From Thermus sediminis (GTDB lineage Bacteria; Deinococcota; Deinococci; Deinococcales; Thermaceae), in NCBI RefSeq assembly GCF_003426945.1, contig NZ_QURO01000004.1, forward strand, positions 1 to 64,000: a stretch of 64,000 nucleotides of DNA, given 5' to 3'. The stretch's first letter is position 1. Each line of letters starts with the position of its first letter. The position numbers and the translations under genes were made by a program. Shown here one piece after another: positions 1 through 64,000 of the stretch. The notes beneath the pieces were generated by a model that saw only the letters and a list, made by a program, of their open reading frames with translations, was not told where the DNA came from and did not search any database.

Positions 1-1344
<1,344 letters not shown>

Positions 1345-1347
1345 GGC

Positions 1348-2758
1348 TTACCTCCCGATGCCAAAGACTTCCCGGGCGTCGGCGATCTCCCCGGCGATGG
1401 CGGCGGCGGCCACCATGAGGGGGCTCATGAGGACGGTGCGCCCCCTGGGGCTTCCCATCCTCCCCTTGTAGTTGCGGTTGGAGCTGCTGGCGCAAAGCTC
1501 GTCCCTTCCAGGCGGTCCGGGTTCATGGCCAGGCACATGGAGCACCCCGGCATCCGCCACTCGAACCCCGCTTCCCGGAAGACCTCGGCGATGCCCTCCT
1601 CCTCCGCCTTCATGGCCACCCACTCCGAGCCCGGCACCACCAGGGCCCTTACCCCCTTCTTCACCCTGTGCCCCTTGAGGTGGCGGGCCACCTCCCGGAG
1701 GTCGGAGAGCCTAGCGTTGGTGCAGCTCCCGATGAAGGCCACCTGGACGGTCACCCCCTGGATGGGCTGGCCCGGCTTAAAGCCCATGTAGGCCAAGGCC
1801 TCCTCGGCCACGGCCCTCTCCTCCTCGGGAAGCTCCTCTAAAAGGGGAATCCGCCCATCTATGGGGATGGCCTGGCCCGGGGTGATCCCCCAGGTGACCG
1901 TGGGGGCGATCCCCTCGGCCCGGAAGGTGACCACGTCGTCGTAGGGGGCGTCGGGGTCGGAGCGGAAGGAAAGCCACCTCCTCTTGGCCTCCTCCCACTC
2001 GGGCCCTTTGGGGCTATAGGGCGGCCCTCGAGGTAGGCGAAGGTGGTCTCGTCGGGGTTCACGTAGCCGATCCTGGCCCCGCCCTCAATGGACATGTTGC
2101 AAAGGGTCATGCGGCTTTCCATGTCCATGGCCTCTACCGTGCTCCCCCCGTACTCGTAGGCGTAGCCCAGGCCCCCCTTCACCCCCAGGTGGCGGATGAT
2201 GTGGAGGATCACGTCCTTGGCGTAGACCCCGGGGCCAAGCCTCCCCTCCACGTTGATGCGCCGCACCTTGAGCTTCTTCGCCGCCAGGGTCTGGGTGGCG
2301 AGGACGTCCCGCACCTGGCTGGTGCCGATGCCGAAGGCCACCGCCCCGAAGGCCCCGTGGGTGGAGGTGTGGGAGTCCCCGCAGGCGATGGTCATCCCGG
2401 GCTGGGTGAGGCCCAGCTGGGGGCCGATGACGTGGACGATGCCCTGGTCCCCGCTCCCCAGGTCAAAGAAGGGGATGCCGTGCTCCCTCGTGTTCTCCCT
2501 GAGGGCCTCCAGCATGGCCTGGGCCAGGGGGTCCTGGAAGGGTTCGGTGCGGTCGTGGGTGGGGACGATGTGGTCCACGGTGGCGAAGGTGCGGTGGGGA
2601 AAGCGCACCTTGAGGCCCAGGTCCTTGAGCATCCCGAAGGCCTGGGGGCTCGTCACCTCGTGGAGGAGGTGGAGGTCTATGAAGAGCTGGCTCTGCCCAT
2701 TCCTGAGCTTCCTCACCTCGTGGGCTTCCCAAACCTTGTCGTAAAGCGTCCTTCCCAT
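1348..2758 (-). pseudogene. leuC: 3-isopropylmalate dehydratase large subunit, two frameshifts
   Basis: Large subunit of isopropylmalate isomerase (2-isopropylmalate to 3-isopropylmalate), an aconitase-fold protein that holds the [4Fe-4S] cluster. The reading frame starts at the ATG at 2758 ([15 protein letters not shown]) after a good GGAGG ribosome site. It shows [12 protein letters not shown], the substrate loop [14 protein letters not shown] and the cluster cysteines in [15 protein letters not shown] and [13 protein letters not shown], and ends ...REVFGIGR. Two single-base losses break it: one in the CCCC run near 2018, after RPIAPKG, and one near 1508, before [14 protein letters not shown]. 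Repairing both gives about 470 residues, the family size. First gene of leuC-leuD-leuB. Confidence 0.9.
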
Positions 2759-2773
2759 GCTTCCTCCCTAGGC

Positions 2774-2803
2774 AAAACCCCCCGGGTTCCTAGGCCCGGG
2801 GGG
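2774..2803 (-). terminator. Attenuator (intrinsic terminator) in the leu leader
   Basis: On the minus strand a perfect 9-bp stem CCCCCCGGG/CCCGGGGGG with an 8-nt loop is followed by TTTT, 15 nt before the leuC start. It lies between the leader peptide and leuC, exactly where an attenuator should be. A competing hairpin, GCCGGG-TGGG-CCCGGC, covers the end of the leader peptide (2825-2840), so the leader offers alternative folds. Confidence 0.85.
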
Positions 2804-2820
2804 AGTGGGAAAAGGCTTCC

Positions 2821-2868
2821 CTAAGCCGGGCCCACCCGGCCTAGGGGTAGCAGGATGCCCCGCCGCAT
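2821..2868 (-). CDS. leu operon leader peptide (attenuation)
   Basis: A 15-codon reading frame, MRRGILLPLGRVGPA, starts at the ATG at 2868 and stops with TAG. It has one Ile codon and three Leu codons within five codons (ATC CTG CTA CCC CTA), two of them CTA, a codon that appears uncommon in the neighbouring genes. It lies just after the leu promoter and just before a terminator hairpin. This is the classic arrangement in which ribosome stalling at Leu codons during leucine shortage prevents termination. The start lies very close to the predicted transcription start. Confidence 0.75.
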   Translation of the reverse strand: MRRGILLPLGRVGPA

Positions 2869-2876
2869 CGCCTTAT

Positions 2877-2905
2877 AGGCTAAACCCTTGGGCCCCCCTG
2901 GTCAA
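2877..2905 (-). promoter_or_regulatory. leu operon promoter
   Basis: On the minus strand TTGACC (2905-2900), a 17-bp spacer and TAGCCT (2882-2877). The -35 box shares the palindrome GTCAAGCTTGAC (2901-2912) with the divergent tRNA-Leu promoter. Confidence 0.75.
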
Positions 2906-2907
2906 GC

Positions 2908-2936
2908 TTGACGAGGGGAGCCCTCCTGCCTAAAAT
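2908..2936 (+). promoter_or_regulatory. tRNA-Leu promoter
   Basis: TTGACG (2908-2913), a 17-bp spacer and TAAAAT (2931-2936), 13 nt before the mature tRNA end. It is back-to-back with the leu operon promoter, with only GC between the two -35 boxes. Confidence 0.8.
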
Positions 2937-2949
2937 AGCCCTTGCGTCT

Positions 2950-3036
2950 GCCGGGGTGGCGGAATTGGTAGACGCGCACGATTCAGGGTCGTGTGTCCTT
3001 TGGGACGTGCGGGTTCAAGTCCCGCCCCCGGCACCA
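2950..3036 (+). tRNA. tRNA-Leu (anticodon CAG)
   Basis: An 87-nt class II tRNA. The acceptor stem GCCGGGG pairs with CCCCGGC, a D-loop with AATTGGTAGAC follows, the anticodon loop ATTCAGGG reads CAG, there is a long variable arm (TGTCCTTTGGGACG) and a T arm with GGGTTCAAGTCCC. CCA is encoded at 3034-3036. It reads CTG, by far the commonest leucine codon here. It stands divergent from the leucine biosynthesis operon. Confidence 0.97.
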
Positions 3037-3061
3037 AAGGCGGAAGCACTCTTCAGGACGG

Positions 3062-3091
3062 CCCCGGTGCAAACCGGGGTCTTCCCCTTTT
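3062..3091 (+). terminator. Terminator of tRNA-Leu
   Basis: CCCCGGT-GCAA-ACCGGGG makes a 7-bp stem with a GNRA tetraloop (3062-3079), followed by the pyrimidine-rich TCTTCCCCTTTT. It lies 26 nt after the tRNA. Confidence 0.7.
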
Positions 3092-3199
3092 CCCCCGGGG
3101 AAGGGGTCGGGAAAGGGCAGGGTCGCGTGTGCACCCCCATCCCGATCTTGTTCTTTTAGAGGGTAGAATGAAAGGGTTTCGGAGTGGGCGGGGGCTTGG

Positions 3200-3228
3200 T
3201 TGACGGCGAGGCCTCTTCCCCGTAGCCT
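3200..3228 (+). promoter_or_regulatory. trpS promoter
   Basis: TTGACG (3200-3205), a 17-bp spacer and TAGCCT (3223-3228), ending 8 nt before the trpS ATG, so the transcript should be nearly leaderless. Confidence 0.7.
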
Positions 3229-3236
3229 GGAAGGTA

Positions 3237-4250
3237 ATGAAGCGCGTCCTCTCCGGCATCCAGCCCTCGGGGGAGATCCACATCGGCAACTACCTGGGGG
3301 CCATCCAGCAGTGGGTGGAGATCGGGGAGAAGCTGGGCCGGGACGCCCTTTTCTGCATCGTGGACTACCACGCCCTCACCAACCCCCTGGCCTACGACCC
3401 CGCCACGCTGGCCCAGCGCACCTTTGAGGCAGCCCTGGTCAACATGGCGGCGGGGCTGGACCCGGAAAAGGTCACCCTCTTCGCCCAGTCCCACGTGCCC
3501 GAACACACCGAGCTCGCCTGGGTCTTCACCACCCTCACCCCCTTGGGGGACCTGACCCGCATGACCCAGTTCAAGGACAAGGCCGCCAAGCAGGAGACGG
3601 TCTGGAGCGGACTCCTCATGTACCCCGTCCTTCAGGCGGCGGACATCCTCATCTACAAGGCGGACACTGTCCCCGTGGGGGAGGACCAGGTGCAGCACAT
3701 TGAGCTCACGCGGGAGATCGCCCGCCGCTTCAACCATCTCTTTGGGGAGACCTTCCCCGAGCCCGAGGCCCTCCTGAACCCCAAGGCCCCCCGGGTGCCG
3801 GGGATTGACGGCAAGGCCAAGATGAGCAAGTCCCTGGGGAACACCATCGGCCTCCTGGAGGCGGAGGAGAGCATTTGGGAGAAGATCCGCCACCTCCCCG
3901 ATGACCCCCAGCGGATCCGCCTCCAAGACCCTGGGGACCCAGGGCGGACCGTGGTCTTCACCTACCTCTCCTACTTCGCCCCGGAGGAGGTGGTGGAGGC
4001 CCTGAAGGAGGAGTACCGCCGGGCGGGGGTGGGGACCCTCGCCGTGAAGCGCATCCTCTTTGAGCACCTCATGCGCGCCCTAAGGCCCATCCGGGAGCGG
4101 GCTGAGGCCCTGAAGCGGGACCCAGACTACGTGATGGACGCCCTCCTCGAGGGGGCCAAACGGGCCCGCGCCATCGCCCAGGTCACCATGGAGGAGGTGC
4201 GGGATCGGGTGGGCCTCCTTCTGCCCAAGAGGCGGCCGGTGCTCCGTTGA
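3237..4250 (+). CDS. trpS: Tryptophanyl-tRNA synthetase
   Basis: Class I synthetase that charges tRNA-Trp, cytosolic, 337 residues, the usual bacterial length. The Rossmann signature HIGN lies at residues 15-18 after SGIQPSGE, and the second ATP motif KMSKS lies near residue 198 (GKAKMSKSLGN). MTQFKDKA and GEDQVQHIELTREIARRFN are typical of TrpRS. The ATG at 3237 is chosen because it is the first in-frame start after the promoter -10 box, 8 nt away. The next reading frame begins with a TTG that overlaps the trpS stop (TTGA), which suggests a former two-gene unit. Confidence 0.96.
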   Translation: MKRVLSGIQPSGEIHIGNYLGAIQQWVEIGEKLGRDALFCIVDYHALTNPLAYDPATLAQRTFEAALVNMAAGLDPEKVTLFAQSHVPEHTELAWVFTTLTPLGDLTRMTQFKDKAAKQETVWSGLLMYPVLQAADILIYKADTVPVGEDQVQHIELTREIARRFNHLFGETFPEPEALLNPKAPRVPGIDGKAKMSKSLGNTIGLLEAEESIWEKIRHLPDDPQRIRLQDPGDPGRTVVFTYLSYFAPEEVVEALKEEYRRAGVGTLAVKRILFEHLMRALRPIRERAEALKRDPDYVMDALLEGAKRARAIAQVTMEEVRDRVGLLLPKRRPVLR

Positions 4251-4555
4251 TCCCAACCGCCTTCCCCGGCTTCTTTGGCCCCCTCGAGGCCTTAAGGTGG
4301 AGACGGGGCTCTCCCAGGGGGGTCCCCATCCTCGAGGGCAATGAGGGGACCCTGGCCCAGCTTCCCCCGTTCCTAAGGGAAAGGAGCGAGACTTCTCCCC
4401 ATGGCTCCCCTTCCTCCTCGGCCTCGGGCTATCTCCCAAGGCGCTCTTTCAGGTGGCAAGGCCCACCCTGGGGCCTAGTCCGCCCCCGCCAGGAACCCCC
4501 CTTCGCCCCTCTGGAGCCCGAGGGGTCCACAGGGGAGCCGGAGATGGCCGCCTAG
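4247..4555 (+). pseudogene. Degraded gene after trpS, possibly scpA
   Basis: A TTG at 4247 overlaps the trpS stop and opens a frame with MIPTAFPGFFGPLEAL, then PILEGNEGTLAQLPPFL. This resembles the start of ScpA, the kleisin of the bacterial SMC condensin, whose N-terminus carries an F-x-GPL-x-LL motif followed by an (I/V)P(I/L) strand. After about 50 residues the frame loses the likeness, and a second frame continues with LGLSPKALFQVARP, as if one base were missing near 4385. The rest is low-complexity Pro/Arg coding. I see a remnant rather than a working gene. The ScpA assignment rests on one short motif and is tentative. No scpB follows; the sequence passes straight into the scarred region. 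Confidence 0.4.
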
Positions 4556-4820
4556 CGCAGAAAGGTGGTGAGGGCCAACGCGGCCGCCAGGGCGGTGAAG
4601 TAGAGCATGGCCCTGTTGAGGGCGTTTCCGATTTCTGCTTTGACCTCTTGGCGGATGCCGTTGAACTTTTCCTCCGTGTCGCGGCGGAAGAGCGCCATCT
4701 CCTGGCGGAGCCCCTGGAGTTCGGCCCTCACCTCCTGGCGCAGGAGGTCCATGCGGTGTTCCAGGGCGGAGACCGTTCCACGATGCCTTCCAGTTTGTAA
4801 AGGCGTTCCTCCGTGTTCAT
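4552..4820 (-). pseudogene. Coiled-coil, tail-anchored small membrane protein, frameshifted
   Basis: From ATG 4820 the frame reads MNTEERLYKLEGIVE and is then broken near 4775; the second frame continues SALEHRMDLLRQEVRAELQGLRQEMALF, then EEKFNGIRQEVKAEIGN, and ends with a single hydrophobic helix (AMLYFTALAAALALTTFL). So the intact form would be a short cytoplasmic coiled coil with a C-terminal membrane anchor. A relic of the same gene at 6308-6452 keeps the 9 residues missing here (GVMAVLPKR), which shows this copy lost about 25 bases. The function is unknown to me. Confidence 0.6.
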
Positions 4821-4919
4821 CCGCCCCTAGGATAAGGATAGCAGAGGTGAAGCGCTGCCCCCCAGTTTGGACCACCCCAGGCGAGGGGCAGTGGGGTGTA
4901 GCCTGGAGGGGTAGCAGCC

Positions 4920-5205
4920 ATGGGCAAGGGGTCGGCGAAGGAGAAGGCGGGGATCGTCCTTAGGGTTCTTGCCGGCGAGAAGACGGTGGCTGGGGCCTGC
5001 CGCGGTTACGGCGCCTCCTCGGGAACTAACAGGAACCCACCCCCGCTGCGGCTACCCCCGGCGGGGGACAAACGGGGGCGCTCCTCGCTCAAGCGCTGGG
5101 TGGTGGACCTGAGCCCCGTGCGGCTTGGGAAGGGGGTGGCTCACCTGGCGGTGGGGATGGACCTCTGCACCACAGCAGGGCGTTGCGATGCTGGTCTGCC
5201 GCTGG
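4920..5205 (+). pseudogene. Transposase remnant
   Basis: ATG 4920 starts MGKGSAKEKAGIVLRVLAGEKTVAGACRGYG, the helix-turn-helix start of IS3/IS481-like transposases (K-x-x-IVLR-LL-GE-S-x-x-E-x-CR-x-YG). After about 60 unrelated residues the same frame gives RWVVDLSPVRLGKGVAHLAVGMDLCT, like the first catalytic strand of an rve/DDE integrase core (the D of VVDLSP and the hydrophobic VGMDLC strand). The rest of the DDE domain and both element ends are missing. An internally deleted relic, not mobile. Confidence 0.55.
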
Positions 5206-5211
5206 GCGGCT

Positions 5212-5316
5212 TAAGTACCCCACCGCGGCTTTCGCCGCGGCGGGGGCCCCAAAGAGGCTTCCATGGCCCTGGCTTGGGCCTCTCATGTTGCGAAACCAAA
5301 GCGCGGGCACTTAGCC
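5212..5316 (+). repeat. Dispersed repeat 1, copy A
   Basis: TAAGTACCCC, then CCGCGGC-TTTC-GCCGCGG (a perfect 7-bp stem), then GGGGGCCCCAAA, and at the far end CATGTTGCGAAACCAA...CGGGCACTTAGCC. Copy B (14207-14313) matches both ends and has nearly the same length. The far end contains TTGCGA (5288-5293), 18 bp and TAGCCG (5312-5317), a promoter-like pair pointing plus. Copies C and D are partial. Confidence 0.7.
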
Positions 5317-6087
5317 GGCGCGCATGCCGCCGTCGATCAAGTGGATCTGGCCGGTGATATAGCTGCTTTCGTCGCTAGCCAGGAACAACGTCAGGTACGC
5401 AACTTCTTCGGGCGTGGCGTAGCGCTTCAGAGGGATGCGCTGCTCGAACTGGCTTTTGACCCCAGCGCTTGCCGCTTCATCGCCGCCTGCTGCCATCGTC
5501 TCGATCGAGCGCATCATGCGGGTCTCCACCGGGCCGGGGTTGACGCAGTTGACGCGGATCTTTTGGTCTGCGGTTTCCAGCGCTGCCGTTCGCATTAAGC
5601 CGATGACGGCATGTTTGCTGGCGACGTAAGCCGAGAAGCCTGGCGAGCCGATCACGCCGGCGACCGACGAAATGATCACGATGCTGCCACCGCCCCGCTG
5701 GGCGATGGCGGGGATGGCGTACTTCAACCCCAGCCACACGCCCTTGACATTGACGGCCAGCACCTTTTCAAAGGTATCCATCGGGTAGCTGACGATCGGC
5801 TGTACGGCACCCTCGATGCCGGCATTGGCGACGAAAATATCCAACCCGCCAAAGGCGTCGACGCAGGCTTTGACCGACCCCTCGTTGTCTTCCGCCTTTG
5901 TGACATCGGCCACCGCATAGGCTGAGCGATCGGGGCCGATCGCCTCAACAGCCTTCTTCAGCGCATCCTCATCAATATCGGTCATGAAGACGCGCGCGCC
6001 TTCCTGGGCGAACAGTTTCGAGATCGCCAGACCGATTCCGCCCGAAGCACCGGTGATAAGTGCGACTTTACCCTGTAAACGTGCCAT
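5311..6087 (-). CDS. Short-chain dehydrogenase/reductase, foreign-looking
   Basis: A classical SDR of 258 residues, probably NAD(P)-dependent oxidation or reduction of an alcohol or keto substrate; the substrate cannot be read from sequence. The cofactor loop TGASGGIG (about 12-19), the NAG motif (VANAGIEG), the catalytic Ser of IISSVAG, and YVASK (Tyr/Lys) are all present, and it ends in the family's FLASDESSYITGQIHLIDGG. An Asp after the second strand (MTDIDE) favours NAD(H). It differs from its neighbours: lower G+C, A/T third bases, far fewer CTC/GAG runs, and a strong AAGGAGG site 7 nt before ATG 6087 instead of a leaderless start. Its TAA stop lies inside the end of dispersed repeat copy A. 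These are signs of transfer, probably from a proteobacterial or similar donor. Confidence 0.9.
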   Translation of the reverse strand: MARLQGKVALITGASGGIGLAISKLFAQEGARVFMTDIDEDALKKAVEAIGPDRSAYAVADVTKAEDNEGSVKACVDAFGGLDIFVANAGIEGAVQPIVSYPMDTFEKVLAVNVKGVWLGLKYAIPAIAQRGGGSIVIISSVAGVIGSPGFSAYVASKHAVIGLMRTAALETADQKIRVNCVNPGPVETRMMRSIETMAAGGDEAASAGVKSQFEQRIPLKRYATPEEVAYLTLFLASDESSYITGQIHLIDGGMRAG

Positions 6088-6307
6088 TGTTTTCCTCCTT
6101 GCTAGCTGTCGCCCTTAGGGAAAGCGGCGCATATCAGCGTTGACGGCATCAGCCGTGAAGTCATCCCATGGACGACGCTTTCATTGTACGCACCTGCTGC
6201 CATCATCGGCAATACCCTTGAACGGCTTGGTCGTGTCAAGAGTTTTGTGTACCCTCCACGGCTATGCCCCCCTCGCCTTCCCATCCGACCGCAAGGATAG
6301 CCCTATT
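6088..6307. other. Gene-free foreign segment with a possible IS256-type end
   Basis: There is no supported gene. The base composition is lower in G+C than the flanks up to about 6260. At 6231-6258 the sequence GTGTCAAGAGTTTTGTGTAC resembles the ends of IS256-family elements when read on the minus strand (GTACACAAAACTCTTGACAC). No partner end and no transposase were found. After about 6260 the composition returns to that of Thermus. Confidence 0.4.
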
Positions 6308-6452
6308 TGGCGGGGCCCGTGGAGCTCGGCCTTCACCCCTTGGCGCAGGGGGTCCACGCGGTGCTCCAGGGCAGAAACCCGCTTGGGCAGCACCGCCATG
6401 ACCCCTTCCACGGTGCCCTCAAGCTTGTGGAGGCGTTCCTACGTGGTCATCT
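6308..6452 (-). pseudogene. 5' relic of the coiled-coil membrane gene at 4552-4820
   Basis: From ATG 6452 it reads MTT, an in-frame TAG, then ERLHKLEGTVEGVMAVLPKRVSALEHRVDPLRQGVKAELHG, and stops matching near 6308. The other copy reads MNTEERLYKLEGIVE...SALEHRMDLLRQEVRAELQG. Upstream DNA is also alike (AGGATA, then GCAGAG). It is broken by a stop codon and lacks the membrane anchor, so it is dead. Confidence 0.6.
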
Positions 6453-6483
6453 AAGCCCAGGATATGCAGAGTAGACTGGAACC

Positions 6484-7061
6484 ATGGGCGAAACGGCGAG
6501 GCCCCTGGAGCTCCTGGACGCCGAGGCTTACCTGGCCAGGGAAGAGCGGTCCCCCGTGCGCCACGAGCTGGTGGAGGGGGTACCCTACGCCATGGCGGGG
6601 CGAGCGAGGCCCACAACTTGGTTGGGGGCAACCTCTTCTTCCACCTCCGTCCCCATGCCCTGGCCAAAGGGTGCAGGCTTTTTGTTTCCGACATGAAGCT
6701 CAAGGTGTCTCCCCGTACCTTCTACTACCCCGATCTCATGGCCGTGTGCGCCGAGGACCCCCATCCCTACTACAAGGAAAGGCCCTGTCTGCTGGTGGAG
6801 GTGCTTTCCGAGAGCACCGAGGCCATTGACCGCCGGGAGAAGCTTTGGCGCTACCGGGAGATCCCGAGCCTCGAGGCCTACCTCCTGGTGGACGCCAGGG
6901 CCCGCCGGGTGGAGGGGTACTTCCGCCAGGGGGAGGGCTGGCTCTACCGCCTTTGGGAGGAGGAGGGGGAGGTGGAGGTGCCCTGCCTGGGAGCCCGCCT
7001 TTCCCTTTTCGCCCTTTACGAAGGGGTGGAGCTGGAGGGGGCTGGAAGCTCCCCCTTCTAG
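6484..7061 (+). pseudogene. Uma2-family (DUF820) nuclease-like protein, one frameshift
   Basis: A Uma2/DUF820 protein, a PD-(D/E)XK-fold family abundant in Thermus and cyanobacteria, often proposed to act as an endonuclease; the role is not established. The first frame reads MGETARPLELLDAEAYL...HELVEGVPYAMAG and breaks at the GGGG near 6600. With one more G it continues ASEAHNLVGGNLFFHLRP, then PDLMAVCAEDPHPYYKERPCLLVEVLSEST (Asp, and the E-V-L catalytic strand) and REKLWRYREIPSLEAYLLVDARARRVEGY. Full length would be 192 residues. The -10 TAGACT lies 6 nt before ATG 6484, so the mRNA is leaderless. It converges on a second Uma2 gene. Confidence 0.8.
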
Positions 7062-7089
7062 CCCGCCCGTGCCCTGGACTCGGATGGCT

Positions 7090-7632
7090 TTAGAGGTCTG
7101 CGTACACCTCTTGGAGGTCCAAAAACCCCTCTAAGCAGGGGAGGGGCAGGCGGCCCTCCTCCACCTCCTGGTAGACCCAGCCCCCTTCCTCCCGGTAGTA
7201 GCCGAAGGCCTGGGGAGCGCGGGAGTCCACCAGCAAGTAGGCCTGAAGGGTGGGCAAGCCCAGGTACTTGCGGAGCTTTTCCCTCCGGTCTGTGCCCTCC
7301 GTGGACTCCGAGAGGACCTCTATCACCAAGCAGGGCCTTTCCTTGTAGTACTCCCCCGGGTCCTCTTCGCAGACCACCATGAGGTCGGGGTAGTAGACCG
7401 TGGCCGCGTCCACCTTGAGCCGCATGTCGCTTGCGTAGAGGCGGCACCCCTTTTTCCGAACCAGGGGGCCTAGGGCCAGGACCAGGTTTACCACCACCCG
7501 GTTGTGCCGGTCGCTGGCCCCGGCCATGGCGTAGGGGAAACCTTCCACCAGCTCGTGCTTCTGCGTGGCCTCCCGCTCCAGGGCCAGGTACTCCTCCAGG
7601 GTGAGGGGCCGCACCGCCTTGGCCACGCCCAT
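7090..7632 (-). CDS. Uma2-family (DUF820) nuclease-like protein
   Basis: 180 residues, intact paralogue of the neighbour at 6484. It shows LTLEEYLALE, HELVEGFPYAMAG, YYPDLMVVCEEDP, YYKERPCLVIEVLSEST, DRREKLRKYLGLPTLQAYLLVDS, that is, the Asp and Glu-x-(Val/Leu) positions of the PD-(D/E)XK core plus the family's Lys region. The start at 7632 (MGVAKAVRPLTL) is preferred to the longer frame because TACACT lies 6 nt before it, as in other leaderless genes here, and the upstream residues are Gly/Pro-rich noise. Ends 28 bp from the other Uma2 gene. The biological role is unknown. Confidence 0.85.
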   Translation of the reverse strand: MGVAKAVRPLTLEEYLALEREATQKHELVEGFPYAMAGASDRHNRVVVNLVLALGPLVRKKGCRLYASDMRLKVDAATVYYPDLMVVCEEDPGEYYKERPCLVIEVLSESTEGTDRREKLRKYLGLPTLQAYLLVDSRAPQAFGYYREEGGWVYQEVEEGRLPLPCLEGFLDLQEVYADL

Positions 7633-7758
7633 GCCTAGAGTGTAGCCCAGGCCGAAGGGGGATGGGCGCCCGAAGCCCCCGGGTCCTTGCCCTAGGCGGT
7701 TTCTAGGGCACCCCTGCAAGCGTCCCGCATGTGCAGGAGCCGGACGCGATGGGAAAGG

Positions 7759-8070
7759 CTACGCCGCCTCATGGATAGGGCGGGCCTCCTTCAGGACCTC
7801 CTCCCGAAGGTAAGGGCTCAGGCTTCCCGGGGTGTGGAGGTCCACCCTGCGCCCGAAGAGGCGGGTCAGCTCCTCCTGAAGCCTCACAAAGCCCAGGCCT
7901 GGGGTGCGCCCGGGGAAGAACTCCACCACGAGGTCCACGTCGCTTTCCTTGTCGGCCTCGCCCCGGGCGAAGGAGCCGAAGAGGAGGAGGCGCCGGACCC
8001 CGTACCGACGGCAGACCTCCGCCAGGGCTTGGGAAGGGAAGGGTACCTGCGGGGTCATAGCCTGCTTCAT
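7759..8070 (-). CDS. MNT-type minimal nucleotidyltransferase
   Basis: 103 residues from ATG 8070 (MKQAMTPQ). The polymerase-beta fold signature is complete: LLLFGSFARGEADKESDVDLVVEF, i.e. GS-x(10)-D-x-D, plus a third Asp in RVDLHTP. Proteins like this are usually the antitoxin of MNT-HEPN pairs and AMPylate a tyrosine on the toxin. Here no HEPN gene follows: the next gene downstream is the Uma2 gene. ATG 8058 is an alternative start. An orphan antitoxin or a stand-alone nucleotidyltransferase. Confidence 0.85.
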   Translation of the reverse strand: MKQAMTPQVPFPSQALAEVCRRYGVRRLLLFGSFARGEADKESDVDLVVEFFPGRTPGLGFVRLQEELTRLFGRRVDLHTPGSLSPYLREEVLKEARPIHEAA

Positions 8071-8259
8071 TTTAGCGAAAGGGAGCGTCAGGGGTGCGGC
8101 CCCTCTTTCTCCCCAGGGGGGGAGGGGGCTGGAGGCACCGGTCGCCCGCCCCGGCCCCCGGCCCATGGGTTGTTGGCGGGGGCTTGGGTCCTGGTTGATG
8201 AACTACCGGGTTGCCCGCAAGGGCAATGATGTCCCGGGCGGGCCTGTAGAGTCTTGGCG

Positions 8260-8604
8260 CTAGGGCAGGGTGAAGCTCCCGCCCGAGCGGCTTTGCACCT
8301 CCACCCGGAAGAACTGCCCCGTCCAGGTGACCTGGCAGGAGGCCACCCCAGGCCCGGGGTCCGGGACGCTGTAGCTTCCCGCCGCGAAGCCGTCCGTGCA
8401 GTCCCCGCCCACAGGGGAGGCCCCGGGGTCCTCGGCCACATGGGCCCAGGCGGCCTTCAGGACATTGTGGGCGTGGGCCAGGGCCAGTCGGTCCTCGGCG
8501 AGCCTGCGAGCGCTTAAGAGGTTGGCTATCAGAAGCGAAGCGAGGACCCCGATGGCAGCTAAAACCACGACGATTTCTGGAAGGGAAAATCCCTTGTTGA
8601 GCAT
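8260..8604 (-). CDS. Type IV pilin-like protein
   Basis: 114 residues, secreted and processed by prepilin peptidase. A short leader MLNKG, then FSLPEIVVVLAAIGVLASLLIANLLSAR, the N-methylated hydrophobic helix with Pro at position 4 and Glu at position 5 of the mature protein. The C-terminal half has three Cys (DCTDGF, ASCQVTW), enough for one disulfide, and the GFAAGSYSV motif shared with the neighbour PilA4 (GFTAGSFSV), so the two arose by duplication. A hairpin terminator lies between them, so this gene may be expressed less than pilA4. It could be a second pilus subunit; Thermus is known to make a wide and a narrow pilus. Confidence 0.85.
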   Translation of the reverse strand: MLNKGFSLPEIVVVLAAIGVLASLLIANLLSARRLAEDRLALAHAHNVLKAAWAHVAEDPGASPVGGDCTDGFAAGSYSVPDPGPGVASCQVTWTGQFFRVEVQSRSGGSFTLP

Positions 8605-8615
8605 ATGGGCCTCGG

Positions 8616-8646
8616 TGAAAGAAGGGGGCAGGATTACCCTGCCCCC
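8616..8646 (-). terminator. Hairpin after pilA4
   Basis: On the minus strand GGGGGCAGG-GTAAT-CCTGCCCCC, a perfect 9-bp stem with a 5-nt loop, followed by TTCTTTC. It lies 20 nt after the pilA4 stop and before the next pilin start, so it probably limits read-through. Confidence 0.6.
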
Positions 8647-8666
8647 TAGGCGGTTAGTAGCTCAGG

Positions 8667-9020
8667 TTAGGGGAACGTCTTAGAGAAGTTGCCGGGAGCG
8701 GTGACGGTAATCGTGAAGCTATCGGGGCCGGTAGCGTTGTAAGTGCAACCCACACCAGCGGGAGCCTGTCCAACGCTAAAGGAACCGGCCGTGAAGCCAT
8801 CGGCGCAGTTTGTGTCGTTGATGTCCTGGGCTGAATGCTGAGGACTCTCGGCCAGATAGGCGGCGACCACCTTGTAGACGTTCTGCCCATGGGCCACCGC
8901 CGCCTGCTGGGTGGCCGTGCGCCGGGCGTTGAGCAGGTTGGGCACCAGCACCGCCGCCAGGATGCCGATGATGGCGATGACGATCAGGAGCTCAATCAGG
9001 GTAAAGCCTTTAGTCCGCAT
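8667..9020 (-). CDS. pilA4: Major type IV pilin
   Basis: 117 residues. Leader MRTKG, then the canonical FTLIELLIVIAIIGILAAVLVPNLLNAR with Glu5, which forms the pilus core after cleavage and N-methylation. The globular part has two Cys (NCADGF, GCTYN), consistent with the pilin disulfide loop. In Thermus the main pilin PilA4 supports twitching and natural transformation. It has its own TTGACA promoter about 130 nt upstream and a GGAG site (AAGGAGAAGAAAGT-ATG). It is the last but one gene of the pilus cluster, separated from the minor pilins by a terminator. Confidence 0.88.
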   Translation of the reverse strand: MRTKGFTLIELLIVIAIIGILAAVLVPNLLNARRTATQQAAVAHGQNVYKVVAAYLAESPQHSAQDINDTNCADGFTAGSFSVGQAPAGVGCTYNATGPDSFTITVTAPGNFSKTFP

Positions 9021-9152
9021 ACTTTCTTCTCCTTAGGGTTTTCCGCGCCTTCATCCATTCGCGCGGCCATGAGTGCCTGGAGCCGATTTGCCTACCGAAC
9101 CTTAACCTTGCGCCTTACTGCCCTAACCGCTTCCCACCTCCTTTCTAGCTCT

Positions 9153-9181
9153 ATCTTTTGGCCCCTTGGGGCCCTTGTCAA
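9153..9181 (-). promoter_or_regulatory. pilA4 promoter
   Basis: On the minus strand a perfect TTGACA (9181-9176), 17 bp and AAAGAT (9158-9153). The -35 box starts right at the foot of the upstream terminator. A 5' leader of about 125 nt follows, unusual among the mostly leaderless genes here, so it may hold regulatory structure. Confidence 0.65.
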
Positions 9182-9199
9182 CCCCCCTTTTGGGGGGGT
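9181..9199 (-). terminator. Hairpin ending the minor-pilin operon
   Basis: On the minus strand ACCCCCCC-AAAA-GGGGGGT, a stem of at least 6 G:C pairs plus A:T, 43 nt after the last minor pilin gene. The T-tract is short (TTGACA follows), so the strength is uncertain. Confidence 0.5.
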
Positions 9200-9241
9200 C
9201 ATCCTCAGGATGGGGGAGGGGTGTTAAAACCATGTGAAAAG

Positions 9242-9859
9242 CTACGGGACGTTCCGGGGGTAGACCCGGATGGTATAGGCCTCGTTGGGACCGGGGACGC
9301 GCAAGGTGCGCCCCGCTTCCTGGGCTTTGAGCCGGATGTTGAGGGTAATGGAGGTGGGGGAGGCGCCCACCCGGAAAGGGGCCAGGTTGGGGTCGTTGTC
9401 CACCAGGTCCAGCACCACGTAGGGCTGGGCGTTGCTGAAGGTGGCGGTGTTGCACCCTAGGTTGCTGAGGCGGTACTCCCTGAGCATGAGGGTGTGGGTG
9501 TCGGCCCAGGGGTCGGGGGCCTTGTAGTCCTCCCCGACCCCGGACCGCGGTTCTAGGCGGTAGGCCCTTAGGGCGCATTTTCCCGGGTTTACGGGGTCTG
9601 GCACTAGGACGGCTAAGCAGGTGGGGGGAGCGCAGGCTTGCCCGTTTAGGGTGGTGGAGTTGAACACCCGTTGCGCTTCCTGGAGGGTGTCCGCCAGGTA
9701 GCCCGCGGCGTCCTTGAGCTCCTCTAGGAGTTGCGCCTGTTTGCGGGCGAGGCGGTTGGCCCCTAAGCTCCCCTGGGTGAAGGCGAGGAGGGCGGCGGTG
9801 AAGACGGCCAGCACCGCCAAGGCCACCAGGGTCTCCAGCAGGGAGAATCCCTTTCTCAT
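9242..9859 (-). CDS. Minor pilin / pseudopilin, PilW-like
   Basis: 205 residues from ATG 9859, which overlaps the previous stop (ATGA). Leader MRKG, then FSLLETLVALAVLAVFTAALLAFTQGSL with Glu5, then a long amphipathic helix (KQAQLLEELKDAAGYLADTLQEA). Three Cys lie in the globular region (GQACAPPTC, KCALRAY) with one more (LGCNTAT). The size and the longer globular domain fit the PilW / GspJ class, which sits at the pilus tip complex. It resembles PilA3/PilW of the T. thermophilus transformation cluster; the exact match needs a search. Confidence 0.85.
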   Translation of the reverse strand: MRKGFSLLETLVALAVLAVFTAALLAFTQGSLGANRLARKQAQLLEELKDAAGYLADTLQEAQRVFNSTTLNGQACAPPTCLAVLVPDPVNPGKCALRAYRLEPRSGVGEDYKAPDPWADTHTLMLREYRLSNLGCNTATFSNAQPYVVLDLVDNDPNLAPFRVGASPTSITLNIRLKAQEAGRTLRVPGPNEAYTIRVYPRNVP

Positions 9860-10278
9860 AGCGGCCACTCCCGGTAGAAGGTGTAGGTCCTGCCCCCGCC
9901 CTCGAGGGTGAGCCTCACCGCCACCAGGCGGCAGGGACCCGGGGAGCAGGCCACCGTGCAGGTGTACCCCGAGGAGGGGTCCCCGGCGCAAGGGGCGAAG
10001 CTAAGGGGCTGGGTCGGGTCCAGGCGCCCCGCCGCCGCCAGGGCCACGCTGAAGCCAGCGGTCTGGCCCAAGGGGGGAAGGCGGAGCGCGTTATTGTAGG
10101 TGCTCTCCCTCCTTGCCCGCTCCAGGTAGTCCTTGGCCACCACCACCGCCCGGGCTTCCAGGCTAGCGCCCCGGTTCACCTGGAAGACCCCGAGGAGCCC
10201 CCCGAGAATGGCGGCGCTGAGGAGGCCGAAGACGGCGAGGGCCACCAGAAGCTCCAGCAGGGAAAAGCCCTTTTTCAC
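9856..10278 (-). CDS. Minor pilin, PilV/GspI-like
   Basis: 140 residues. Leader MKKG, then FSLLELLVALAVFGLLSAAILGGLLGVFQ with Glu5. Short region ARAVVVAKDYLERARREST, then two closely spaced Cys pairs (APCAGDP, YTCTVACSPGPCRLVAV). The size and the FSLLE(V/L)LVAL start match PilV/GspI-type minor pilins. Overlaps both neighbours by 4 nt, so it is translated within one operon. Probably the counterpart of Thermus PilA2. Confidence 0.83.
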   Translation of the reverse strand: MKKGFSLLELLVALAVFGLLSAAILGGLLGVFQVNRGASLEARAVVVAKDYLERARRESTYNNALRLPPLGQTAGFSVALAAAGRLDPTQPLSFAPCAGDPSSGYTCTVACSPGPCRLVAVRLTLEGGGRTYTFYREWPL

Positions 10279-10718
10279 CGCACCACCACCCTTCCCGTCA
10301 CACCGATCACGTGCACGTTCCTCATGAGCCCTGGGTAGCGGGCGTGCTTAAGGGTGAACTTCTTCAGGGGTGCGTCCGTGGTGCCGTACGGGGGGTGGAA
10401 GGCCACGTCCAGGGGTGGGAAGTTCCTGTGGTTGGTCCCGTCCACGATCGCTTGGGATAGCCTCTGGGTGGGGGCGTTGAGGTTGGCGCACTCGCCCCCC
10501 ACGGCAAAGCCCTCCCGCCAAACCCGGACGCACCTTGGGCTATTGGTTCGCTTGGCCTCGGTCCGGGCGTACTGGAAGGCCTGGGCCAGGGAGCGGGCGG
10601 CCTCGTCCAGCTCCGCCTGGGCCCGAAAGCGGAGGAGGTTGGGGGTTCCGAGGCCGGCGAGGAGGCCCAGGACGGCGAGCACGATCAGGAGCTCCAACAG
10701 GGAAAGGCCCCGCCTCAT
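10275..10718 (-). CDS. Minor pilin, GspH/FimT-like
   Basis: 147 residues. Leader MRRG, then LSLLELLIVLAVLGLLAGLGTPNLLRFRA; the GxPNL kink and AARSLAQAFQYARTEAKRTNSPRCVRV are hallmarks of GspH/FimT proteins. Two Cys (PRCVRV, GGECANL). FimT-like minor pilins can bind DNA in other naturally competent bacteria. Its ATG overlaps the stop of the comZ-like gene by 4 nt. Probably the counterpart of Thermus PilA1. Confidence 0.83.
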   Translation of the reverse strand: MRRGLSLLELLIVLAVLGLLAGLGTPNLLRFRAQAELDEAARSLAQAFQYARTEAKRTNSPRCVRVWREGFAVGGECANLNAPTQRLSQAIVDGTNHRNFPPLDVAFHPPYGTTDAPLKKFTLKHARYPGLMRNVHVIGVTGRVVVR

Positions 10719-12175
10719 AGGCGCCTCCAGGTGCCGGGTACGGCCACCACCCGGGTTCCCCCGCTGGCCACCCTAAGCCCTTGGAGCACCTGGGGATCGT
10801 AGACGATCTTGCCGCCCCCTTGGCCCGTGCCGGCGATCTGGGTCCAGCACTCGTTGCCGGTGCAGCTCTGCAAGTCCGCCACGCCCTCCACCACCACGGC
10901 CCCGGTTAGGACCGCGTTGCCCTGCTGGTCGTAATCCCCCGCCACGTAGATGAGCCCCCGGAAGCCCTGGGAGCAGGAGCCGTTCACCGTGAGGTTCCCG
11001 AGGACCACGAGGACGCCCGCCCCGCAGAGCCGGTTGCCCCCGGTGAGCTGGAGGGGCCCCCGGACCACCCTGATCTCCCAGTCCCGCAGGGTTCCGTTGA
11101 AGGAGGAAACAGGGGGGTACAGTTCCAGGAAGGCGGCCTTGGGCATGCCGAAGACGCGTAGGAAGAGCTCGTCGGGATCGTTGGGGACCATGCGGGAGTT
11201 TTCGGCCGCGCCGTGCAGGATCGCCCCCCTTCCGCTTGTGCCCATGGTCAGGGCGCTGGCCGCCCCCAGGACCTGGGGGACCAGGGGCGTGCCCTCGGGG
11301 ATGGCGGTGGGAGGGGGCCCCCTCCACTCCACGGCCACCCGTCCCGTGGCCAGGTCCACCTCGCGGAGGGTGCCCTCGAGGCCGTTCACTCTAATGGTCT
11401 GCCCTGGGATTAGGCCGCGGGCGTCGTTGAGGAACAGGGTGTCCGGGGGGCCATAGGACTTCACGCCAAACTGCACCAGGTGGACCTGGGCCCCCGGAAG
11501 GACGAGGTCCGTGGGGCCTGGGGTGAAGAGGGGGCTGAGGGTGAGGGTGTTCCCATCCTTGCCCTCCACCCGGTAGGTCTTCGGAGCGCCTCCGGTGGGG
11601 ATCTGCACGTAGCTACCGAGGGGGATCAGGGTGGCGTCCTGAACGCCTAGGGTGAAGCTCCCGCTTGGGGGCACGAGGAGGTTCAAGAACAGGCTAGTTG
11701 TGGTGACCTCGAGGAGCCCCGTGGCGCTCCCGAAGTCCTGGCCGATGACCTGGGCGTCCCCTCTGACCTCTATGCGGGGCCTCGAGGTGAGGGCAGCGGG
11801 GATGGCCCCTGTGAACCCGCAACTCACGGAAAAGGTCCGTTCTACTCGGGCCCTCGTCCCCCCAGACTGGGCCACCGCCTGAACCCTGACCGTTCCCCCG
11901 CCTGGGGGTACGGCCGTTTGCCCATCGGGGTACCTGTAGCTGGCCTCCAAGCCAGGGCCTAGGGTGTAATCCGTCGGCAGGTCTCTCCCGCACCGGACCA
12001 GGAGGGGAAGGGCCTCGAGGGCGCTTTCCGCCAGGGTAAAGGCCTGGTACGTGGCCCGCTCGGAGGCCCCGCCCCTTAGGGCGCCCAAGGCCATGTAGCC
12101 GGTGGCCGCAAGAAGGCTCGTGAAGACCACCATCAGGACCACCAGGGTAATAGGGGTTGCAATACCCTTCCTCAT
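10715..12175 (-). CDS. comZ: ComZ-like large minor pilin (transformation)
   Basis: 486 residues. A prepilin-like start MRKG, IATPITLVVLMVVFTSLLAATGYMALGAL, without the usual Glu5, then ATYQAFTLAESALEALPLLVRCG, the PilX-type start of tip minor pilins. The long remainder is rich in beta-turn repeats (Gly-Asn-Leu-Thr-Val-Asn and Val-Val-Val-Glu-Gly patterns) near the C-terminus (GAGVLVVLGNLTVNG, GAVVVEGVADL), suggesting a beta-solenoid. ComZ of T. thermophilus is a DNA-binding tip protein needed for natural transformation. Start 12175 is favoured because prepilin leaders are short; ATG 12184 is also possible. First gene of this operon; in the T. thermophilus cluster as I recall it comZ comes after the small pilins, so the order here may be changed. 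Confidence 0.75.
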   Translation of the reverse strand: MRKGIATPITLVVLMVVFTSLLAATGYMALGALRGGASERATYQAFTLAESALEALPLLVRCGRDLPTDYTLGPGLEASYRYPDGQTAVPPGGGTVRVQAVAQSGGTRARVERTFSVSCGFTGAIPAALTSRPRIEVRGDAQVIGQDFGSATGLLEVTTTSLFLNLLVPPSGSFTLGVQDATLIPLGSYVQIPTGGAPKTYRVEGKDGNTLTLSPLFTPGPTDLVLPGAQVHLVQFGVKSYGPPDTLFLNDARGLIPGQTIRVNGLEGTLREVDLATGRVAVEWRGPPPTAIPEGTPLVPQVLGAASALTMGTSGRGAILHGAAENSRMVPNDPDELFLRVFGMPKAAFLELYPPVSSFNGTLRDWEIRVVRGPLQLTGGNRLCGAGVLVVLGNLTVNGSCSQGFRGLIYVAGDYDQQGNAVLTGAVVVEGVADLQSCTGNECWTQIAGTGQGGGKIVYDPQVLQGLRVASGGTRVVAVPGTWRRL

Positions 12176-12209
12176 ACCCTTCATGATGGGGGCCCAGGCC
12201 CCGGCGTGC

Positions 12210-12264
12210 ATCCCCCAAAAGGGGGATACAACACCACCCCCTGCTGGCCTGGGCCAGCACGGGG
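12210..12264. repeat. Dispersed repeat 2, copy 1, upstream of the comZ-like gene
   Basis: First ATCCCCC-AAAA-GGGGGAT (12210-12227, a perfect 7-bp stem), then ACACCACCCC and TGCTGGCC-TG-GGCCAGCA (12242-12259) with outer CCCC/GGGG. The core CACCCC(A/C)TGCTGGC...GCCAGCA(T/C)GGGG recurs at 13790-13824. It occupies the promoter region of the pilus operon. Confidence 0.6.
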
Positions 12265-12300
12265 GCCCCGGCAGAAGGTGCCCAAGGGTATGATGGGCCT

Positions 12301-13491
12301 ATGCAGGAGGTCTACATCGTTTCCGCGGCCAGGACCCCCATCGGCCGGTTCGGGGGGGTCCTGAAGGACGTGAGCCCCGTGGAGCTTGGGGCCCACGCCA
12401 TGCGGGCGGCCCTGGAGCGGGCCGGGGTGGAGGGGAAGGACCTGGACCTCTACGTCTTCGGCAACGTCCTAAGGGCGGGGCACGGGCAGCTTTTGCCCAG
12501 GCAGGCGGCCCTTAGGGCGGGCATCCCCAAGGAGGTGGACGGGTACGGGGTGGACATGGTCTGCGCCTCGGGGATGATGGCCCTCATCAACGCCGACCAG
12601 TTCATCAGGACGGGGGAGGCCCACCTGGTCCTGGCCGGGGGGATGGAGTCCATGAGCCAGGCGGGCTTCTACCTCTCCCACCGGGCCCGGTGGGGGTACA
12701 AGTTCCTCATGGGGGCCCCGGAGGGGCTACAGGACATCCTCCTCCGGGACGGGCTTTCCGACCCCTTCACGGGGGAGGCCATGGGGGAGCAGGCGGAAAG
12801 GCTGGCCCAGGACTACGGGGTGGGGCGGGAGGAGGTGGACGAGGCCGCCTACCTCTCCCACCGGCGGGCCTGGGAGGCCACGGAGGGGGGCCTCTTCGCC
12901 TTTGAGATCGCTCCCCTCGAGGTCCCGGGGAAGAAGGGCCCGGTGGTGGTGGAGAAGGACGAGGGCATCCGCCCCGAGACCACCCTCGAGTCCCTGGCCG
13001 CCCTGAGGCCCGCCTTCCGGAAGGACGGCATCCTCACCGCGGGCAACGCCAGCCAGATCTCCGACGGGGCGGCGGCCCTTCTCCTGGCCTCGGGGGAGGC
13101 GGTGCGGGCCCACGGGCTTAAGCCCATCGCCAAGGTATTGGGCGGGGCCTGGGCCGCCGGGGAGCCCTGGCGCTTCCCCGAGGCCCCCATCCCCGCGGTG
13201 AGGCGGCTTCTGGAGAGGTTGGGCATGAGGATCTCGGACTTCGGCCTCTTTGAGAACAACGAGGCCTTCGCCCTGAACAACATCCTCTTCAGCCGCCTCC
13301 TCTCCGTCCCCTACGAGCGCCTCAACGTCTTCGGGGGGGCGGTGGCCCTGGGCCACCCCATCGGGGCGAGCGGGGCCAGGATCGTGGTGACCCTCCTGAA
13401 CGCCCTCCGGGTGAGGGGGGAGGAAAGGGGCCTCGCCGCCATCTGCCACGGGACCGGGGGGTCCACGGCGTTGGCGGTGGAGCGGGTGTAG
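12301..13491 (+). CDS. Acetyl-CoA acetyltransferase (thiolase)
   Basis: 396 residues, cytosolic. Catalyses reversible Claisen condensation or thiolytic cleavage of acyl-CoA. The acylated Cys lies in DMVCASGMMAL (about residue 89), the NEAFALN loop and the GHPIGASGARI histidine are intact, and the C-terminal Cys is in AICHGTGGSTAL. The last motif differs from the commoner CxGGGMG, so the substrate may not be simple acetoacetyl-CoA. The -10 TATGAT lies 6 nt before the ATG (leaderless). A DUF433 gene follows after 3 nt. A 3-hydroxyacyl-CoA dehydrogenase elsewhere in the window (49595) could act in the same pathway. Confidence 0.93.
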   Translation: MQEVYIVSAARTPIGRFGGVLKDVSPVELGAHAMRAALERAGVEGKDLDLYVFGNVLRAGHGQLLPRQAALRAGIPKEVDGYGVDMVCASGMMALINADQFIRTGEAHLVLAGGMESMSQAGFYLSHRARWGYKFLMGAPEGLQDILLRDGLSDPFTGEAMGEQAERLAQDYGVGREEVDEAAYLSHRRAWEATEGGLFAFEIAPLEVPGKKGPVVVEKDEGIRPETTLESLAALRPAFRKDGILTAGNASQISDGAAALLLASGEAVRAHGLKPIAKVLGGAWAAGEPWRFPEAPIPAVRRLLERLGMRISDFGLFENNEAFALNNILFSRLLSVPYERLNVFGGAVALGHPIGASGARIVVTLLNALRVRGEERGLAAICHGTGGSTALAVERV

Positions 13492-13494
13492 GGT

Positions 13495-13728
13495 GTGGTG
13501 GACCTCATCGTGGCGGACCCTGAGGTGATGGGAGGGAAGCCTGTAGTGGCGGGGACCCGGATCACCGTGGAGGAGATCCTCCGCCGCCTCGCCGCTGGGG
13601 AGAGCCCAGAGGCCCTCCTGGAAGCCCTCCCCCGGCTGACCCCGGAGGGCCTGCGCACCGCTTTGCTCTACGCGGCCGAGGTCCTCGGGGCAGAGAGGGT
13701 CTACCCCTACCCGGACCAAGCCGCGTGA
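13495..13728 (+). CDS. DUF433 antitoxin-like protein
   Basis: 77 residues, GTG start. It reads DLIVADPEVMGGKPVVAGTRITVEEILRRLAAGESPEALLEALPRLT, the DUF433 signature (D-P-x(2)-x-G-(K/R)-P-x-(I/V)-x-GTR-(I/V)) that forms a winged-helix fold. Such proteins are antitoxins of the VapB45/DUF5615 type. The GTG of the expected toxin overlaps this stop (GTGA), but the toxin is cut off after about 24 codons. So the antitoxin is now alone. Confidence 0.9.
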   Translation: MVDLIVADPEVMGGKPVVAGTRITVEEILRRLAAGESPEALLEALPRLTPEGLRTALLYAAEVLGAERVYPYPDQAA

Positions 13729-13796
13729 AGCGCCTCGCCGGCGAGGGGGTGGATGCTCCCGTGGTCCTTCGGTTACAGGAGGAACGGTTTATACCA
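13725..13796 (+). pseudogene. Truncated DUF5615 (PIN-like) toxin, 5' fragment
   Basis: GTG 13725 overlaps the antitoxin stop. The frame reads VKRLAGEGVDAPVVLRLQEE, the start of DUF5615 toxins (typically M-(K/R)-x-LAD-E-(N/G)-VD-x-P-(I/V)-V-x-RL-R-E). It then runs into the 12-bp palindrome of dispersed repeat 2 and stops. The rest of the nuclease domain is absent. Too short to be a working toxin. Confidence 0.65.
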
Positions 13797-13830
13797 CCCC
13801 ATGCTGGCTTGGGCCAGCATGGGGTATTAC
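13786..13830. repeat. Dispersed repeat 2, copy 2, at the toxin truncation
   Basis: CCCCATGCTGGC-TTGG-GCCAGCATGGGG (13797-13824) is a perfect 12-bp stem with a 4-nt loop, flanked by TTTATACCA and TATTACTT. No T-tract follows, so it is not a standard intrinsic terminator. Compare 12210-12264. It sits exactly where the DUF5615 frame ends. Confidence 0.65.
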
Positions 13831-13834
13831 TTCC

Positions 13835-14143
13835 CTAGAGGACCCCGTCCAGCTCAAAGGCCTCGAGGCGGAACTCCTCCAGGGCCACGCGGAAGGCCCC
13901 ATTTTGCGCCAGGAAGCGGGCCGCTGCCCACAGGGTTTCCTCCACCCACTTTGGGTCGTTCCCCAGGAGGCTCAGGCCCACCACCTCGTACCCCCAGGCG
14001 TCCAGGCCGTGGAGCCTGGCGGCGGACACGGGGAAGCGGGCCTTCACCCTCTCCAGGGCAGGCTTGATGAGGGCCCGCTTCTCCTTGAGGCTCCGGGCCC
14101 CGGTTTCCAGCCTGGCGGTGTAGAGGCCGAGGTACACCTTCAT
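13835..14143 (-). CDS. DUF503 (YlxP-like) protein
   Basis: 102 residues, cytosolic. It has the family pattern: an initial beta strand, then SLKEKRALIKPALERVKARFPVSAARLHGLDAWGYEVVGLSLLGNDPKWVEETL, i.e. S-LK-x-KR-x(n)-L and a later G-(L/V)-(S/A)-x-(L/V)-x-(N/S)-D. In many bacteria ylxP lies near infB/rbfA and helps ribosome assembly; here it stands alone. ATG 14143 has GGAGGG 6 nt upstream. The exact function in Thermus is not known to me. Confidence 0.8.
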   Translation of the reverse strand: MKVYLGLYTARLETGARSLKEKRALIKPALERVKARFPVSAARLHGLDAWGYEVVGLSLLGNDPKWVEETLWAAARFLAQNGAFRVALEEFRLEAFELDGVL

Positions 14144-14206
14144 GGGAGGTCCCTCCTAGTTTGCTTCGGTAGGCGCCCCGCTGACAAGGGCGGAGCGCCT
14201 TTGGGC

Positions 14207-14313
14207 TAAGTACCCCACCGCGGCTTTCGCCGCGGCGGGGGCCCCAAAAAGGCCTTGCCAGAGCTCCCACCTGGACATCCCATGTTGCGAAACCAACGTA
14301 CGGGCCCTTAGCC
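14207..14313 (+). repeat. Dispersed repeat 1, copy B
   Basis: Same two ends as copy A: TAAGTACCCCACCGCGGC-TTTC-GCCGCGGCGGGGGCCCCAAA and CATGTTGCGAAACCAACG...CGGGCCCTTAGCC. The right end provides TTGCGA (14285-14290), 18 bp and TAGCCT (14309-14314), six bases before the ATG of the MNT antitoxin gene. So the repeat seems to supply the promoter of the toxin-antitoxin pair. Confidence 0.75.
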
Positions 14314-14320
14314 TAAGGGT

Positions 14321-14608
14321 ATGGGCCTCGAGGAGGTGCGGGCCATTTTGGAAGCCCACCGGGGGGAGCTTAAGGCTCTTGGCGTTCGGGAGGTCTATGT
14401 GTTTGGCTCCATCGCCCGGGGCGAGGCCAGCCCGGAGAGCGACGTGGACCTCATCGTGGTGCTGGAGCGCCCTCTGGGATTCGCCTTCTTTGAACTGAAG
14501 GAGCGCCTGGAAGCCTGGCTTGGCCGATCTGTGGACCTCACAACCCCTGATGGCCTGCGGGAGGACCTCAGGGAAAGCGCTTTGCGGGGCGCCGTTCGTG
14601 CGGCCTAG
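14321..14608 (+). CDS. MNT antitoxin nucleotidyltransferase (MntA-like)
   Basis: 95 residues. The signature VYVFGSIARGEASPESDVDLIVVL (GS-x(10)-D-x-D) plus SVDLTTP gives the three metal-binding Asp. In characterised MntA-HepT pairs this enzyme adds AMP to a tyrosine of the HEPN toxin and blocks its RNase activity. Its last 11 bases overlap the start of the HEPN gene. The -10 TAGCCT, formed by the end of repeat copy B, lies 6 nt before the ATG, so the mRNA is leaderless. Complete, with no disruption. Confidence 0.93.
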   Translation: MGLEEVRAILEAHRGELKALGVREVYVFGSIARGEASPESDVDLIVVLERPLGFAFFELKERLEAWLGRSVDLTTPDGLREDLRESALRGAVRAA

Positions 14609-14939
14609 GGGCATAAAGGAGCGCTTAGGGGACATGCTGGCGGCCATCGCCAACATCCAGGCCTTTGTTCAGGGCCTGGACCAGGAGAGTTTTGTAAAGG
14701 ACACCAAGACCCTCCGAGCGGTGACCTACGAGTTTGTGGTCATAGGCGAAGCGGTGGCCCGTCTCCCCGAGGAGTTTTTGGAGGCTTACCCACAGCTGCC
14801 TTGGAGGGCCATAAAGGCCCTTCGGAACTACGCCGTGCACGAGTACGTTCGCCTGAGTCCACAGGTCCTTTGGCAGATCGTCAGCGAGGAGCTTGAGCCT
14901 CTTAAGCGGGAGCTGGAGCGCATCCTGAAAGACCTCTAA
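14598..14939 (+). CDS. HEPN toxin RNase (HepT-like, DUF86)
   Basis: 113 residues if translation starts at GTG 14598 (VRPRGIKERLGDMLAAIANIQAF), which matches the usual M-RP-x(2)-KERL-x-DML start of the family; ATG 14634 would cut the first helix. The HEPN motif is ALRNYAVHEY, exactly R-x(4)-H-x-Y: Arg and His form the RNase site, and the final Tyr is the AMPylation target in studied HepT. The all-helical fold shows in EFVVIGEAVARLPEEF and QIVSEELEPLKRELERIL. Overlaps MNT by 11 nt, so it is translationally coupled. Its stop codon overlaps that of bamA on the other strand. Confidence 0.92.
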   Translation: MRPRGIKERLGDMLAAIANIQAFVQGLDQESFVKDTKTLRAVTYEFVVIGEAVARLPEEFLEAYPQLPWRAIKALRNYAVHEYVRLSPQVLWQIVSEELEPLKRELERILKDL

Positions 14940-17401
14940 AACATGGGCCCGATGCGGAAGTGGATCCTCCCCGTGGGGCTTTCCGGGCTGAAGGCGTAGT
15001 CCAGGCGCAGGGAGGGGAGGAGGGCCCCGAAGAGGTCCAGGTCCAGCTGGAGGCCGATCCCCACCCCCCACTTGAGCCCTCCGGTGTTGTCGGCAACGCC
15101 TAGGTCGGTGAAGAGGATGCCGTAGAGGTTGGTCCCCCCCTGGGGGGAGAGGGCGAAGTCGTAGCGGTACTCGAGGCTCCCCGTGGCGAAGGAAAGCCCC
15201 CCGTACTTGCGGTCCTCGTACCCCCTTAGGAGGAAGGCCTCGGCCCCGCCCCCGGAGAGGAAGAAGCGCTCGCTTTCCGGGGGGGAGCCCAGGAGGGTGC
15301 CCGCGGAGAGGCGGAGGGCCAGGGCCTGGCGCCGGGCCTCGTCCAGGGGGAAGTAGGTCTTGCCCGTGACCACCACCGGCACGAAGAGGCTCCTTCCCCC
15401 CGTGTCCGGAAGGGAAAGGCCCAGGCCGGTGGAGAGGCCCGCTTCGTACCCCTGGGTGCGGAAGCGGGGGTCGTCCACGTCCACGTAGGCCAGGCCCGTG
15501 TCCAGCCTCAGGGTCCAGCCGGGGGTGGGGAGGAGGGACTGGGCCAGGGCGGGGTTCCTGTAGCCGGTGCCGTCGCAGTACCTGGGGTTTGCGGGGTCGG
15601 TGACGGCGGGGTCGCAGGGGGCCCTTGGATCAAAAACCTCCAGGGCGTAGGCCGAGCGCCGGGCGGAAAGGCCCAAGGAGAGCCTCAGGTTCTCCAGCTC
15701 CCTAGAGAAGGGGCGGGTGAGGTTGAAGCCGCCCCCCGTGCGCCTTTCCGTGTACTCCCAGCCGGTGTCCGCCGTGCCGTCCAGGAGCTTGTTGTTGCCG
15801 ATGGGGGTGGAGAAGAGGCTAAAGGAGAGGCCGGTGCGCACGTCCTTGAGGTCCAGGAAGTCCACGTAGAGCCAAGGGATGCTGTAGCTGGCGGAAAGGG
15901 AGAGGTTGTCCCGGGCGTCGTTCTGGATGAAGGCCAGGTCCACGCCCACCTGGTGGGCCAGGCCGAAGAGGTTGGCCTCCCTGAAGGCCACGCTCCCCGA
16001 CCAGCCCTCCAGGGAGCTCCAGCCAATGGCGGGCTGGAAGAGGCCGGTCCGGGCCTCCCTTAGCCCCAGGACTACCACCACCTCCTCGGGCCTCTCCGAC
16101 GGGGCCAGGGAGACCCGGGGGGGCTCGGCGAGGAGGCCCGTGGCCAGGAGGCGGGCGATGCCCCGCCTCAGTTCGGGGAGGCTGAAGAGGCTTCCCGGCC
16201 TGGGGAGCTCCCGGAGGATGACCTCGTCCTGGGTGCGGCGCTCTCCCTGCCACTCCAGGCGGTAGCCCGCCACCTTGAGCTCCACCACCTCCAGCCGGTA
16301 GACCCCCTCCCGGAAGCCGACGCGGACATCGACCACCTCGAGGCCCCGCTCCCGGTAGAGCTCCGCCACCCTCCTGGCGTCCTCCTGGGCGAGGAGGGGG
16401 GTGTAGACCTCCCCCGGCCTGAGGCGCAGGGCCTGGAGGAGGGCCTCCGCGGGGATGGCGGTGTTGCCCGAGACCTCCACCCGATCGATCCTGCCCCCTT
16501 CCGGCCCCACTTGGAGGCGCACGGCCACCCCTTCCCCCTCCTGGGCCAGGGTGAAGGTGACGATGCGGGAAAGCCTGCGGGAAAGCGTCTGAACCCCTTC
16601 CAGGAGGCGCTCGTAGTTCAGGAAGTCCCCCGCCCCAAGGGGGAAGTCTCTTAGGTCCAGCCCCTCCCCCTCCACCCGGGCCACCCGGAGCTCCCGCACC
16701 TGCACGGTGAGGACCCCGTCCTCCAGGGCGCTCAGGGCGGGGTCGGGGCCGCTGAAGCGGTAGCCACGGGCCTCGTAGCGCCCGGCGATGGCCCTCAGGG
16801 CCTCCTGGTACCTGGCGAAGTCAAAGGGGCCCCTCAGGGGCTCCAGCAGCCTGCGGAGCTCCTCCTCGGGGAGGAGGGTAGCCCCCGAGAGGCGCACCGC
16901 CTTGACCTCCCGGGCCTCCTCCACCCGGAAGGTGAGGGCCATCTGCCCCCCCACCTCCTTGGCCTCCACCTCCACCTTGGGGGCGAAGGGGAAGCCGTTT
17001 TGCCGGTAGGCCTGGGCCAGGGCCCGGGCGGCCTCCTCCGCCCTCAGGGGGTTGTACGTGGCCTCCCGGCCGATGGCGAACCGCTCCTCCAGGAACCGGA
17101 GGAGGGTCTCCTGGGGGAAGGCCCTGGCCTCCACCCGGACCTCCCCGATGGAGGGGTAGGGGACGAGGCGCACCTGGAGGACGTCCCCTTCCAGGCGCAC
17201 CTCGGCCTCCCGGAAGTAGCCCGTGGCCAGGATGGCCTTCCGGGCGGCCTCGAGGTCTCGGGGCTCGTCCCCCACGCCAAAGGGCAGGGCGGCCCGGGCC
17301 AAGGCTTGGAGGACCGGGTCGGCTCCTTCCACAACCACCTCCCGGATGGGGGCGGCCAGGGCCACGGTGCCCAACAGGGCCAAGAGGATAAGGCGCTTCA
17401 T
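14936..17401 (-). CDS. bamA: BamA/Omp85 outer-membrane assembly protein
   Basis: 821 residues. Signal peptide MKRLILLALLGTVALA, then several POTRA domains (about 20-430; IREVVVEGADPVLQALARAALPFGVGDEP, GGRIDRVEVSGNTAIPAEALLQALRLRPGEVYTP), then a 16-strand type barrel with the Omp85 loop-6 region near SGGGAEAFLLRGYEDRKYG (the (V/I)RG(Y/F) motif as LRGY). The last residues ...FRIGPMF end in Phe, the barrel beta-signal. It inserts beta-barrel proteins into the outer membrane that Thermus has. The minus-strand TATGCT lies 7 nt before ATG 17401, so that start is chosen; ATG 17413 would precede it. Divergent from punA with 48 bp between. Confidence 0.95.
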   Translation of the reverse strand: MKRLILLALLGTVALAAPIREVVVEGADPVLQALARAALPFGVGDEPRDLEAARKAILATGYFREAEVRLEGDVLQVRLVPYPSIGEVRVEARAFPQETLLRFLEERFAIGREATYNPLRAEEAARALAQAYRQNGFPFAPKVEVEAKEVGGQMALTFRVEEAREVKAVRLSGATLLPEEELRRLLEPLRGPFDFARYQEALRAIAGRYEARGYRFSGPDPALSALEDGVLTVQVRELRVARVEGEGLDLRDFPLGAGDFLNYERLLEGVQTLSRRLSRIVTFTLAQEGEGVAVRLQVGPEGGRIDRVEVSGNTAIPAEALLQALRLRPGEVYTPLLAQEDARRVAELYRERGLEVVDVRVGFREGVYRLEVVELKVAGYRLEWQGERRTQDEVILRELPRPGSLFSLPELRRGIARLLATGLLAEPPRVSLAPSERPEEVVVVLGLREARTGLFQPAIGWSSLEGWSGSVAFREANLFGLAHQVGVDLAFIQNDARDNLSLSASYSIPWLYVDFLDLKDVRTGLSFSLFSTPIGNNKLLDGTADTGWEYTERRTGGGFNLTRPFSRELENLRLSLGLSARRSAYALEVFDPRAPCDPAVTDPANPRYCDGTGYRNPALAQSLLPTPGWTLRLDTGLAYVDVDDPRFRTQGYEAGLSTGLGLSLPDTGGRSLFVPVVVTGKTYFPLDEARRQALALRLSAGTLLGSPPESERFFLSGGGAEAFLLRGYEDRKYGGLSFATGSLEYRYDFALSPQGGTNLYGILFTDLGVADNTGGLKWGVGIGLQLDLDLFGALLPSLRLDYAFSPESPTGRIHFRIGPMF

Positions 17402-17449
17402 GGCGAGAAGCATAGGGGGAAAAGGTGAAGGCGGGGTTAGAATGGCGGC

Positions 17450-18271
17450 GTGGAGACCTACGAGAGGATCCAGGAGGCTGTGGGCTACATCCGCGGGCGG
17501 ACGGACTTCACCCCTGAGGTGGGCCTCGTCCTGGGCTCGGGGCTTGGGCCCCTGGCCGAGGAGGTGGAGAAGGTGGCCGAGGTCCCCTACGGGGAGATCC
17601 CCCACTTCCCCCTCTCCACCGCCCCCGGGCATGCGGGAAGGCTCGTCCTGGGCACCCTGGAGGGGAAGAGGGTCCTCGTGTACCAGGGCCGGGTCCACCA
17701 CTACGAGGGCTATAGCCCCGAGGAGGTGGTCTTCCCCGTGCGGGTGGGCTTCTTCTTGGGGGCCAGGACCTTCCTCCTCACCTCCGCCGCCGGGGGGCTG
17801 AACCCCAGGTTCCACGCCGGGGGCCTCATGCTCCACCTGGACTACCTGAACCCCTCGGGGGTGAACCCCCTGCGGGGCCCAAACGACGAGCGGCTGGGCC
17901 CCCGCTTCCCGGTGATGTTCGGCGCCTACGACCCGGAGCTCATAGACCTGGCCCGGCGGGTGGCGAGGCGGCAGGACCTCCACCTCCTCGAGGGGGTCTA
18001 CGCCTGGTGGCTGGGCCCCTCCTTCGCCAGCCGGGCGGAGCTCAGGATGCTCAGGGAGCTGGGGGCGGACGCTATCGGCATGTCCACGGTCCCCGAGGTC
18101 ATCGCCCTGAGGCACCTGGGGGCCAGGGTCTTGGGCCTTTCCACCATCACGGACATGGCCGTGCCCGAGCGGGACCACCACGCCACCGAGGAGGAGGTGC
18201 TGGAGGTGGCGAGGAGGACGGGCCCCATCTTCCGCCGCTTCGTGCGGGGCATCCTGGCCGAGCTCCCGTGA
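17450..18271 (+). CDS. punA: Purine nucleoside phosphorylase (PNP-I type)
   Basis: 273 residues, cytosolic. Phosphorolysis of inosine/guanosine-type nucleosides in purine salvage. LVLGSGLGPLAEEV is the phosphate-binding loop, then PGHAGRLVLGTLEGKRVLVYQGRVHHYEG, the LTSAAGGLNPRF strand, and GADAIGMSTVPEVIALRHLG followed by a TDM motif, all typical of trimeric PNP. GTG 17450 is chosen since TAGAAT lies 6 nt upstream, a leaderless start. Its stop overlaps the next GTG (GTGA), so it is coupled to yggS. Confidence 0.94.
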   Translation: METYERIQEAVGYIRGRTDFTPEVGLVLGSGLGPLAEEVEKVAEVPYGEIPHFPLSTAPGHAGRLVLGTLEGKRVLVYQGRVHHYEGYSPEEVVFPVRVGFFLGARTFLLTSAAGGLNPRFHAGGLMLHLDYLNPSGVNPLRGPNDERLGPRFPVMFGAYDPELIDLARRVARRQDLHLLEGVYAWWLGPSFASRAELRMLRELGADAIGMSTVPEVIALRHLGARVLGLSTITDMAVPERDHHATEEEVLEVARRTGPIFRRFVRGILAELP

Positions 18272-18903
18272 GCCTGCCCCGGGTCCTGGAGAGGATCGCC
18301 CTGGCCTGCCGTAGGGCCGGGCGGGACCCCGGGGAGGTCCGGCTCGTGGCCGTGACCAAGGGGCGTACGGTGGAGGAGATCCAGGAAAAGGTCCTCCGCC
18401 ACGGCCCCTTCCCCCTCGGGGAAAGCCGGGTGCAGGAGGCCTTGAAGAAGATGGAGGCCCTCCCGGCGGAGTGGCACCTGGTGGGCCCCTTGCAGCGCAA
18501 CAAGGCCAAGTTCGCCCCCCGGTTTGGCCTGGTCCACTCCTTGGACTCCCTGCGCCTGGCCGAGGCCCTGGAACGGGTGGGGGTCAGGGAGGGGGTTAGG
18601 CTCAGGGTCCTGGTGGAGGTGAACCTGGGCCGGGAGCCCCAGAAGCACGGCTTCCTGGAGGAGGAGCTGCCCGAGGCCCTGGCCCGGGTGAGGGAGATGC
18701 CCCACCTCGAGGTCCTGGGCCTCATGACCGTGCCCCCCGTGGGGCCCGAGGGGTTGGTGAGGCCCATCTTCCGCAGGCTTTCCTGGCTGGCCGACCGCTT
18801 TGGCCTCCCCGAGCGCTCCATGGGGATGTCCGACGACTACGAGTGGGCGGTGGAGGAAGGGGCCACCCTGGTGCGGATCGGCCGGGCCCTTTTTGTAGAC
18901 TGA
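18268..18903 (+). CDS. YggS/PROSC pyridoxal-phosphate homeostasis protein
   Basis: 211 residues, a single TIM-barrel alanine-racemase-like domain. The PLP Lys is in VRLVAVTKGRTVEE (about residue 29), then FPLGESRVQEALKKMEAL, WHLVGPLQRNKAK, LVEVNLGREPQKHGF, LGLMTVPP and the C-terminal MGMSDDYEWAVEEGATLVRIGRALF, the phosphate-binding region. It binds and buffers PLP and affects amino-acid pools. Often found next to cell-division genes, and here divIVA follows after 6 nt. GTG start within the punA stop. Confidence 0.94.
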   Translation: MSLPRVLERIALACRRAGRDPGEVRLVAVTKGRTVEEIQEKVLRHGPFPLGESRVQEALKKMEALPAEWHLVGPLQRNKAKFAPRFGLVHSLDSLRLAEALERVGVREGVRLRVLVEVNLGREPQKHGFLEEELPEALARVREMPHLEVLGLMTVPPVGPEGLVRPIFRRLSWLADRFGLPERSMGMSDDYEWAVEEGATLVRIGRALFVD

Positions 18904-18909
18904 GGGCGC

Positions 18910-19359
18910 ATGGACCTCACCCCCTTGGACGTGCGCTACCAGGAGTTCCCCACGGGGTTCCGCGGTTACCACAAGAAGGCGGTACGGGCCTACCTGGCCC
19001 AGGTGGCCGAAACCATGGAGGGCCTCATCCGGGAGAACGAGGCCCTCAAGGGGCAGCTTCGGGCCCTGGAAGAGGAAAACGCCCGCCTCAAGGAGGCGGA
19101 AGGGGAACTGAAGCGGGCGGTGGTGGCCGCAGAAAGGATCGCCCGGGACCTCAAGGCCCAGGCGGAGAGGGAGGCCGAGCTCATCCGCAAGGAGGCCCTG
19201 GCTGCCAAGGAGCAGGTCCTTAGGGAGGCCGTTGAGGAGCTCAGGCGCCTTAGGGGAGAGACGGAGCGGGCCAGACGGGAGAAGGCCCTCTTCCTGGGCC
19301 AGTTCAGGGCCCTTTTGCAGGGCTACCTGGACTCCTTAGAGCGGCTGGAGGAAAAGTAG
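18910..19359 (+). CDS. divIVA: DivIVA-like coiled-coil protein
   Basis: 149 residues. The N-terminus LTPLDVRYQEFPTGFRGYHKKAVRAYLAQV matches the DivIVA lipid-binding region (L-x-P-x-D(I/V)-x-x-x-(E/T)F-x-(R/K)-x-(F/Y)-RGY-x-x-x-x-VD-x-FL), though the usual Asp-x-Phe is Arg-Ala. The remaining two thirds is continuous coiled coil of Glu/Arg/Ala/Leu. Such proteins mark curved membrane at poles and septa and recruit partners. Operon with punA and yggS. The 3' end overlaps the convergent DUF218 gene by 56 bp. Confidence 0.9.
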   Translation: MDLTPLDVRYQEFPTGFRGYHKKAVRAYLAQVAETMEGLIRENEALKGQLRALEEENARLKEAEGELKRAVVAAERIARDLKAQAEREAELIRKEALAAKEQVLREAVEELRRLRGETERARREKALFLGQFRALLQGYLDSLERLEEK

Positions 19360-19879
19360 GTCCCTGCCTCCCGGGAAGGGGCCGCAGGCCCAAGGAGAGC
19401 CAGAGGCGGTAGAGGGCTTCCCGGAGCTGGTAGCCCAAGGGGTAGCGTCCGGGCACGGGGTGGCCTTCCGCCTCCAGGCCCAGGAGCCGGGCCAGGAAGA
19501 GGGCCCGGGGCAGGTGGGGGGCGTCCGTGACCAGGAGGATCCGGCCCTCTAGGTGGGGCTTGAGGAAGAGGAGGTTCTCGTAGGTGTTCTGGCTTTGGGT
19601 TTCGCAGAGGAGGGCCTCCTGGGGGACTCCCCGGTCGCGGAGGTGGCGGCAGCCCACCTCCCCCTCGCTGTACCGGTCCCCGGGGGCCCGGCCCCCAGCC
19701 ACGGCGATGCGGGGGGCGAGCCCTTCTTGGTAGAGGCTAAGGGCAGCCAGGAGCCGCCTCTCCAGGGCGGGGGAGGGTCTTCCCCCGTACTGGGCCGCTC
19801 CCAGGACCACGATCCAGGCGTAGTCCCCGCCGGCCAGGGTCGGGGAGAGGAGGGGGAGGAGGGCGAGGAGCCAACGCAC
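19304..19879 (-). CDS. DUF218 (YdcF/SanA-like) envelope protein
   Basis: 191 residues from GTG 19879 (VRWLLALLPLLSPTLAGGDYAWIVVLGAAQYGGRPS). A short hydrophobic N-terminus, likely export signal or anchor, is followed by the DUF218 core: VVLGAAQYGGRPSPALERRL, IAVAGGRAPGDRYSEGEVG, LCETQSQNTYENLLF, ILLVTDAPHLPRALFLARLLG. E. coli members (SanA, ElyC, YdcF) act in envelope integrity; the enzyme activity is unsettled. The GTG is chosen because TAGAGT lies 7 nt before it; the longer frame would run over the divergent hflX promoter. The C-terminal 18 codons overlap divIVA. Confidence 0.85.
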   Translation of the reverse strand: MRWLLALLPLLSPTLAGGDYAWIVVLGAAQYGGRPSPALERRLLAALSLYQEGLAPRIAVAGGRAPGDRYSEGEVGCRHLRDRGVPQEALLCETQSQNTYENLLFLKPHLEGRILLVTDAPHLPRALFLARLLGLEAEGHPVPGRYPLGYQLREALYRLWLSLGLRPLPGRQGPTFPPAALRSPGSPAKGP

Positions 19880-19928
19880 GCCCTCCACTCTACCGGGGGA
19901 GCCCCCCTTGTGGTATGCTGGAGGGGCA

Positions 19929-21575
19929 TTGGAGAAGATCTTCGGGAGGACGGAAGGGCTCAAGAAGAGCGAGCTGAAGAGGCTTTCCAACCTTTACCGG
20001 CGGCGCGCGCCCAAGGAGCGGGTCCTGACCCCCGAGCTGGCCCAGGCCCTGGCTGCCCTCACGGAGGAGGTGGGGCGGCCCCTCGCCCTCCTCCTGGACC
20101 GGGAGGGCCGGGTGGTGCGGGTGGGGGTGGGGGACGCCAAGGACCTCCCCATTCCCGAGGGGCCTAGGGGGGAGAGGCGGCTTTCCGGATACCGCCTCCT
20201 CCACACCCACCTCTCCCCGGGAGGGCTTTCCCGGCCCGACCTCTCCGTCCTCTTCCTCCACCGCCTGGACAGCCTGGCGGCCCTCGAGGTGGAAGGGGGG
20301 CGGCCCGCCACCCTGCACCTCGCCTTCCTCTCCCCCCCGAGGGCGGGGGAGGACTGGCGCATCCTGCCCCCCAGGCCCTACTTCCAGTACCTGGAGCTGG
20401 ACCTCCTGGCCGAGGTGGAGGCTCTGGAGGAGGAGATGGCCCGCCAGGCCCGGGTGCGGGAGCTCTCCGATGGGAGCGGTGAGCGGGCCATCCTGGTGGG
20501 GGTGGACCTGGGGGAGGGTCCCGAGGCGGAGGCGGGGCTGGAGGAGCTCGCCGAGCTCACCCGCACCGCGGGGGGCGTGCCGGTGAGGAAGGTCCTGGTC
20601 TTCCGCCAGAGCCTGGACCCCAGGTACCTGGTGGGCCTCGGCAAGCTGGAGGAGCTAAAGAGCCTGGCCTACCACGAGAACGCCTCCACCCTTATCTTCA
20701 GCCTGGAGCTTTCCCCCACCCAGGCCCGGGAGATGGAGCGGGCCACGGGGCTCAAGGTCCTGGACCGGACCCAGCTCATCCTGGACATCTTCGCCCTCCA
20801 CGCCAAGACCCCCGAGGCCCAGGCCCAGGTGGAGCTGGCCCAGCTCAAGTACCTCCTCCCCCGGCTCGTGGGCAGGGGGAGGGAGATGAGCCGCCTGGGG
20901 GGTGGGATCGGCACCCGTGGCCCGGGGGAGACCAAGCTGGAGGTGGACCGGAGAAGGCTTCTAGAGAGGATCACCCACCTCTCCCGGAAGCTCGCCGAGT
21001 ACGCCCACCGCCGGGAGGAGGCCAGGCGGCAGAGGAAGCGGAAGGGCATCCCCCTCATCGCCGTGGTGGGCTACACCAACGCCGGCAAGACCACCCTCCT
21101 CGCTGCCCTGGCCCGGGGCGGGGAGCCCGGGGAGGACCGGCTCTTCGCCACCCTGCGCCCCCTCACCCGGCGGGGCTTCCTCCCTGGGGTGGGCGAGGTC
21201 CTCTTCACGGATACCGTGGGCTTTATCCGGAGGATGCCCGAGGAGCTCCTCACCGCCTTTAGGGCCACCCTCGAGGAGGTGCGGGAGGCCGACCTCTTGG
21301 TCCACGTCCTGGACGCTTCCCAGGAGGGGGCCTTGGAGCGGTACCGGGTGGTGGAGGACCTTCTCAAGGAGCTTGGGGTGGAAGCCCCTAGGGTCCTGGC
21401 CCTCAGCAAGGCGGACCGGGCGGCCCCCTACGACCTCTTCTACCTCAGGGAGCGGCTTGGCGGGGTGGCGGTCTCCGCCCTAAAGGGCACCGGGCTAAAG
21501 GAGCTCAGGGAGTCCTTGGCGGAGGCCCTCCTGAAGGCGGGCGTGCGCCCCCAGGCCTGGGCTCAGTACACGTAG
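19929..21575 (+). CDS. hflX: HflX GTPase
   Basis: 548 residues from TTG 19929 ([26 protein letters not shown]). Splits or rescues stalled ribosomes after heat stress in studied bacteria. HflX N-domain: [28 protein letters not shown]; the helical linker [23 protein letters not shown] is diagnostic. G domain: [14 protein letters not shown] (G1), [10 protein letters not shown] (G3), LSKADR (G4). A longer N-terminal extension than E. coli HflX (426 residues) resembles other Deinococcus-Thermus members. TTG is preferred because GGAGGGG lies just before it and TATGCT 9 nt before it. It ends 13 nt inside the convergent acylphosphatase gene. Confidence 0.93.
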
Positions 21576-21829
21576 AAGCCCCTTAGACCCGTCGCCTCGG
21601 CCCACTGGACCTCCACCGCTTCCACCCGGGCCAGGCGGGGGCCCTGCTTCAGGTGGTGGAGGAAGGCCTCCAGGTCCTCCTTGGGGCCTTCCGCCACCAC
21701 CTCCACCCGGCCGTCGGGGAGGTTTTCCGCGTAGCCGGATAGCCCAAGCTCCAGGGCCTTCCGCTGGGCGAAGGCCCGGTAACCCACCCCCTGCACCCTG
21801 CCCCTGACCAAGGCCACCAGGCGCGGCAT
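21563..21829 (-). CDS. Acylphosphatase
   Basis: 88 residues, cytosolic. Hydrolyses acyl-phosphates such as carbamoyl or 1,3-bisphosphoglycerate. [42 protein letters not shown] holds the substrate Arg (GVGYR, about residue 18) and the catalytic Asn (ENLPDG). Length and order match the family. Convergent with hflX, overlapping its last 13 bases, and divergent from the TamB-like gene. Confidence 0.95.
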
Positions 21830-21888
21830 AAGGGCATTTTAGCCCCTTTGCCATGCCCCTTTCATCTCCCCTCCCTATGCTGAGAGGG

Positions 21889-24800
21889 ATGCGGCGGGGG
21901 CTCCTTCTCCTCCTCCTTTTGGGCCTCTTCCTCCTGGCCCTGGCCTGGCCGCCCCTCCTCAAGGGGGCGGTGGAGCGGGCCCTGCCCCTTTTGGGCCTCC
22001 AGGGGCGGGTGGAGGGGATTTCGGGCCACCTCCTCTTCGGCCTCCGCCTCAAGGGGGTGGCCCTGGAGGCGGAGGGCCTGGAGCTTTGGGCGGAGGAGGT
22101 GGGCCTGGCCTACGACCTCCTGGGCCTCCTAAGGCGGGAGCTTCCCCTCTCCCTCACCCTCAAGGGGGCCCGGGTGCGGCCCACCTGGGAGGCCCTCCTG
22201 CCCCAGGAGCCGGGGCCGCCCCCCGCCTTTCGGGTGGTCTTCCGCTCCCTGAGGCTGGAGGGGGTGGAGGTGGAGCTCCGGCAGGGGGAGCGCCTCTTCC
22301 TCCCTCCCCTCCGCCTAAGCCTCTTCGGGGAGAACCCCTACCGCTTCCTGGCCCGCCTCCCCGGGGGGAGTTTCCAGGGGGAGGCCAGGGCCCTCGCCCC
22401 AGACCTCGCCGCCTGGGACGTGGCCTTCAGGGGGGAGGTGGGGGGGCTTGCCTTTTTCTACGAGGGGCTGAGGGGGGGAAGGGTGGAGGGGGTCTTCCGC
22501 CTGCGGCCCTCGGGGATGGAGGGGGAGGCCCGGTTGAGGGCGGGCGTGGTGGACCTGGTGGGCTTCCGCCTCACCGGGGTGGAGGGGGAGCTTAGCCTGG
22601 AAGGGGACCAGGTGGAGGCCCGGCTCAGGGGGGTGGGCCTCGAGGGGCCCCTCTCGGCCACGGCCCAGGTGGACCTGAGGGGGGAGCGGTACCGCTTCGC
22701 GGTGGAGGGCCGCCCCAGGCTCCCGGCCCTGGCCCGGCACTACGGCCTTGCCCTGCCTTTGGAAGGGGACGGGCGGCTTTTCCTGGAGGGGGAGGGGTGG
22801 GAGGCGGTGAGGGTCCGGGGCCGCTTTGAGGGGGAGGGGAGGCTCCTTGGGGAGCCCTTCCGCCACAGGGGGAGGCTCGCCTTTGACCAGGTCTTCCGCC
22901 TGGAGACCCAGGCGGAGGGCAGACTCTTTGACCGGGAGTACGCCCTGGGCTTCTCCCTGCAGGGGCCGGAATACCGGGGGAGCTACCGGGATACCCTGGG
23001 AAGCCGCCTCCGGCTGGAGGGGGAGGGGGACCGGCTTCGGGTCCAGGGGGAGGCCGCCTGGCCCAGGCCCTTGGAGGGTCTGGCGGAGGTGGCCCTCCGG
23101 TGGGAGGGAGGGGGGTGGCGGCTCGCCGCCAGGAGCCCGGGGGTGCGCCTCCCCCTCTTTCCCCCGTTGGACCTCTCGGGGGAGGCCCAGGGGGAGGGGG
23201 AGCGGGTGGCGGGGCGGTTTGGCCCCTTGCGGCTTTCCGGCACCTGGGGCGACCTGGCCCTCTCCCTGGACCCTACGCCCTTGGCGGTGGGAAGCCTGGA
23301 GGGAAGGGGGAGGCTCCTTGGGGGAAGGCTCAGCGCCCACCTCCTCTACGACTCCCCTTATGCCCGCTTCCCCGTGGGCCTGCGCCAGGAGGCCTGGGGC
23401 CTCTCCTTCCGAAGCCCCTACGGGGAGGGGTGGTACCGGGGTGGGGCCTTGGCCCTTAGGCTCACGGGGCTCCCCATCCGCGCCCTGGACGAGATGCGCC
23501 TGACGGGGGAGGCCCGCTACCGGGAGGGCGGGCTTTCCGGGAGGCTTTTCCTGCGGGGGCGGTACCTGGAGGTGCAGGGGGACCTGAGGCGGCTGGGGGC
23601 GGACCTCAGGGGCAGGCTCACCACCCCCTTGGGGGAAGTGCCCCTCCTGGGGCGCTACGACCCGGAGCCGGGCCTCCTCCTGGAGGGAGGGGGCCTGCGC
23701 CTAACCTACAGGGAGGACCTCCGCCTCTTCGGCCAGGGGGAGCTCGGCGGGGTGGGCCTCGAGGCCGACCTGTCCTACCGCGGGGGCTTCTCCGGGTGGG
23801 CCGCCTTCACCACCCCCTACGGGGTGGCGGGGAGGCTTTTGGGGGCTGGGGAGCGCCTCCTCCTGGAGCTTTCGGGGTACGCGGAGGGGCGGGGGGAGGT
23901 CTACCCCGAGGTGCGCCTCCAGGGCAGGCTCCTTCCCCCCCTGCCCCCGGGGTTGGAGGTCCCGCCCCTGGCCTTCCGCCTGGGCCGGGAGGGGTTGGAG
24001 GTCCCCGGGGTAGGGGAGGTGGCCTTCCGCGAGGGCTTCCCCTTCCGCCTTGCCCTCCCCTTCCGCTACCTGGGGCTGGAGGGGCAGCTTTGGGCCCAGG
24101 GGGACCTGGAGGGGGGGCGCCTCCGCCTGGCCACGCCCTACGGGGAGATGGTCGGGGAGGGGCCCTGGCGGGGCCTCAGGGCGGTGGGGGGAGGGGAGGT
24201 GCCCTACCTGGGGGCCTGGACCCTGGAGGGGAGGGCGGACCTCCTCGCCCTGGCCTACCGGGGGGAGGTGGGGCTCCCCAAGGGGGACCTGCGCCTGGCC
24301 TTTTCGGGGAGAGGGGGCTCCTTGCGCCTTTTGGGCCGGGCCCCGGGCCTCAGGGTCCTCGGGGGGTACGAGGGGGGGCTGGCCCTCCTCCTCCAGGCCG
24401 AGGGGTACGACCTCGCCCCCTTCGGCCTCCCGGCCCGGGCCCATGGCGCCTGGGGGCACAGGGGAGGGCGGCTGAGGCTTTCTAGCCCCTACGGGGAGGC
24501 CCTCCTCCTGGGGGAGGCGCCCCTCTCAGCCCGGGTGCGGTTCTCCAGCCCCTACCTCCGGGGGGAGGGGGAGGTGTCCCCCGAGGGGGCCTCCTTGCGC
24601 CTCCGGGGGAGCTACCGCCAGGGCGGGGTGGAGGTCTGGGCCAGGGGGGAGGGGGGCGGGCCCTGGGGGGCCCTGCGCCTCCAGGTGGCGGGGGAGGCTA
24701 GGGCGCCCTACCTGGACCCCCTTCCCTTCCGAGGGGAGGTGTGGGTGGAGGGGGGTGTCCGTTACCGCGTGGAGGGGCCGCTCTTCCTAGAGGGGGAGGG

Positions 24801-27800
24801 GTTGGCCTACCGGGGCCGGGCGGACCTGCCCTTCGCCCTCCTGGGCCGGGTGGGGCGGGTTTCCGGGGTTTTCCAGGGGGAGGGCCTGAGGCTGGAGGGG
24901 GAGGGGGAGGGGGTCTGGGCGGGGCTTCCCTTCGACTGGCGCGGGGCCTACGGGGAGGAGCCCTCCCTCCTCCTCCGCTTTTCCGGCGGGGAGGCGGTCT
25001 TGGAGGGGGGGGAGGTGGGCCTTTCCCTGGAGGAGGTGGCCCCCCTGGCCGAGGCCTTGGGGGTGGCCCTCTCGGGGAGCCTTTCGGCCCGGCTGGGCCT
25101 CTCCGGGGAGGGGGAGGGCGAGGGGCTTCTCCGCTACGGGGGGGAGGCCCTGGCCGTGGGCTACCGGGCCACGGAGGTGCGCCTCTTCCTGCCCGGGCGG
25201 GGCCTGGGCCTCGCCTGGGACTGGCGGGCGGGAAGGCTAAGCGGCCTGGGGGAGGTTTCGGGAGAGGGCGAGCTCCGCCTCGGGGGGGGCCTCGAGGGGG
25301 AGGCCCGGGGGGCCTTCCGCTACCGGGGGGTGGAGGTGGCCTTCGGGGGGCCCCTTTCCGCCCTGGGGGTCCAGGCTCGCTACCGGGACGAGGTCCTGGG
25401 GGAGAGCTGGCTTGAGGGCGTGGTGGACCTGCCTGCCCTCGAGGGGGAGGGGGAGGTGGGGCACGCCTCGGCCTACGCCCAAGGGGAGGGGCGCTTCCGG
25501 TGGCAGGGGAGCCGCTACCAGGCGGAAGGTCACCTCAGGGGCCTCCGCTACCTGGTCCAGGAGGGGCCCTTCCGCCTCCAGGGGGAGGGGCTTTGGGCGG
25601 AGGCGGTCTGGGAGGCTCCCCTGGCCCTTTCCGCCCGGTACGAGGGGGATCTTGTCCTCTGGGCCAGGGGCCAGGCGGAGGTGGAGGGCTTTCGGGTGGA
25701 GGCCGACCTGGGCTACGCGCCCGAGGGGTACAGGGGGGGCCTCAGGGCCAGGGGGCGGGGCCTGGAGGTGGAGGCCCGGGGGGAGGGCCCCCTGGGCTTC
25801 CGGGTCCTGGGGGAGGGGCTTCGCGCCGAGGGGGAGGTGGTGGGCCTTGGGGTTTCCGGGGTGGCCCGGTACGGGAGGGCCCTGGGCCAGGCCCGTTTGG
25901 AGGCGGAGGGGCGGTTTTCTGGGGAGCTTCCCCGGCTTGCCCTCGAGGGGGAAGGGGCCCTCGTGGGCGAGGGGAAGCGGCTGGGCTTCGCCTTCCGGTA
26001 CGGGGGTGTGGGCTTTGACCCGAAGGCCCTGGTCCTCTGGGGGGAAGGGGAAGGGTACCGCCTGACCCTCAGGGAGGGGCGGCTTTCCCTGCGGCTGGAC
26101 CAGGACCTCGAGCCCTTTGGTCTTCCCGTGCGGCTCCGGGCCTCGGGGGAAGGCCCTTGGGAGGACCCCTTGGACGTGGTCCTGGAGAGGCCCGAGGGGC
26201 GGCTTTCCGGGAGGGTCTGGCCCTGGCCCCCCAGGGCGGAGCTCGCGGGGGAGGTCCTGGGGGAAAGGGTGGAGGCCCTATACCAGGAGGGCCTCATCCT
26301 CCGCTTCCTGGGACCCCGCCTCCAGGGGGAGGCCCGCTACGGGGAGGGGCTTGCGGGGACGCTGGCCTTCCGCTATCCCCTCCCCGAGGGCGGGCTTCTG
26401 GGGGAGGTAGACCTGGGAGCAAGGGCCCTCCGCCTCGCCGGGGAGGGGGCTTGGCAGGGGGCGTGGACGGGGAGCCTCTGCCTGCCCGCCCCCCTGGGGG
26501 ACTGCCCCGGCCTCGGGCTTTCCCTGGAAGGGAAGCTAAGCTACCGGGACTACGCCTTCTCTGGCCGCTACGCTTACCAGGCTGAGACGGGCTACCTGGG
26601 AGAGATCCAAGGGGATGGGACCCTGGGCACCCCCTACGGGGGGGTGCGCCTCCTGGGCCGGGGGCTGGGCCTGGACCTCTTGGGGGAGGACCTCCCCCTC
26701 CGGGGGCGGCTTGACCTCCTCCCCCCGACCCTCACCTACCGCTACGAGGGGCCCCTCCCCCGGGGCCTGGGGGAGCTTCGGGCCTGGGGGAGCTACCCGG
26801 GGGAGTGGCTTTCCGGCACCTACCGCTATGGGGAGGTGGCCCTGGCCCTGGAGGGCCTTCCCGGCTTCCGGGTGGCCCTCTCTGGGGAGGGCGTATCCGG
26901 GGAGGTGGGGCCGGAGGGGGTGGCCCTGGCCCTCTCCGGCTTCCGCCTCGGGCCCCTCGTCCTCTCGGGCCAGGCCGAGGGGCCCCTCTCCGGGGCGGCC
27001 CTGGACCTTTCCCTCGCTGCCTTCGGGCGGGAGGCGCGGGCGGTGGGGCGGCTGGGGGCGGGGGGGCTTGCCCTGGCCTTTTCTGGGGACCTCGAGGGCC
27101 AGGTCTCCTGGGAGAGGGCCTGGGCGGGGCGGCTGGCCTTCCGGGAGGGGTGGGTGGAGGTCCTGGGAGAGGGGGTCCCCGAGCTTAGGGGCGAGGTCTT
27201 GGGGGAGGGGGTGGCCCTGCGCTGGCCCCGGTTGGAGATGGGGGGGCTTTCCTTGGACCTCCTTTCCCGGGAGGCGCAGGGGGAGGCCCGGCTTCCCTGG
27301 GGCCTGGCGGCCCGGGGCGAGGGGAGGGTCCTCCTCCTCGGCTACCGGGTTCCGGCCCTGGGCCTGCCCCTGGAGGGAAGGCTGGACCTGGCGGACTTGG
27401 CCTTGGAGCTCGCGAGCCCAGAAGGGGAAGGGGCCTTGCGCTACGGGGGAGGGGAGGTCTCCGGGCGGTTTGCCCTGGACCTTGGGGGCTTCCTCCTGGT
27501 CCTCGAGGGGGCGGGGGACCGGGTGCGGATAAGGGGGGAGCACCCCGCCTACCCCTGGTGGCCCGCGGGGGAGGGGAGGCTGGAGGGGGAGGTGGACCTG
27601 GGTGGGGCCTACCGCCTCGGCTACCGGGCGGGGCCCCAGACCTTAACCCTCACGGGGAGGCTCCTGGAGGCCGCCCTCAGGGCGGAGGGGCCTTACCTCG
27701 CCGGGGAGCTCGCCCATCCGCCCAAGGGGGAGCTCCGGGTGGACCTCCCCCTCCCTCCCCTGGAAAGCCGCTTCGGGGGCCGCCTCTACGGCGAGGGGTA

Positions 27801-29901
27801 CCGGGTGGAGGGGGTCCTTGCGGGCGGGGTGGGTCGGATCGGGGTCCGGGGGCGGCTCCTCCCCCTGGAGGGGGAACTCACGCTGGAGGAGACGGCCCTC
27901 GAGGACTTCCTCGCCCGCTATGCCCCCTACCTGCAGGGGCGGGTCTCGGGGAGGGTCCTGGTCCAGGAGGCCAGGGCCCAAGGAGAGGTGGCGGGCTTCG
28001 TGGAGGTTGCCGGCACGCGGCTTCCCCTGGGCCTCAAGGCCCGCCTGGCCCCCGGAGGGGCGGAGGGGGAGGGCCAGATCGGGGAAAGCCCCTTCGCCTT
28101 CGCCCTGCTCGGGGACAGGCTGGACCTCTCGGCCTCCCCCCGGGCCTTTCCCCTCCACCTCCTCCTCTCGGCGGTGGCGGGCCCCCTGGAGGGGGAGGCC
28201 TACTGGACGGGGGCGGTCCGCCTCCGCCTGCCCCTCGCCGACCCCAGGCGGGGGGAGGGGGTCTTGGTGGGGGAGAGCCTGGTCTTCCGGGGGGGCGGGG
28301 ATGAGCTTCGGGGCCGGGCCGCCTTCCGCTACGGGGGGGAGACCCTCTACGTGGACCACCTGCGCCTCTCCGGGAGGGGCCTTTGGGAGGGCGGAGGGTA
28401 CTGGAGCCCCAGGGGGAGCGACCTCTACCTGAACCTGAAGGACACCGCCTTTACCCCCGTCCTCCAGGTCATCCCTGCCCTCAGGCCCTACCGGCCAGAG
28501 GCCTCGGGAACCCTGGCCCTCCGCCTCACGGAAGGGGGTTTCCAGGTGGCCCTGGAGGAGTTCCGCTTCCGCTTGGGGCCGGTAGCAGGGTACCTGCCCA
28601 AGGGTCTCCTCTCCCTGAACGGTGGGGCCCAGGCCGAGGGGGAGCTCACCCTAACCGCCCCCTTCCCGGGGCGGGGGAGGCTAGGGCTTGGGGGGACCCT
28701 CGAGGCCTTCCAGGTGAGCGCCCGGGGGGCCGTCTCCCTGCCCGGCCTCAGGGAGGATACCCCCGCGGAGCTCACCTTCCGCTACCCCAACTACGGTGTG
28801 GAGATCCGCCTGGGGGAGGCGGAAGCCCAGGGGACCCTTTTTCCCCTGCGCCTTGCGGGCTATGGGCGCCTTCCCCTCTACTACCCCCAGTACTACCTGC
28901 AGGAGGGGCTTCTGGACATCAAAAGCTTCTTCCTCTACGAGGAGAGGGGAACCTACCACCTCACGGGGAACGCCGAGGTCTTAAGGGCCCGCCTGGCCAT
29001 CCCCGAGGCCAGCCAGCGCCAGCTTTCCACAGAAGGGGTGGAGGTGGCGGAAAGGCCCGCCCCCATCCCCTTGGTCTTTGACGGGGTGCGCCTGTATGCG
29101 GAAAGGGGCGTCTTGGTTCAGGAGAGCCTGGCCCAGGGGGAGCTTAGGGGGGAGGTCTACCTGGGGGGCACCTATGGGGACCCCTTCCTCACCGGGACGG
29201 TGGAGGCCCTTTGGGGGAGCTTCCGGCTTTGGGACTCCCTCTTCACCCTGGACCCGGCGGCAAGCCGCCTCCGCTTCGCCCCCGATCGGGGCATCCTGCC
29301 GGAGCTCGCCCTCAAGGCCCAGGCGGAAACCCGGGGGTACAGGGTCTCCCTGGAGGCCAGCGGGGAGTTCGTGCGGGAAGGGGGCCGGGTGAAGGTGCGC
29401 CTGGAGCCGCGCTTCGCCTCGGAACCCCCCCTCTCCGAGCCCGAGATCTACGCCCTCCTCACCCTGGGCACCCCCGACGTGGCCCGGATTGGGGAGACCC
29501 TGCCCCAGGCCGCCCTGGGGGCCGCCCTGGAGAGCCTGGTCCTGGGCCAGCTGGAGCGGGAGCTGGCCAAGGCCTTGGGCCTGGACCGCTTCCAGGTGCA
29601 GGTACCCCTCTTCGGGGGCGGGGAGCTGGAGGATATCCGCTTCTCCATCGGCAAGTACCTGAGCCCGGAGCTCTTCTTGGGCTACAGGGTGGACCTGCGG
29701 GGGGAGCAGACCCTTTCCGCCCAGTACCGCCGGGACGGGCTCACCTTCTCCTTGGGCTCCACCTTCCAGTTCGGCAACGGCCGCCTCGCCCGCCTGGACT
29801 TCGCCTTGGGCTACGACCTCACCCCAAGCCTCGGCCTCTCCCTGGGCCTCGAGGCCGCCGACACCGTGCGCTTCAGCGTGGGGGCCCTCTACCGATGGTA
29901 G
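21889..29901 (+). CDS. Giant TamB-like (DUF490) envelope protein
   Basis: About 2670 residues, the largest gene in the window and more than twice E. coli TamB (1259). An uncleaved N-terminal membrane helix ([25 protein letters not shown]) is followed by thousands of residues of short beta strands with Gly/Glu/Leu/Arg turns (G-x-L-x-L-x-G patterns), the rod-like beta-taco groove of the AsmA/TamB class. The C-terminal 300 residues hold the DUF490 hallmarks: [13 protein letters not shown], then [21 protein letters not shown] and [19 protein letters not shown], ending SVGALYRW. Such proteins bridge inner and outer membranes and carry phospholipid or assist barrel assembly. ATG 21889 is chosen: TATGCT lies 7 nt upstream. 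The coding strand is extremely purine-rich. Confidence 0.9.
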
Positions 29902-29912
29902 GATGCCCCCGT

Positions 29913-30944
29913 ATGCGCGCTTTGGCCAAGCTTGCCCCCGAGGAAGGCCTGACCCTGGTGGAGCGCCCCCTCCCCGAGCCCGGCCCCGGGGAGGTCCTGG
30001 TGCGGGTGGAGGCCGTGAGCATCTGCGGCACCGACCTGCACATCTGGCGTTGGGACGCCTGGGCCAGGGGCAGGGTCCGCCCGCCCCTCATCACCGGGCA
30101 CGAGTTCAGCGGGGTGGTGGAGGCCGTGGGCCCTGGGGTGAAGCGGCCGAGGGTGGGGGACCCCGTGAGCCTGGAAAGCCACGTGGTCTGCCACACCTGC
30201 CCCGCCTGCCGCACGGGCAACCACCACGTCTGCCTGAACACGGAGATCCTGGGGGTGGACCGGGACGGGGGGTTTGCCGAGTACGTCGTGGTGCCCGCGG
30301 AGAACGCCTGGGTGAACCCCAAGGACCTCCCCTTTGAGGTGGCGGCCATCCTGGAGCCCTTTGGCAACGCGGTGCACACCGTCTACGCCGGAAGCGGGGT
30401 CTCGGGGCGGAGCGTCCTCATCACCGGGGCGGGGCCCATCGGCCTCATGGCGGCCATGGTGGCCCGCGCGAGCGGGGCCGGGCCCATCCTGGTCTCCGAC
30501 CCCAACCCCTACCGCCTGGCCTTCGCCAGGCCCTACGCCGACCGCCTGGTGAACCCCCTGGAGGAGGACCTCCCGGAGGTGGTGAGGGAGGTCACGGGGA
30601 GTGGGGTGGAGGTCCTCCTGGAGTTTTCCGGGAACGAGAGCGCCATTCACCAGGGCCTGAAGAGCCTCATCCCCGGGGGGGAGGCGAGGGTCCTCGGCAT
30701 TCCCTCGGACCCCATCCGCTTTGACCTGGCGGGGGAGCTGGTCATGCGGGGGGTCACCGCCTACGGCATCGCCGGGCGGAGGCTTTGGCAGACCTGGATG
30801 CAGGGCACGGCCCTGGTCTACTCGGGCCGGGTGGACCTAGGGCCCCTCATCACCCACCGCCTGCCCCTGAGCCGCTACCGGGAGGCCTTCCATCTCCTCG
30901 CCTCGGGGCAGGGGGTGAAGGTGGTCCTGGACCCCAGGGCCTGA
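29913..30944 (+). CDS. tdh: L-threonine 3-dehydrogenase
   Basis: 343 residues, a zinc medium-chain dehydrogenase (NAD). Oxidises L-threonine to 2-amino-3-ketobutyrate. Catalytic zinc: Cys in [27 protein letters not shown]. Structural zinc: [15 protein letters not shown] (four Cys). Nucleotide fold: [14 protein letters not shown]. The C-terminal motif [21 protein letters not shown] is diagnostic for Tdh rather than other alcohol dehydrogenases. The -10 TAGGAT (29899-29904) overlaps the stop codon of the TamB-like gene and lies 8 nt before the ATG. Confidence 0.95.
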
Positions 30945-31027
30945 ACCTGCCCCCGGGGTCGGGTGTGTGCCCCGGAACAGGCCCGCTCCCCCCTCCTTCT
31001 GGTAGCCTGGCCCTGGAGGAGGTGCGC

Positions 31028-32086
31028 GTGGACAGGAGACGGTTTCTTGGGGCCCTCGTGGGGCTCGCCTTGGCCCGGGGCCAAGGGCCAAGGGTGGAGG
31101 AGGTGGTGGGGGGCCTCGAGGTCCCCTGGGCCCTGGCCTTCCTGCCCGAGGGGGGGATCCTCATCTCGGAGAGGCCGGGGCGGATCAGGCTTTTCCGGGC
31201 GGGGCGGCTTGCCACGTACGCGGAGCTTCCCGTCTACGCCCGGGGGGAGTCGGGGCTTCTGGGCCTCGCCCTCCATCCCCGGTTTCCCCAGGAGCCCTAC
31301 CTCTACGCCTACCGCACCGTGGAGGAGGGGGGCCTCAGGAACCAGGTGGTGCGCCTCCGCCACCTGGGGGACCGGGGGGTCCTGGAGGAGGTGATCCTGG
31401 ACGGGATCCCCGCCAGGCCCCACGGCCTCCACTCGGGAGGGCGCATCGCCTTCGGCCCCGACGGGATGCTCTACGTGACCACGGGGGAGGTCTACGAGCG
31501 GGAGCTGGCCCAGGACCTCTCCTCCTTGGGGGGGAAGATCCTCCGCATCACCCCGGAGGGCAGGCCCGCCCCAGGAAACCCCTTCCTCGGCCGCCAGGGG
31601 GCACGGCCCGAGGTCTACTCCTACGGCCACCGCAACCCCCAGGGCCTGGCCTGGCACCCCGTGACGGGGGAGCTCTTCATAAGCGAGCACGGGCCCAGCG
31701 GGGAACAGGGTTTCGGCCACGACGAGGTGAACCTCATCGTCCCTGGGGGAAACTACGGCTGGCCCCGCGTGGTGGGCCGGGGGAACGACCCCCGGTACCT
31801 GGATCCTCTCCACCTCTGGCCCCAGGGCTTTCCCCCGGGCAACCTGGCCTTCTTCCGGGGCGGCCTCTACGTGGCGGGGCTGAGGGGGGAGGCCCTCCTG
31901 CGCCTGGAGCTGGAGGGGGGCCGGGGCAACTGGCGGGTTTCCCGGGTGGAGACCGCCCTCTCCGGTTTTGGCCGCCTCCGCGAGGCGAGGCTGGGGCCGG
32001 ACGGGGCCCTTTACGTGACCACCTCCAACCGGGACGGGCGGGGAAGGGTGCGGCCCGGGGACGACAGGGTGCTCCGCCTGGTTTAA
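31028..32086 (+). CDS. PQQ-dependent aldose sugar dehydrogenase-like, Tat-exported
   Basis: 352 residues. The N-terminus VDRRRFLGALVGLALARGQG has a twin-arginine signal (RRRFLG), so it is exported folded. Six-bladed propeller of soluble glucose/sorbosone dehydrogenases: PWALAFLPEGGILISERPGRI, GESGLLGLALHPRF, PHGLHSGGRIAFGPDGMLYVTTGE (His and PQQ site), VYSYGHRNPQGLAW, SEHGPSGEQGFGHDEVNLI, GGNYGWP. It oxidises aldoses if PQQ is supplied; Thermus may need external cofactor. GTG 31028 follows GGAGGAGGTG. An adjacent TAGCCT (31003) may be the -10. Confidence 0.92.
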   Translation: MDRRRFLGALVGLALARGQGPRVEEVVGGLEVPWALAFLPEGGILISERPGRIRLFRAGRLATYAELPVYARGESGLLGLALHPRFPQEPYLYAYRTVEEGGLRNQVVRLRHLGDRGVLEEVILDGIPARPHGLHSGGRIAFGPDGMLYVTTGEVYERELAQDLSSLGGKILRITPEGRPAPGNPFLGRQGARPEVYSYGHRNPQGLAWHPVTGELFISEHGPSGEQGFGHDEVNLIVPGGNYGWPRVVGRGNDPRYLDPLHLWPQGFPPGNLAFFRGGLYVAGLRGEALLRLELEGGRGNWRVSRVETALSGFGRLREARLGPDGALYVTTSNRDGRGRVRPGDDRVLRLV

Positions 32087-32095
32087 GCTTTTGCC

Positions 32096-33088
32096 GTGGA
32101 GCGGCTTCTGCCCTTCCGCTTTGACGAGGGGGAGGGGGTCTTCTGGCTCCTGGACCAGAGGCGCCTCCCCCAGGAGGAGGCCTTCCTCCCCGTGCGCACC
32201 GCCGGGGAGATGGCCAAGGCCATCCGGGAGATGGTGGTGCGGGGGGCGCCGGCCATCGGGGTTTCCGCCGCCTTCGGCATGGTCCTGGCCCACCTAAGGG
32301 GGGAGGAACCGGAGGAGGCGGACCGCCTCCTAAGGGGAAGCCGGCCCACGGCGGTGAACCTCTTCCACGCCCTGGACCGGATGCGCCCCTACTGGGGAGA
32401 CCTGGAGGGGAGCCTCCGGGAGGCCAGGGCCCTCTGGCGGGAGGTGGAGGAGACGGAAAGGGCGATTAGCCTCCACGGGGCGAGGGTCCTCAGGGGCCAG
32501 GTCCTCACCCACTGCAACACCGGCCCCCTGGCCACCGGGGGGTACGGCACGGCCCTCGGGGCCATCCTCGAGGCCCACCGCCAGGGGCGGGTCCGCCACG
32601 TGTGGGTGGGCGAGACCCGGCCCTACCTGCAAGGGGCCAGGCTCACCGCCTTTGAACTCCAAAGGGCGGGCGTTCCCGCCACCCTCATTACCGATAGCAT
32701 GGCGGGCTTCCTCATGGGAAGGGGCCAAGTGGAGGCGGTCATCGTGGGCGTGGACCGCATGGCCCTAAACGGGGACTTCGCCAACAAGATCGGCACCTAC
32801 GCCCTGGCCGTTCTCGCCCACCACCACGGCATCCCCTTCTACGCCGCCTTGCCCCTTTCCTCCGTGGACCCCAGGCTGGAGACGGGTGAGGGCATCCCCG
32901 TAGAGGAGCGCCCAGGAGAGGAGGTTACCCACCTCCGGGGCCTTCCCGTAGCCCCTCCCGGTTTTCCCGCCTACCACCCCGCCTTTGACCTGACCCCCCA
33001 CCGCTTTCTCACGGGAATCATTACGGAGAAGGGGGTCCTCTACCCCCCCTTTGACGAGGCCCTCAGGGATGCTCTGGGGCCTTCTTGA
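32096..33088 (+). CDS. mtnA: Methylthioribose-1-phosphate isomerase
   Basis: 330 residues, cytosolic. Isomerises 5-methylthioribose-1-phosphate to the ribulose form in methionine salvage. Motifs: VVRGAPAIGVSAAFGMVLA, RPTAVNLFHALDRM, VLTHCNTGPLATGGYGTALG (catalytic Cys), VGETRPYLQGARLTAFEL, ITDSMAGFLM and VGVDRMALNGDFANKIGTY (catalytic Asp). GTG start 9 nt after the preceding gene. comF overlaps the 3' end. eIF2B-alpha-like fold. No other methionine salvage gene is visible here. Confidence 0.95.
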   Translation: MERLLPFRFDEGEGVFWLLDQRRLPQEEAFLPVRTAGEMAKAIREMVVRGAPAIGVSAAFGMVLAHLRGEEPEEADRLLRGSRPTAVNLFHALDRMRPYWGDLEGSLREARALWREVEETERAISLHGARVLRGQVLTHCNTGPLATGGYGTALGAILEAHRQGRVRHVWVGETRPYLQGARLTAFELQRAGVPATLITDSMAGFLMGRGQVEAVIVGVDRMALNGDFANKIGTYALAVLAHHHGIPFYAALPLSSVDPRLETGEGIPVEERPGEEVTHLRGLPVAPPGFPAYHPAFDLTPHRFLTGIITEKGVLYPPFDEALRDALGPS

Positions 33089-33683
33089 GGAGCTCCTGGG
33101 CCACGCCTGCCCGGGGTGCGGGGGGAGGCTAGATGTCCTCCTCCTTTGCGCCTCCTGCCGCGCCGAGCTCCGGGCCTTTGCCCGGGGGGAGACGGTCTAC
33201 CTGGGGCCCTACGGCCGCTGGGGCGGCGTGGTGCGGGCCCTGAAGTACGGGAGGCGCTTCGGCCTCGCCCCCCTCCTGGCCCGCCCCCTGGCGGAGGGGG
33301 TCCTGGCCCAGGGGTGGGCCCTGGGCGGGGTGGCGGCGGTCCCCACCCTCCTCCCCCGCCTCCTCCTCCGGGGGTACAACCCTCCGGAGCTCCTGGCCCG
33401 GGAGGTGGCCCGCCTCCTGGGCCTTCCCTACCGGCGGGTCCTGAGGCGGGTGCGCTACGCCCCAGGCCAGCCCCTCCGGGGCCGGGGAAGGGGGCGGCTT
33501 CCCGGGGACCTCTTCGCCCCCCTGGGGAGGGTGGAGGGGGCCTGGCTCCTGGTGGACGATGTCCTCACCAGCGGGGCCACCTTCCTTAGGGCCAAGGAGG
33601 CTCTCCTCCGGGCCGGGGCCTCGAGGGTCCATGGGGCCTTCATCGCCGTTAAGGACCCAGGGGCTTTGGGGCCTTACCGCTAG
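33069..33683 (+). CDS. comF: ComF-family phosphoribosyltransferase-like protein
   Basis: 204 residues. The N-terminal zinc ribbon HACPGCGGRLDVLLLCASC (C-x2-C ... C-x2-C) is followed by a PRTase domain with the PRPP loop WLLVDDVLTSGATFL. ComF is needed for transformation in several bacteria, where it works after DNA entry with ComFA/PriA-type helicases. ATG 33069 (MLWGLLEELLG) overlaps mtnA by 20 nt, an unusual place for a competence gene; the upstream ATG is less likely. The stop overlaps the convergent regulator gene. Confidence 0.9.
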   Translation: MLWGLLEELLGHACPGCGGRLDVLLLCASCRAELRAFARGETVYLGPYGRWGGVVRALKYGRRFGLAPLLARPLAEGVLAQGWALGGVAAVPTLLPRLLLRGYNPPELLAREVARLLGLPYRRVLRRVRYAPGQPLRGRGRGRLPGDLFAPLGRVEGAWLLVDDVLTSGATFLRAKEALLRAGASRVHGAFIAVKDPGALGPYR

Positions 33684-36295
33684 ACCTGAAGGCGGCGGAG
33701 GAGGACCGCCACCTCCCCCGAAGGCCTCTCCCCTAGCTCCTCCCAAAGCCGGCGCTCATAGGCCCTAAGAAGCTTCAGGGCGCGGGCCCGCTGGCCCCGA
33801 AACAGGCACCCGTTCACCAGGGGGAGGAGGGCCTCCTCGTCCAGGGGGTCTAGCTCTAGAAGGCGCTCCAGGTACCGGGCCTCGCCCGCTTCCAGGAAAA
33901 GGGCCCGCACCCGGTGGTAAAGCTCCTCCCGCTTCCGGTCCAGAAGGGGGAGGTCCAGGCTGGGGAAGAGGGGCTCCTGGTAGAGGGCGAGGGCCCTTTG
34001 GGCGTCCTTCTCCTCCAGGGCGGCCTCCAGGGCCTGGAGATCGCTTTCCACCCGGCAAAGGCCCTCCTCCCTCAGGTAGGTGGGGACCCCCCAGGGCTCC
34101 AGGGCCTTGCGCAGGCGGGAGAGCCAAACGGAGAGGTTGTTCAGGGCCGCCCCTTCGGGCACCTCGGGCCAGAGGAGGAAGGCGATCTCTTCCCGGGGGA
34201 CCCCTAGGAGGAGGAGGGCGAAGACCTCGCGCGCCTTGCCCGAAAGGGCCACCTTCCCCAAGGGGCCCAGCACCCGGAATTGGCCCAGGACCTCAGCCTT
34301 TAGGGGGGGCACCTCAGAAAGGCGCAGGGCCACCGCCTCCTTCCAGCCGCTCCTAAGGACCTCTTCCAGAGGGTAGGCCCGGGCCAGCTCGGGGCGGTCC
34401 CTGGGGAGGAGGCCCAAGGGGATGAGGCCCGCAAGGAGGCGGGGGCCCTCTTGGGTGAGGCCGAGGATGGCCTCCAAGTCTTCCCTTCCCCTAAGAATCC
34501 GGTAGCGGGCGGCGTGCCAGTAGAGCCTTTCCTCCCGCTCCCTGGGGTAGGGGGGAAGCAGGCCGGGGTCCTTTTGGAGCTCCGCCCGGGCCAGAGCGGG
34601 GAAGAGGCCCTCCGCGCCTTCCAGTACGCGGGCGTCGCCCCTAAGCAGGGCCAAGAGGGCTAGCCCCCGGCCCACGAGGTAGGGGTTTTCCCAAAGCTTC
34701 GCCCGGGCCACCAGGGCCTTTACCCCCTCCTCATCCCCCCTTAGGTGGGCGAGGAGCATCCCCGCCTCGAGGCTAGCCAGGGGGTGGCCCTTGGCCTCCT
34801 GGGCCTCCTTCAGATAGGCCTCGGCCCGGGCCCTTTCCCCCAGGAGGAGGTGGAGCCGCCCCAGGTCGCGGAGGTGGCCCGCGTGGTTGACGGGGGTATA
34901 GCGGAGGCTCAGGGGGATGGCCTCCTCTATGGCCTGGATCCAGCCCATGAGGTCCCCCTGAAGCTCAAAGCGGAGGAGGGCCAGGTTGGTGAGGGGGGCG
35001 ATGCGGAAGGGGCTTTCCAGGGGTAGGCGCCTCAGGGCCTCCTCCAGCATCCCAAGGGCCTCTTCCAGCTTCCCCTCCTCCCAGGGGACGCGGGCGGCGT
35101 CGTTGAGGAAGCGGCCGGCAAGCTCCGGGGGAACCTGATCCAAAAGCCCCATCCCCTTCTCCAGGTGGGCCCGGGCCCTCCCCAGGTCCTGGCCCAGGAG
35201 GGGGTCGGCCAGGTAGTAGGCCAGGTGGCCGGAGGCGGTGAGGGCGACCCCGGGGTCTTGGGATTCCGCCAGGGGTTTTAAGAGGGCGAGGCCTTCCCGT
35301 TTCCCGCACTGGAGGAGGGCCTCCCCCAGGCGGAGCCGGGCTCGGGGGCCCCCCCGTTCCAGGAGGTCCCTCCAGGCGGTGAGGGCCTCGGGGAGGAGGT
35401 TGAGCTGGATGGGCCTTTCCAAAAGGCTTAGGAGCCTCTCGTGGAGCCCCGAGGCGTGGTAGGCCTGGGCGAGGAGCTCTGGGGGAAGCCGGCCCTCCGC
35501 CTCCTGCACGGCCCTTTGCACCTCGGACCCCAGGCTCCCCCGGGCCACCTCCTGGAGGAGGGGGTGGAGGGCGTAGCCCTGGGGCAGGCCGCGGAGAAGG
35601 CCCTTGGCGAAGAGTTCCTCCGTGGCAGGGGTGGCGGCCTCCCTGGGCAGGTAGGGTAGGGCGGCGAGGAGGAGGCCCTCCCGAAACGCCTCGGGGCTTA
35701 GGCTCTCCCTTAGCCCCTGGATGAGGGCCTTCGCCTCGGGGGGCTTTCCGGTGAGGGCGGCGAGGAAGAGGGGGAGGGGCCAGCCCCCGGTGGCCCTGTG
35801 GGCCGCCTCGGCCCCGGGCCTTTCCCCGAAGAGGGCCCTGGCCTCCTCCAGGGTGAAGGCCAGTTCCTCTGGGCCCAGGCGGACCAGCCTGCCCTCGGCG
35901 AGGAGCTTGGGGAGCTCGGGGTAGGGGAGGGGGGTGCGGCTCGCCAGGACCAGGAGGGCGGGGAGGGTGCGGAGGAGGGGGCTCAGGTCCTCATCCCCCT
36001 CCAGGTCCTCCAAAACCACCAGGGTAGGCTCCTCCTTGAGGGCCTCCACCACCACCCCCCAAGGAGCCCTCTCGGGAAGGGCCAGAGCCTTGGCCAGGAG
36101 GCCTCTAGGCTCTCCCAGTTTGGCGCTAGCCCAGAGGGTCCTGAGGTCCAGCCTAGCGGCCAGCTGCCCCGCCAGGACGCTCTTGCCGAAGCCCGCGGGG
36201 GCCTCGAGGAGGACCGCGAACCCGGGCTCTTCCGGCAGGAGGGAAAGCAGCCTTTCCCTCTCCAGGTAGACCGGGCTTTGCCAGCGGGGGACCAC
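33680..36295 (-). CDS. MalT-like ATPase/TPR regulator with SARP-type C-terminus
   Basis: 871 residues. Domain order: STAND-type NTPase with Walker A EAPAGFGKSVLAGQL (about 31-45) and LVVLEDLEGDED as Walker B; LASRTPLPYP sensor; a TPR-rich middle (about 250-600; EEGKLEEALGMLEEALRRL, ERARAEAYLKEAQEA); then a winged-helix region (EVLGQFRVLGPLGKVALSGKAREVFALLLLG ... EIAFLLWPEV, ALNNLSVWLSRLRKAL) and a BTAD tail (LLELDPLDEEALLPLVNGCLFRGQRARALKLLRAYERRLWEELGERPS). This combination fits a large signal-gated transcription activator. The inducer is unknown. GTG start 36295, with TAAGAT 9 nt before it. Convergent with comF, overlapping by 4 nt. Confidence 0.87.
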   Translation of the reverse strand: MVPRWQSPVYLERERLLSLLPEEPGFAVLLEAPAGFGKSVLAGQLAARLDLRTLWASAKLGEPRGLLAKALALPERAPWGVVVEALKEEPTLVVLEDLEGDEDLSPLLRTLPALLVLASRTPLPYPELPKLLAEGRLVRLGPEELAFTLEEARALFGERPGAEAAHRATGGWPLPLFLAALTGKPPEAKALIQGLRESLSPEAFREGLLLAALPYLPREAATPATEELFAKGLLRGLPQGYALHPLLQEVARGSLGSEVQRAVQEAEGRLPPELLAQAYHASGLHERLLSLLERPIQLNLLPEALTAWRDLLERGGPRARLRLGEALLQCGKREGLALLKPLAESQDPGVALTASGHLAYYLADPLLGQDLGRARAHLEKGMGLLDQVPPELAGRFLNDAARVPWEEGKLEEALGMLEEALRRLPLESPFRIAPLTNLALLRFELQGDLMGWIQAIEEAIPLSLRYTPVNHAGHLRDLGRLHLLLGERARAEAYLKEAQEAKGHPLASLEAGMLLAHLRGDEEGVKALVARAKLWENPYLVGRGLALLALLRGDARVLEGAEGLFPALARAELQKDPGLLPPYPREREERLYWHAARYRILRGREDLEAILGLTQEGPRLLAGLIPLGLLPRDRPELARAYPLEEVLRSGWKEAVALRLSEVPPLKAEVLGQFRVLGPLGKVALSGKAREVFALLLLGVPREEIAFLLWPEVPEGAALNNLSVWLSRLRKALEPWGVPTYLREEGLCRVESDLQALEAALEEKDAQRALALYQEPLFPSLDLPLLDRKREELYHRVRALFLEAGEARYLERLLELDPLDEEALLPLVNGCLFRGQRARALKLLRAYERRLWEELGERPSGEVAVLLRRLQV

Positions 36296-36397
36296 CTCGC
36301 CCCTATCTTAGAGGGGAGGCAGGTTTTGCCGCAAGCCGCCCTCCGGGCCACATTCGCCCCGTGGCTAGGGGTTAGACTGCCCTTCCAAGGAGGAGGT

Positions 36398-36796
36398 ATG
36401 AGGAAGCTACGCCGCCTCTCCGACCTCCTTCCCCTCATCAGGGAAGGCCGCTACCGCCTGGGGCCCCACGCCGTCAAGCACATGCTCCAGGAGGGGTTCA
36501 CCGAGCTAGACGTCCTTAAGGCCCTGGAGTGGGGGCGGGAACTTGCCATCTACCCGAAGGAAGGGCGGATGCTGGTCCTGGGGTACATGGTCTTCCCCCC
36601 CAGGCTCAGGCTCCCCCTCCACGTGGTCCTGGACTACACCCCGCCGCGGCAGGTGGACATCGTCACCGCCTTCATCCCCAAGGAGCCCTACAGGGTCTAC
36701 TCCCGGGCCCGCCTGGCCGCCCTTCTCCGCCACGACCGGGCCCTCGAGGAGGTGCGCTGGACGGGCCCCTTGAGCCTCTACCCTGCCTGGGAGTAG
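36398..36796 (+). CDS. DUF4258-like small protein
   Basis: 132 residues. It reads LIREGRYRLGPHAVKHMLQEGFTELDVLKALEWGRELAIYPKEGRMLVLGY, then LPLHVVLDYTPPRQVDIVTAFIP. The H-A-x(2)-(R/H)-M-x(2)-(R/E)-G-(I/F)-x(2)-x-(D/E)-V-x(2)-(A/V)-L pattern is that of DUF4258, a BrnT/RelE-like fold often found in toxins. No antitoxin frame is seen beside it. The start has a very strong AAGGAGGAGGT site, unlike the leaderless neighbours, with TAGACT 20 nt upstream. The last 19 bases overlap the convergent Fur-family gene. Confidence 0.7.
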   Translation: MRKLRRLSDLLPLIREGRYRLGPHAVKHMLQEGFTELDVLKALEWGRELAIYPKEGRMLVLGYMVFPPRLRLPLHVVLDYTPPRQVDIVTAFIPKEPYRVYSRARLAALLRHDRALEEVRWTGPLSLYPAWE

Positions 36797-37158
36797 CACC
36801 CCGGGCAGCGGCCGTAGACCGTCACCTCGTGGGCCTCCGCTTGGAAACCTGGAGGCAGGGTGCCCTCCACCGCCAAGTTGCAGCCCCAAAGCTCGTAGAC
36901 CTGGCCGCAGGTGCGGCAGAGGAAGTGGTGGTGGTGGGCCTGCCCCGCCCGCTCGTACCTAAGGGGTTCCCCGGGAAGGGCCACGGGGGTGAGAAACCCT
37001 TCTTCCACGAGGCCCTTCAGGGTACGGTAGACCGTGGCCAGGCCCAGGGAGGGCACCCTCCTTCGGGCCAGGTCCAGCACCTCCTGGGGCGAAAGGGGCC
37101 GATTGGTTTCCAGGAAGGTTTCCCGTATGGCCCGCCGCTGCCTCGTGGAGCGCTCCAT
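36778..37158 (-). CDS. Fur-family metal- or peroxide-responsive repressor
   Basis: 126 residues. Winged helix: TRQRRAIRETFLETNRPLSPQEVLDLARRRVPSLGLATVYRTLKGLVEEGFL (recognition helix GLATVYRTL). Metal regions: QAHHHHFLCRTCGQVYEL (sensor His and the first CxxC) and the second pair GRCPGCYS near the C-terminus, giving the structural Cys4 zinc site of PerR/Zur types. Fur, PerR and Zur cannot be told apart by eye. TATCCT lies 6 nt before ATG 37158 (leaderless). Divergent from a YibE/F membrane gene with an AT-rich inverted repeat between them, so that gene is the likely target, together with itself. Confidence 0.92.
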   Translation of the reverse strand: MERSTRQRRAIRETFLETNRPLSPQEVLDLARRRVPSLGLATVYRTLKGLVEEGFLTPVALPGEPLRYERAGQAHHHHFLCRTCGQVYELWGCNLAVEGTLPPGFQAEAHEVTVYGRCPGCYSQAG

Positions 37159-37175
37159 GCCTAGAGGATACCAAG

Positions 37176-37193
37176 TTGAGAAGCAATTTTCAT
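37176..37193. promoter_or_regulatory. Candidate Fur-family operator
   Basis: TTGAGAA-GCAA-TTTTCAT is an imperfect inverted repeat in an AT-rich patch (about 37170-37195) that stands out in this G+C-rich DNA. It lies 5 nt behind the -10 box of the Fur-family gene (TATCCT 37165-37170) and 10 nt before the -10 of the YibE/F gene (TAGAGT 37204-37209), so a bound repressor would cover both promoters. Confidence 0.5.
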
Positions 37194-37215
37194 CCTGGTG
37201 GGGTAGAGTGGCCCC

Positions 37216-38223
37216 ATGCGGGTGTTCTTCCCCCTGTTCCTTTGGCTCCTTCCCGCCTTGGCCCAGGAGGGGTACGTGACGGGGCGCATCCTCGCCCTAG
37301 AGTGGGAGAGGGGGGTGGCCCAGGTCATGGTCCAAGGTGAGCTGCGGGAGGCCATCCTGCCCACGGACCAGGAGGATTACCGGCCGGGCATGCGGGTCGT
37401 CCTCTACCAGGAGGGGGGACGGCTTTACGTGACCGAACCCGACCGGATGCCCTGGCTTCTGGGGCTCTTTTTCCTCTTCGCCCTCTTCGCCATCCTGTTG
37501 GGCCAGGGCAAGGGTCTGCGGGGGCTTCTCGGCACCCTTTTTAGCCTCCTCGTCGTGGTCTACTTCATCGTGCCCCAGGTGGCCTCCGGGGGGAACCCCC
37601 TCCTCCACGCCCTCTTGGGGAGCCTGGGGGTGCTCCTCCTCACCATCTACCTGGTGCACGGGGTCAACCGCAAGACCACTGCCGCCCTCCTGGGCACCCT
37701 GCTTTCCGTGGTGTTCGTCCTTCTCCTGAGCCTCTTCTTCGTCCAGGTCATGGGCTTCACCGGCCTGGCCTCGGACGAGGCCTTCCTCCTCAGGCAGTGG
37801 GGCGGGGTGGACCTGCTCTCCCTCTTCCTGGCGGGGGTGGTGGTGGGGGCCCTGGGAGCCCTCACCGACGTGACCGTGACCCAGGCGGCCGTGGTCCAGG
37901 CCCTGGCCCACGCCAACCCCCGCTTCGGCCTAAAGGAGCTCTACCACAGGGGCATGGAGGTGGGCTACGACCACATCGGCAGCCTGGTGAACACCCTGGT
38001 CCTGGCCTACGCCGCGGGCTCCTTGCCCCTCTTCCTCCTCCTCACCAAAGACCCCACCCCCTTGCGCTTCCTCCTCAACACCGAGCCCTTCGCCGCCGAG
38101 ATCGTCGCCATGGTCTTGGGTTCCTTGGGGCTCCTCCTGGCCGTTCCCCTCACCACCTTGGTGGCCGCCTGGGCCTTTCGCGGGGGCAGGGGCGGGCCTC
38201 CGGACCACCACCACCCCCACTAG
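37216..38223 (+). CDS. YibE/F-family membrane protein with His-rich tail
   Basis: 335 residues. Signal-like first helix, a small extracytoplasmic beta domain (GYVTGRILALEWERGVAQVMVQGELREA, then GMRVVLYQEGGRLYVTEPDR), about eight membrane helices, and the YibE/F signature GALGALTDVTVTQAAVV plus GMEVGYDHIGSLVNTLVLAYAG-like (LAYAAGSLPLFLLL). The last residues PPDHHHPH could bind a metal. Family function is not well established. Its place opposite a Fur-type regulator suggests metal homeostasis. TAGAGT lies 6 nt before the ATG. Confidence 0.87.
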   Translation: MRVFFPLFLWLLPALAQEGYVTGRILALEWERGVAQVMVQGELREAILPTDQEDYRPGMRVVLYQEGGRLYVTEPDRMPWLLGLFFLFALFAILLGQGKGLRGLLGTLFSLLVVVYFIVPQVASGGNPLLHALLGSLGVLLLTIYLVHGVNRKTTAALLGTLLSVVFVLLLSLFFVQVMGFTGLASDEAFLLRQWGGVDLLSLFLAGVVVGALGALTDVTVTQAAVVQALAHANPRFGLKELYHRGMEVGYDHIGSLVNTLVLAYAAGSLPLFLLLTKDPTPLRFLLNTEPFAAEIVAMVLGSLGLLLAVPLTTLVAAWAFRGGRGGPPDHHHPH

Positions 38224-38232
38224 AATGGGGGC

Positions 38233-39354
38233 GTGCGCCTATTGCACACCGCGGACTGGCATTTGGGAAAGGTGTTGAAGGGCGTGGACCGGACCCCGGA
38301 GATCGGGGAGGCCCTAAAAGCCCTCCTGGAGATCGTCAAGGGGGAGCGGGTGGACCTGGTCCTGGTCTCGGGGGACCTCTTTGACCGCCCCCAGGTTTCC
38401 GCCGAGGCCGAGGCCTACGCCGTGGAGTTTTTCCTCCGCCTTCGGGAGCTCGGGGTCCCCGCCCTGGTCATCGCCGGGAACCACGACCCCAAGGAGCGCC
38501 TGGAGGCCCTCTCCCCCCTCTTCGCCCTGGCGGGGGCCGAGGTGCGGGGGAGGCTCCTCTTCCGGGAGGAAGGGGGCGTGGTGGAGGTGGGGGGGCTCAG
38601 GGCGGCCCTCCTCCCCTTCGTGTCCGAGAGGGCCCTGGTGAAGCGGCTTTTTCAGGAGGCGGAGGACCGCCACCGCACCTACGCCGAGGCCATGCGCCGG
38701 GTCCTGGCCAACCTGGAAAGCCCCTTGATGCTGGCTCACATCGCCCTCGAGGGGGTGAGGCCCGGGGGCGGGGAGTTCTACTTTCACCTCTCGGGAAGCT
38801 ACGCCGTGCCCCCTTCGGCCCTGCCCCTCTCCGCCCGGTACCTGGCCTTGGGCCACGTCCACCGCCAGCAGCAGGCCTCCGAGGCCCCCCTGGCCTGGTA
38901 CCCGGGGAGCCTCGTCCAGCTGGACTTCGGGGAGGGGGAGGAGGCGGAGCGGGGGGCCCTTCTCGTGGAGCTTCCCCCCGCGGGGCCCCCCAGGGTCCAC
39001 CCCATCCGGGAGCGCTGGGGCAAGCCCCTAAAGACCTTTCGCCTGAGGCCCGAGGAGCTGGACGGGAGGCTTTGGGAGATGGAGCGCTTCCCCGGCTACC
39101 TGCGCCTGGTGGTGGAGGGGAGGCTTTCCCCTAGGGAGAAGGAGCGCTTCTACCAGGCCCTGCCCCACCTCTTGGCCATAGAGGGCAGGGGGGAGGGCCT
39201 AGAGCCCGCGGGTGGGCAGGGGCCGGAGCTCGGCTTTGCGGAGGCCTACGCCCGGTACCTGGAGGAGCGGGGCAGGAAGGAGGAGGCCCTCCTCGCCCGC
39301 TTCGCCCAGGTGCTGGAGGAGGTGGAGCTTGAGGCCCTTGAGGCTGGAGCTTGA
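38233..39354 (+). CDS. sbcD: SbcD nuclease subunit (Mre11 family)
   Basis: 373 residues. Partner of SbcC in cutting hairpins and DNA ends during repair. Calcineurin-like metal motifs: LLHTADWHLGK (D-x-H), VLVSGDLFDRP (GD), VIAGNHDP (GNHD), LMLAHIAL and LALGHVHRQQ (GHVH). C-terminal capping region and a helix-rich tail that docks on the SbcC coil base. GTG 38233 has TAGAAT 6 nt upstream; that box overlaps the TAG stop of the YibE/F gene. The stop lies 26 nt inside sbcC. Confidence 0.95.
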   Translation: MRLLHTADWHLGKVLKGVDRTPEIGEALKALLEIVKGERVDLVLVSGDLFDRPQVSAEAEAYAVEFFLRLRELGVPALVIAGNHDPKERLEALSPLFALAGAEVRGRLLFREEGGVVEVGGLRAALLPFVSERALVKRLFQEAEDRHRTYAEAMRRVLANLESPLMLAHIALEGVRPGGGEFYFHLSGSYAVPPSALPLSARYLALGHVHRQQQASEAPLAWYPGSLVQLDFGEGEEAERGALLVELPPAGPPRVHPIRERWGKPLKTFRLRPEELDGRLWEMERFPGYLRLVVEGRLSPREKERFYQALPHLLAIEGRGEGLEPAGGQGPELGFAEAYARYLEERGRKEEALLARFAQVLEEVELEALEAGA

Positions 39355-42142
39355 GGGGTTCGGCCCCTACCGGGAAAGGCAGGGGGTGGACTTCTCCGAC
39401 GTGGAGCTCTTCGCCATCACCGGCCCCACGGGAAGCGGGAAGAGCACTCTTCTGGACGCCATGGCCTTCGCCCTCTACGGCCTCGTGCCCCGGGTGGGGA
39501 GGAACGTCAAGGAGCTGGTCCACCCCGGGGTGGGGGAGGCCCGGGTCCGCCTCACCTTCCAGGTGGGAGGCCGCCTCTACCGGGTGGATAGGGTGCGGGG
39601 GAAGAGGAGCGAGGGAAGGCTTTTTGACCTCACGGAAGGGGAGAGGCTTATCCCCTTGGAGACCTTGGACCGCCTCAACGAGGCCATTGAGGAGATTCTG
39701 GGCCTCTCTTACGAGGCCTTTACCCGGGCCCTCCTCCTCCCCCAGGGGGAGTTTGACCGCTTCCTCAAGGGGGAGGCCAGGGAGAGGCGGGACCTCCTTC
39801 TGGACCTCTTCGGCCTCAGGCGCCTGGACAGGGCCCGGGAGAAGGCGGCGGAGGCCAGGGCCCGCCTCCTGGAGGATAGGGGCCGCTTGGAGGGGGAGCT
39901 TTCCGCCCTGGCTGAGGCCACGCCCGAGGCCTTGGCCGACCACGAGGAGAGGCTTGCCGCCCTAAGGGAGGAGCTTGCCCGGCTGGAGGGGGAGGTGTCC
40001 CGCCTCGAGGCCAGGAGGAAGGAGGCCGAGGAGGCCCTGGAGGGCCTCCGCAGGAAGGCCCTTTTGCAGGCGAGGCAGGCGAGGCTTCTCGCGGAGGCCC
40101 AGGAGGTGGAGGAGATCCGCCGCCGCCTGGCCCTGGGCGAGGAGGCGGAGAGGGCCCTCCCCCTCTGGGAGGACCTGAGGCGGAAGGGGGAGGCTCTTGC
40201 CGCCACCCAGGCCCGCCTGCGGGAGGCCGAGGGCCGCCTCAAGGGGCTGGAGGAGGCCCTGAGGGCCCTCGCCTTTGACCCCGAGGCCCTGAAGCGGGCC
40301 CGGAAGGCCCTCCTGGAGGTCCAGGAGCTGAAGGCCCTCGAGGCCCTCTTCCGCCGGGTGGGCTTGGAGGACCACCCTGCTCCCCGCTTCGCCCCCGAGC
40401 GGCTGGAGGAGGTCCTGGCCGAGGAGGCGGAGGTGGAAGGAACCCTCCAAGCCCTCCTTCGCCTCAAGGAGCGGGAGAAGACGCTTGGGGAGGCCAGGGA
40501 AAGGCTTTCTGGCCTGGAAAAGGAGGGCCGGGCCCAGCGGGAGGAGGTGGATAGGCTCAGGCGCCTCCTGGAAGGGGCCCTGGCCCACCGCCTCCTGGAG
40601 GAGAAGGCTCGCCTGGAGGCGGAGCTCGCCCAGGTGCAGGAGGAGGAGGCCTTGGCCCAAGGCGAACTCCAGGCCACGGAGGCCAGGCTGGGCCTCCTCG
40701 CCTACCACCCCCTCCTCAAGGTGGGGGAGGCCTGCCCCCTTTGCGGGGGCGTGGTCCACGCCCTGCCCGAGCGCCCCTCCTCCGACGATCTGGAGGCCAG
40801 GAAGGAAGAACTTGGTGGAAGGGTCAAGGAGCTTGTGGAGAGGCGGGCCTCCCTCCTGGCGGGGCTAAAGGCCCTGGAGGAAAGGCTAGGGGCCCTCGAG
40901 GCCGAGCCCGTCCCCGGAGACCCCGAGGCCCTGGAGCGGGCCCTCAAGGAGGGAGAGGAGGCCTTGGGGAGTCTTAGGGAGGCCTTTTTAGAGCTTCGGG
41001 GGCAGGTCCAGGCCCTGGAGAGGGAGGTGGCGGCCCTGAGAAGGGAGGCCGGGGAGGCCCGGCTTGAGGACGTGGCGGGCCGCCTCAACCGCCTGCGGGA
41101 GGAGAAGGCCGCCCTGAGCGCCGGGCTCTACCGCCACCTCCAGGAAAGGACCGGGGGCTTAGGGGTGGCCCCTTACCTCAGGAACTTGGAGGAGGAGGTC
41201 AGGGTCCTGGAGGCCAAGGAAAAGGAGGAGCGGCGGCTTCGGCAGGAGCTGGAAGGGCTTTACCGCGAGGTCTTCGCTTTGAAGGCCCGGGAATCGGAGC
41301 AGGCCAAGGCCCTCCAGGAGGCCAAGGCGCGGGTGGAGGGCCTCCTGCCCGAGGAGGAGGCCCGGGCCCACGCCCTCGCCCCCGAGGCCAGGCGGGCCCT
41401 GGAGGGGAGGCTTCGCCGCCACGAGGAGGAGGTGAGGGAGGTGGAGGCCCTCCTCAGGGCCCTCCCTCCCCTTCCCCCCCTCACCCTCCTCGAGGCCGAG
41501 GCCCAGGCCAAGGAGGTGCGGAAGGCCCTGGAGGAGGCGCAAGGCCGCCTCAGGGCTTTGGGGGAGGAGGGGGCCGTTCTGGAGACCAGGGTGAGGGAGC
41601 TCCGAGAGGCCCTGAGGCGCCGCCGGGAGCTGGAGGCCAGGCTGGCCGAGGCCGTGCGGGAGGCGGCCCTCTGGGAGAAGCTCGCCCTGGACCTGAAGCA
41701 GGACCGGTTTCCCGCCTACCTCCTGGGCCTGAGGCAGAGGAGCCTGGTGGAGCGCGCCGACGAGCTCCTCCACACCCTCTCCGGGGGGCGGTACCGCTTC
41801 CGGGCCAAGGGGGACGAGTACGGGGTCTTGGACCTCTGGACCGAGGCCGAACGCCCGGTGAAGACGCTATCTGGAGGGGAGAGCTTCCTGGCGAGCCTCT
41901 CCCTGGCCCTGGCCCTCTCCGAGGAGCTTTCCCGGGGGCGGCTGGGGGCCCTTTTCCTGGACGAGGGCTTCGGCACCCTGGACCCGGAGGCCCTGGAAGG
42001 GGTGGCTGGGGTCCTCGAGGCCCTCCCCACCCGGGGGCGGCTCGTGGGCATCGTGACCCACGTGGAGGCCTTGGCAGAGCGGCTTCCCGCCCGCCTCCTC
42101 GTCCGCAAGCACCCCCTAGGGAGCCGGGTGGAATGGGCCTAA
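39329..42142 (+). CDS. sbcC: SbcC ATPase subunit (Rad50 family)
   Basis: 937 residues. N-terminal ATPase half: LRPLRLELEGFGPYRERQGVDF, Walker A ITGPTGSGKSTLLDAMAFALYG; then long antiparallel coiled coils on each side of a zinc hook, EACPLCGGVVHAL (C-x2-C near residue 467); then signature LSGGESFLASLSLALALSEEL and Walker B ALFLDEGFGTLDPEAL. With SbcD it forms the SMC-like repair nuclease. I choose TTG 39329, since it gives the family's M-RPL-x-LELEGFGPY start, and GGAGGAGGTGGAGC precedes it; there is no ATG or GTG nearby. The overlap with sbcD is 26 nt. Confidence 0.95.
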   Translation: MRPLRLELEGFGPYRERQGVDFSDVELFAITGPTGSGKSTLLDAMAFALYGLVPRVGRNVKELVHPGVGEARVRLTFQVGGRLYRVDRVRGKRSEGRLFDLTEGERLIPLETLDRLNEAIEEILGLSYEAFTRALLLPQGEFDRFLKGEARERRDLLLDLFGLRRLDRAREKAAEARARLLEDRGRLEGELSALAEATPEALADHEERLAALREELARLEGEVSRLEARRKEAEEALEGLRRKALLQARQARLLAEAQEVEEIRRRLALGEEAERALPLWEDLRRKGEALAATQARLREAEGRLKGLEEALRALAFDPEALKRARKALLEVQELKALEALFRRVGLEDHPAPRFAPERLEEVLAEEAEVEGTLQALLRLKEREKTLGEARERLSGLEKEGRAQREEVDRLRRLLEGALAHRLLEEKARLEAELAQVQEEEALAQGELQATEARLGLLAYHPLLKVGEACPLCGGVVHALPERPSSDDLEARKEELGGRVKELVERRASLLAGLKALEERLGALEAEPVPGDPEALERALKEGEEALGSLREAFLELRGQVQALEREVAALRREAGEARLEDVAGRLNRLREEKAALSAGLYRHLQERTGGLGVAPYLRNLEEEVRVLEAKEKEERRLRQELEGLYREVFALKARESEQAKALQEAKARVEGLLPEEEARAHALAPEARRALEGRLRRHEEEVREVEALLRALPPLPPLTLLEAEAQAKEVRKALEEAQGRLRALGEEGAVLETRVRELREALRRRRELEARLAEAVREAALWEKLALDLKQDRFPAYLLGLRQRSLVERADELLHTLSGGRYRFRAKGDEYGVLDLWTEAERPVKTLSGGESFLASLSLALALSEELSRGRLGALFLDEGFGTLDPEALEGVAGVLEALPTRGRLVGIVTHVEALAERLPARLLVRKHPLGSRVEWA

Positions 42143-42183
42143 AGGGGGCCCCGGGCGGGAGCGCTGGGGGCTGGGCCGATTTC

Positions 42184-42213
42184 TTGACCAAGTGCAAGAA
42201 TCTTTTGTAGAAT
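42184..42213 (+). promoter_or_regulatory. Promoter of the secreted esterase gene
   Basis: TTGACC (42184-42189), 18 bp and TAGAAT (42208-42213). GGAGGTGAAAGG then gives a true Shine-Dalgarno before ATG 42232, so this gene has a 5' leader. Confidence 0.75.
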
Positions 42214-42231
42214 GCCCCCGGAGGTGAAAGG

Positions 42232-43221
42232 ATGAAGCGGCTTATCGCCCTGATGGCGGTGCTGGCCCTGGCCTTGGCCCAGGGCCTTCCGCCCTTTTGG
42301 CAGGCGGTGGAGGTGCCGGGCGGGGTCTGCTCCGACGGCTCCCCCTACCGCTTTTTCGTGAGCCCGGGAGACCCCAAGAGGGTGATCCTGGACTTCCAGG
42401 GGGGTGGGGCCTGCTGGGACGCGGCCACCTGCGGGCCCGGGAGCCAGACCTACCGCAGGCGGGTGGACGCCCAGGAGCTCCTCCTGGCCCAGGGGATCTA
42501 CAACCGCGCGAGCGTGGCCAACCCCTTCTTCGGCTGGACCCACGTCTTCGTGCCCTACTGCACGGGGGACCTGCACGTGGGCCAGGCCACGGTGGACTAC
42601 GGGGGCTTCCGGGTGCACCACCAGGGGGCCAGGAACGCCCTGGCGGCCTTGGAGTACCTCTTCAGGAACCATCCCCAGGCGGAGCGGATCTTCGTCACCG
42701 GGTGCAGCGCCGGGGCCTACGGGGCCATTTTCTGGGCGGACAAGGTCCTCTCCACCTACAAAAACGCCCAGATCGCCGTCTGCGGGGACGCCGGGGTGGG
42801 CGTGGCCACGGAGGACTTCCCCGGCTACGCCCGCTGGAACCCCCGCCTCCCCCAACTCCCGGGGCTTTCCGATAGGCCCAGCGTCTCCGAGATCTACCTG
42901 GCCCTGGCCAGGGCCTACCCCAAGGCGGCCTTCGCCCAGTACACCACCCTTTTGGACGGCACCCAGATCTTCTTCTACGCCCTCATGAGGGGGGAGAGGT
43001 CCCCCTCTGAGGCTACGGCCCGGGAGTGGGCCATAGAGTCCCAGAGGGCGGTCCTCGCCCCGGCCCAGGCGGAGAACTACACCTTCTACCTGGCCCCGGG
43101 AGGCCAGCACTGCATCCTGCCAAGGCCCGAGCTCTACACCCTGAGGGTGGGGGAGGTGGGCTTCCTGGACTGGCTCAGGGCCCTGGCCGAGGGGAAGGTG
43201 CCCCCCAGGGTGCGCCCTTGA
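42232..43221 (+). CDS. Secreted pectinacetylesterase/NOTUM-like esterase
   Basis: 329 residues. Signal peptide MKRLIALMAVLALALAQ. Alpha/beta hydrolase: GGVCSDGSPYRFFV, VILDFQGGGACWDAATC (oxyanion region), HVFVPYCTGDLHVG, nucleophile Ser in IFVTGCSAGAYGAIFW (GCSAG), Asp in VCGDAGVGV region, and a His near APGGQHCIL. At least six Cys suggest disulfides in an exported enzyme. In Thermus this family is often annotated as pectin acetylesterase or VtpJ-therm; the natural substrate is unknown. Own promoter. The 3' end overlaps the convergent gene by 47 nt. Confidence 0.88.
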   Translation: MKRLIALMAVLALALAQGLPPFWQAVEVPGGVCSDGSPYRFFVSPGDPKRVILDFQGGGACWDAATCGPGSQTYRRRVDAQELLLAQGIYNRASVANPFFGWTHVFVPYCTGDLHVGQATVDYGGFRVHHQGARNALAALEYLFRNHPQAERIFVTGCSAGAYGAIFWADKVLSTYKNAQIAVCGDAGVGVATEDFPGYARWNPRLPQLPGLSDRPSVSEIYLALARAYPKAAFAQYTTLLDGTQIFFYALMRGERSPSEATAREWAIESQRAVLAPAQAENYTFYLAPGGQHCILPRPELYTLRVGEVGFLDWLRALAEGKVPPRVRP

Positions 43222-43954
43222 GGCCGAAGGCGGCGAACCAGGCCTTCAGGTCCGGGTAGAGCTCTAGAAGGAGGCGGTGGCCTTTCCTGCGGTCCAGGGG
43301 GGCCGCCGCCAGAAAGCCCTTCAGGAGGCGGTCCCTGTCCTTTTCCAGGACTTCCGCCGCCTTCAGGGTGAAGTGGGCCTGGAACCAGAGGGCGCTTTCC
43401 AGGTTGCCCCGCCGCCTTTCGTAGGCGGAAAGGCTCCTTTTCTCGGGAGAAAGGCGCGAGAGGTAGCGGCTCCAGGCCAGGAGTTCCTGGAAAAGCTCGG
43501 GTCTTTCCCCCCTTAGCCCCAGGAGGAAGAGGTAGTTGGCCACGAACTCGTCCAACCACCTGGCCCTCGTGCGGAGCCCCCAGGCCACCTGGAGGGCGTG
43601 GGCGTACTCGTGCCCCAGGTTGAGGTCTAAAAAGGCGGGGATCTCCCCCAGGGGCGGGCCCAGGGGGAGGAGGACCCCCCTCAGGCGGTGGAGGAGCCTC
43701 TCCGGGTAGGTGAGGGGGGCGTAGAGGGCCAGGCCCTCGAGCCCCGTGTGCTGAAAGGGGAGGCCGTAGGGGTAGGGGAGCTGGGCCCGCCACTCCTTCT
43801 CCGAAAGGACGAAAAGCCGCACCCGAGGGAGGGGGGCGTAGGGAGCGTAGGCGGGGGCGAGGGAGAGGAGGTAGCCCTGGAGGGCCTTGGCCCTCAGGGC
43901 CCCCCCAGGGGAGAAGAGGGCGGGGAGGAGGGGGTGGGGCAGGACCTGGATCAC
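43175..43954 (-). CDS. Putative HExxH zinc metalloprotease
   Basis: 259 residues, GTG start at 43954. The likely zinc site is LNLGHEYAHALQVAWG (H-E-x-x-H), followed about 17 residues later by RWLDEFVANYLFLLGL, where Glu could be the third ligand, as in gluzincins. Other parts: RVRLFVLSEKEWRAQLPYPYG and FQHTGLEGLALYAPLTYPERLL, like a protease pro-strand region. No signal peptide is evident. I do not recognise a named family. Starts 29 nt after recG ends, but on the same strand downstream of it, so it may be co-transcribed with recG. The 3' end runs 47 nt into the esterase gene. Confidence 0.7.
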   Translation of the reverse strand: MIQVLPHPLLPALFSPGGALRAKALQGYLLSLAPAYAPYAPLPRVRLFVLSEKEWRAQLPYPYGLPFQHTGLEGLALYAPLTYPERLLHRLRGVLLPLGPPLGEIPAFLDLNLGHEYAHALQVAWGLRTRARWLDEFVANYLFLLGLRGERPELFQELLAWSRYLSRLSPEKRSLSAYERRRGNLESALWFQAHFTLKAAEVLEKDRDRLLKGFLAAAPLDRRKGHRLLLELYPDLKAWFAAFGLKGAPWGAPSPRPGP

Positions 43955-43983
43955 GGGAGCCTGGGGTTACCGGATGGGGCGGA

Positions 43984-46284
43984 TCAGATGACCTCCCGAA
44001 AGCCGATGCGCTCCGCCTGGGCCTTGAGCTCCTCCTTGAGGCCCTGGTGCTGGGGGAGCTCTAGCCTGGGGTCCTTCTCCACGATGGCCTTGGCCAGGGC
44101 CCGCGCCCTCTCTATGACCTCGGTGTCCTCCGCCAGGTCCCCCAGCTTGAGCTCCGGGTAGCCGGACTGGCGCGTGCCCCGAAGCTCCCCCGGGCCCCTA
44201 AGCCTCAGGTCCATCTCGGCGATGTAGAAGCCGTCGGTGGAGGCCTCGAGGACCCTTAACCGCTTCAGGGTTCTCTGGCCCGCCTCCCCCGCCAGGAAGA
44301 TGGCGAAGCCCTCTAGCCCCCCCCGGCCCACCCGGCCCCTTAGCTGGTGGAGCTGGGCCAGGCCGAAGCGCTCGGCGTTTTCCACCACGATCAGGGTGGC
44401 CCTGGGGATGTCCACCCCCACCTCAATGACCGTGGTGGAGACCAGGAGGTCGTAGGCCCCCTGGCGGAAGGCCTCCATAATTGCCTCCTTCTCCCGGGCG
44501 GGCATCTTTCCGTGGAGGAGGGCGATCCGGGCCTCGGGGAGGAGGCCTTGGAGTTCCTCGTAGAGGGCGGTGGCCGCCTTCAGGTCCAGCTCCGACTCCT
44601 CAATGGCCGGGGCCACCACGAAGACCTGGTGCCCCTTCCGGATCTCCTCCCGGGCGAAGGCGTAGGCCTGGAGGCGGAGGCGGTGGGGGAGGACCTTGGT
44701 CTTCACCGGGGTGCGGCCTGGGGGCATCTCGTCCAGGAGGCTCACCTCGAGGTCCCCGTAGAGGGTGAGGGCCAGGGAGCGGGGGATGGGGGTGGCGGAC
44801 ATGACCAGGACGTCGGGGGGAGTCTGGGCCAGCTTGAGGAGGGCCCGCCGCTGGAGGACCCCAAAGCGGTGCTCCTCGTCCACCACGGCCAGGCCCAGGT
44901 CCCGGAAGCCCACCCCCTCCTGGATGAGGGCGTGGGTGCCCACGGCCACCTGGGCCTCCCCGCTTCTCAGGCGGGCCAGGGCGGCCTCCTTTTCCCGGGA
45001 GGGCATGGAGCCGAGAAGGAGCTCCACGCTCACCCCCAGGGGGAAGAGGTAGCGGGTGAGGTTTCCGTAGTGCTGCTGGGCTAGGATCTCTGTGGGGGCC
45101 ATGAGGGCCCCCTGGGCCCCGTTTCTGGCGGCCAAATAGAGGGCGAAGGCCGCCACCACCGTCTTCCCCGAGCCCACGTCCCCCTGGAGGAGGCGGGCCA
45201 TCTGCCTGGGGCTTTCCATGTCCCGGGCGATCTCCCCCATGACCCGCTCCTGGGCCCTGGTGAGGGGGAAGGGAAGGGCCTTCTTGAAGGCCTCCACCCA
45301 GGCCTCCTCCACCCGGAAGGCCCGTCCCAGGACCAGCCCCCCCGCGTCCAGGAGGGCCTTGAGTTCCAGGAGCAGGTACTCGTCGAACTTGAGCCTTAGG
45401 AGGGCCCCCTTCAGGGCCTCCTCGTCCTCGGGGAAGTGGATGGCCCTGAGGGCCTCGGAGTAGGGCATGAGGCCCAAGGCCTCCCGGTAGGGCCCCAGGG
45501 GGTCGGGGAGGGGCAGGGCCATCTCCAGGGCCCGGTGGACGGTGCGCCTCAGGAAGGCCTGGCCCACCCCCTCCTTGGCGGGGTAGATGGGCACGATCCT
45601 CCCCGTGGACAAGGACTCCGTCCCCTCGTCCTCAAAGTGCTCCACCAGGAGTTGCACCCCGCCCCGCCGCTGCACCCTCCCGGTGGCGATCAGCGTGGCC
45701 CCCTCCTCAATCTGGGAGAGGACCCAGGGCTGGTTGAACCAGACCAGGGTGAGCCGCCACCCCCAGGCGTCCATGGCCTTGACCTGGACCAGCTGCATCC
45801 CCTTTTTGGGGGTTTTGACAAGCTCCTTGGCGAGGACCTTGACCGAGAGCGTGGCCTTCTGCCCGTCCTCCAGGTAGCGCACCCCGGGGAGGGCCCGCCG
45901 GTCCTCGTAGCGGCGGGGGTAGTGGTGGAGGACGTCCCGCACCGTGTGGAGGCCGAGCTCGCCTAGCCTCCTCCTGCTTTGCGGCGGGGCGAGGAGGTGG
46001 GCGGGGTCCTGGGGCTCGAGGCGGCCCTCGGCCTTCCTGGGCGACTCCGGGGCTCGGGGAAGGCCGTCCCCTAGGAAGCGGAGGGCCTCTTCCAGGATCC
46101 TCTTCCGCTCCTCGGGGGGCTTCTCCCCGTAACCCCGGAAAAGCTCCAGGAGCCTGGGGAAGGGGCGGGCCAGGTTGCGGACGAGGCCCTCGAGGCCCCC
46201 CACCACCACCCGGTCCTGGGCTCCGTCCTGGAGCTCCCGGAGGAGGGGCCTCCTGAGCCTTTCCCGGAGTTCCCCTTCCTTCAC
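43984..46284 (-). CDS. recG: RecG ATP-dependent DNA helicase
   Basis: 766 residues. Remodels stalled replication forks and Holliday junctions. Wedge/OB domain: GLHTVRDVLHHYPRRYEDR and later; helicase motifs: FPLTRAQERVMGEIARDM (Q), LLQGDVGSGKTVVAAFA (I), MAPTEILAQQHY (Ia), GTHALIQEGV, VVDEEHRFGVLQR (II, DEEH), VMSATPIPRSLALTLYGD (III), LHGKMPAREKEAIMEAF, LLVSTTVIEVGVDIPRAT (V), HQLRGRVGR (VI). The first 100 residues form an extra N-terminal helical region. GTG 46284, with TATCAT 6 nt before it. Confidence 0.96.
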   Translation of the reverse strand: MKEGELRERLRRPLLRELQDGAQDRVVVGGLEGLVRNLARPFPRLLELFRGYGEKPPEERKRILEEALRFLGDGLPRAPESPRKAEGRLEPQDPAHLLAPPQSRRRLGELGLHTVRDVLHHYPRRYEDRRALPGVRYLEDGQKATLSVKVLAKELVKTPKKGMQLVQVKAMDAWGWRLTLVWFNQPWVLSQIEEGATLIATGRVQRRGGVQLLVEHFEDEGTESLSTGRIVPIYPAKEGVGQAFLRRTVHRALEMALPLPDPLGPYREALGLMPYSEALRAIHFPEDEEALKGALLRLKFDEYLLLELKALLDAGGLVLGRAFRVEEAWVEAFKKALPFPLTRAQERVMGEIARDMESPRQMARLLQGDVGSGKTVVAAFALYLAARNGAQGALMAPTEILAQQHYGNLTRYLFPLGVSVELLLGSMPSREKEAALARLRSGEAQVAVGTHALIQEGVGFRDLGLAVVDEEHRFGVLQRRALLKLAQTPPDVLVMSATPIPRSLALTLYGDLEVSLLDEMPPGRTPVKTKVLPHRLRLQAYAFAREEIRKGHQVFVVAPAIEESELDLKAATALYEELQGLLPEARIALLHGKMPAREKEAIMEAFRQGAYDLLVSTTVIEVGVDIPRATLIVVENAERFGLAQLHQLRGRVGRGGLEGFAIFLAGEAGQRTLKRLRVLEASTDGFYIAEMDLRLRGPGELRGTRQSGYPELKLGDLAEDTEVIERARALAKAIVEKDPRLELPQHQGLKEELKAQAERIGFREVI

Positions 46285-46290
46285 GCCCCC

Positions 46291-46300
46291 ATGATACCCT
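46291..46300. promoter_or_regulatory. Overlapping divergent -10 boxes (recG / M16 genes)
   Basis: Minus strand TATCAT (46296-46291), 6 nt before the recG GTG; plus strand TACCCT (46295-46300), 7 nt before the M16 GTG. The two hexamers share the TA at 46295-46296, so both promoters cannot be open at once. Confidence 0.55.
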
Positions 46301-46307
46301 TAGGCCT

Positions 46308-47519
46308 GTGAGCCGCGCGGAGCGACTGCCCAATGGCCTCACTGTGGCCCTGGAGGAGCGGGACTTCCCCGGGGTGGCCTTCCAGCTCCTCCTGCCCGTG
46401 GGGGCGGTGAACGACCCCGAGGGGCTGGAGGGGGCCAGCACCCTTCTGGAGGGGTGGCTCTGGAAGGGGGCGGGGGAGCTGGACGCCCGGGGGCTGGCCC
46501 AGGCCCTGGACGCCCTAGGGGTGCGGCGGACGAGCGGGGCAGGCCTGGAGTACACCGCCTTCGCCGCAGGCTTCCTCCCCGAGGTCCTGGAGGAGGTCTT
46601 CCGCCTCTACGCCCTCCTCCTAAGGGAGCCCCGCCTCCCCGAGGAGGGGCTAGAGGCGGTGCGCGCCGTGGCCCTACAGGCCCTCCTCTCCCTGGAGGAC
46701 CAGCCCGCAAGGAAGCTCCTCTCCGAGCTCAGGCGGCGGGTCTTCCTCTCCCCCCACGGCCGCGACCCCTTGGGGCGGGAGGGGGACCTGAGGCGGGCCA
46801 CGCCCAAGGCCCTTAGGGAGGACTTTGGGAGGCGCTACACCCCCAGGGGGGCCATCCTGGCGGTGGCCGGGGGGGTTTCCTGGGAGAGGCTCCTTAGGGC
46901 TCTTGAGCCCCTGGCCCTTTGGGAAGGGGAGGAGGCCTCCTACCCTAAGCCCCTCCTTGCCTCCCCGGAGCGCTTCGCCCTGAGGCGGCCCACGGCCCAG
47001 GTCCAGATCGGCCTGGCCTACCCCGATGTGGGCCCCGAGGACGAAGGCTTCTACGCGGCGAGGCTGGCCCTCGAGGTCCTCTCCGGGGGGATGTCTAGCC
47101 GCCTCTTCACCGAGGTGCGGGAGAAGCGGGGCCTGGCCTACGCCGTCTCCGCCTTCCCCGCCTCCGTGAAGGGCCAGGGCCTCCTCGTGGCCTACGCCGG
47201 GACCACCAGGGAGAGGGCCCACGAAACCCTTTCCGTGATGCTCCAGGAGATAGAAAGGCTCCGGGAGGGGGTTGCAGAGGAGGAGCTTTTCCGGGCCAAG
47301 GTGGGTCTGAAGACCGCCTTGGTCATGGGGGACGAGTCCATCCGCACCAGGGCCGCCTCCATGGCCCGGGACCTCTACATGTTGGGCCGGGTGCGCCCCC
47401 TCTCCGAGATTGAGGCTGGGATTGAAGGCACCACCCTGGAGGAGGTCAACGCCTTCCTGAGGGGCCACCCCTACCGGGACCCTTGGGTGGGGCTTTTGGG
47501 GGAGGTGGAGGGTGTTTAG
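46308..47519 (+). CDS. M16 peptidase-like protein, inactive-type subunit
   Basis: 403 residues. Fold of the M16 (insulinase/processing peptidase) family, but at the usual HxxEH position it has EGASTLLEGWLWKG, so no zinc site. It keeps the C-terminal substrate pair region SSRLFTEVREKRGLAYAVSAF (Arg/Tyr). This matches the non-catalytic partner of heterodimeric M16B peptidases. The next gene, 8 nt overlapped, is the catalytic partner. GTG start. No signal peptide, so the pair is likely cytosolic or periplasmic by unknown means. Confidence 0.9.
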   Translation: MSRAERLPNGLTVALEERDFPGVAFQLLLPVGAVNDPEGLEGASTLLEGWLWKGAGELDARGLAQALDALGVRRTSGAGLEYTAFAAGFLPEVLEEVFRLYALLLREPRLPEEGLEAVRAVALQALLSLEDQPARKLLSELRRRVFLSPHGRDPLGREGDLRRATPKALREDFGRRYTPRGAILAVAGGVSWERLLRALEPLALWEGEEASYPKPLLASPERFALRRPTAQVQIGLAYPDVGPEDEGFYAARLALEVLSGGMSSRLFTEVREKRGLAYAVSAFPASVKGQGLLVAYAGTTRERAHETLSVMLQEIERLREGVAEEELFRAKVGLKTALVMGDESIRTRAASMARDLYMLGRVRPLSEIEAGIEGTTLEEVNAFLRGHPYRDPWVGLLGEVEGV

Positions 47520-48732
47520 GGAAGCCGTGCTGAAAAACGGGCTTAGGGTCATTGCCGAGGTCCTCCCCGAGGCCAGGAGCGTGGCCCTAGGCTACTTCGT
47601 GAAGACCGGGGCCCGGGACGAGGGCCCCTATGAGAGCGGGGTGAGCCACTTCCTGGAGCACATGGTCTTCAAGGGCCCCGAGGGCATGGACGCCCTTTCC
47701 GTCAACCTGGCCTTTGACCGGTTGGGGGCCCAGTACAACGCCTTCACCTCCGAGGAGGCCACGGTCTACTACGGGGCGGTCCTCCCCGAGTTCGCCCCCT
47801 CCCTCCTGGAGCTCTTCTCCAAGCTGATGCTCCCCGCCCTCAGGGAGGCGGACTTCGCCACGGAGAAGCTGGTGATCCTGGAGGAGATCGCCCGCTACCA
47901 GGACCGGCCGGGCTTCATGGCCTACGAGTGGGCCAGGAGGGGCTTCTTCCGGGACCACCCCTTGGGGAATAGCGTCCTGGGCACGGAGGAGAGCATCAAG
48001 GCCCTGACCCGGGAAGGGATGGCCGCCTACCACCGCCGGCGCTACCGCACCGGAAACATGGTCCTGGCGGCTGCGGGAAGGGTGAACTTTGAAGGGCTCT
48101 TGGAGGGGGTGGAGCGCCTCAGCGAAGGCTTCGCCCAGGGGGAGGCGGGGCGGGCCTACCCGCCCCTAGACCCCGCCACGGGCCTCCTGGAGCGCCCTTA
48201 CGAGAAGGCCAGGGCCCTCTACCTGGTGGGGCTCTTCCCCGGCTTCGCCTACGGCGAGGAGGCCCGCTTCCCCGCCCAGGTCCTGGCCCGCCTCCTGGGG
48301 GAGGAGGGCTCGGGGAGGCTCCACTTCGCCCTGGTGGACAAAGGCCTCGCCGAAGCGGCCTCCTTCGGCCACGAGGAGGGGGACCAGGCGGGCTTCTTCC
48401 ACGCCTACATCCAGGCGGACCCCGCCCACAAGGAGGAGGTCCTTTCCGTACTTCAGGAGGAGCTCGCCCGCCTAGGGAAGGAGGGGGTGGGGGAGGAGGA
48501 GGTGGAGAAGGCCAAGACCCCCCTGGCCACGGGCCTGGTCTTCGCCGGGGAGACCCCCATGGGGCGGCTCTTCCACCTGGGCCTGGAGTACCTCTACACC
48601 GGCCGGTACCTATCCCTGGAGGAGGTCAAGGCCCGGGTCCTCAAGGTCACGGCGCAGGACGTGAACGCCCTTTTGGAGAGGGGCTTCCTGGAGCGGGGTC
48701 TCTACTACCTGGTCCTGCCCCATGGAGCCTAG
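47512..48732 (+). CDS. M16 zinc peptidase, catalytic subunit
   Basis: 406 residues, GTG start overlapping the partner gene. Inverted zinc motif SGVSHFLEHMVFKG (H-x2-E-H, about residues 44-48) with the distal Glu in EKLVILEEIARYQDRP, and YNAFTSEEATVYYGAVLP. The second half lacks the strong Arg/Tyr motif that the partner keeps, so each subunit supplies one half of the active site. Degrades peptides. The EamA transporter gene overlaps the 3' end by 11 nt, so the three form one operon. Confidence 0.93.
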   Translation: MFREAVLKNGLRVIAEVLPEARSVALGYFVKTGARDEGPYESGVSHFLEHMVFKGPEGMDALSVNLAFDRLGAQYNAFTSEEATVYYGAVLPEFAPSLLELFSKLMLPALREADFATEKLVILEEIARYQDRPGFMAYEWARRGFFRDHPLGNSVLGTEESIKALTREGMAAYHRRRYRTGNMVLAAAGRVNFEGLLEGVERLSEGFAQGEAGRAYPPLDPATGLLERPYEKARALYLVGLFPGFAYGEEARFPAQVLARLLGEEGSGRLHFALVDKGLAEAASFGHEEGDQAGFFHAYIQADPAHKEEVLSVLQEELARLGKEGVGEEEVEKAKTPLATGLVFAGETPMGRLFHLGLEYLYTGRYLSLEEVKARVLKVTAQDVNALLERGFLERGLYYLVLPHGA

Positions 48733-49579
48733 GGCCCTCGCCGCCACCCTGGTCACCATCCTCTTCTGGGCCAGCGCCTTCGCCGCTATCCGGGCGGGGC
48801 TTCAGGGCCTTCTTCCCGGGCATCTGGTCCTCCTCCGCTTCCTGGTGGCGGGGGGGCTTCTCCTCCTTTACGCCAGGGCCCGAGGGCTCCGGCCCCCCAG
48901 GAGGGAGGACCTCCCCAAGTTCCTCCTCCTGGGCCTCCTCGGCATCACCCTCTACCACACCGCCCTGGTCTACGGGCAACTTTCCGTAAGCGCCGGGGCG
49001 GCGAGCCTCCTCATCGCCACCGGGCCCGTCTTTACCGCTATCCTCTCCCACGTCCTCCTCAAGGAGGGGCTTGGGCCCCTCGGGGTCCTGGGCTTCGCCC
49101 TGGCCCTTTCGGGCTCCCTCCTCATCGCCTTCGGGGAGGGTGGGGGGCTCGCCTTCAGCCCAGGGGCCTTCCTCATCCTCCTCTCCGCCCTCTCCACCGC
49201 CTTCTACTTCGTCCTGCAAAAGCCCCTCTTCGCCCGCTACCGGAGCGAGGAGATCGCGGTCTACACCCTCCTCCTCGGCACCCTGCCCCTTCTCCTCTTC
49301 CTCCCTGGGCTTCCCGAGGCTCTTCTGCAAGCCCCGAGGCCCGCCCTCCTCTCCGCCCTCTACCTGGGGGTCTTCCCCGGCGCCCTGGCCTACCTCACCT
49401 GGACCTACGCCCTCTCCCGCACCCCCGCCTCGAGGCTTTCCTCCTTCCTCTACCTCTCCCCGGTTCTGGCCATCCTCATCGCCTACGTGTGGCTTTCCGA
49501 GGTGCCCTCGCCCCTTTCCCTCCTCGGGGGCGGCCTCGCTCTTCTTGGTGTGATTCTTGTTAATCTGCGGGTAGAATAG
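48722..49579 (+). CDS. EamA/DMT-family transporter
   Basis: 285 residues with ten predicted membrane helices and the two EamA repeats: TLVTILFWASAFAAIRAGLQGLLPGHLVLLRFLVA and LLSALSTAFYFVLQKPL. GQLSVSAGAASLLIATGPVFTAILSHVLLKEGL and PASRLSSFLYLSPVLAILIAYVWLSEVPS are the typical helix 3-4 and 8-9 pairs. Usually exports amino acids or related metabolites. Its coupling to a peptidase pair suggests export of amino acids or peptides released by it, which is inference. Confidence 0.9.
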   Translation: MEPRALAATLVTILFWASAFAAIRAGLQGLLPGHLVLLRFLVAGGLLLLYARARGLRPPRREDLPKFLLLGLLGITLYHTALVYGQLSVSAGAASLLIATGPVFTAILSHVLLKEGLGPLGVLGFALALSGSLLIAFGEGGGLAFSPGAFLILLSALSTAFYFVLQKPLFARYRSEEIAVYTLLLGTLPLLLFLPGLPEALLQAPRPALLSALYLGVFPGALAYLTWTYALSRTPASRLSSFLYLSPVLAILIAYVWLSEVPSPLSLLGGGLALLGVILVNLRVE

Positions 49580-49594
49580 CCGCCGGGGTGGCCC

Positions 49595-50467
49595 ATGGAG
49601 GTCAAGACCGTCGGCGTGGTGGGCGCGGGGCAGATGGGGTCGGGCATCGCCCAGGTGGCGGCCCAGGCGGGCTACGGGGTCGTCCTTTTGGACGTGAATG
49701 CGGAGGCCCTGGAGCGGGGCCTAGGGGCCATAAGGCGCTCCTTGGGCAAGTTCCTGGAGAAGGGGCGGATCACGGAGGAGGCTTACGAGGCCACCCTGAG
49801 GGGGATCCGCACCGCCTTGGACCTCGAGGCCCTGAAAGAGGCCGACCTCATCGTGGAGGCCATCGTGGAGGACGAAGGGGCCAAGCGGGCCCTTTGGGAA
49901 AGGGTGGGGGGCCTGGCCAAGCCCGAGGCCATCCTGGCTACCAATACCAGCTCCATCCCCATTACCGCCCTGGCCCGGTACTCGGGGCGGCCCGAGCGCT
50001 TCATCGGCATGCACTTCTTCAACCCCGTGCCCCTCATGCCCCTGGTGGAGGTGATCCGGGGGGAGCTCACCGCCCCGGCCACCCGGGACACCGTGGTGGA
50101 GGTGGCCCGGCGGATGGGGAAGACCCCTCTGGAGGTCCAAGACTACCCCGGCTTCGTCTCCAACCGCCTCCTCATGCCCATGATCAACGAGGCCATAGAG
50201 GCCCTGAGGGAGGGGGTGGCCACCAAGGAGGCCATTGACGGGATCATGCGCCTGGGGATGAACCACCCCATGGGGCCTTTGGAGCTTGCGGACTTCATCG
50301 GCCTGGACACCTGCCTCGCCATCATGGAGGTCCTCCACCGGGGCTTTGGGGACGACAAGTATAGGCCCTCCCCCCTCCTGCGCCGCATGGTCCAGGCGGG
50401 GCTTCTGGGCCGGAAGACGGGGCGGGGGTTCTACGCCTACGATGAGAAGGGGAACAAGGTAGGGTAG
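49595..50467 (+). CDS. 3-hydroxybutyryl-CoA dehydrogenase
   Basis: 290 residues, cytosolic. NAD(P)-dependent oxidation/reduction at C3 of acyl-CoA. Rossmann [29 protein letters not shown] (G-x-G-x2-G; final Asp favours NAD), the catalytic His/Glu in [19 protein letters not shown], and the C-terminal [38 protein letters not shown] stand-alone short form rather than a FadB fusion. ATG 49595 lies 15 nt after the transporter stop; TAGAAT (49573) overlaps that stop codon. Confidence 0.95.
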
Positions 50468-50517
50468 GCGGGGGCCCCCCTGGAAGCCTTTCCAGCCCTG
50501 GCGGTATACTCTGGGGC

Positions 50518-52020
50518 ATGGAGCTACCCCGCGCTTTTGGCCTTCTTCTTCACCCGACCAGCCTTCCCGGTCCCTACGGCATCGGGGTCCTGGGCCAGGA
50601 GGCCCGGGAGTTCCTTCGTTTCCTGGAGGCCGCCGGAGGGCGGTTTTGGCAGGTGCTCCCCTTAGGCCCCACGGGCTACGGGGACTCCCCCTACCAGTCC
50701 TTCAGCGCCTTCGCCGGGAACCCCTACCTCCTGGACCTGAGACCCCTGGCCGAAAAGGGCTACCTGATCCTGGAAGACGCCAGCTTTCCCCAGGGGCGGG
50801 TGGACTACGGGCTCCTCTACCACTGGAAGTGGCCCGCCCTAAAGGCGGCCTTCCAAGGCTTTAGGGAAAAGGCCTCCAAAGAGGAGCGGGAGGCCTTCCA
50901 GGCCTTCCAGGAAAAGGAGGCCTGGTGGCTCAAGGACTACGCCCTCTTCATGGCCCTGAAGGCTCACCATGGGGGGCTTCCCTGGAACCAGTGGCCCCTT
51001 CCCTTGCGGCGGCGTGAGGAGCGGGCCCTGAGGGAGGCTGAGGCGTCCCTGTCGGAGGAGGTGGCCTTCCACGCCTGGACCCAGTGGCTCTTTTCCCGAG
51101 ACTGGCAGGCCCTCAAGGCGGAAGCCGAGGCCCTGGGCCTTTTCCTCGTCGGGGACATGCCCATCTTCGTCGCTGAGGACTCCGCAGAGGTCTGGGCCCA
51201 CCCCGAGTGGTTTCACCTGGACGAGGAGGGGAGGCCTACGGTGGTGGCCGGGGTGCCCCCGGATTACTTCTCGGAGACGGGCCAGCGCTGGGGCAATCCC
51301 CTTTACCGCTGGGACGTTCTGGAACGGGAGGACTTTTCCTTCTGGATGGAGCGGCTCCGAAAGGCCCTGGAGTTTTTCCACCTGGTGCGCATAGACCACT
51401 TCCGGGGCTTTGAGGCCTACTGGGAGATCCCCGCCTCCTGCCCCACCGCCGTGGAAGGCCGCTGGGTGAAGGCCCCGGGGGAGAGGCTCTTCGCCAGGAT
51501 AGAGGAGGCCTTCGGCCAGGTGCCCATCCTGGCGGAGGACCTGGGGGTCATCACCCCGGAGGTGGAGGCCTTGAGGGACCGTTTCGGGCTTCCGGGGATG
51601 AAGGTCCTGCAGTTCGCCTTTGACGGCGGGTTGGACAACCCCTTCCTCCCCCACAACTATCCCCCTCACGGCCGGGTGGTGGTCTACACGGGCACCCACG
51701 ACAACGACACCACCCTGGGCTGGTACCGCACCGCCACCCCCCACGAGCGGACCCTTCTGGAAAGGTACCTGGCGGACTGGGGCCTCGCCTTCCGCTCCGA
51801 GGAGGAGGTCCCCTGGGCCCTCATGGGCCTGGGCATGAAGTCCGTGGCCAGGCTGGCCATCTACCCGGTCCAGGACGTCCTGGCCCTGGGCTCCGAGGCC
51901 CGGATGAACTACCCGGGGAGGCCCTCCGGGAACTGGGCCTGGAGGCTTCGCCCCAGGGAGCTTCGCCCGGAGTATGGGGAGCGCCTTCGGGCCATGGCCG
52001 AGGCCACGGGGAGGGTGTGA
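50518..52020 (+). CDS. malQ: 4-alpha-glucanotransferase (amylomaltase)
   Basis: 500 residues, GH77, the same length as the amylomaltases of T. thermophilus and T. aquaticus. Transfers maltooligosaccharide chains and can form large cycloamyloses. Motifs: LLLHPTSLPGPYGIGVLG, PLGPTGYGDSPYQSFSAFAGNPYL, GDMPIFVAEDSAEVWA, VRIDHFRGFEAYWEIP (nucleophile Asp), ILAEDLGVITPEVEALRD (acid/base region), GTHDNDTTLGWYR. TATACT lies 7 nt before the ATG. The stop TGA is the first triplet of repeat copy C. Confidence 0.97.
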   Translation: MELPRAFGLLLHPTSLPGPYGIGVLGQEAREFLRFLEAAGGRFWQVLPLGPTGYGDSPYQSFSAFAGNPYLLDLRPLAEKGYLILEDASFPQGRVDYGLLYHWKWPALKAAFQGFREKASKEEREAFQAFQEKEAWWLKDYALFMALKAHHGGLPWNQWPLPLRRREERALREAEASLSEEVAFHAWTQWLFSRDWQALKAEAEALGLFLVGDMPIFVAEDSAEVWAHPEWFHLDEEGRPTVVAGVPPDYFSETGQRWGNPLYRWDVLEREDFSFWMERLRKALEFFHLVRIDHFRGFEAYWEIPASCPTAVEGRWVKAPGERLFARIEEAFGQVPILAEDLGVITPEVEALRDRFGLPGMKVLQFAFDGGLDNPFLPHNYPPHGRVVVYTGTHDNDTTLGWYRTATPHERTLLERYLADWGLAFRSEEEVPWALMGLGMKSVARLAIYPVQDVLALGSEARMNYPGRPSGNWAWRLRPRELRPEYGERLRAMAEATGRV

Positions 52021-52060
52021 GTACCCCGCGGCGGCTTTGGCCACGGCGGGGACCCTAGGA
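52018..52060 (+). repeat. Dispersed repeat 1, copy C (partial), malQ terminator
   Basis: TGAGTACCCCGCGGCGGC-TTTG-GCCACGGCGGGG-ACCCTAGG matches the left half of copies A and B, with two mismatches in a 12-bp stem. The right, promoter-bearing half is missing. It sits between the convergent malQ and sucD genes and could end transcription from malQ. Confidence 0.5.
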
Positions 52061-52087
52061 AAAAATCCGCCCAGTTTCCCGGGGGGC
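52060..52087 (-). terminator. Terminator of sucCD
   Basis: On the minus strand right at the sucD stop: CCCGG-GAAA-CTGGG stem with a GNRA-type loop, then CGGA and six T (A-run at 52060-52065). Confidence 0.6.
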
Positions 52088-52953
52088 TAGCCCAGGGCCT
52101 TCTTCACCAGCTCCACGATCTCGTCAATGGTGTCCGCCACGGGAATGCCCGCCTCGGCGAAGGCCTTTAGCTTGGACTCCGGGGTGCCCACGTTGCCCAT
52201 GATGATGGCCCCGGCGTGGCCCATACGCTTCCCCTTAGGGGCGCTTCGGCCCCCGATGAAGCCCACCACGGGCTTCTTCATGTGCTCCCTGACCCAGGCG
52301 GCGGCCTCCTCCTCGTCCGAGCCCCCGATCTCCCCGATGAGGACCACGGCCTCGGTCTCGGGGTCCTCGTTGAAGAGGGGGAGGAGGTCCTTGAAGGTGG
52401 TGCCGATCACCGGGTCGCCCCCGATCCCCACGGTGGTGGTGGTGCCCAGGCCCGCCTGGGAGAGGGCGGCGGCGGCCTCGTAGGTGAGGGTGCCGGAGCG
52501 GCTGATGAGGCCCACCTTGCCCCTTTTGAAGACGTGGCCCGGCATGATGCCCAGCTTGGTCTCCTCGGCGCTGATGATCCCCGGGCAGTTCCCCCCGATG
52601 AGGCGCACGCCCAGGGCCTTGATCTCCTCCGCGGCCCGCACCATGTCCAAGGTGGGGATGCCCTCGGTGATGAGGACGACGAGGGGGATGCCGGCGTGGG
52701 CGGCCTCGAGGGCCGCATCCGCCGCGGCGGGGGCGGGCACGAAGATGATGGAGGCGTCAATGGCGTGGTCCTCAGTTGCCTCTTTCACCGTGTCGTACAC
52801 GGGCACCCCCAGGACCTCGGTCCCCCCCTTGCCCGGGGTGACCCCGGCCACGATCTTGGTGCCGTAGGCGAGCATCTGCTGGGTGTGGAACTGCCCTTCC
52901 CGGCCGGTGATCCCCTGGACCAGGACGCGGGTTTCCCTATGGACCAGGATCAC
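52087..52953 (-). CDS. sucD: Succinyl-CoA synthetase alpha subunit
   Basis: 288 residues. TCA-cycle ligase, makes ATP or GTP from succinyl-CoA. [44 protein letters not shown] is the CoA-binding Rossmann start; [12 protein letters not shown]-like ([16 protein letters not shown]); [14 protein letters not shown]; the phosphohistidine is in [18 protein letters not shown]. Overlaps sucC by 4 nt (ATGA-type). A complete gene. Confidence 0.97.
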
Positions 52954-54086
52954 GCCGCACCTCCCACTATGGCCACGATGGCCTTGCCCGCTTCCATGGA
53001 CGTGGGGTACATGTACACGGGTTTGCCCTCCAAGAGCTTCTTGGCCTCCTCCTCGGCGGTGCCCGCCACCCGCATGACCACGGGCTTGGTGAGGAGGCCC
53101 TCCTCCAGGGCCCGGATGACCCCCTTCGCCACCTCGTCCGCCCGGGTGATGCCGCCGAAGATGTTGATGAAGATGCCCTTCACGTCGGGGTCCTTGAGGA
53201 CCACCTTGAGGGCGTTGTAGACCACCTCGGCCTTGGCCCCGCCGCCGATGTCCAGGAAGTTGGCGGGCCTACCCCCCACCCGGGCCACCAGGTCCAGGGT
53301 GTACATCACAAGGCCCGCCCCGTTGCCGATGATGCCGATGTTGCCGGAAAGCTTCACATAGGCGAAGCCAAAATTGCTAGCCTCCACCTCCAGGGGGTGC
53401 TCCGCCTCCACCTCCCTGAGCTCCGCCAGGTCGGGGTGGCGGAAGAGGGCGTTGTCGTCCAGGACGATCTTGGCATCGGCGGCCACGATGGAGCCATCGG
53501 TGGCGACCACCAGGGGGTTGATCTCGGCGATGGAGGCGTCCACCCCCTCGTAGGCCCGGTAAAGGGCCACCAGGACCTGGGCGATCCGGTTCAGGTTGCC
53601 CTCGAGGCCCGCCCGCTTCACCATCTCCCGGGCCTCAAAGGGCCTCAGGCCCTTATGGGGGTCAATCCAGAACTTGTGGATGGCCTCGGGGCGCTCGGCC
53701 GCTACCTCCTCAATGTCCACCCCGCCCTCTTTGGACAGCATGAGGACCACCCGTTTTTGGGAGCGATCCAGGATGAGGCCGGCGTAGTACTCCTTGGCGA
53801 TGTCCACGGCCTCGGCCACCAGGACCTTCTTCACGGTGAGGCCCTTGATGTCCATGCCCAAGATGGCCTGGGCCTTCTCGTAGGCCTCGCCTGGGGTATC
53901 CGCCAGTTTGACTCCCCCGGCCTTGCCTCGCCCCCCCACGTGCACCTGGGCCTTGACGACCACCCGCTTGCCCAGCTCCTCGGCGATCCGCTTGGCCTCC
54001 TCCGGGGTGTAGGCCACCCTGCCGGGCGGCACCGGCACCCCGTAGCGGGCGAGGATCTCCTTGGCTTGATACTCGTGCAGGTTCAA
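52950..54086 (-). CDS. sucC: Succinyl-CoA synthetase beta subunit
   Basis: 378 residues. [25 protein letters not shown] is the family start, then [20 protein letters not shown] (ATP-grasp), [61 protein letters not shown] and [16 protein letters not shown]. The start is TTG (54086), not ATG, with a full AGGAGGT site 5 nt upstream. Part of that site pairs in a hairpin at the 5' end of the mRNA (see next entry). Specific for ATP or GTP cannot be read by eye. Confidence 0.97.
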
Positions 54087-54091
54087 GCTCC

Positions 54092-54123
54092 ACCTCCTGG
54101 CCTTGAAGGCCAGGAAGATTATA
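54092..54123 (-). promoter_or_regulatory. sucCD -10 box and 5'-end hairpin that masks the ribosome site
   Basis: On the minus strand a perfect TATAAT (54123-54118), then CCTGGCCT-TCA-AGGCCAGG (54114-54096), an 8-bp stem that would begin within the first bases of the transcript. Its 3' arm takes in the first three bases (AGG) of the AGGAGGT ribosome site (54098-54092). No clear -35 box was seen. Confidence 0.6.
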
Positions 54124-54160
54124 CGTCCGGGGCTCCTGGCGGCCTATGCTGGAATAAGGG

Positions 54161-54546
54161 GTGCCCGTGAAGTGGATGGAGGTGGCCTTGGGGCTTGCCC
54201 CGACGCTTCTGGGTGGGCTCTTGCTTCTGGATCGCGTGGGTTGGCCTCCTGGGCCTGGGCCTCGGCGCCTGGATCGGTGGCCTGGAGGGGGCCCTCTTCC
54301 GGGCCTTCACGGGCCTGGGGTTTCTTCCCTTCGCCCTCCGCACCGGGGAGTGGTGGGCCCTGATTCCCGGGGGAGCGCTCCCCTCCCTAGGGTTTGGTGG
54401 TCCTCGCGGAAGCCCTTTGGCCGGGTGTGGAGGCGGGCTGGGTGCTCTTTTTGGGCCTTTCGGCCACCTTCGGGGCCCTCTTCGCCTTGGGCCTTTTTGC
54501 CCCCTTGGTTTTCGTGCTCGAAGGGGTGGAGAAGGCTTTGGGCTAG
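54161..54546 (+). pseudogene. Small polytopic membrane protein, two frameshifts
   Basis: From GTG 54161 the frame reads VPVKWMEVALGLAPTLLGGLLLLDR and then shifts near 54232 to a frame with WVGLLGLGLGAWIGGLEGALFRAFTGLGFLPFALRTGEWWALIPGGALPSLG; a second shift near 54395 leads to VVLAEALWPGVEAGWVLFLGLSATFGALFALGLFAPLVFVLEGVEKALG and a TAG. Joined, this is about 128 residues with three or four membrane helices and the WWALIPGG motif of small LiaF/PspC-neighbour membrane proteins. Broken as it stands. TATGCT (54145) could be its -10. Confidence 0.6.
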
Positions 54547-54587
54547 GGCCCCGCGCCTCTTGGGGGCCTGGCTCCTCTTTCGGGGGT

Positions 54588-55589
54588 TTAGCGGGCGGGT
54601 CTAGCGAAGAAGAGGCGGCCCACTTGGGTCTGGATGGCCTGGGTGATGACCACCTCGATCTCCTGGCCCTTGTAGCGGATGCCCTCGTCCACCACCACCA
54701 TGGAGCCGTCCTCCAGGTAGCCCACCCCCTGGTGGGGCTCCTTCCCCTCCTTGAAGATGAGGATCCTCAGGGTATCCCCCACCTGGAGCTGGGGCCTCAG
54801 GGCCTGGGCCAGGGCCTGGACCGATAGAGCCTTTACCCCGTAGATGCGGGCCATCTGCAGGAGGGCCAGGTCATTGCTGACCAAGGAGGCGCCCCGGTTC
54901 CGGGCCAGGAAGAGGAGATTCTCGTCTACGCTCTCCCCCTTGGGGGCCTCCTCTACCACCTCTAGGGGAAGGAGCTCCTTCAGCTTTTCCAGGGCCTCGA
55001 GGCCCCGCCTGCCCTTGGCCCGCTTCAGGGGGTCTTGGCTGTCGGCGAAGTGCTGGAGCTCCTTCAGGACGAAGTGGGGCACATAGAGGGGGCCCTCCAG
55101 GAAGCCCGTGGCCGCCACCTCGGGGATCCTGCCGTCCACCAGGACGCTGGTGTCCAGGACCTTGCCCCCGGGCTTCTCCGGTTTGGGGGGAGGAAGGCGC
55201 AGGTACTCCCTGTACCCCAGGGCCAGGTAGGCGAAGAGGCCCACGAGGAAAAGGGCCAGAAGGAGACTGTGGTAAGGGGAAAAGCCGGGCACATCCGAGA
55301 GGAGGGTGGTGAGCAGGACGGTGAGGAGGAGGCCCAGGGTGGCCCCCAGGGTGAGGGCCACGGGGACCTCTGGGGGGAGTTCCCTAAGCCTCCTAAGCCG
55401 CTTTTCCAGGTATGCCTCCAGCCGAGGGGCCAGGAGGACCCCGGTGAGGAAGCCCGCCAAGGTAAGATAGATTCGGTTTAGAGGTAGGAGGCCTGCAGCC
55501 TCAGGCAGCAGGCCCAGGCCCTCCAGGGCCACCGCCAGTTGGTAGCCCAAGAAGGCGAAGAGGAGGTAGAAAAAAAGCTTGCCGCTCAT
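54588..55589 (-). CDS. PIN-TRAM membrane protein (YacL-like)
   Basis: 333 residues. Four N-terminal membrane helices (about 1-130), then a PIN nuclease domain (about 143-255): [63 protein letters not shown], with the Asp/Glu metal set (D in LDTS, E in LKEL, D in SVDEN, D in SNDL). A TRAM RNA-binding domain closes it ([33 protein letters not shown]). A membrane-bound RNA-processing role is likely but unproven. Overlaps radA by 4 nt. Confidence 0.92.
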
Positions 55590-56857
55590 CCCAGATAGGC
55601 CTCCACCGCCTGGGCTAGCCCCCGGGTGTTCCCGGGGTGGAGGAAGCGCCTAAAGCCAGCCCGCTCCCCCTCCTTGAGCCTTCTTTCCAGGCCCACCACG
55701 CTCCGGACCTCGCCCAGGAGGCCCACCTCCCCCACCACCGCCAGGTCCTCGGGCAAGGGGTGGCCCATCACCGCAGAATACACCGCCAGGGCCACCCCCA
55801 GGTCCAGCCCCGGGTCCGCCACCCTAAGCCCTCCGGCGAGGTTCACGTAGACGTCCAGGCTGGCGAGGGGCAGGCCAAGCCGCCTCTCCAGCACCGCCAG
55901 GACCATGTCCACCCGCCTAGGGTCCAACCCCTGGACCACCCGCCGGGGGGCGGGGAAGGGGGTCTTGGCGGCCAGGGCCTGGACCTCGAGGGCCAGGGCC
56001 CGCTCCCCGGCCAGGGCCAGGGCGACGGCGCTCCCCGGCACCCCCAAAGGCCTCTCCAGGAGGAAGGCCTCCGAGGGGTTTTTCACCTCCAAAAGCCCCT
56101 CCTCCTCCATGCGGAACACCCCGAGCTCCCCCACGGGGCCGAAGCGGTTCTTGGCGCTCCTCAAGACCCGGTAGACCCCGGCGGTCTCCAGGTAAAGGGT
56201 GGCGTCCACGGCGTGCTCTACGCTCTTGGGCCCCGCTACCATCCCCTCCTTGGTCACGTGGCCCACCAGGACCACGGCCGTCCCCTGTTCCTTGGCGAAG
56301 CGCACAAAGGCCGAGGTGGCCTCCCGCACCGCCACCAGGCTTCCCGGGCTCCCGCCCGCCGCAATGGTCTGTACGGAGTCCACAAAGAGGGCCTCGGGGG
56401 GCGCCCGTTCCAGGAGGGCGAGGAGGGGCTCGAGGCGGGTCTCCCGCACCAGGAGGAGCTCCCTCACCCCAAGCCGCCTCGCCCGGAGCTTGATCTGGGC
56501 GGGGGACTCCTCCCCTGCCACGTAGTAGACCCTCTGGGGCATGCGCCGGGCCATCTCGAGGAGGAGGGTGCTCTTGCCCACCCCCGGCTCCCCGCCCAGG
56601 AGGACCACCTCCCCCGGGACGAACCCCCCGCCCAAGACCCGGTCCACCTCGCCGAGCCCGGAGGAGAAGCGCCTTTCCCCCGTCTCCTCCACCTGGGAGA
56701 GGGGGAGGAGGTCCGCTAAGCGGCCTGGGGCCTCCTTCCCAGGGGGCTTTTGGGCCACCTCCTGGAAGCTGCCCCAGGCCCCGCACCCCGGGCACCGCCC
56801 CAGGGGCTTGGGGGTCCTGTGGCCGCACTCCACGCAGGCGTAGCCGGTCCTAGCCAT
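55586..56857 (-). CDS. radA: DNA repair protein RadA (Sms)
   Basis: 423 residues. Branch-migration helicase for recombination and transformation. N-terminal C4 zinc finger [26 protein letters not shown]; RecA-like core with [19 protein letters not shown] (Walker A); the RadA motif [11 protein letters not shown]; Lon-protease-like C-terminal domain ([29 protein letters not shown]). Length is normal. Operon with the PIN-TRAM gene, an order often seen in Gram-positives as radA-disA/yacL. Confidence 0.96.
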
Positions 56858-56953
56858 GAAGCTCTGGGCCCTTCAGCTTTGGCATGTGCTGGCCTAGGCG
56901 GTGGCCACGCGTCCGCTAGGACCCCCGTCCTGGCCTTCGCCAGAACGGAGCGC

Positions 56954-59158
56954 TCAGACCAGGAACTCCTCCACCTCGTGGAAGCCCAGGCGCCCATCCT
57001 CCACGTTCACGTAGAGGCGGCCCGTGGGCTTCTTCAGCAGGGCGAGGGAGAGGGGGTCTTCAATGCGCTCCCGGATAACCCCGCGGATGGCCCGGGCGCT
57101 CCCCGTCTTGGGGGCTTGGTCCACCACGAAGCGGGCCACCTCGGGGGCGAAGGTGACCTCTATGTCCCGGCTCCTGAGTTCCTTGCGGATCTCCTCCAGC
57201 ATGAGCTCGGCCACCCGCACCAGCTCCTCCTCGGTGAGGGGGCGGAAGCGGATGACCTCGTCCAGGCGGTCCAGGAACTCGGGGGTGAAAAGGGCCTTGA
57301 GGGGGGACTCCGTGTCCACCTCCCGCGAGGTGAAGCCGACGGCCGGGCCCACGTTGTAGCCGGTGTTGGAGGTCATGATGAGGATCACCCGGCGGAAGTC
57401 CACGGTCCGCCCCATGCCGTCCGTGAGGCGGCCCTCGTCCAAAACCTGGAGGAAGGTGTTGTAGATGTCGGGATGGGCCTTCTCAATCTCGTCCAGGAGG
57501 ACCACGCTAAAGGGTTGGCGGCGCACGGCCTCGGTGAGGCGGCCCCCCTGCTCGTAGCCCACGTAGCCTGGCGGGGCCCCAATTAGCTTGGAGATGGAGT
57601 GGGGCTCCTGGAACTCCGACATGTCAAAGCGGACGAGGGCCCTTTCCGAGCCAAAGAGGACCTCGGCCAGGGCCTTGGCCAGCTGGGTCTTGCCCACGCC
57701 GCTTTGCCCCACGAAGAGGAAGCTAGCGGCCACCCGGGTCCTCCCCCCGAGGCCCACCCGGGCCCGCCTTAGGGCGCTCGCCAGGGCCCGGATGGCCTCC
57801 TCCTGGCCCACCACCCGCTTCCTGAGCTCCTCCTCCAGGTGCATGAGCTTGGCGTCGTCCTTGTCGTCCGTGTAGATGCCTCCCCAGGAGTCTACCACCG
57901 CCTCGAGGTCCTCCCGGGTGACCATGGGGGTGCCGTCCTCTTCCTCGGCCACGGGCAGGCCCAGAGAGGCGTTGAGGCGCACGCGGCTCGCCGCCTCGTC
58001 GATGAGGTCGATGGCCTTATCGGGGAAGTTGCGCCCGGGGAGGGAGCGGATGCCGATCTTGACGGAAAGCTCCAGGACCTCATCGGGGATGACGACCCCG
58101 TGGTGGGCCTCGTAGCGGGGGCGGAGGCCCTTCAGGATCTCCAGGGTCTCCTCCGGGGAGGGCTCGAGGACGATCACCGGCTGGAAGCGCCTCTCTAGGG
58201 CGGCGTCCTTTTCTATGTAGCGGTGGTACTCCCCGGTGGTGGTGGCCCCGATCACCTGGATCTCTCCCCGGGCCAGGGCTGGCTTCATGATGTTGGCCGC
58301 GTCCAGGGTGCCCTCGGCCCCCCCGGCCCCGATCAGGGTGTGGAGCTCGTCGATGAAGGCGATGACCCTGGCGTTCTTGAGCTCCTCGATGATCTGGCGG
58401 AGGCGCTCCTCAAACTCGCCCCGGTACTTGGTGCCCGCCACCACCCCAGCGAGGTCGATGGCCACCACCCGGGCCCCCCGGAGAATGGGGGGGACCCGGC
58501 CCTCCACGATGGCCTGGGCCAGCCCTTCCACGATGGCCGTCTTGCCCACCCCAGGGTCCCCGATGAGCACGGGGTTGTTCTTGGTGCGCCGGGCCAGGAT
58601 CTGGATCACCCGGTTGATCTCCTCCTGGCGGCCGATCACCGGGTCCAGCTTCCCCTCCCGGGCCTCCTTGGTGAGGTCGCGGCCGTACTCGTCCAGAAAG
58701 GGGGTGTTCACGGGCTTCTCCCGCTCGCGGCTATCGGCCATGGCCAGGATGCGCCAGCGGATGGCGTCCACGTCTTTGGCGAAGTGGGAGAGGATGCGGT
58801 AGGCGATCCCGTCCCCCTCGCGGATGATGCCCAGGAGGATGTGCTCGGTGCCGATCACCTGGGCCCCCATGTTGCGGGCCTCGGCGCTGGCCAGCTCCAT
58901 GACCCGCCGGGCCCGGGGCGTGATGGCGGGGGGTTCCCCGGTGCGGCTCCCCTCGCCCCGGCCCACCAGCTCCTCTACCATGCGGCGCATGGCCTCGAGG
59001 CTCGCCCCGTACTCCTGGAGGATGCGGGCCGCCGTACCCCCCTCGCGCATCAGGCCCAGGAGGAGGTGCTCCGGGCCGATCATGGAGTGGCCTAAGCGGC
59101 TCCCCTCCTCCCTTGCGTAGTGGAAGACCAGCCTGGCGCGATCGTCGTACCGGTTCAT
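56954..59158 (-). CDS. clpC: ClpC-type AAA+ unfoldase
   Basis: 734 residues from ATG 59158. Two N-repeat domains ([33 protein letters not shown] and [28 protein letters not shown]), first AAA+ with [16 protein letters not shown] and [15 protein letters not shown], and second with [17 protein letters not shown] and [29 protein letters not shown]. The coiled-coil middle domain is very short ([18 protein letters not shown]), less than ClpC of Bacillus. No clear ClpP-loop tripeptide (IGF/LGF) was picked out by eye; VGF occurs in [14 protein letters not shown], which should be checked. Possible -10 TAGAAT at 59181-59176. Confidence 0.92.
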
Positions 59159-59175
59159 GCTCCCCTCTACCCCAC

Positions 59176-59235
59176 ATTCTAGCGTAAAGCCTCCCTCCCG
59201 TGTGTTTGCGCCCTCGCTTACCTTGGCCTTAAGAT
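59176..59235. promoter_or_regulatory. Divergent promoters of clpC and glyS
   Basis: Minus: TAGAAT (59181-59176), 17 nt before the clpC ATG. Plus: TTGCGC (59206-59211), 18 bp and TAAGAT (59230-59235), 40 nt before the glyS ATG. Both genes have GGAG-type ribosome sites. Confidence 0.55.
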
Positions 59236-59275
59236 GCCTGCTATCGGGCCTTTGGGCCCCTAAGGAGGAGAGGGC

Positions 59276-60796
<1,521 letters not shown>

Positions 60797-60809
60797 ATTG
60801 GGAGGAAGC

Positions 60810-61814
60810 ATGAGGGAGCTAAGGGTAGCCGTGGTGGGGGCCACGGGGGCCGTGGGGCGGGAGATCCTGAAGGTCCTCGAGGCCCGCCGCTTCCCCCTGA
60901 AGGAGCTTAGGCTCTACGCCTCCCCCCGCTCGGCGGGGGTGCGCCTCCCCTTCATGGGGGAGGAGATCCCCGTGGAGCCCCTTCCCGAGGGGCCTTTAGG
61001 GGTGGACCTGGTCCTGGCCAGCGCCGGGGGTGCCCTCTCCAAGGCCAAGGCCCCTATCTGGGCGGAGGGGGGGGCCTTGGTGGTGGACAACTCCAGCGCC
61101 TTCCGCTACGAGCCCTGGGTGCCCCTAGTGGTCCCCGAGGTGAACCGGGAAAAGATCTTCACCCACCGGGGCCTCATCGCCAACCCCAACTGCACCACGG
61201 CCATCCTGGCCATGGCCCTCTGGCCCCTCCACCGGGCCTTCCGGGCCAGGCGGGTCATTGTGGCCACCTACCAGGCGGCCTCGGGGGCGGGGGCCAAGGG
61301 GATGGAGGAGCTCCGCCACGAGGCCCACCGCTTCCTCCACGGGGAGGCCCCGAAGGCTGAGGTCTTCCCCCATCCCCTGCCCTTCAACGTCATCCCCCAG
61401 ATCGACGCCTTCCAGGAAAACGGCTACACCCGGGAGGAGATGAAGGTGGTGTGGGAGACCCACAAGATCTTCGGGGACAGCTCCATAAGGATCAGCGCCA
61501 CGGCGGTGCGGGTCCCCACCCTCCGCGCCCACGCCGAGGCGGTGAGCGTGGAGTTCGCCGAGCCCGTGACCCCGGAGGCGGCCCGGGAGGTCCTGAAAAG
61601 CGCCCCGGGCGTGGAGCTGGTGGACGAGCCCGAGGAGAGGCGCTACCCCATGCCCCTCACCGCCAGCGGCAAGTGGGAGGTGGAGGTGGGCAGGGTCCGG
61701 AAGAGCCTGGCCTTTGAGAACGGCCTGGACTTCTTCGTGGTGGGGGACCAGCTCCTCAAAGGGGCCGCCCTCAACGCCGTCCAGATCGCCGAGGAGTGGC
61801 TCAGGGGGCCTTGA
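60810..61814 (+). CDS. asd: Aspartate-semialdehyde dehydrogenase
   Basis: 334 residues. NADPH-dependent step to aspartate semialdehyde for Lys/Met/Thr. [21 protein letters not shown] binds NADP; active Cys in [20 protein letters not shown] (about residue 130); [33 protein letters not shown], then [15 protein letters not shown], with catalytic His in [16 protein letters not shown] 60810 after GGGAGGAAGC. The end overlaps tlyA by 14 nt on the other strand. Confidence 0.96.
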
Positions 61815-62508
61815 GCCAGAGCCAGTACTCCCGGTTCCCCTCCTTGCCCGGGAGGGGGCTTTCCGCCTCCCCCAGGACCCCGAAGCCCAGCGCCTCCGCC
61901 TTCCCCCTCACCCGCCTCAGGGCCTCCCGCCGCAAGGCCTCCTCCCGCACGACTCCCCGGTGGGCCCCCGGCCAGAGCTCGTACTGGGGCTTCACCAGGA
62001 CCAGGGCCTCGCCCCCTTCTTTGAGGAGCTCCAGGGCCTTGGGCAGGACCCGGGTGGCGGAGATGAAGGCCAGGTCCATGACCAGGAGGTCCACCCTCTC
62101 TGGGAGCTCCACGGTGCGGGCGTCCTCTTCCTCCAAGGCCACCACCCTGGGGTCCTCCCTTAGGCTAGGGTGGAGCTGGCCTCTCCCCACGTCCACCGCG
62201 TAGACCCGCCTGGCCCCTCTCTCTAGGAGGACCTGGGTGAAGCCCCCGGTGCCCGCCCCCAGGTCGGCGGCCACCTTCCCCGCCACCGCCAAGGAGAAGG
62301 CCTCCAGGGCCCCCAGGAGCTTGTAGGCTCCCCGGCCCACATAGCGGGGCTCCTCCCAAAGCTCCACCTCCGCCCCCTCGGGCACAGGGTGGGCGGGCTT
62401 CCGCACCACCTTGCCGGAGACCTTGACCAGGCCCTCCTCTATGAGGCGCTTGGCCTTCTCCCGGCTTTCCACCAAGCCCTTCTCCACCAGGTAGCGGTCC
62501 AGGCGCAC
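61801..62508 (-). CDS. tlyA: TlyA-type rRNA 2'-O-methyltransferase
   Basis: 235 residues. N-terminal S4 RNA-binding domain [34 protein letters not shown], then an FtsJ-like methyltransferase with [31 protein letters not shown] (SAM loop), and [18 protein letters not shown]-like ([12 protein letters not shown]) and [13 protein letters not shown] (catalytic Lys-Asp-Lys set). In mycobacteria TlyA methylates 16S and 23S rRNA and sets capreomycin susceptibility. GTG 62508, with GATAAT 6 nt before it on this strand. Confidence 0.93.
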
Positions 62509-62513
62509 GGGGG

Positions 62514-62520
62514 TATTATC
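62514..62520. promoter_or_regulatory. Fully overlapping divergent -10 boxes (tlyA / 62526 gene)
   Basis: The seven bases TATTATC read TATTAT on plus (62514-62519) and GATAAT on minus (62520-62515). Each is exactly 6 nt from a GTG start. Only one of the two leaderless transcripts can be started at a time. Confidence 0.65.
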
Positions 62521-62525
62521 CCCTT

Positions 62526-62837
62526 GTGGAAGGGGATCTGTCTGGGGTCTGGTACGTGCTGGAAGGGGAGCCTGGGGAGCACCTGGTGGTGGAGGCCTTG
62601 GGGAGGCGGCTTTCCGGGGTGTGGACGGATAGGGCCCTGGCGGAGGGGTTTTTGGCCTTCCACCCGGAGCTCTCTATGCGGGTAAGCCCCCTGGAGACCC
62701 GGGCCCTAAAGGAGGCCTTTTTAAGGGCTTTGGGTATGCTCCAGGTGGAGGCGGTCCTGGTGGACTACCAGCCCGGGGCCCACCGGGCCCGCCTGGTGGG
62801 GTTGGAAGACCTTTTAGAGGAGGTGCGGCGTGCGTAG
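62526..62837 (+). CDS. Small protein of unknown function
   Basis: 103 residues, GTG start with TATTAT 6 nt upstream. It reads VEGDLSGVWYVLEGEPGEHLVVEALGRRLSGVWTDRALAEGFLAFHPELSMRVSPLETRALKEAFLRALGMLQVEAVLVDYQPG. An alpha/beta pattern with WTD-x-ALAEGFLA suggests a SseB-like fold (the W/F-T-x-x-x-x-A...F pattern in SseB proteins), but I do not recognise it with confidence. Overlaps the next gene by 8 nt, so both form one unit. Confidence 0.75.
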   Translation: MEGDLSGVWYVLEGEPGEHLVVEALGRRLSGVWTDRALAEGFLAFHPELSMRVSPLETRALKEAFLRALGMLQVEAVLVDYQPGAHRARLVGLEDLLEEVRRA

Positions 62838-63258
62838 GACCTGGCTTTTGCTCTTGGCGCTTCTGGGTATGGCCTGGGCCCAGCGGGCCGAGGTGAGCGT
62901 GGGAAGCCCCTTTGGCCTCCAGGGGGGCCTTCGCTTTCCCCTGGTTCCCCTCCTTTTGGAGGGGCGGGCCTACGGGGGGGTGGGCCTTCAGGCCCTGGGC
63001 GGGGGCGTGGACCTCCTCCTCAAGGTGCCCTTGACCGACCTCTACCTGGGCCTTGGGGGCTTTTACGGCACGGGGAAGGCCTTCTCCCTGCCCCAGGACG
63101 AGGCGGGGCAGGGGGGAGTGAGGGGGGTCTTCGGCACCTGGCTCAACCTGCCCTTGCCCTTCGTAGGGGTTTACCTGGAACTCCATCCCATCTACTACCT
63201 GGTCCCTAGCCAGGACTTTGGCCTGGGGATAGCTCTGGGGGTGAGCCTGGGGTTTTAA
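62830..63258 (+). CDS. Secreted beta-rich protein, probably small outer-membrane barrel
   Basis: 142 residues. GTG start (62830) gives VRRTWLLLLALLGMAWAQ, a clear signal peptide with cleavage after AWA. The mature part alternates hydrophobic and Gly residues: GSPFGLQGGLRFPLVPLLLEGRAYGGVGLQALGGGVDLLLKVPLTDLYLGLGGFYG, ending ALGVSLGF with a terminal Phe like a barrel beta-signal. About 120 residues would fit an 8-strand barrel. No named family is recognised. The TAA stop is the first triplet of repeat copy D. Confidence 0.75.
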   Translation: MRRTWLLLLALLGMAWAQRAEVSVGSPFGLQGGLRFPLVPLLLEGRAYGGVGLQALGGGVDLLLKVPLTDLYLGLGGFYGTGKAFSLPQDEAGQGGVRGVFGTWLNLPLPFVGVYLELHPIYYLVPSQDFGLGIALGVSLGF

Positions 63259-63338
63259 GTGCCCCACCGCGGCTTCCGCCAGGGTAGGGACTCCAGAAAA
63301 CCCACGGCCCTAGTCTAGGTTCAATCCAGCATGTTGCC
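63256..63338 (+). repeat. Dispersed repeat 1, copy D (diverged)
   Basis: TAAGTGCCCCACCGCGGCTTCCGCC and, at the far end, AGCATGTTGC match the two ends of copies A and B; the middle is changed and the hairpin is broken (CCGCGGC / GCCAGGG). It fills the gap between the convergent 142-residue gene and glnS. Confidence 0.45.
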
Positions 63339-63341
63339 CCA

Positions 63342-64000
63342 TCAAGGCGCGGACACCAAGTCGGCCCGGTACCCCTCCTTGAGGGGGACGATGCGGTTCA
63401 GGACTAGGGCCTCCGGGCTAGAGTCCAGGGGGTCCTGCCAGAAGTAGCCCAGGCGCTCCAACTGGTAGCGGGTGTCCTTGGGGTCCTTGGCCACGCTGGG
63501 CTCTATGAAGCCCCGCCTGACCTCGAGGGCCTTGGGGTTCAGGTTCTTGAGGAAGTCCCCGCCCTCCTCGGGGTCCTCCGTGAGGAAGAGGCGGCCGTAG
63601 AGGCGGAACTCCGTGGGGAGGGCGTGGTTGGCGGAGACCCAGTGGATCACCCCTTTGGGCTTCCCCCCGTCCTCGGGGTTGGCCCCCAGGGTCCCGGGGA
63701 CCACCCGGGCCTTCAAGAGCCTCACCTCCCCCCCCTCCTCCACCACCTCCTCCAGCTCGATGACGTAGGCGTGCCTTAGGCGCACCCTCTGCCCAGGGGC
63801 GAAGCGCTTCCAGCCCTTGGGGGGGTTGAGGCTAAAGTCCGAGCGCTCTATGTAAATCCTCCCCGAGAAGGGGAGGGGGCGGCTTCCTTCCTTGGGGATG
63901 TCCCGGGGCCAGTAGGGGGCCTCTATCCACTCCTCCCCCTGGTAGTTGGTGAGGACCACCTCCAGGGGGTCCAGGACCCCCAGGACCCTGGGGGCCACGG
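63342..64000 (-). CDS. glnS: Glutaminyl-tRNA synthetase, C-terminal part (cut by window edge)
   Basis: About 219 residues of the anticodon-binding beta-barrel domains: VLDPLEVVLTNYQGEEWIEAPYWPRD, GRIYIERSDFSLNPPKGWKRFAPGQRVRLRHAYVIELEEVV, KPKGVIHWVSANHALPTEFRLYGRLF, FIEPSVAKDPKDTRYQLERLGYFWQDP. These match the two C-terminal barrels of GlnRS (and GluRS of eukaryotes). The catalytic half lies beyond position 64000. The gene ends AP* at 63342, 4 nt after repeat copy D. Confidence 0.95.
   Translation of the reverse strand, partial: VAPRVLGVLDPLEVVLTNYQGEEWIEAPYWPRDIPKEGSRPLPFSGRIYIERSDFSLNPPKGWKRFAPGQRVRLRHAYVIELEEVVEEGGEVRLLKARVVPGTLGANPEDGGKPKGVIHWVSANHALPTEFRLYGRLFLTEDPEEGGDFLKNLNPKALEVRRGFIEPSVAKDPKDTRYQLERLGYFWQDPLDSSPEALVLNRIVPLKEGYRADLVSAP

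Follow-up and report, generated by a model that had tools for sequence, protein, structure and literature searches.

Organization of the leu/tRNA-Leu region

The window analysed here, bases 1-64000 of a 2,028,157-bp Thermus sediminis contig (C4), carries the leuCDB operon on the minus strand and, divergently oriented on the plus strand, the gene for tRNA-Leu(CAG), with trpS as the next downstream gene (Table 1). This order of leuC, tRNA-Leu and trpS recurs in a sister genus (L034). Five tRNA-Leu isoacceptors are encoded in the genome, each at a separate locus, including tRNA-Leu(UAG) at C4:419132.

Positions 1-16298 of the window (~16.3 kb) recur in the last 16 kb of the contig (C4:2012000-2028157) with 99.8% identity. 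The differences between the two copies are nearly all indels, in addition to an unmatched stretch of ~330 bp at about 10961-11291. The repeat most likely represents a circular overlap that was left untrimmed and whose end is of low quality, so the leu/tRNA region is probably single-copy in reality. The 3' half of leuC is frameshifted in the window; this and the frameshifts in leuB and leuD probably reflect sequencing errors at the contig end.

Table 1. Features of the leu/tRNA-Leu region, in window coordinates
Feature	Position	Strand	Remarks
leuC, first gene of leuCDB	1350-2758	-	N-terminal part matches PF00330 (Aconitase family), E 2.9e-89
Attenuator terminator stem-loop, CCCCCCGGGCCTAGGAACCCGGGGGG, followed by TTTT	2803-2778	-	Lies between leader ORF and leuC
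leu leader peptide ORF, MRRGILLPLGRVGPA and stop, 15 codons	2868-2821	-	Leu codons CTG, CTA, CTA
leu promoter -10, TAGCCT (TAnnnT type)	2882-2877	-	Conserved spacing; TAGGCT in most relatives
leu promoter -35, TTGACC	2905-2900	-	All 26 Thermus leu promoters, whether shared or split, have CTTGACC, as does G013
12-bp perfect palindrome, GTCAAGCTTGAC	2901-2912	both	Two CTTGAC -35 elements end to end
tRNA-Leu promoter -35, TTGACG	2908-2913	+	Each of 26 Thermus tRNA promoters has CTTGACG
tRNA-Leu promoter -10, TAAAAT	2931-2936	+	17-bp spacer; TACAAT or TAGAAT in relatives
tRNA-Leu, anticodon CAG	2950-3036	+	ARAGORN; Rfam RF00005
trpS, next downstream gene	3237-4250	+	PF00579, E 5.7e-69

Two divergent promoters arranged back to back

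Direct reading of the sequence confirmed both promoters and the perfect 12-bp palindrome reported in the initial annotation, with 2 bp between the minus-strand and plus-strand -35 boxes. A search of the genome found no other copy of GTCAAGCTTGAC except the assembly duplicate, and the few further copies elsewhere in the genus are scattered. Among 15 genomic sites of the form GTCAA-N(0-12)-TTGAC, only the leu/tRNA locus (counted twice because of the assembly duplicate) and C4:349873 are flanked on both sides by a TAnnnT hexamer at 16-18 bp. The latter site (C4:349873-349888, L125), GTCAAAGGGGATTGAC, forms another back-to-back pair, flanked at 17-18 bp by TATACT and TACACT; it could be linked to no clear pair of genes.

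The tRNA-Leu promoter was the sole sigma-70-like site found in a scan of positions 2000-3600, compared to a mean of 0.1 in shuffled sequences, and its -10 box ends 13 bp before the tRNA. The leu promoter, a weak match to the consensus, was missed by the same scan. Its boxes are separated by 17 bp here and by 17 or 18 bp across Thermus, and in 26/26 Thermus leu leaders, as well as in G013, CTTGACC is followed at this spacing by TAnnCT placed exactly 8 nt before the leader ATG. A downstream TATAAG was considered as the leu -10 box and dropped, since relatives lack it and a TAGGCT-type hexamer at 17-18 bp is conserved. The predicted start sites of the two promoters lie about 75 bp apart.

The 8-nt gap from the TAnnnT -10 box to the ATG suggests that the leu leader transcript is probably leaderless. 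A -10 box of this type (TAGGCT type) sits directly upstream of the leader start codon in all 26 of the 26 genomes. Deinococcus-Thermus bacteria are known for TAnnnT -10 elements and for about 40% leaderless genes (PMC3160421).

Sequences next to the core elements showed patterns of their own. The leu promoters of Calidithermus and Meiothermus (L046 and L050) contain an operator-like palindrome, TTTGGTATACCAAA, between the -35 and -10 boxes, which is missing from Thermus leu promoters. On the tRNA side, conservation of the pre-tRNA leader CTTGCGTCT (window 2941-2952) is strong across Thermus and almost as strong in sister genera (L034, L035). This leader occurs once in its own genome, at tRNA-Leu(CAG), and tRNA-Leu(GAG) (L004) is preceded by a similar cttgcgcct.

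A conserved leucine attenuator upstream of leuC

The initial annotation also placed an attenuator downstream of the leu promoter, and this element proved real and conserved. A leader peptide of the type MRRGILLxLGRAGPx, followed by a stop codon and with two invariant CTA codons, is encoded in 26/26 Thermus genomes. The CTA codons occupy positions 7 and 9 in all leaders but one; the exception is G017, where a leader shorter by one codon places them at positions 6 and 8. CTA makes up 3.7% of the leucine codons in window ORFs, compared to 57/77 in the leader set, a count that takes in two outgroup genera. The terminator stem is conserved in relatives as well, and one pair of the leader hairpin appears as G-C, A-U and G-U types (columns 41-56).

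Folding of the leader RNA ended at the terminator 5' arm, with G006 left out as mis-set by the search pattern, predicted two alternative states. With a ribosome at codon 7, the terminator 5' arm is captured in all 25 informative genomes, with 7-11 nt paired; once the ribosome has reached the stop codon, only 2-6 nt are paired and most of the arm is free. In the equilibrium fold of the full-length leader, the terminator persists in almost all ribosome states and the antiterminator does not appear in most genomes, and on this modelling the switch must therefore act co-transcriptionally. Altogether, the region combines a leader ORF with control codons, a terminator before leuC and a predicted, mutually exclusive antiterminator, as in ribosome-mediated attenuators of the leu type. 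An Rfam search at E up to 1 returned the tRNA and two sub-threshold matches, neither of them a leu leader or a T-box.

These codons bear on two further proposals, that uncharged tRNA from the adjacent gene signals to the attenuator and that this tRNA reads the main leucine codon. The adjacent tRNA has the anticodon CAG and should read CUG, not the CTA of the leader, and the two invariant CTA codons are read by tRNA-Leu(UAG), which is encoded elsewhere; the case for feedback by the neighbouring tRNA is weaker accordingly. The second proposal does not agree with codon usage, as CTC accounts for 44% and CTG for 34% of leucine codons in a rough set of window ORFs.

Abutted and separated promoters across Thermus

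Comparison of 27 Thermus-genus genomes, one per species, revealed an identical abutted palindrome in 12, located in the leuC-tRNA interval, which measures 192-196 bp in these genomes. An identical 12-mer at this locus in 12/27 genomes, unique in the present genome, points to more than chance recurrence. The expected retention of the palindrome among Thermus was thus borne out in these 12 genomes and not in the other 15, which lack the abutment at the locus; for two of the latter, contig ends leave the linkage open.

The 15 genomes differ in how the promoters are arranged. In G024, two CTTGAC blocks lie about 15 bp apart, and the spacer may be a deletion scar, as it resembles the end of a gene inserted in species with much wider gaps. 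G005 and G022 have a gap wider by 42-55 bp, and in eight genomes the distance from leuC to the tRNA is 440-884 bp. One such wide-gap locus, L025, was read fully; its two promoters are separated by a coiled-coil gene at 920-1474 that has a CCDC90-like match (PF07798). Further separation is seen in G006, where leuC and the tRNA are about 107 kb apart, and in G013, where they are on different contigs, with the leu promoter retained away from the tRNA; in G011 and G025 the locus is cut by contig ends or unlinked. The sister-genus genome G028 has the same gene order, with leuC and the tRNA divergent and 416 bp apart, and the palindrome is missing.

The coiled-coil gene of L025 is repetitive, and a window ORF at 4552-4875 (minus strand, after trpS) has a similar C-terminal part; a Pfam search with this ORF gave no match.

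Where the promoters are separated, each keeps its own half of the palindrome. CTTGACG is invariant in the separated tRNA promoters (14 genomes) and CTTGACC in the separated leu promoters (14 genomes), and the adjoining palindrome half is lost in each. The leu -10 box and spacing are the same in shared and separated genomes, and the separated promoters examined retain their own -35 box, spacing and -10 class; nothing in them points to retuning. Since each separated promoter keeps its own box and loses its palindromic partner, the conserved units are the two -35 elements, and the palindrome is their abutment rather than a palindromic operator. By the same comparison, the overlap is unnecessary for either gene. 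The initial proposal that coupling of the two promoters is itself a function finds no support here, as 15/27 genomes lack the abutment and the separated promoters are unchanged in -35 box, spacing and -10 class.

In a leuC tree with 5/25 inner branches well supported, the abutted state is found on the two deepest Thermus branches, which suggests that the abutment goes back to the ancestor of the genus and was broken up on several occasions.

Similarity to known systems

The Thermus leader resembles the E. coli leuL-leuABCD attenuator in having a short leader peptide with the rare CUA codon, a leader hairpin and a terminator before the first structural gene. However, compared to the four consecutive CUA codons of leuL (PMC8384417), the Thermus leader contains only two or three Leu codons, is probably a leaderless ORF, is followed by leuC as the first gene and has no Rfam leu-leader match. 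A leader transcript from the start codon would also be shared with the leaderless leader peptides of amino-acid operons in Corynebacterium; at C. diphtheriae ilvB, the leader-peptide transcript reportedly starts at the leader start codon (PMC5784534). In Thermus, by contrast, such a start is predicted from the 8-nt gap, in a different phylum and for a different gene.

The promoter pair recalls the bidirectional promoters described by Warman, Grainger and colleagues, which likewise combine near-symmetric DNA, divergent transcription and possible polymerase exclusion. Those promoters share a -10 element, and in most of them 10-23 bp separate the start sites (PMC12825309), whereas in Thermus the -35 boxes abut, the two -10 boxes are separate (Table 1) and the predicted starts are about 75 bp apart. 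The locus therefore falls outside that class.

The leucine leader region of the Thermus leu genes was reportedly described in the 1980s, with attenuation. Our literature search for a Thermus leu leader or a promoter pair joining a tRNA gene to a biosynthetic operon returned nothing direct, and the abutment with tRNA-Leu is undescribed in the sources searched.

Discussion

The arrangement at this locus is real, well conserved and built from known parts, namely divergent back-to-back promoters and a leucine attenuator. We consider it probable that two independent promoters have been compacted next to a conserved, probably leaderless, ribosome-mediated leu attenuator. Two other readings were weighed against this one.

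Physical exclusion of two polymerases at the abutted promoters is plausible. RNA polymerase footprints cover about 75 bp each, and two of them here would overlap by some 38 bp, which makes joint occupancy unlikely. A regulatory role for the resulting competition is possible but unlikely, because close relatives lack the abutment and neither promoter shows retuning. Such a role would have the polymerase at the tRNA-Leu promoter block the leu promoter, with growth-linked or stringent control of the tRNA inversely setting leu expression. We regard this as unlikely, although the abutment is conserved in 12 genomes, including those on the two deepest branches of the leuC tree, the footprints would overlap, and competition of this kind is seen at E. 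coli bidirectional promoters under strong activation (PMC12825309). Against it, other Thermus species have the two promoters apart, in several different arrangements, with neither changed, and the invariant codons of the leader are not those read by the adjacent tRNA. Moreover, the bidirectional class of the E. coli study leaves out divergent promoters without a shared -10, and even its shared -10 promoters show little polymerase competition at basal activity, with repression only when one direction is strongly activated (PMC12825309).

Competition could nevertheless matter in the 12 abutted species, since tRNA promoters are often strong and competition appears at strong promoters (PMC12825309). 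A more specific version, in which stringent or growth-rate control of a strong tRNA-Leu promoter reaches the leu operon of the abutted species by polymerase exclusion, atop attenuation, seems to us unlikely. If true, it would provide inverse control of leucine and leucine-tRNA synthesis without any regulator protein.

An operator function of the palindrome, with a dimeric regulator acting on both genes, is very improbable: a perfect 12-bp symmetry conserved in 12 genomes would suit it, but this genome has a single such site, further copies in the genus are few and scattered, the flanks are asymmetric and each fixed (TTGACC versus TTGACG), and one half persists without the other at 14/14 separated tRNA and 14/14 separated leu promoters, on which grounds we rejected it.

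Under the compaction model that we favour, two housekeeping promoters would be packed to the closest back-to-back distance, and their abutting CTTGAC -35 elements would read as a palindrome. The minus-strand promoter would produce the leu leader transcript, with a putative start at or beside the leader ATG, and leucine supply would be sensed by ribosome-mediated attenuation. A ribosome stalled on the CTA codons would allow the GGGCCCGG segment to capture the terminator 5' arm, turning leuCDB on; a ribosome reaching the stop codon would leave the terminator free, turning leuCDB off. Meanwhile, tRNA-Leu(CAG) would be made independently from the plus-strand promoter. Joint occupancy by two polymerases is probably impossible, and this exclusion is more probably a tolerated consequence of the compaction, presumably with a small effect, than a regulatory device. 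Leucine control thus most likely resides in the ordinary attenuator.

Overall, the analysis documents a CTA-reading, probably leaderless leu attenuator across the Thermus genus. In addition, related Thermus species that differ in whether these two promoters abut or lie apart offer a natural comparison: if competition mattered, abutted and separated species would show it, and the role of polymerase exclusion is testable in existing strains.
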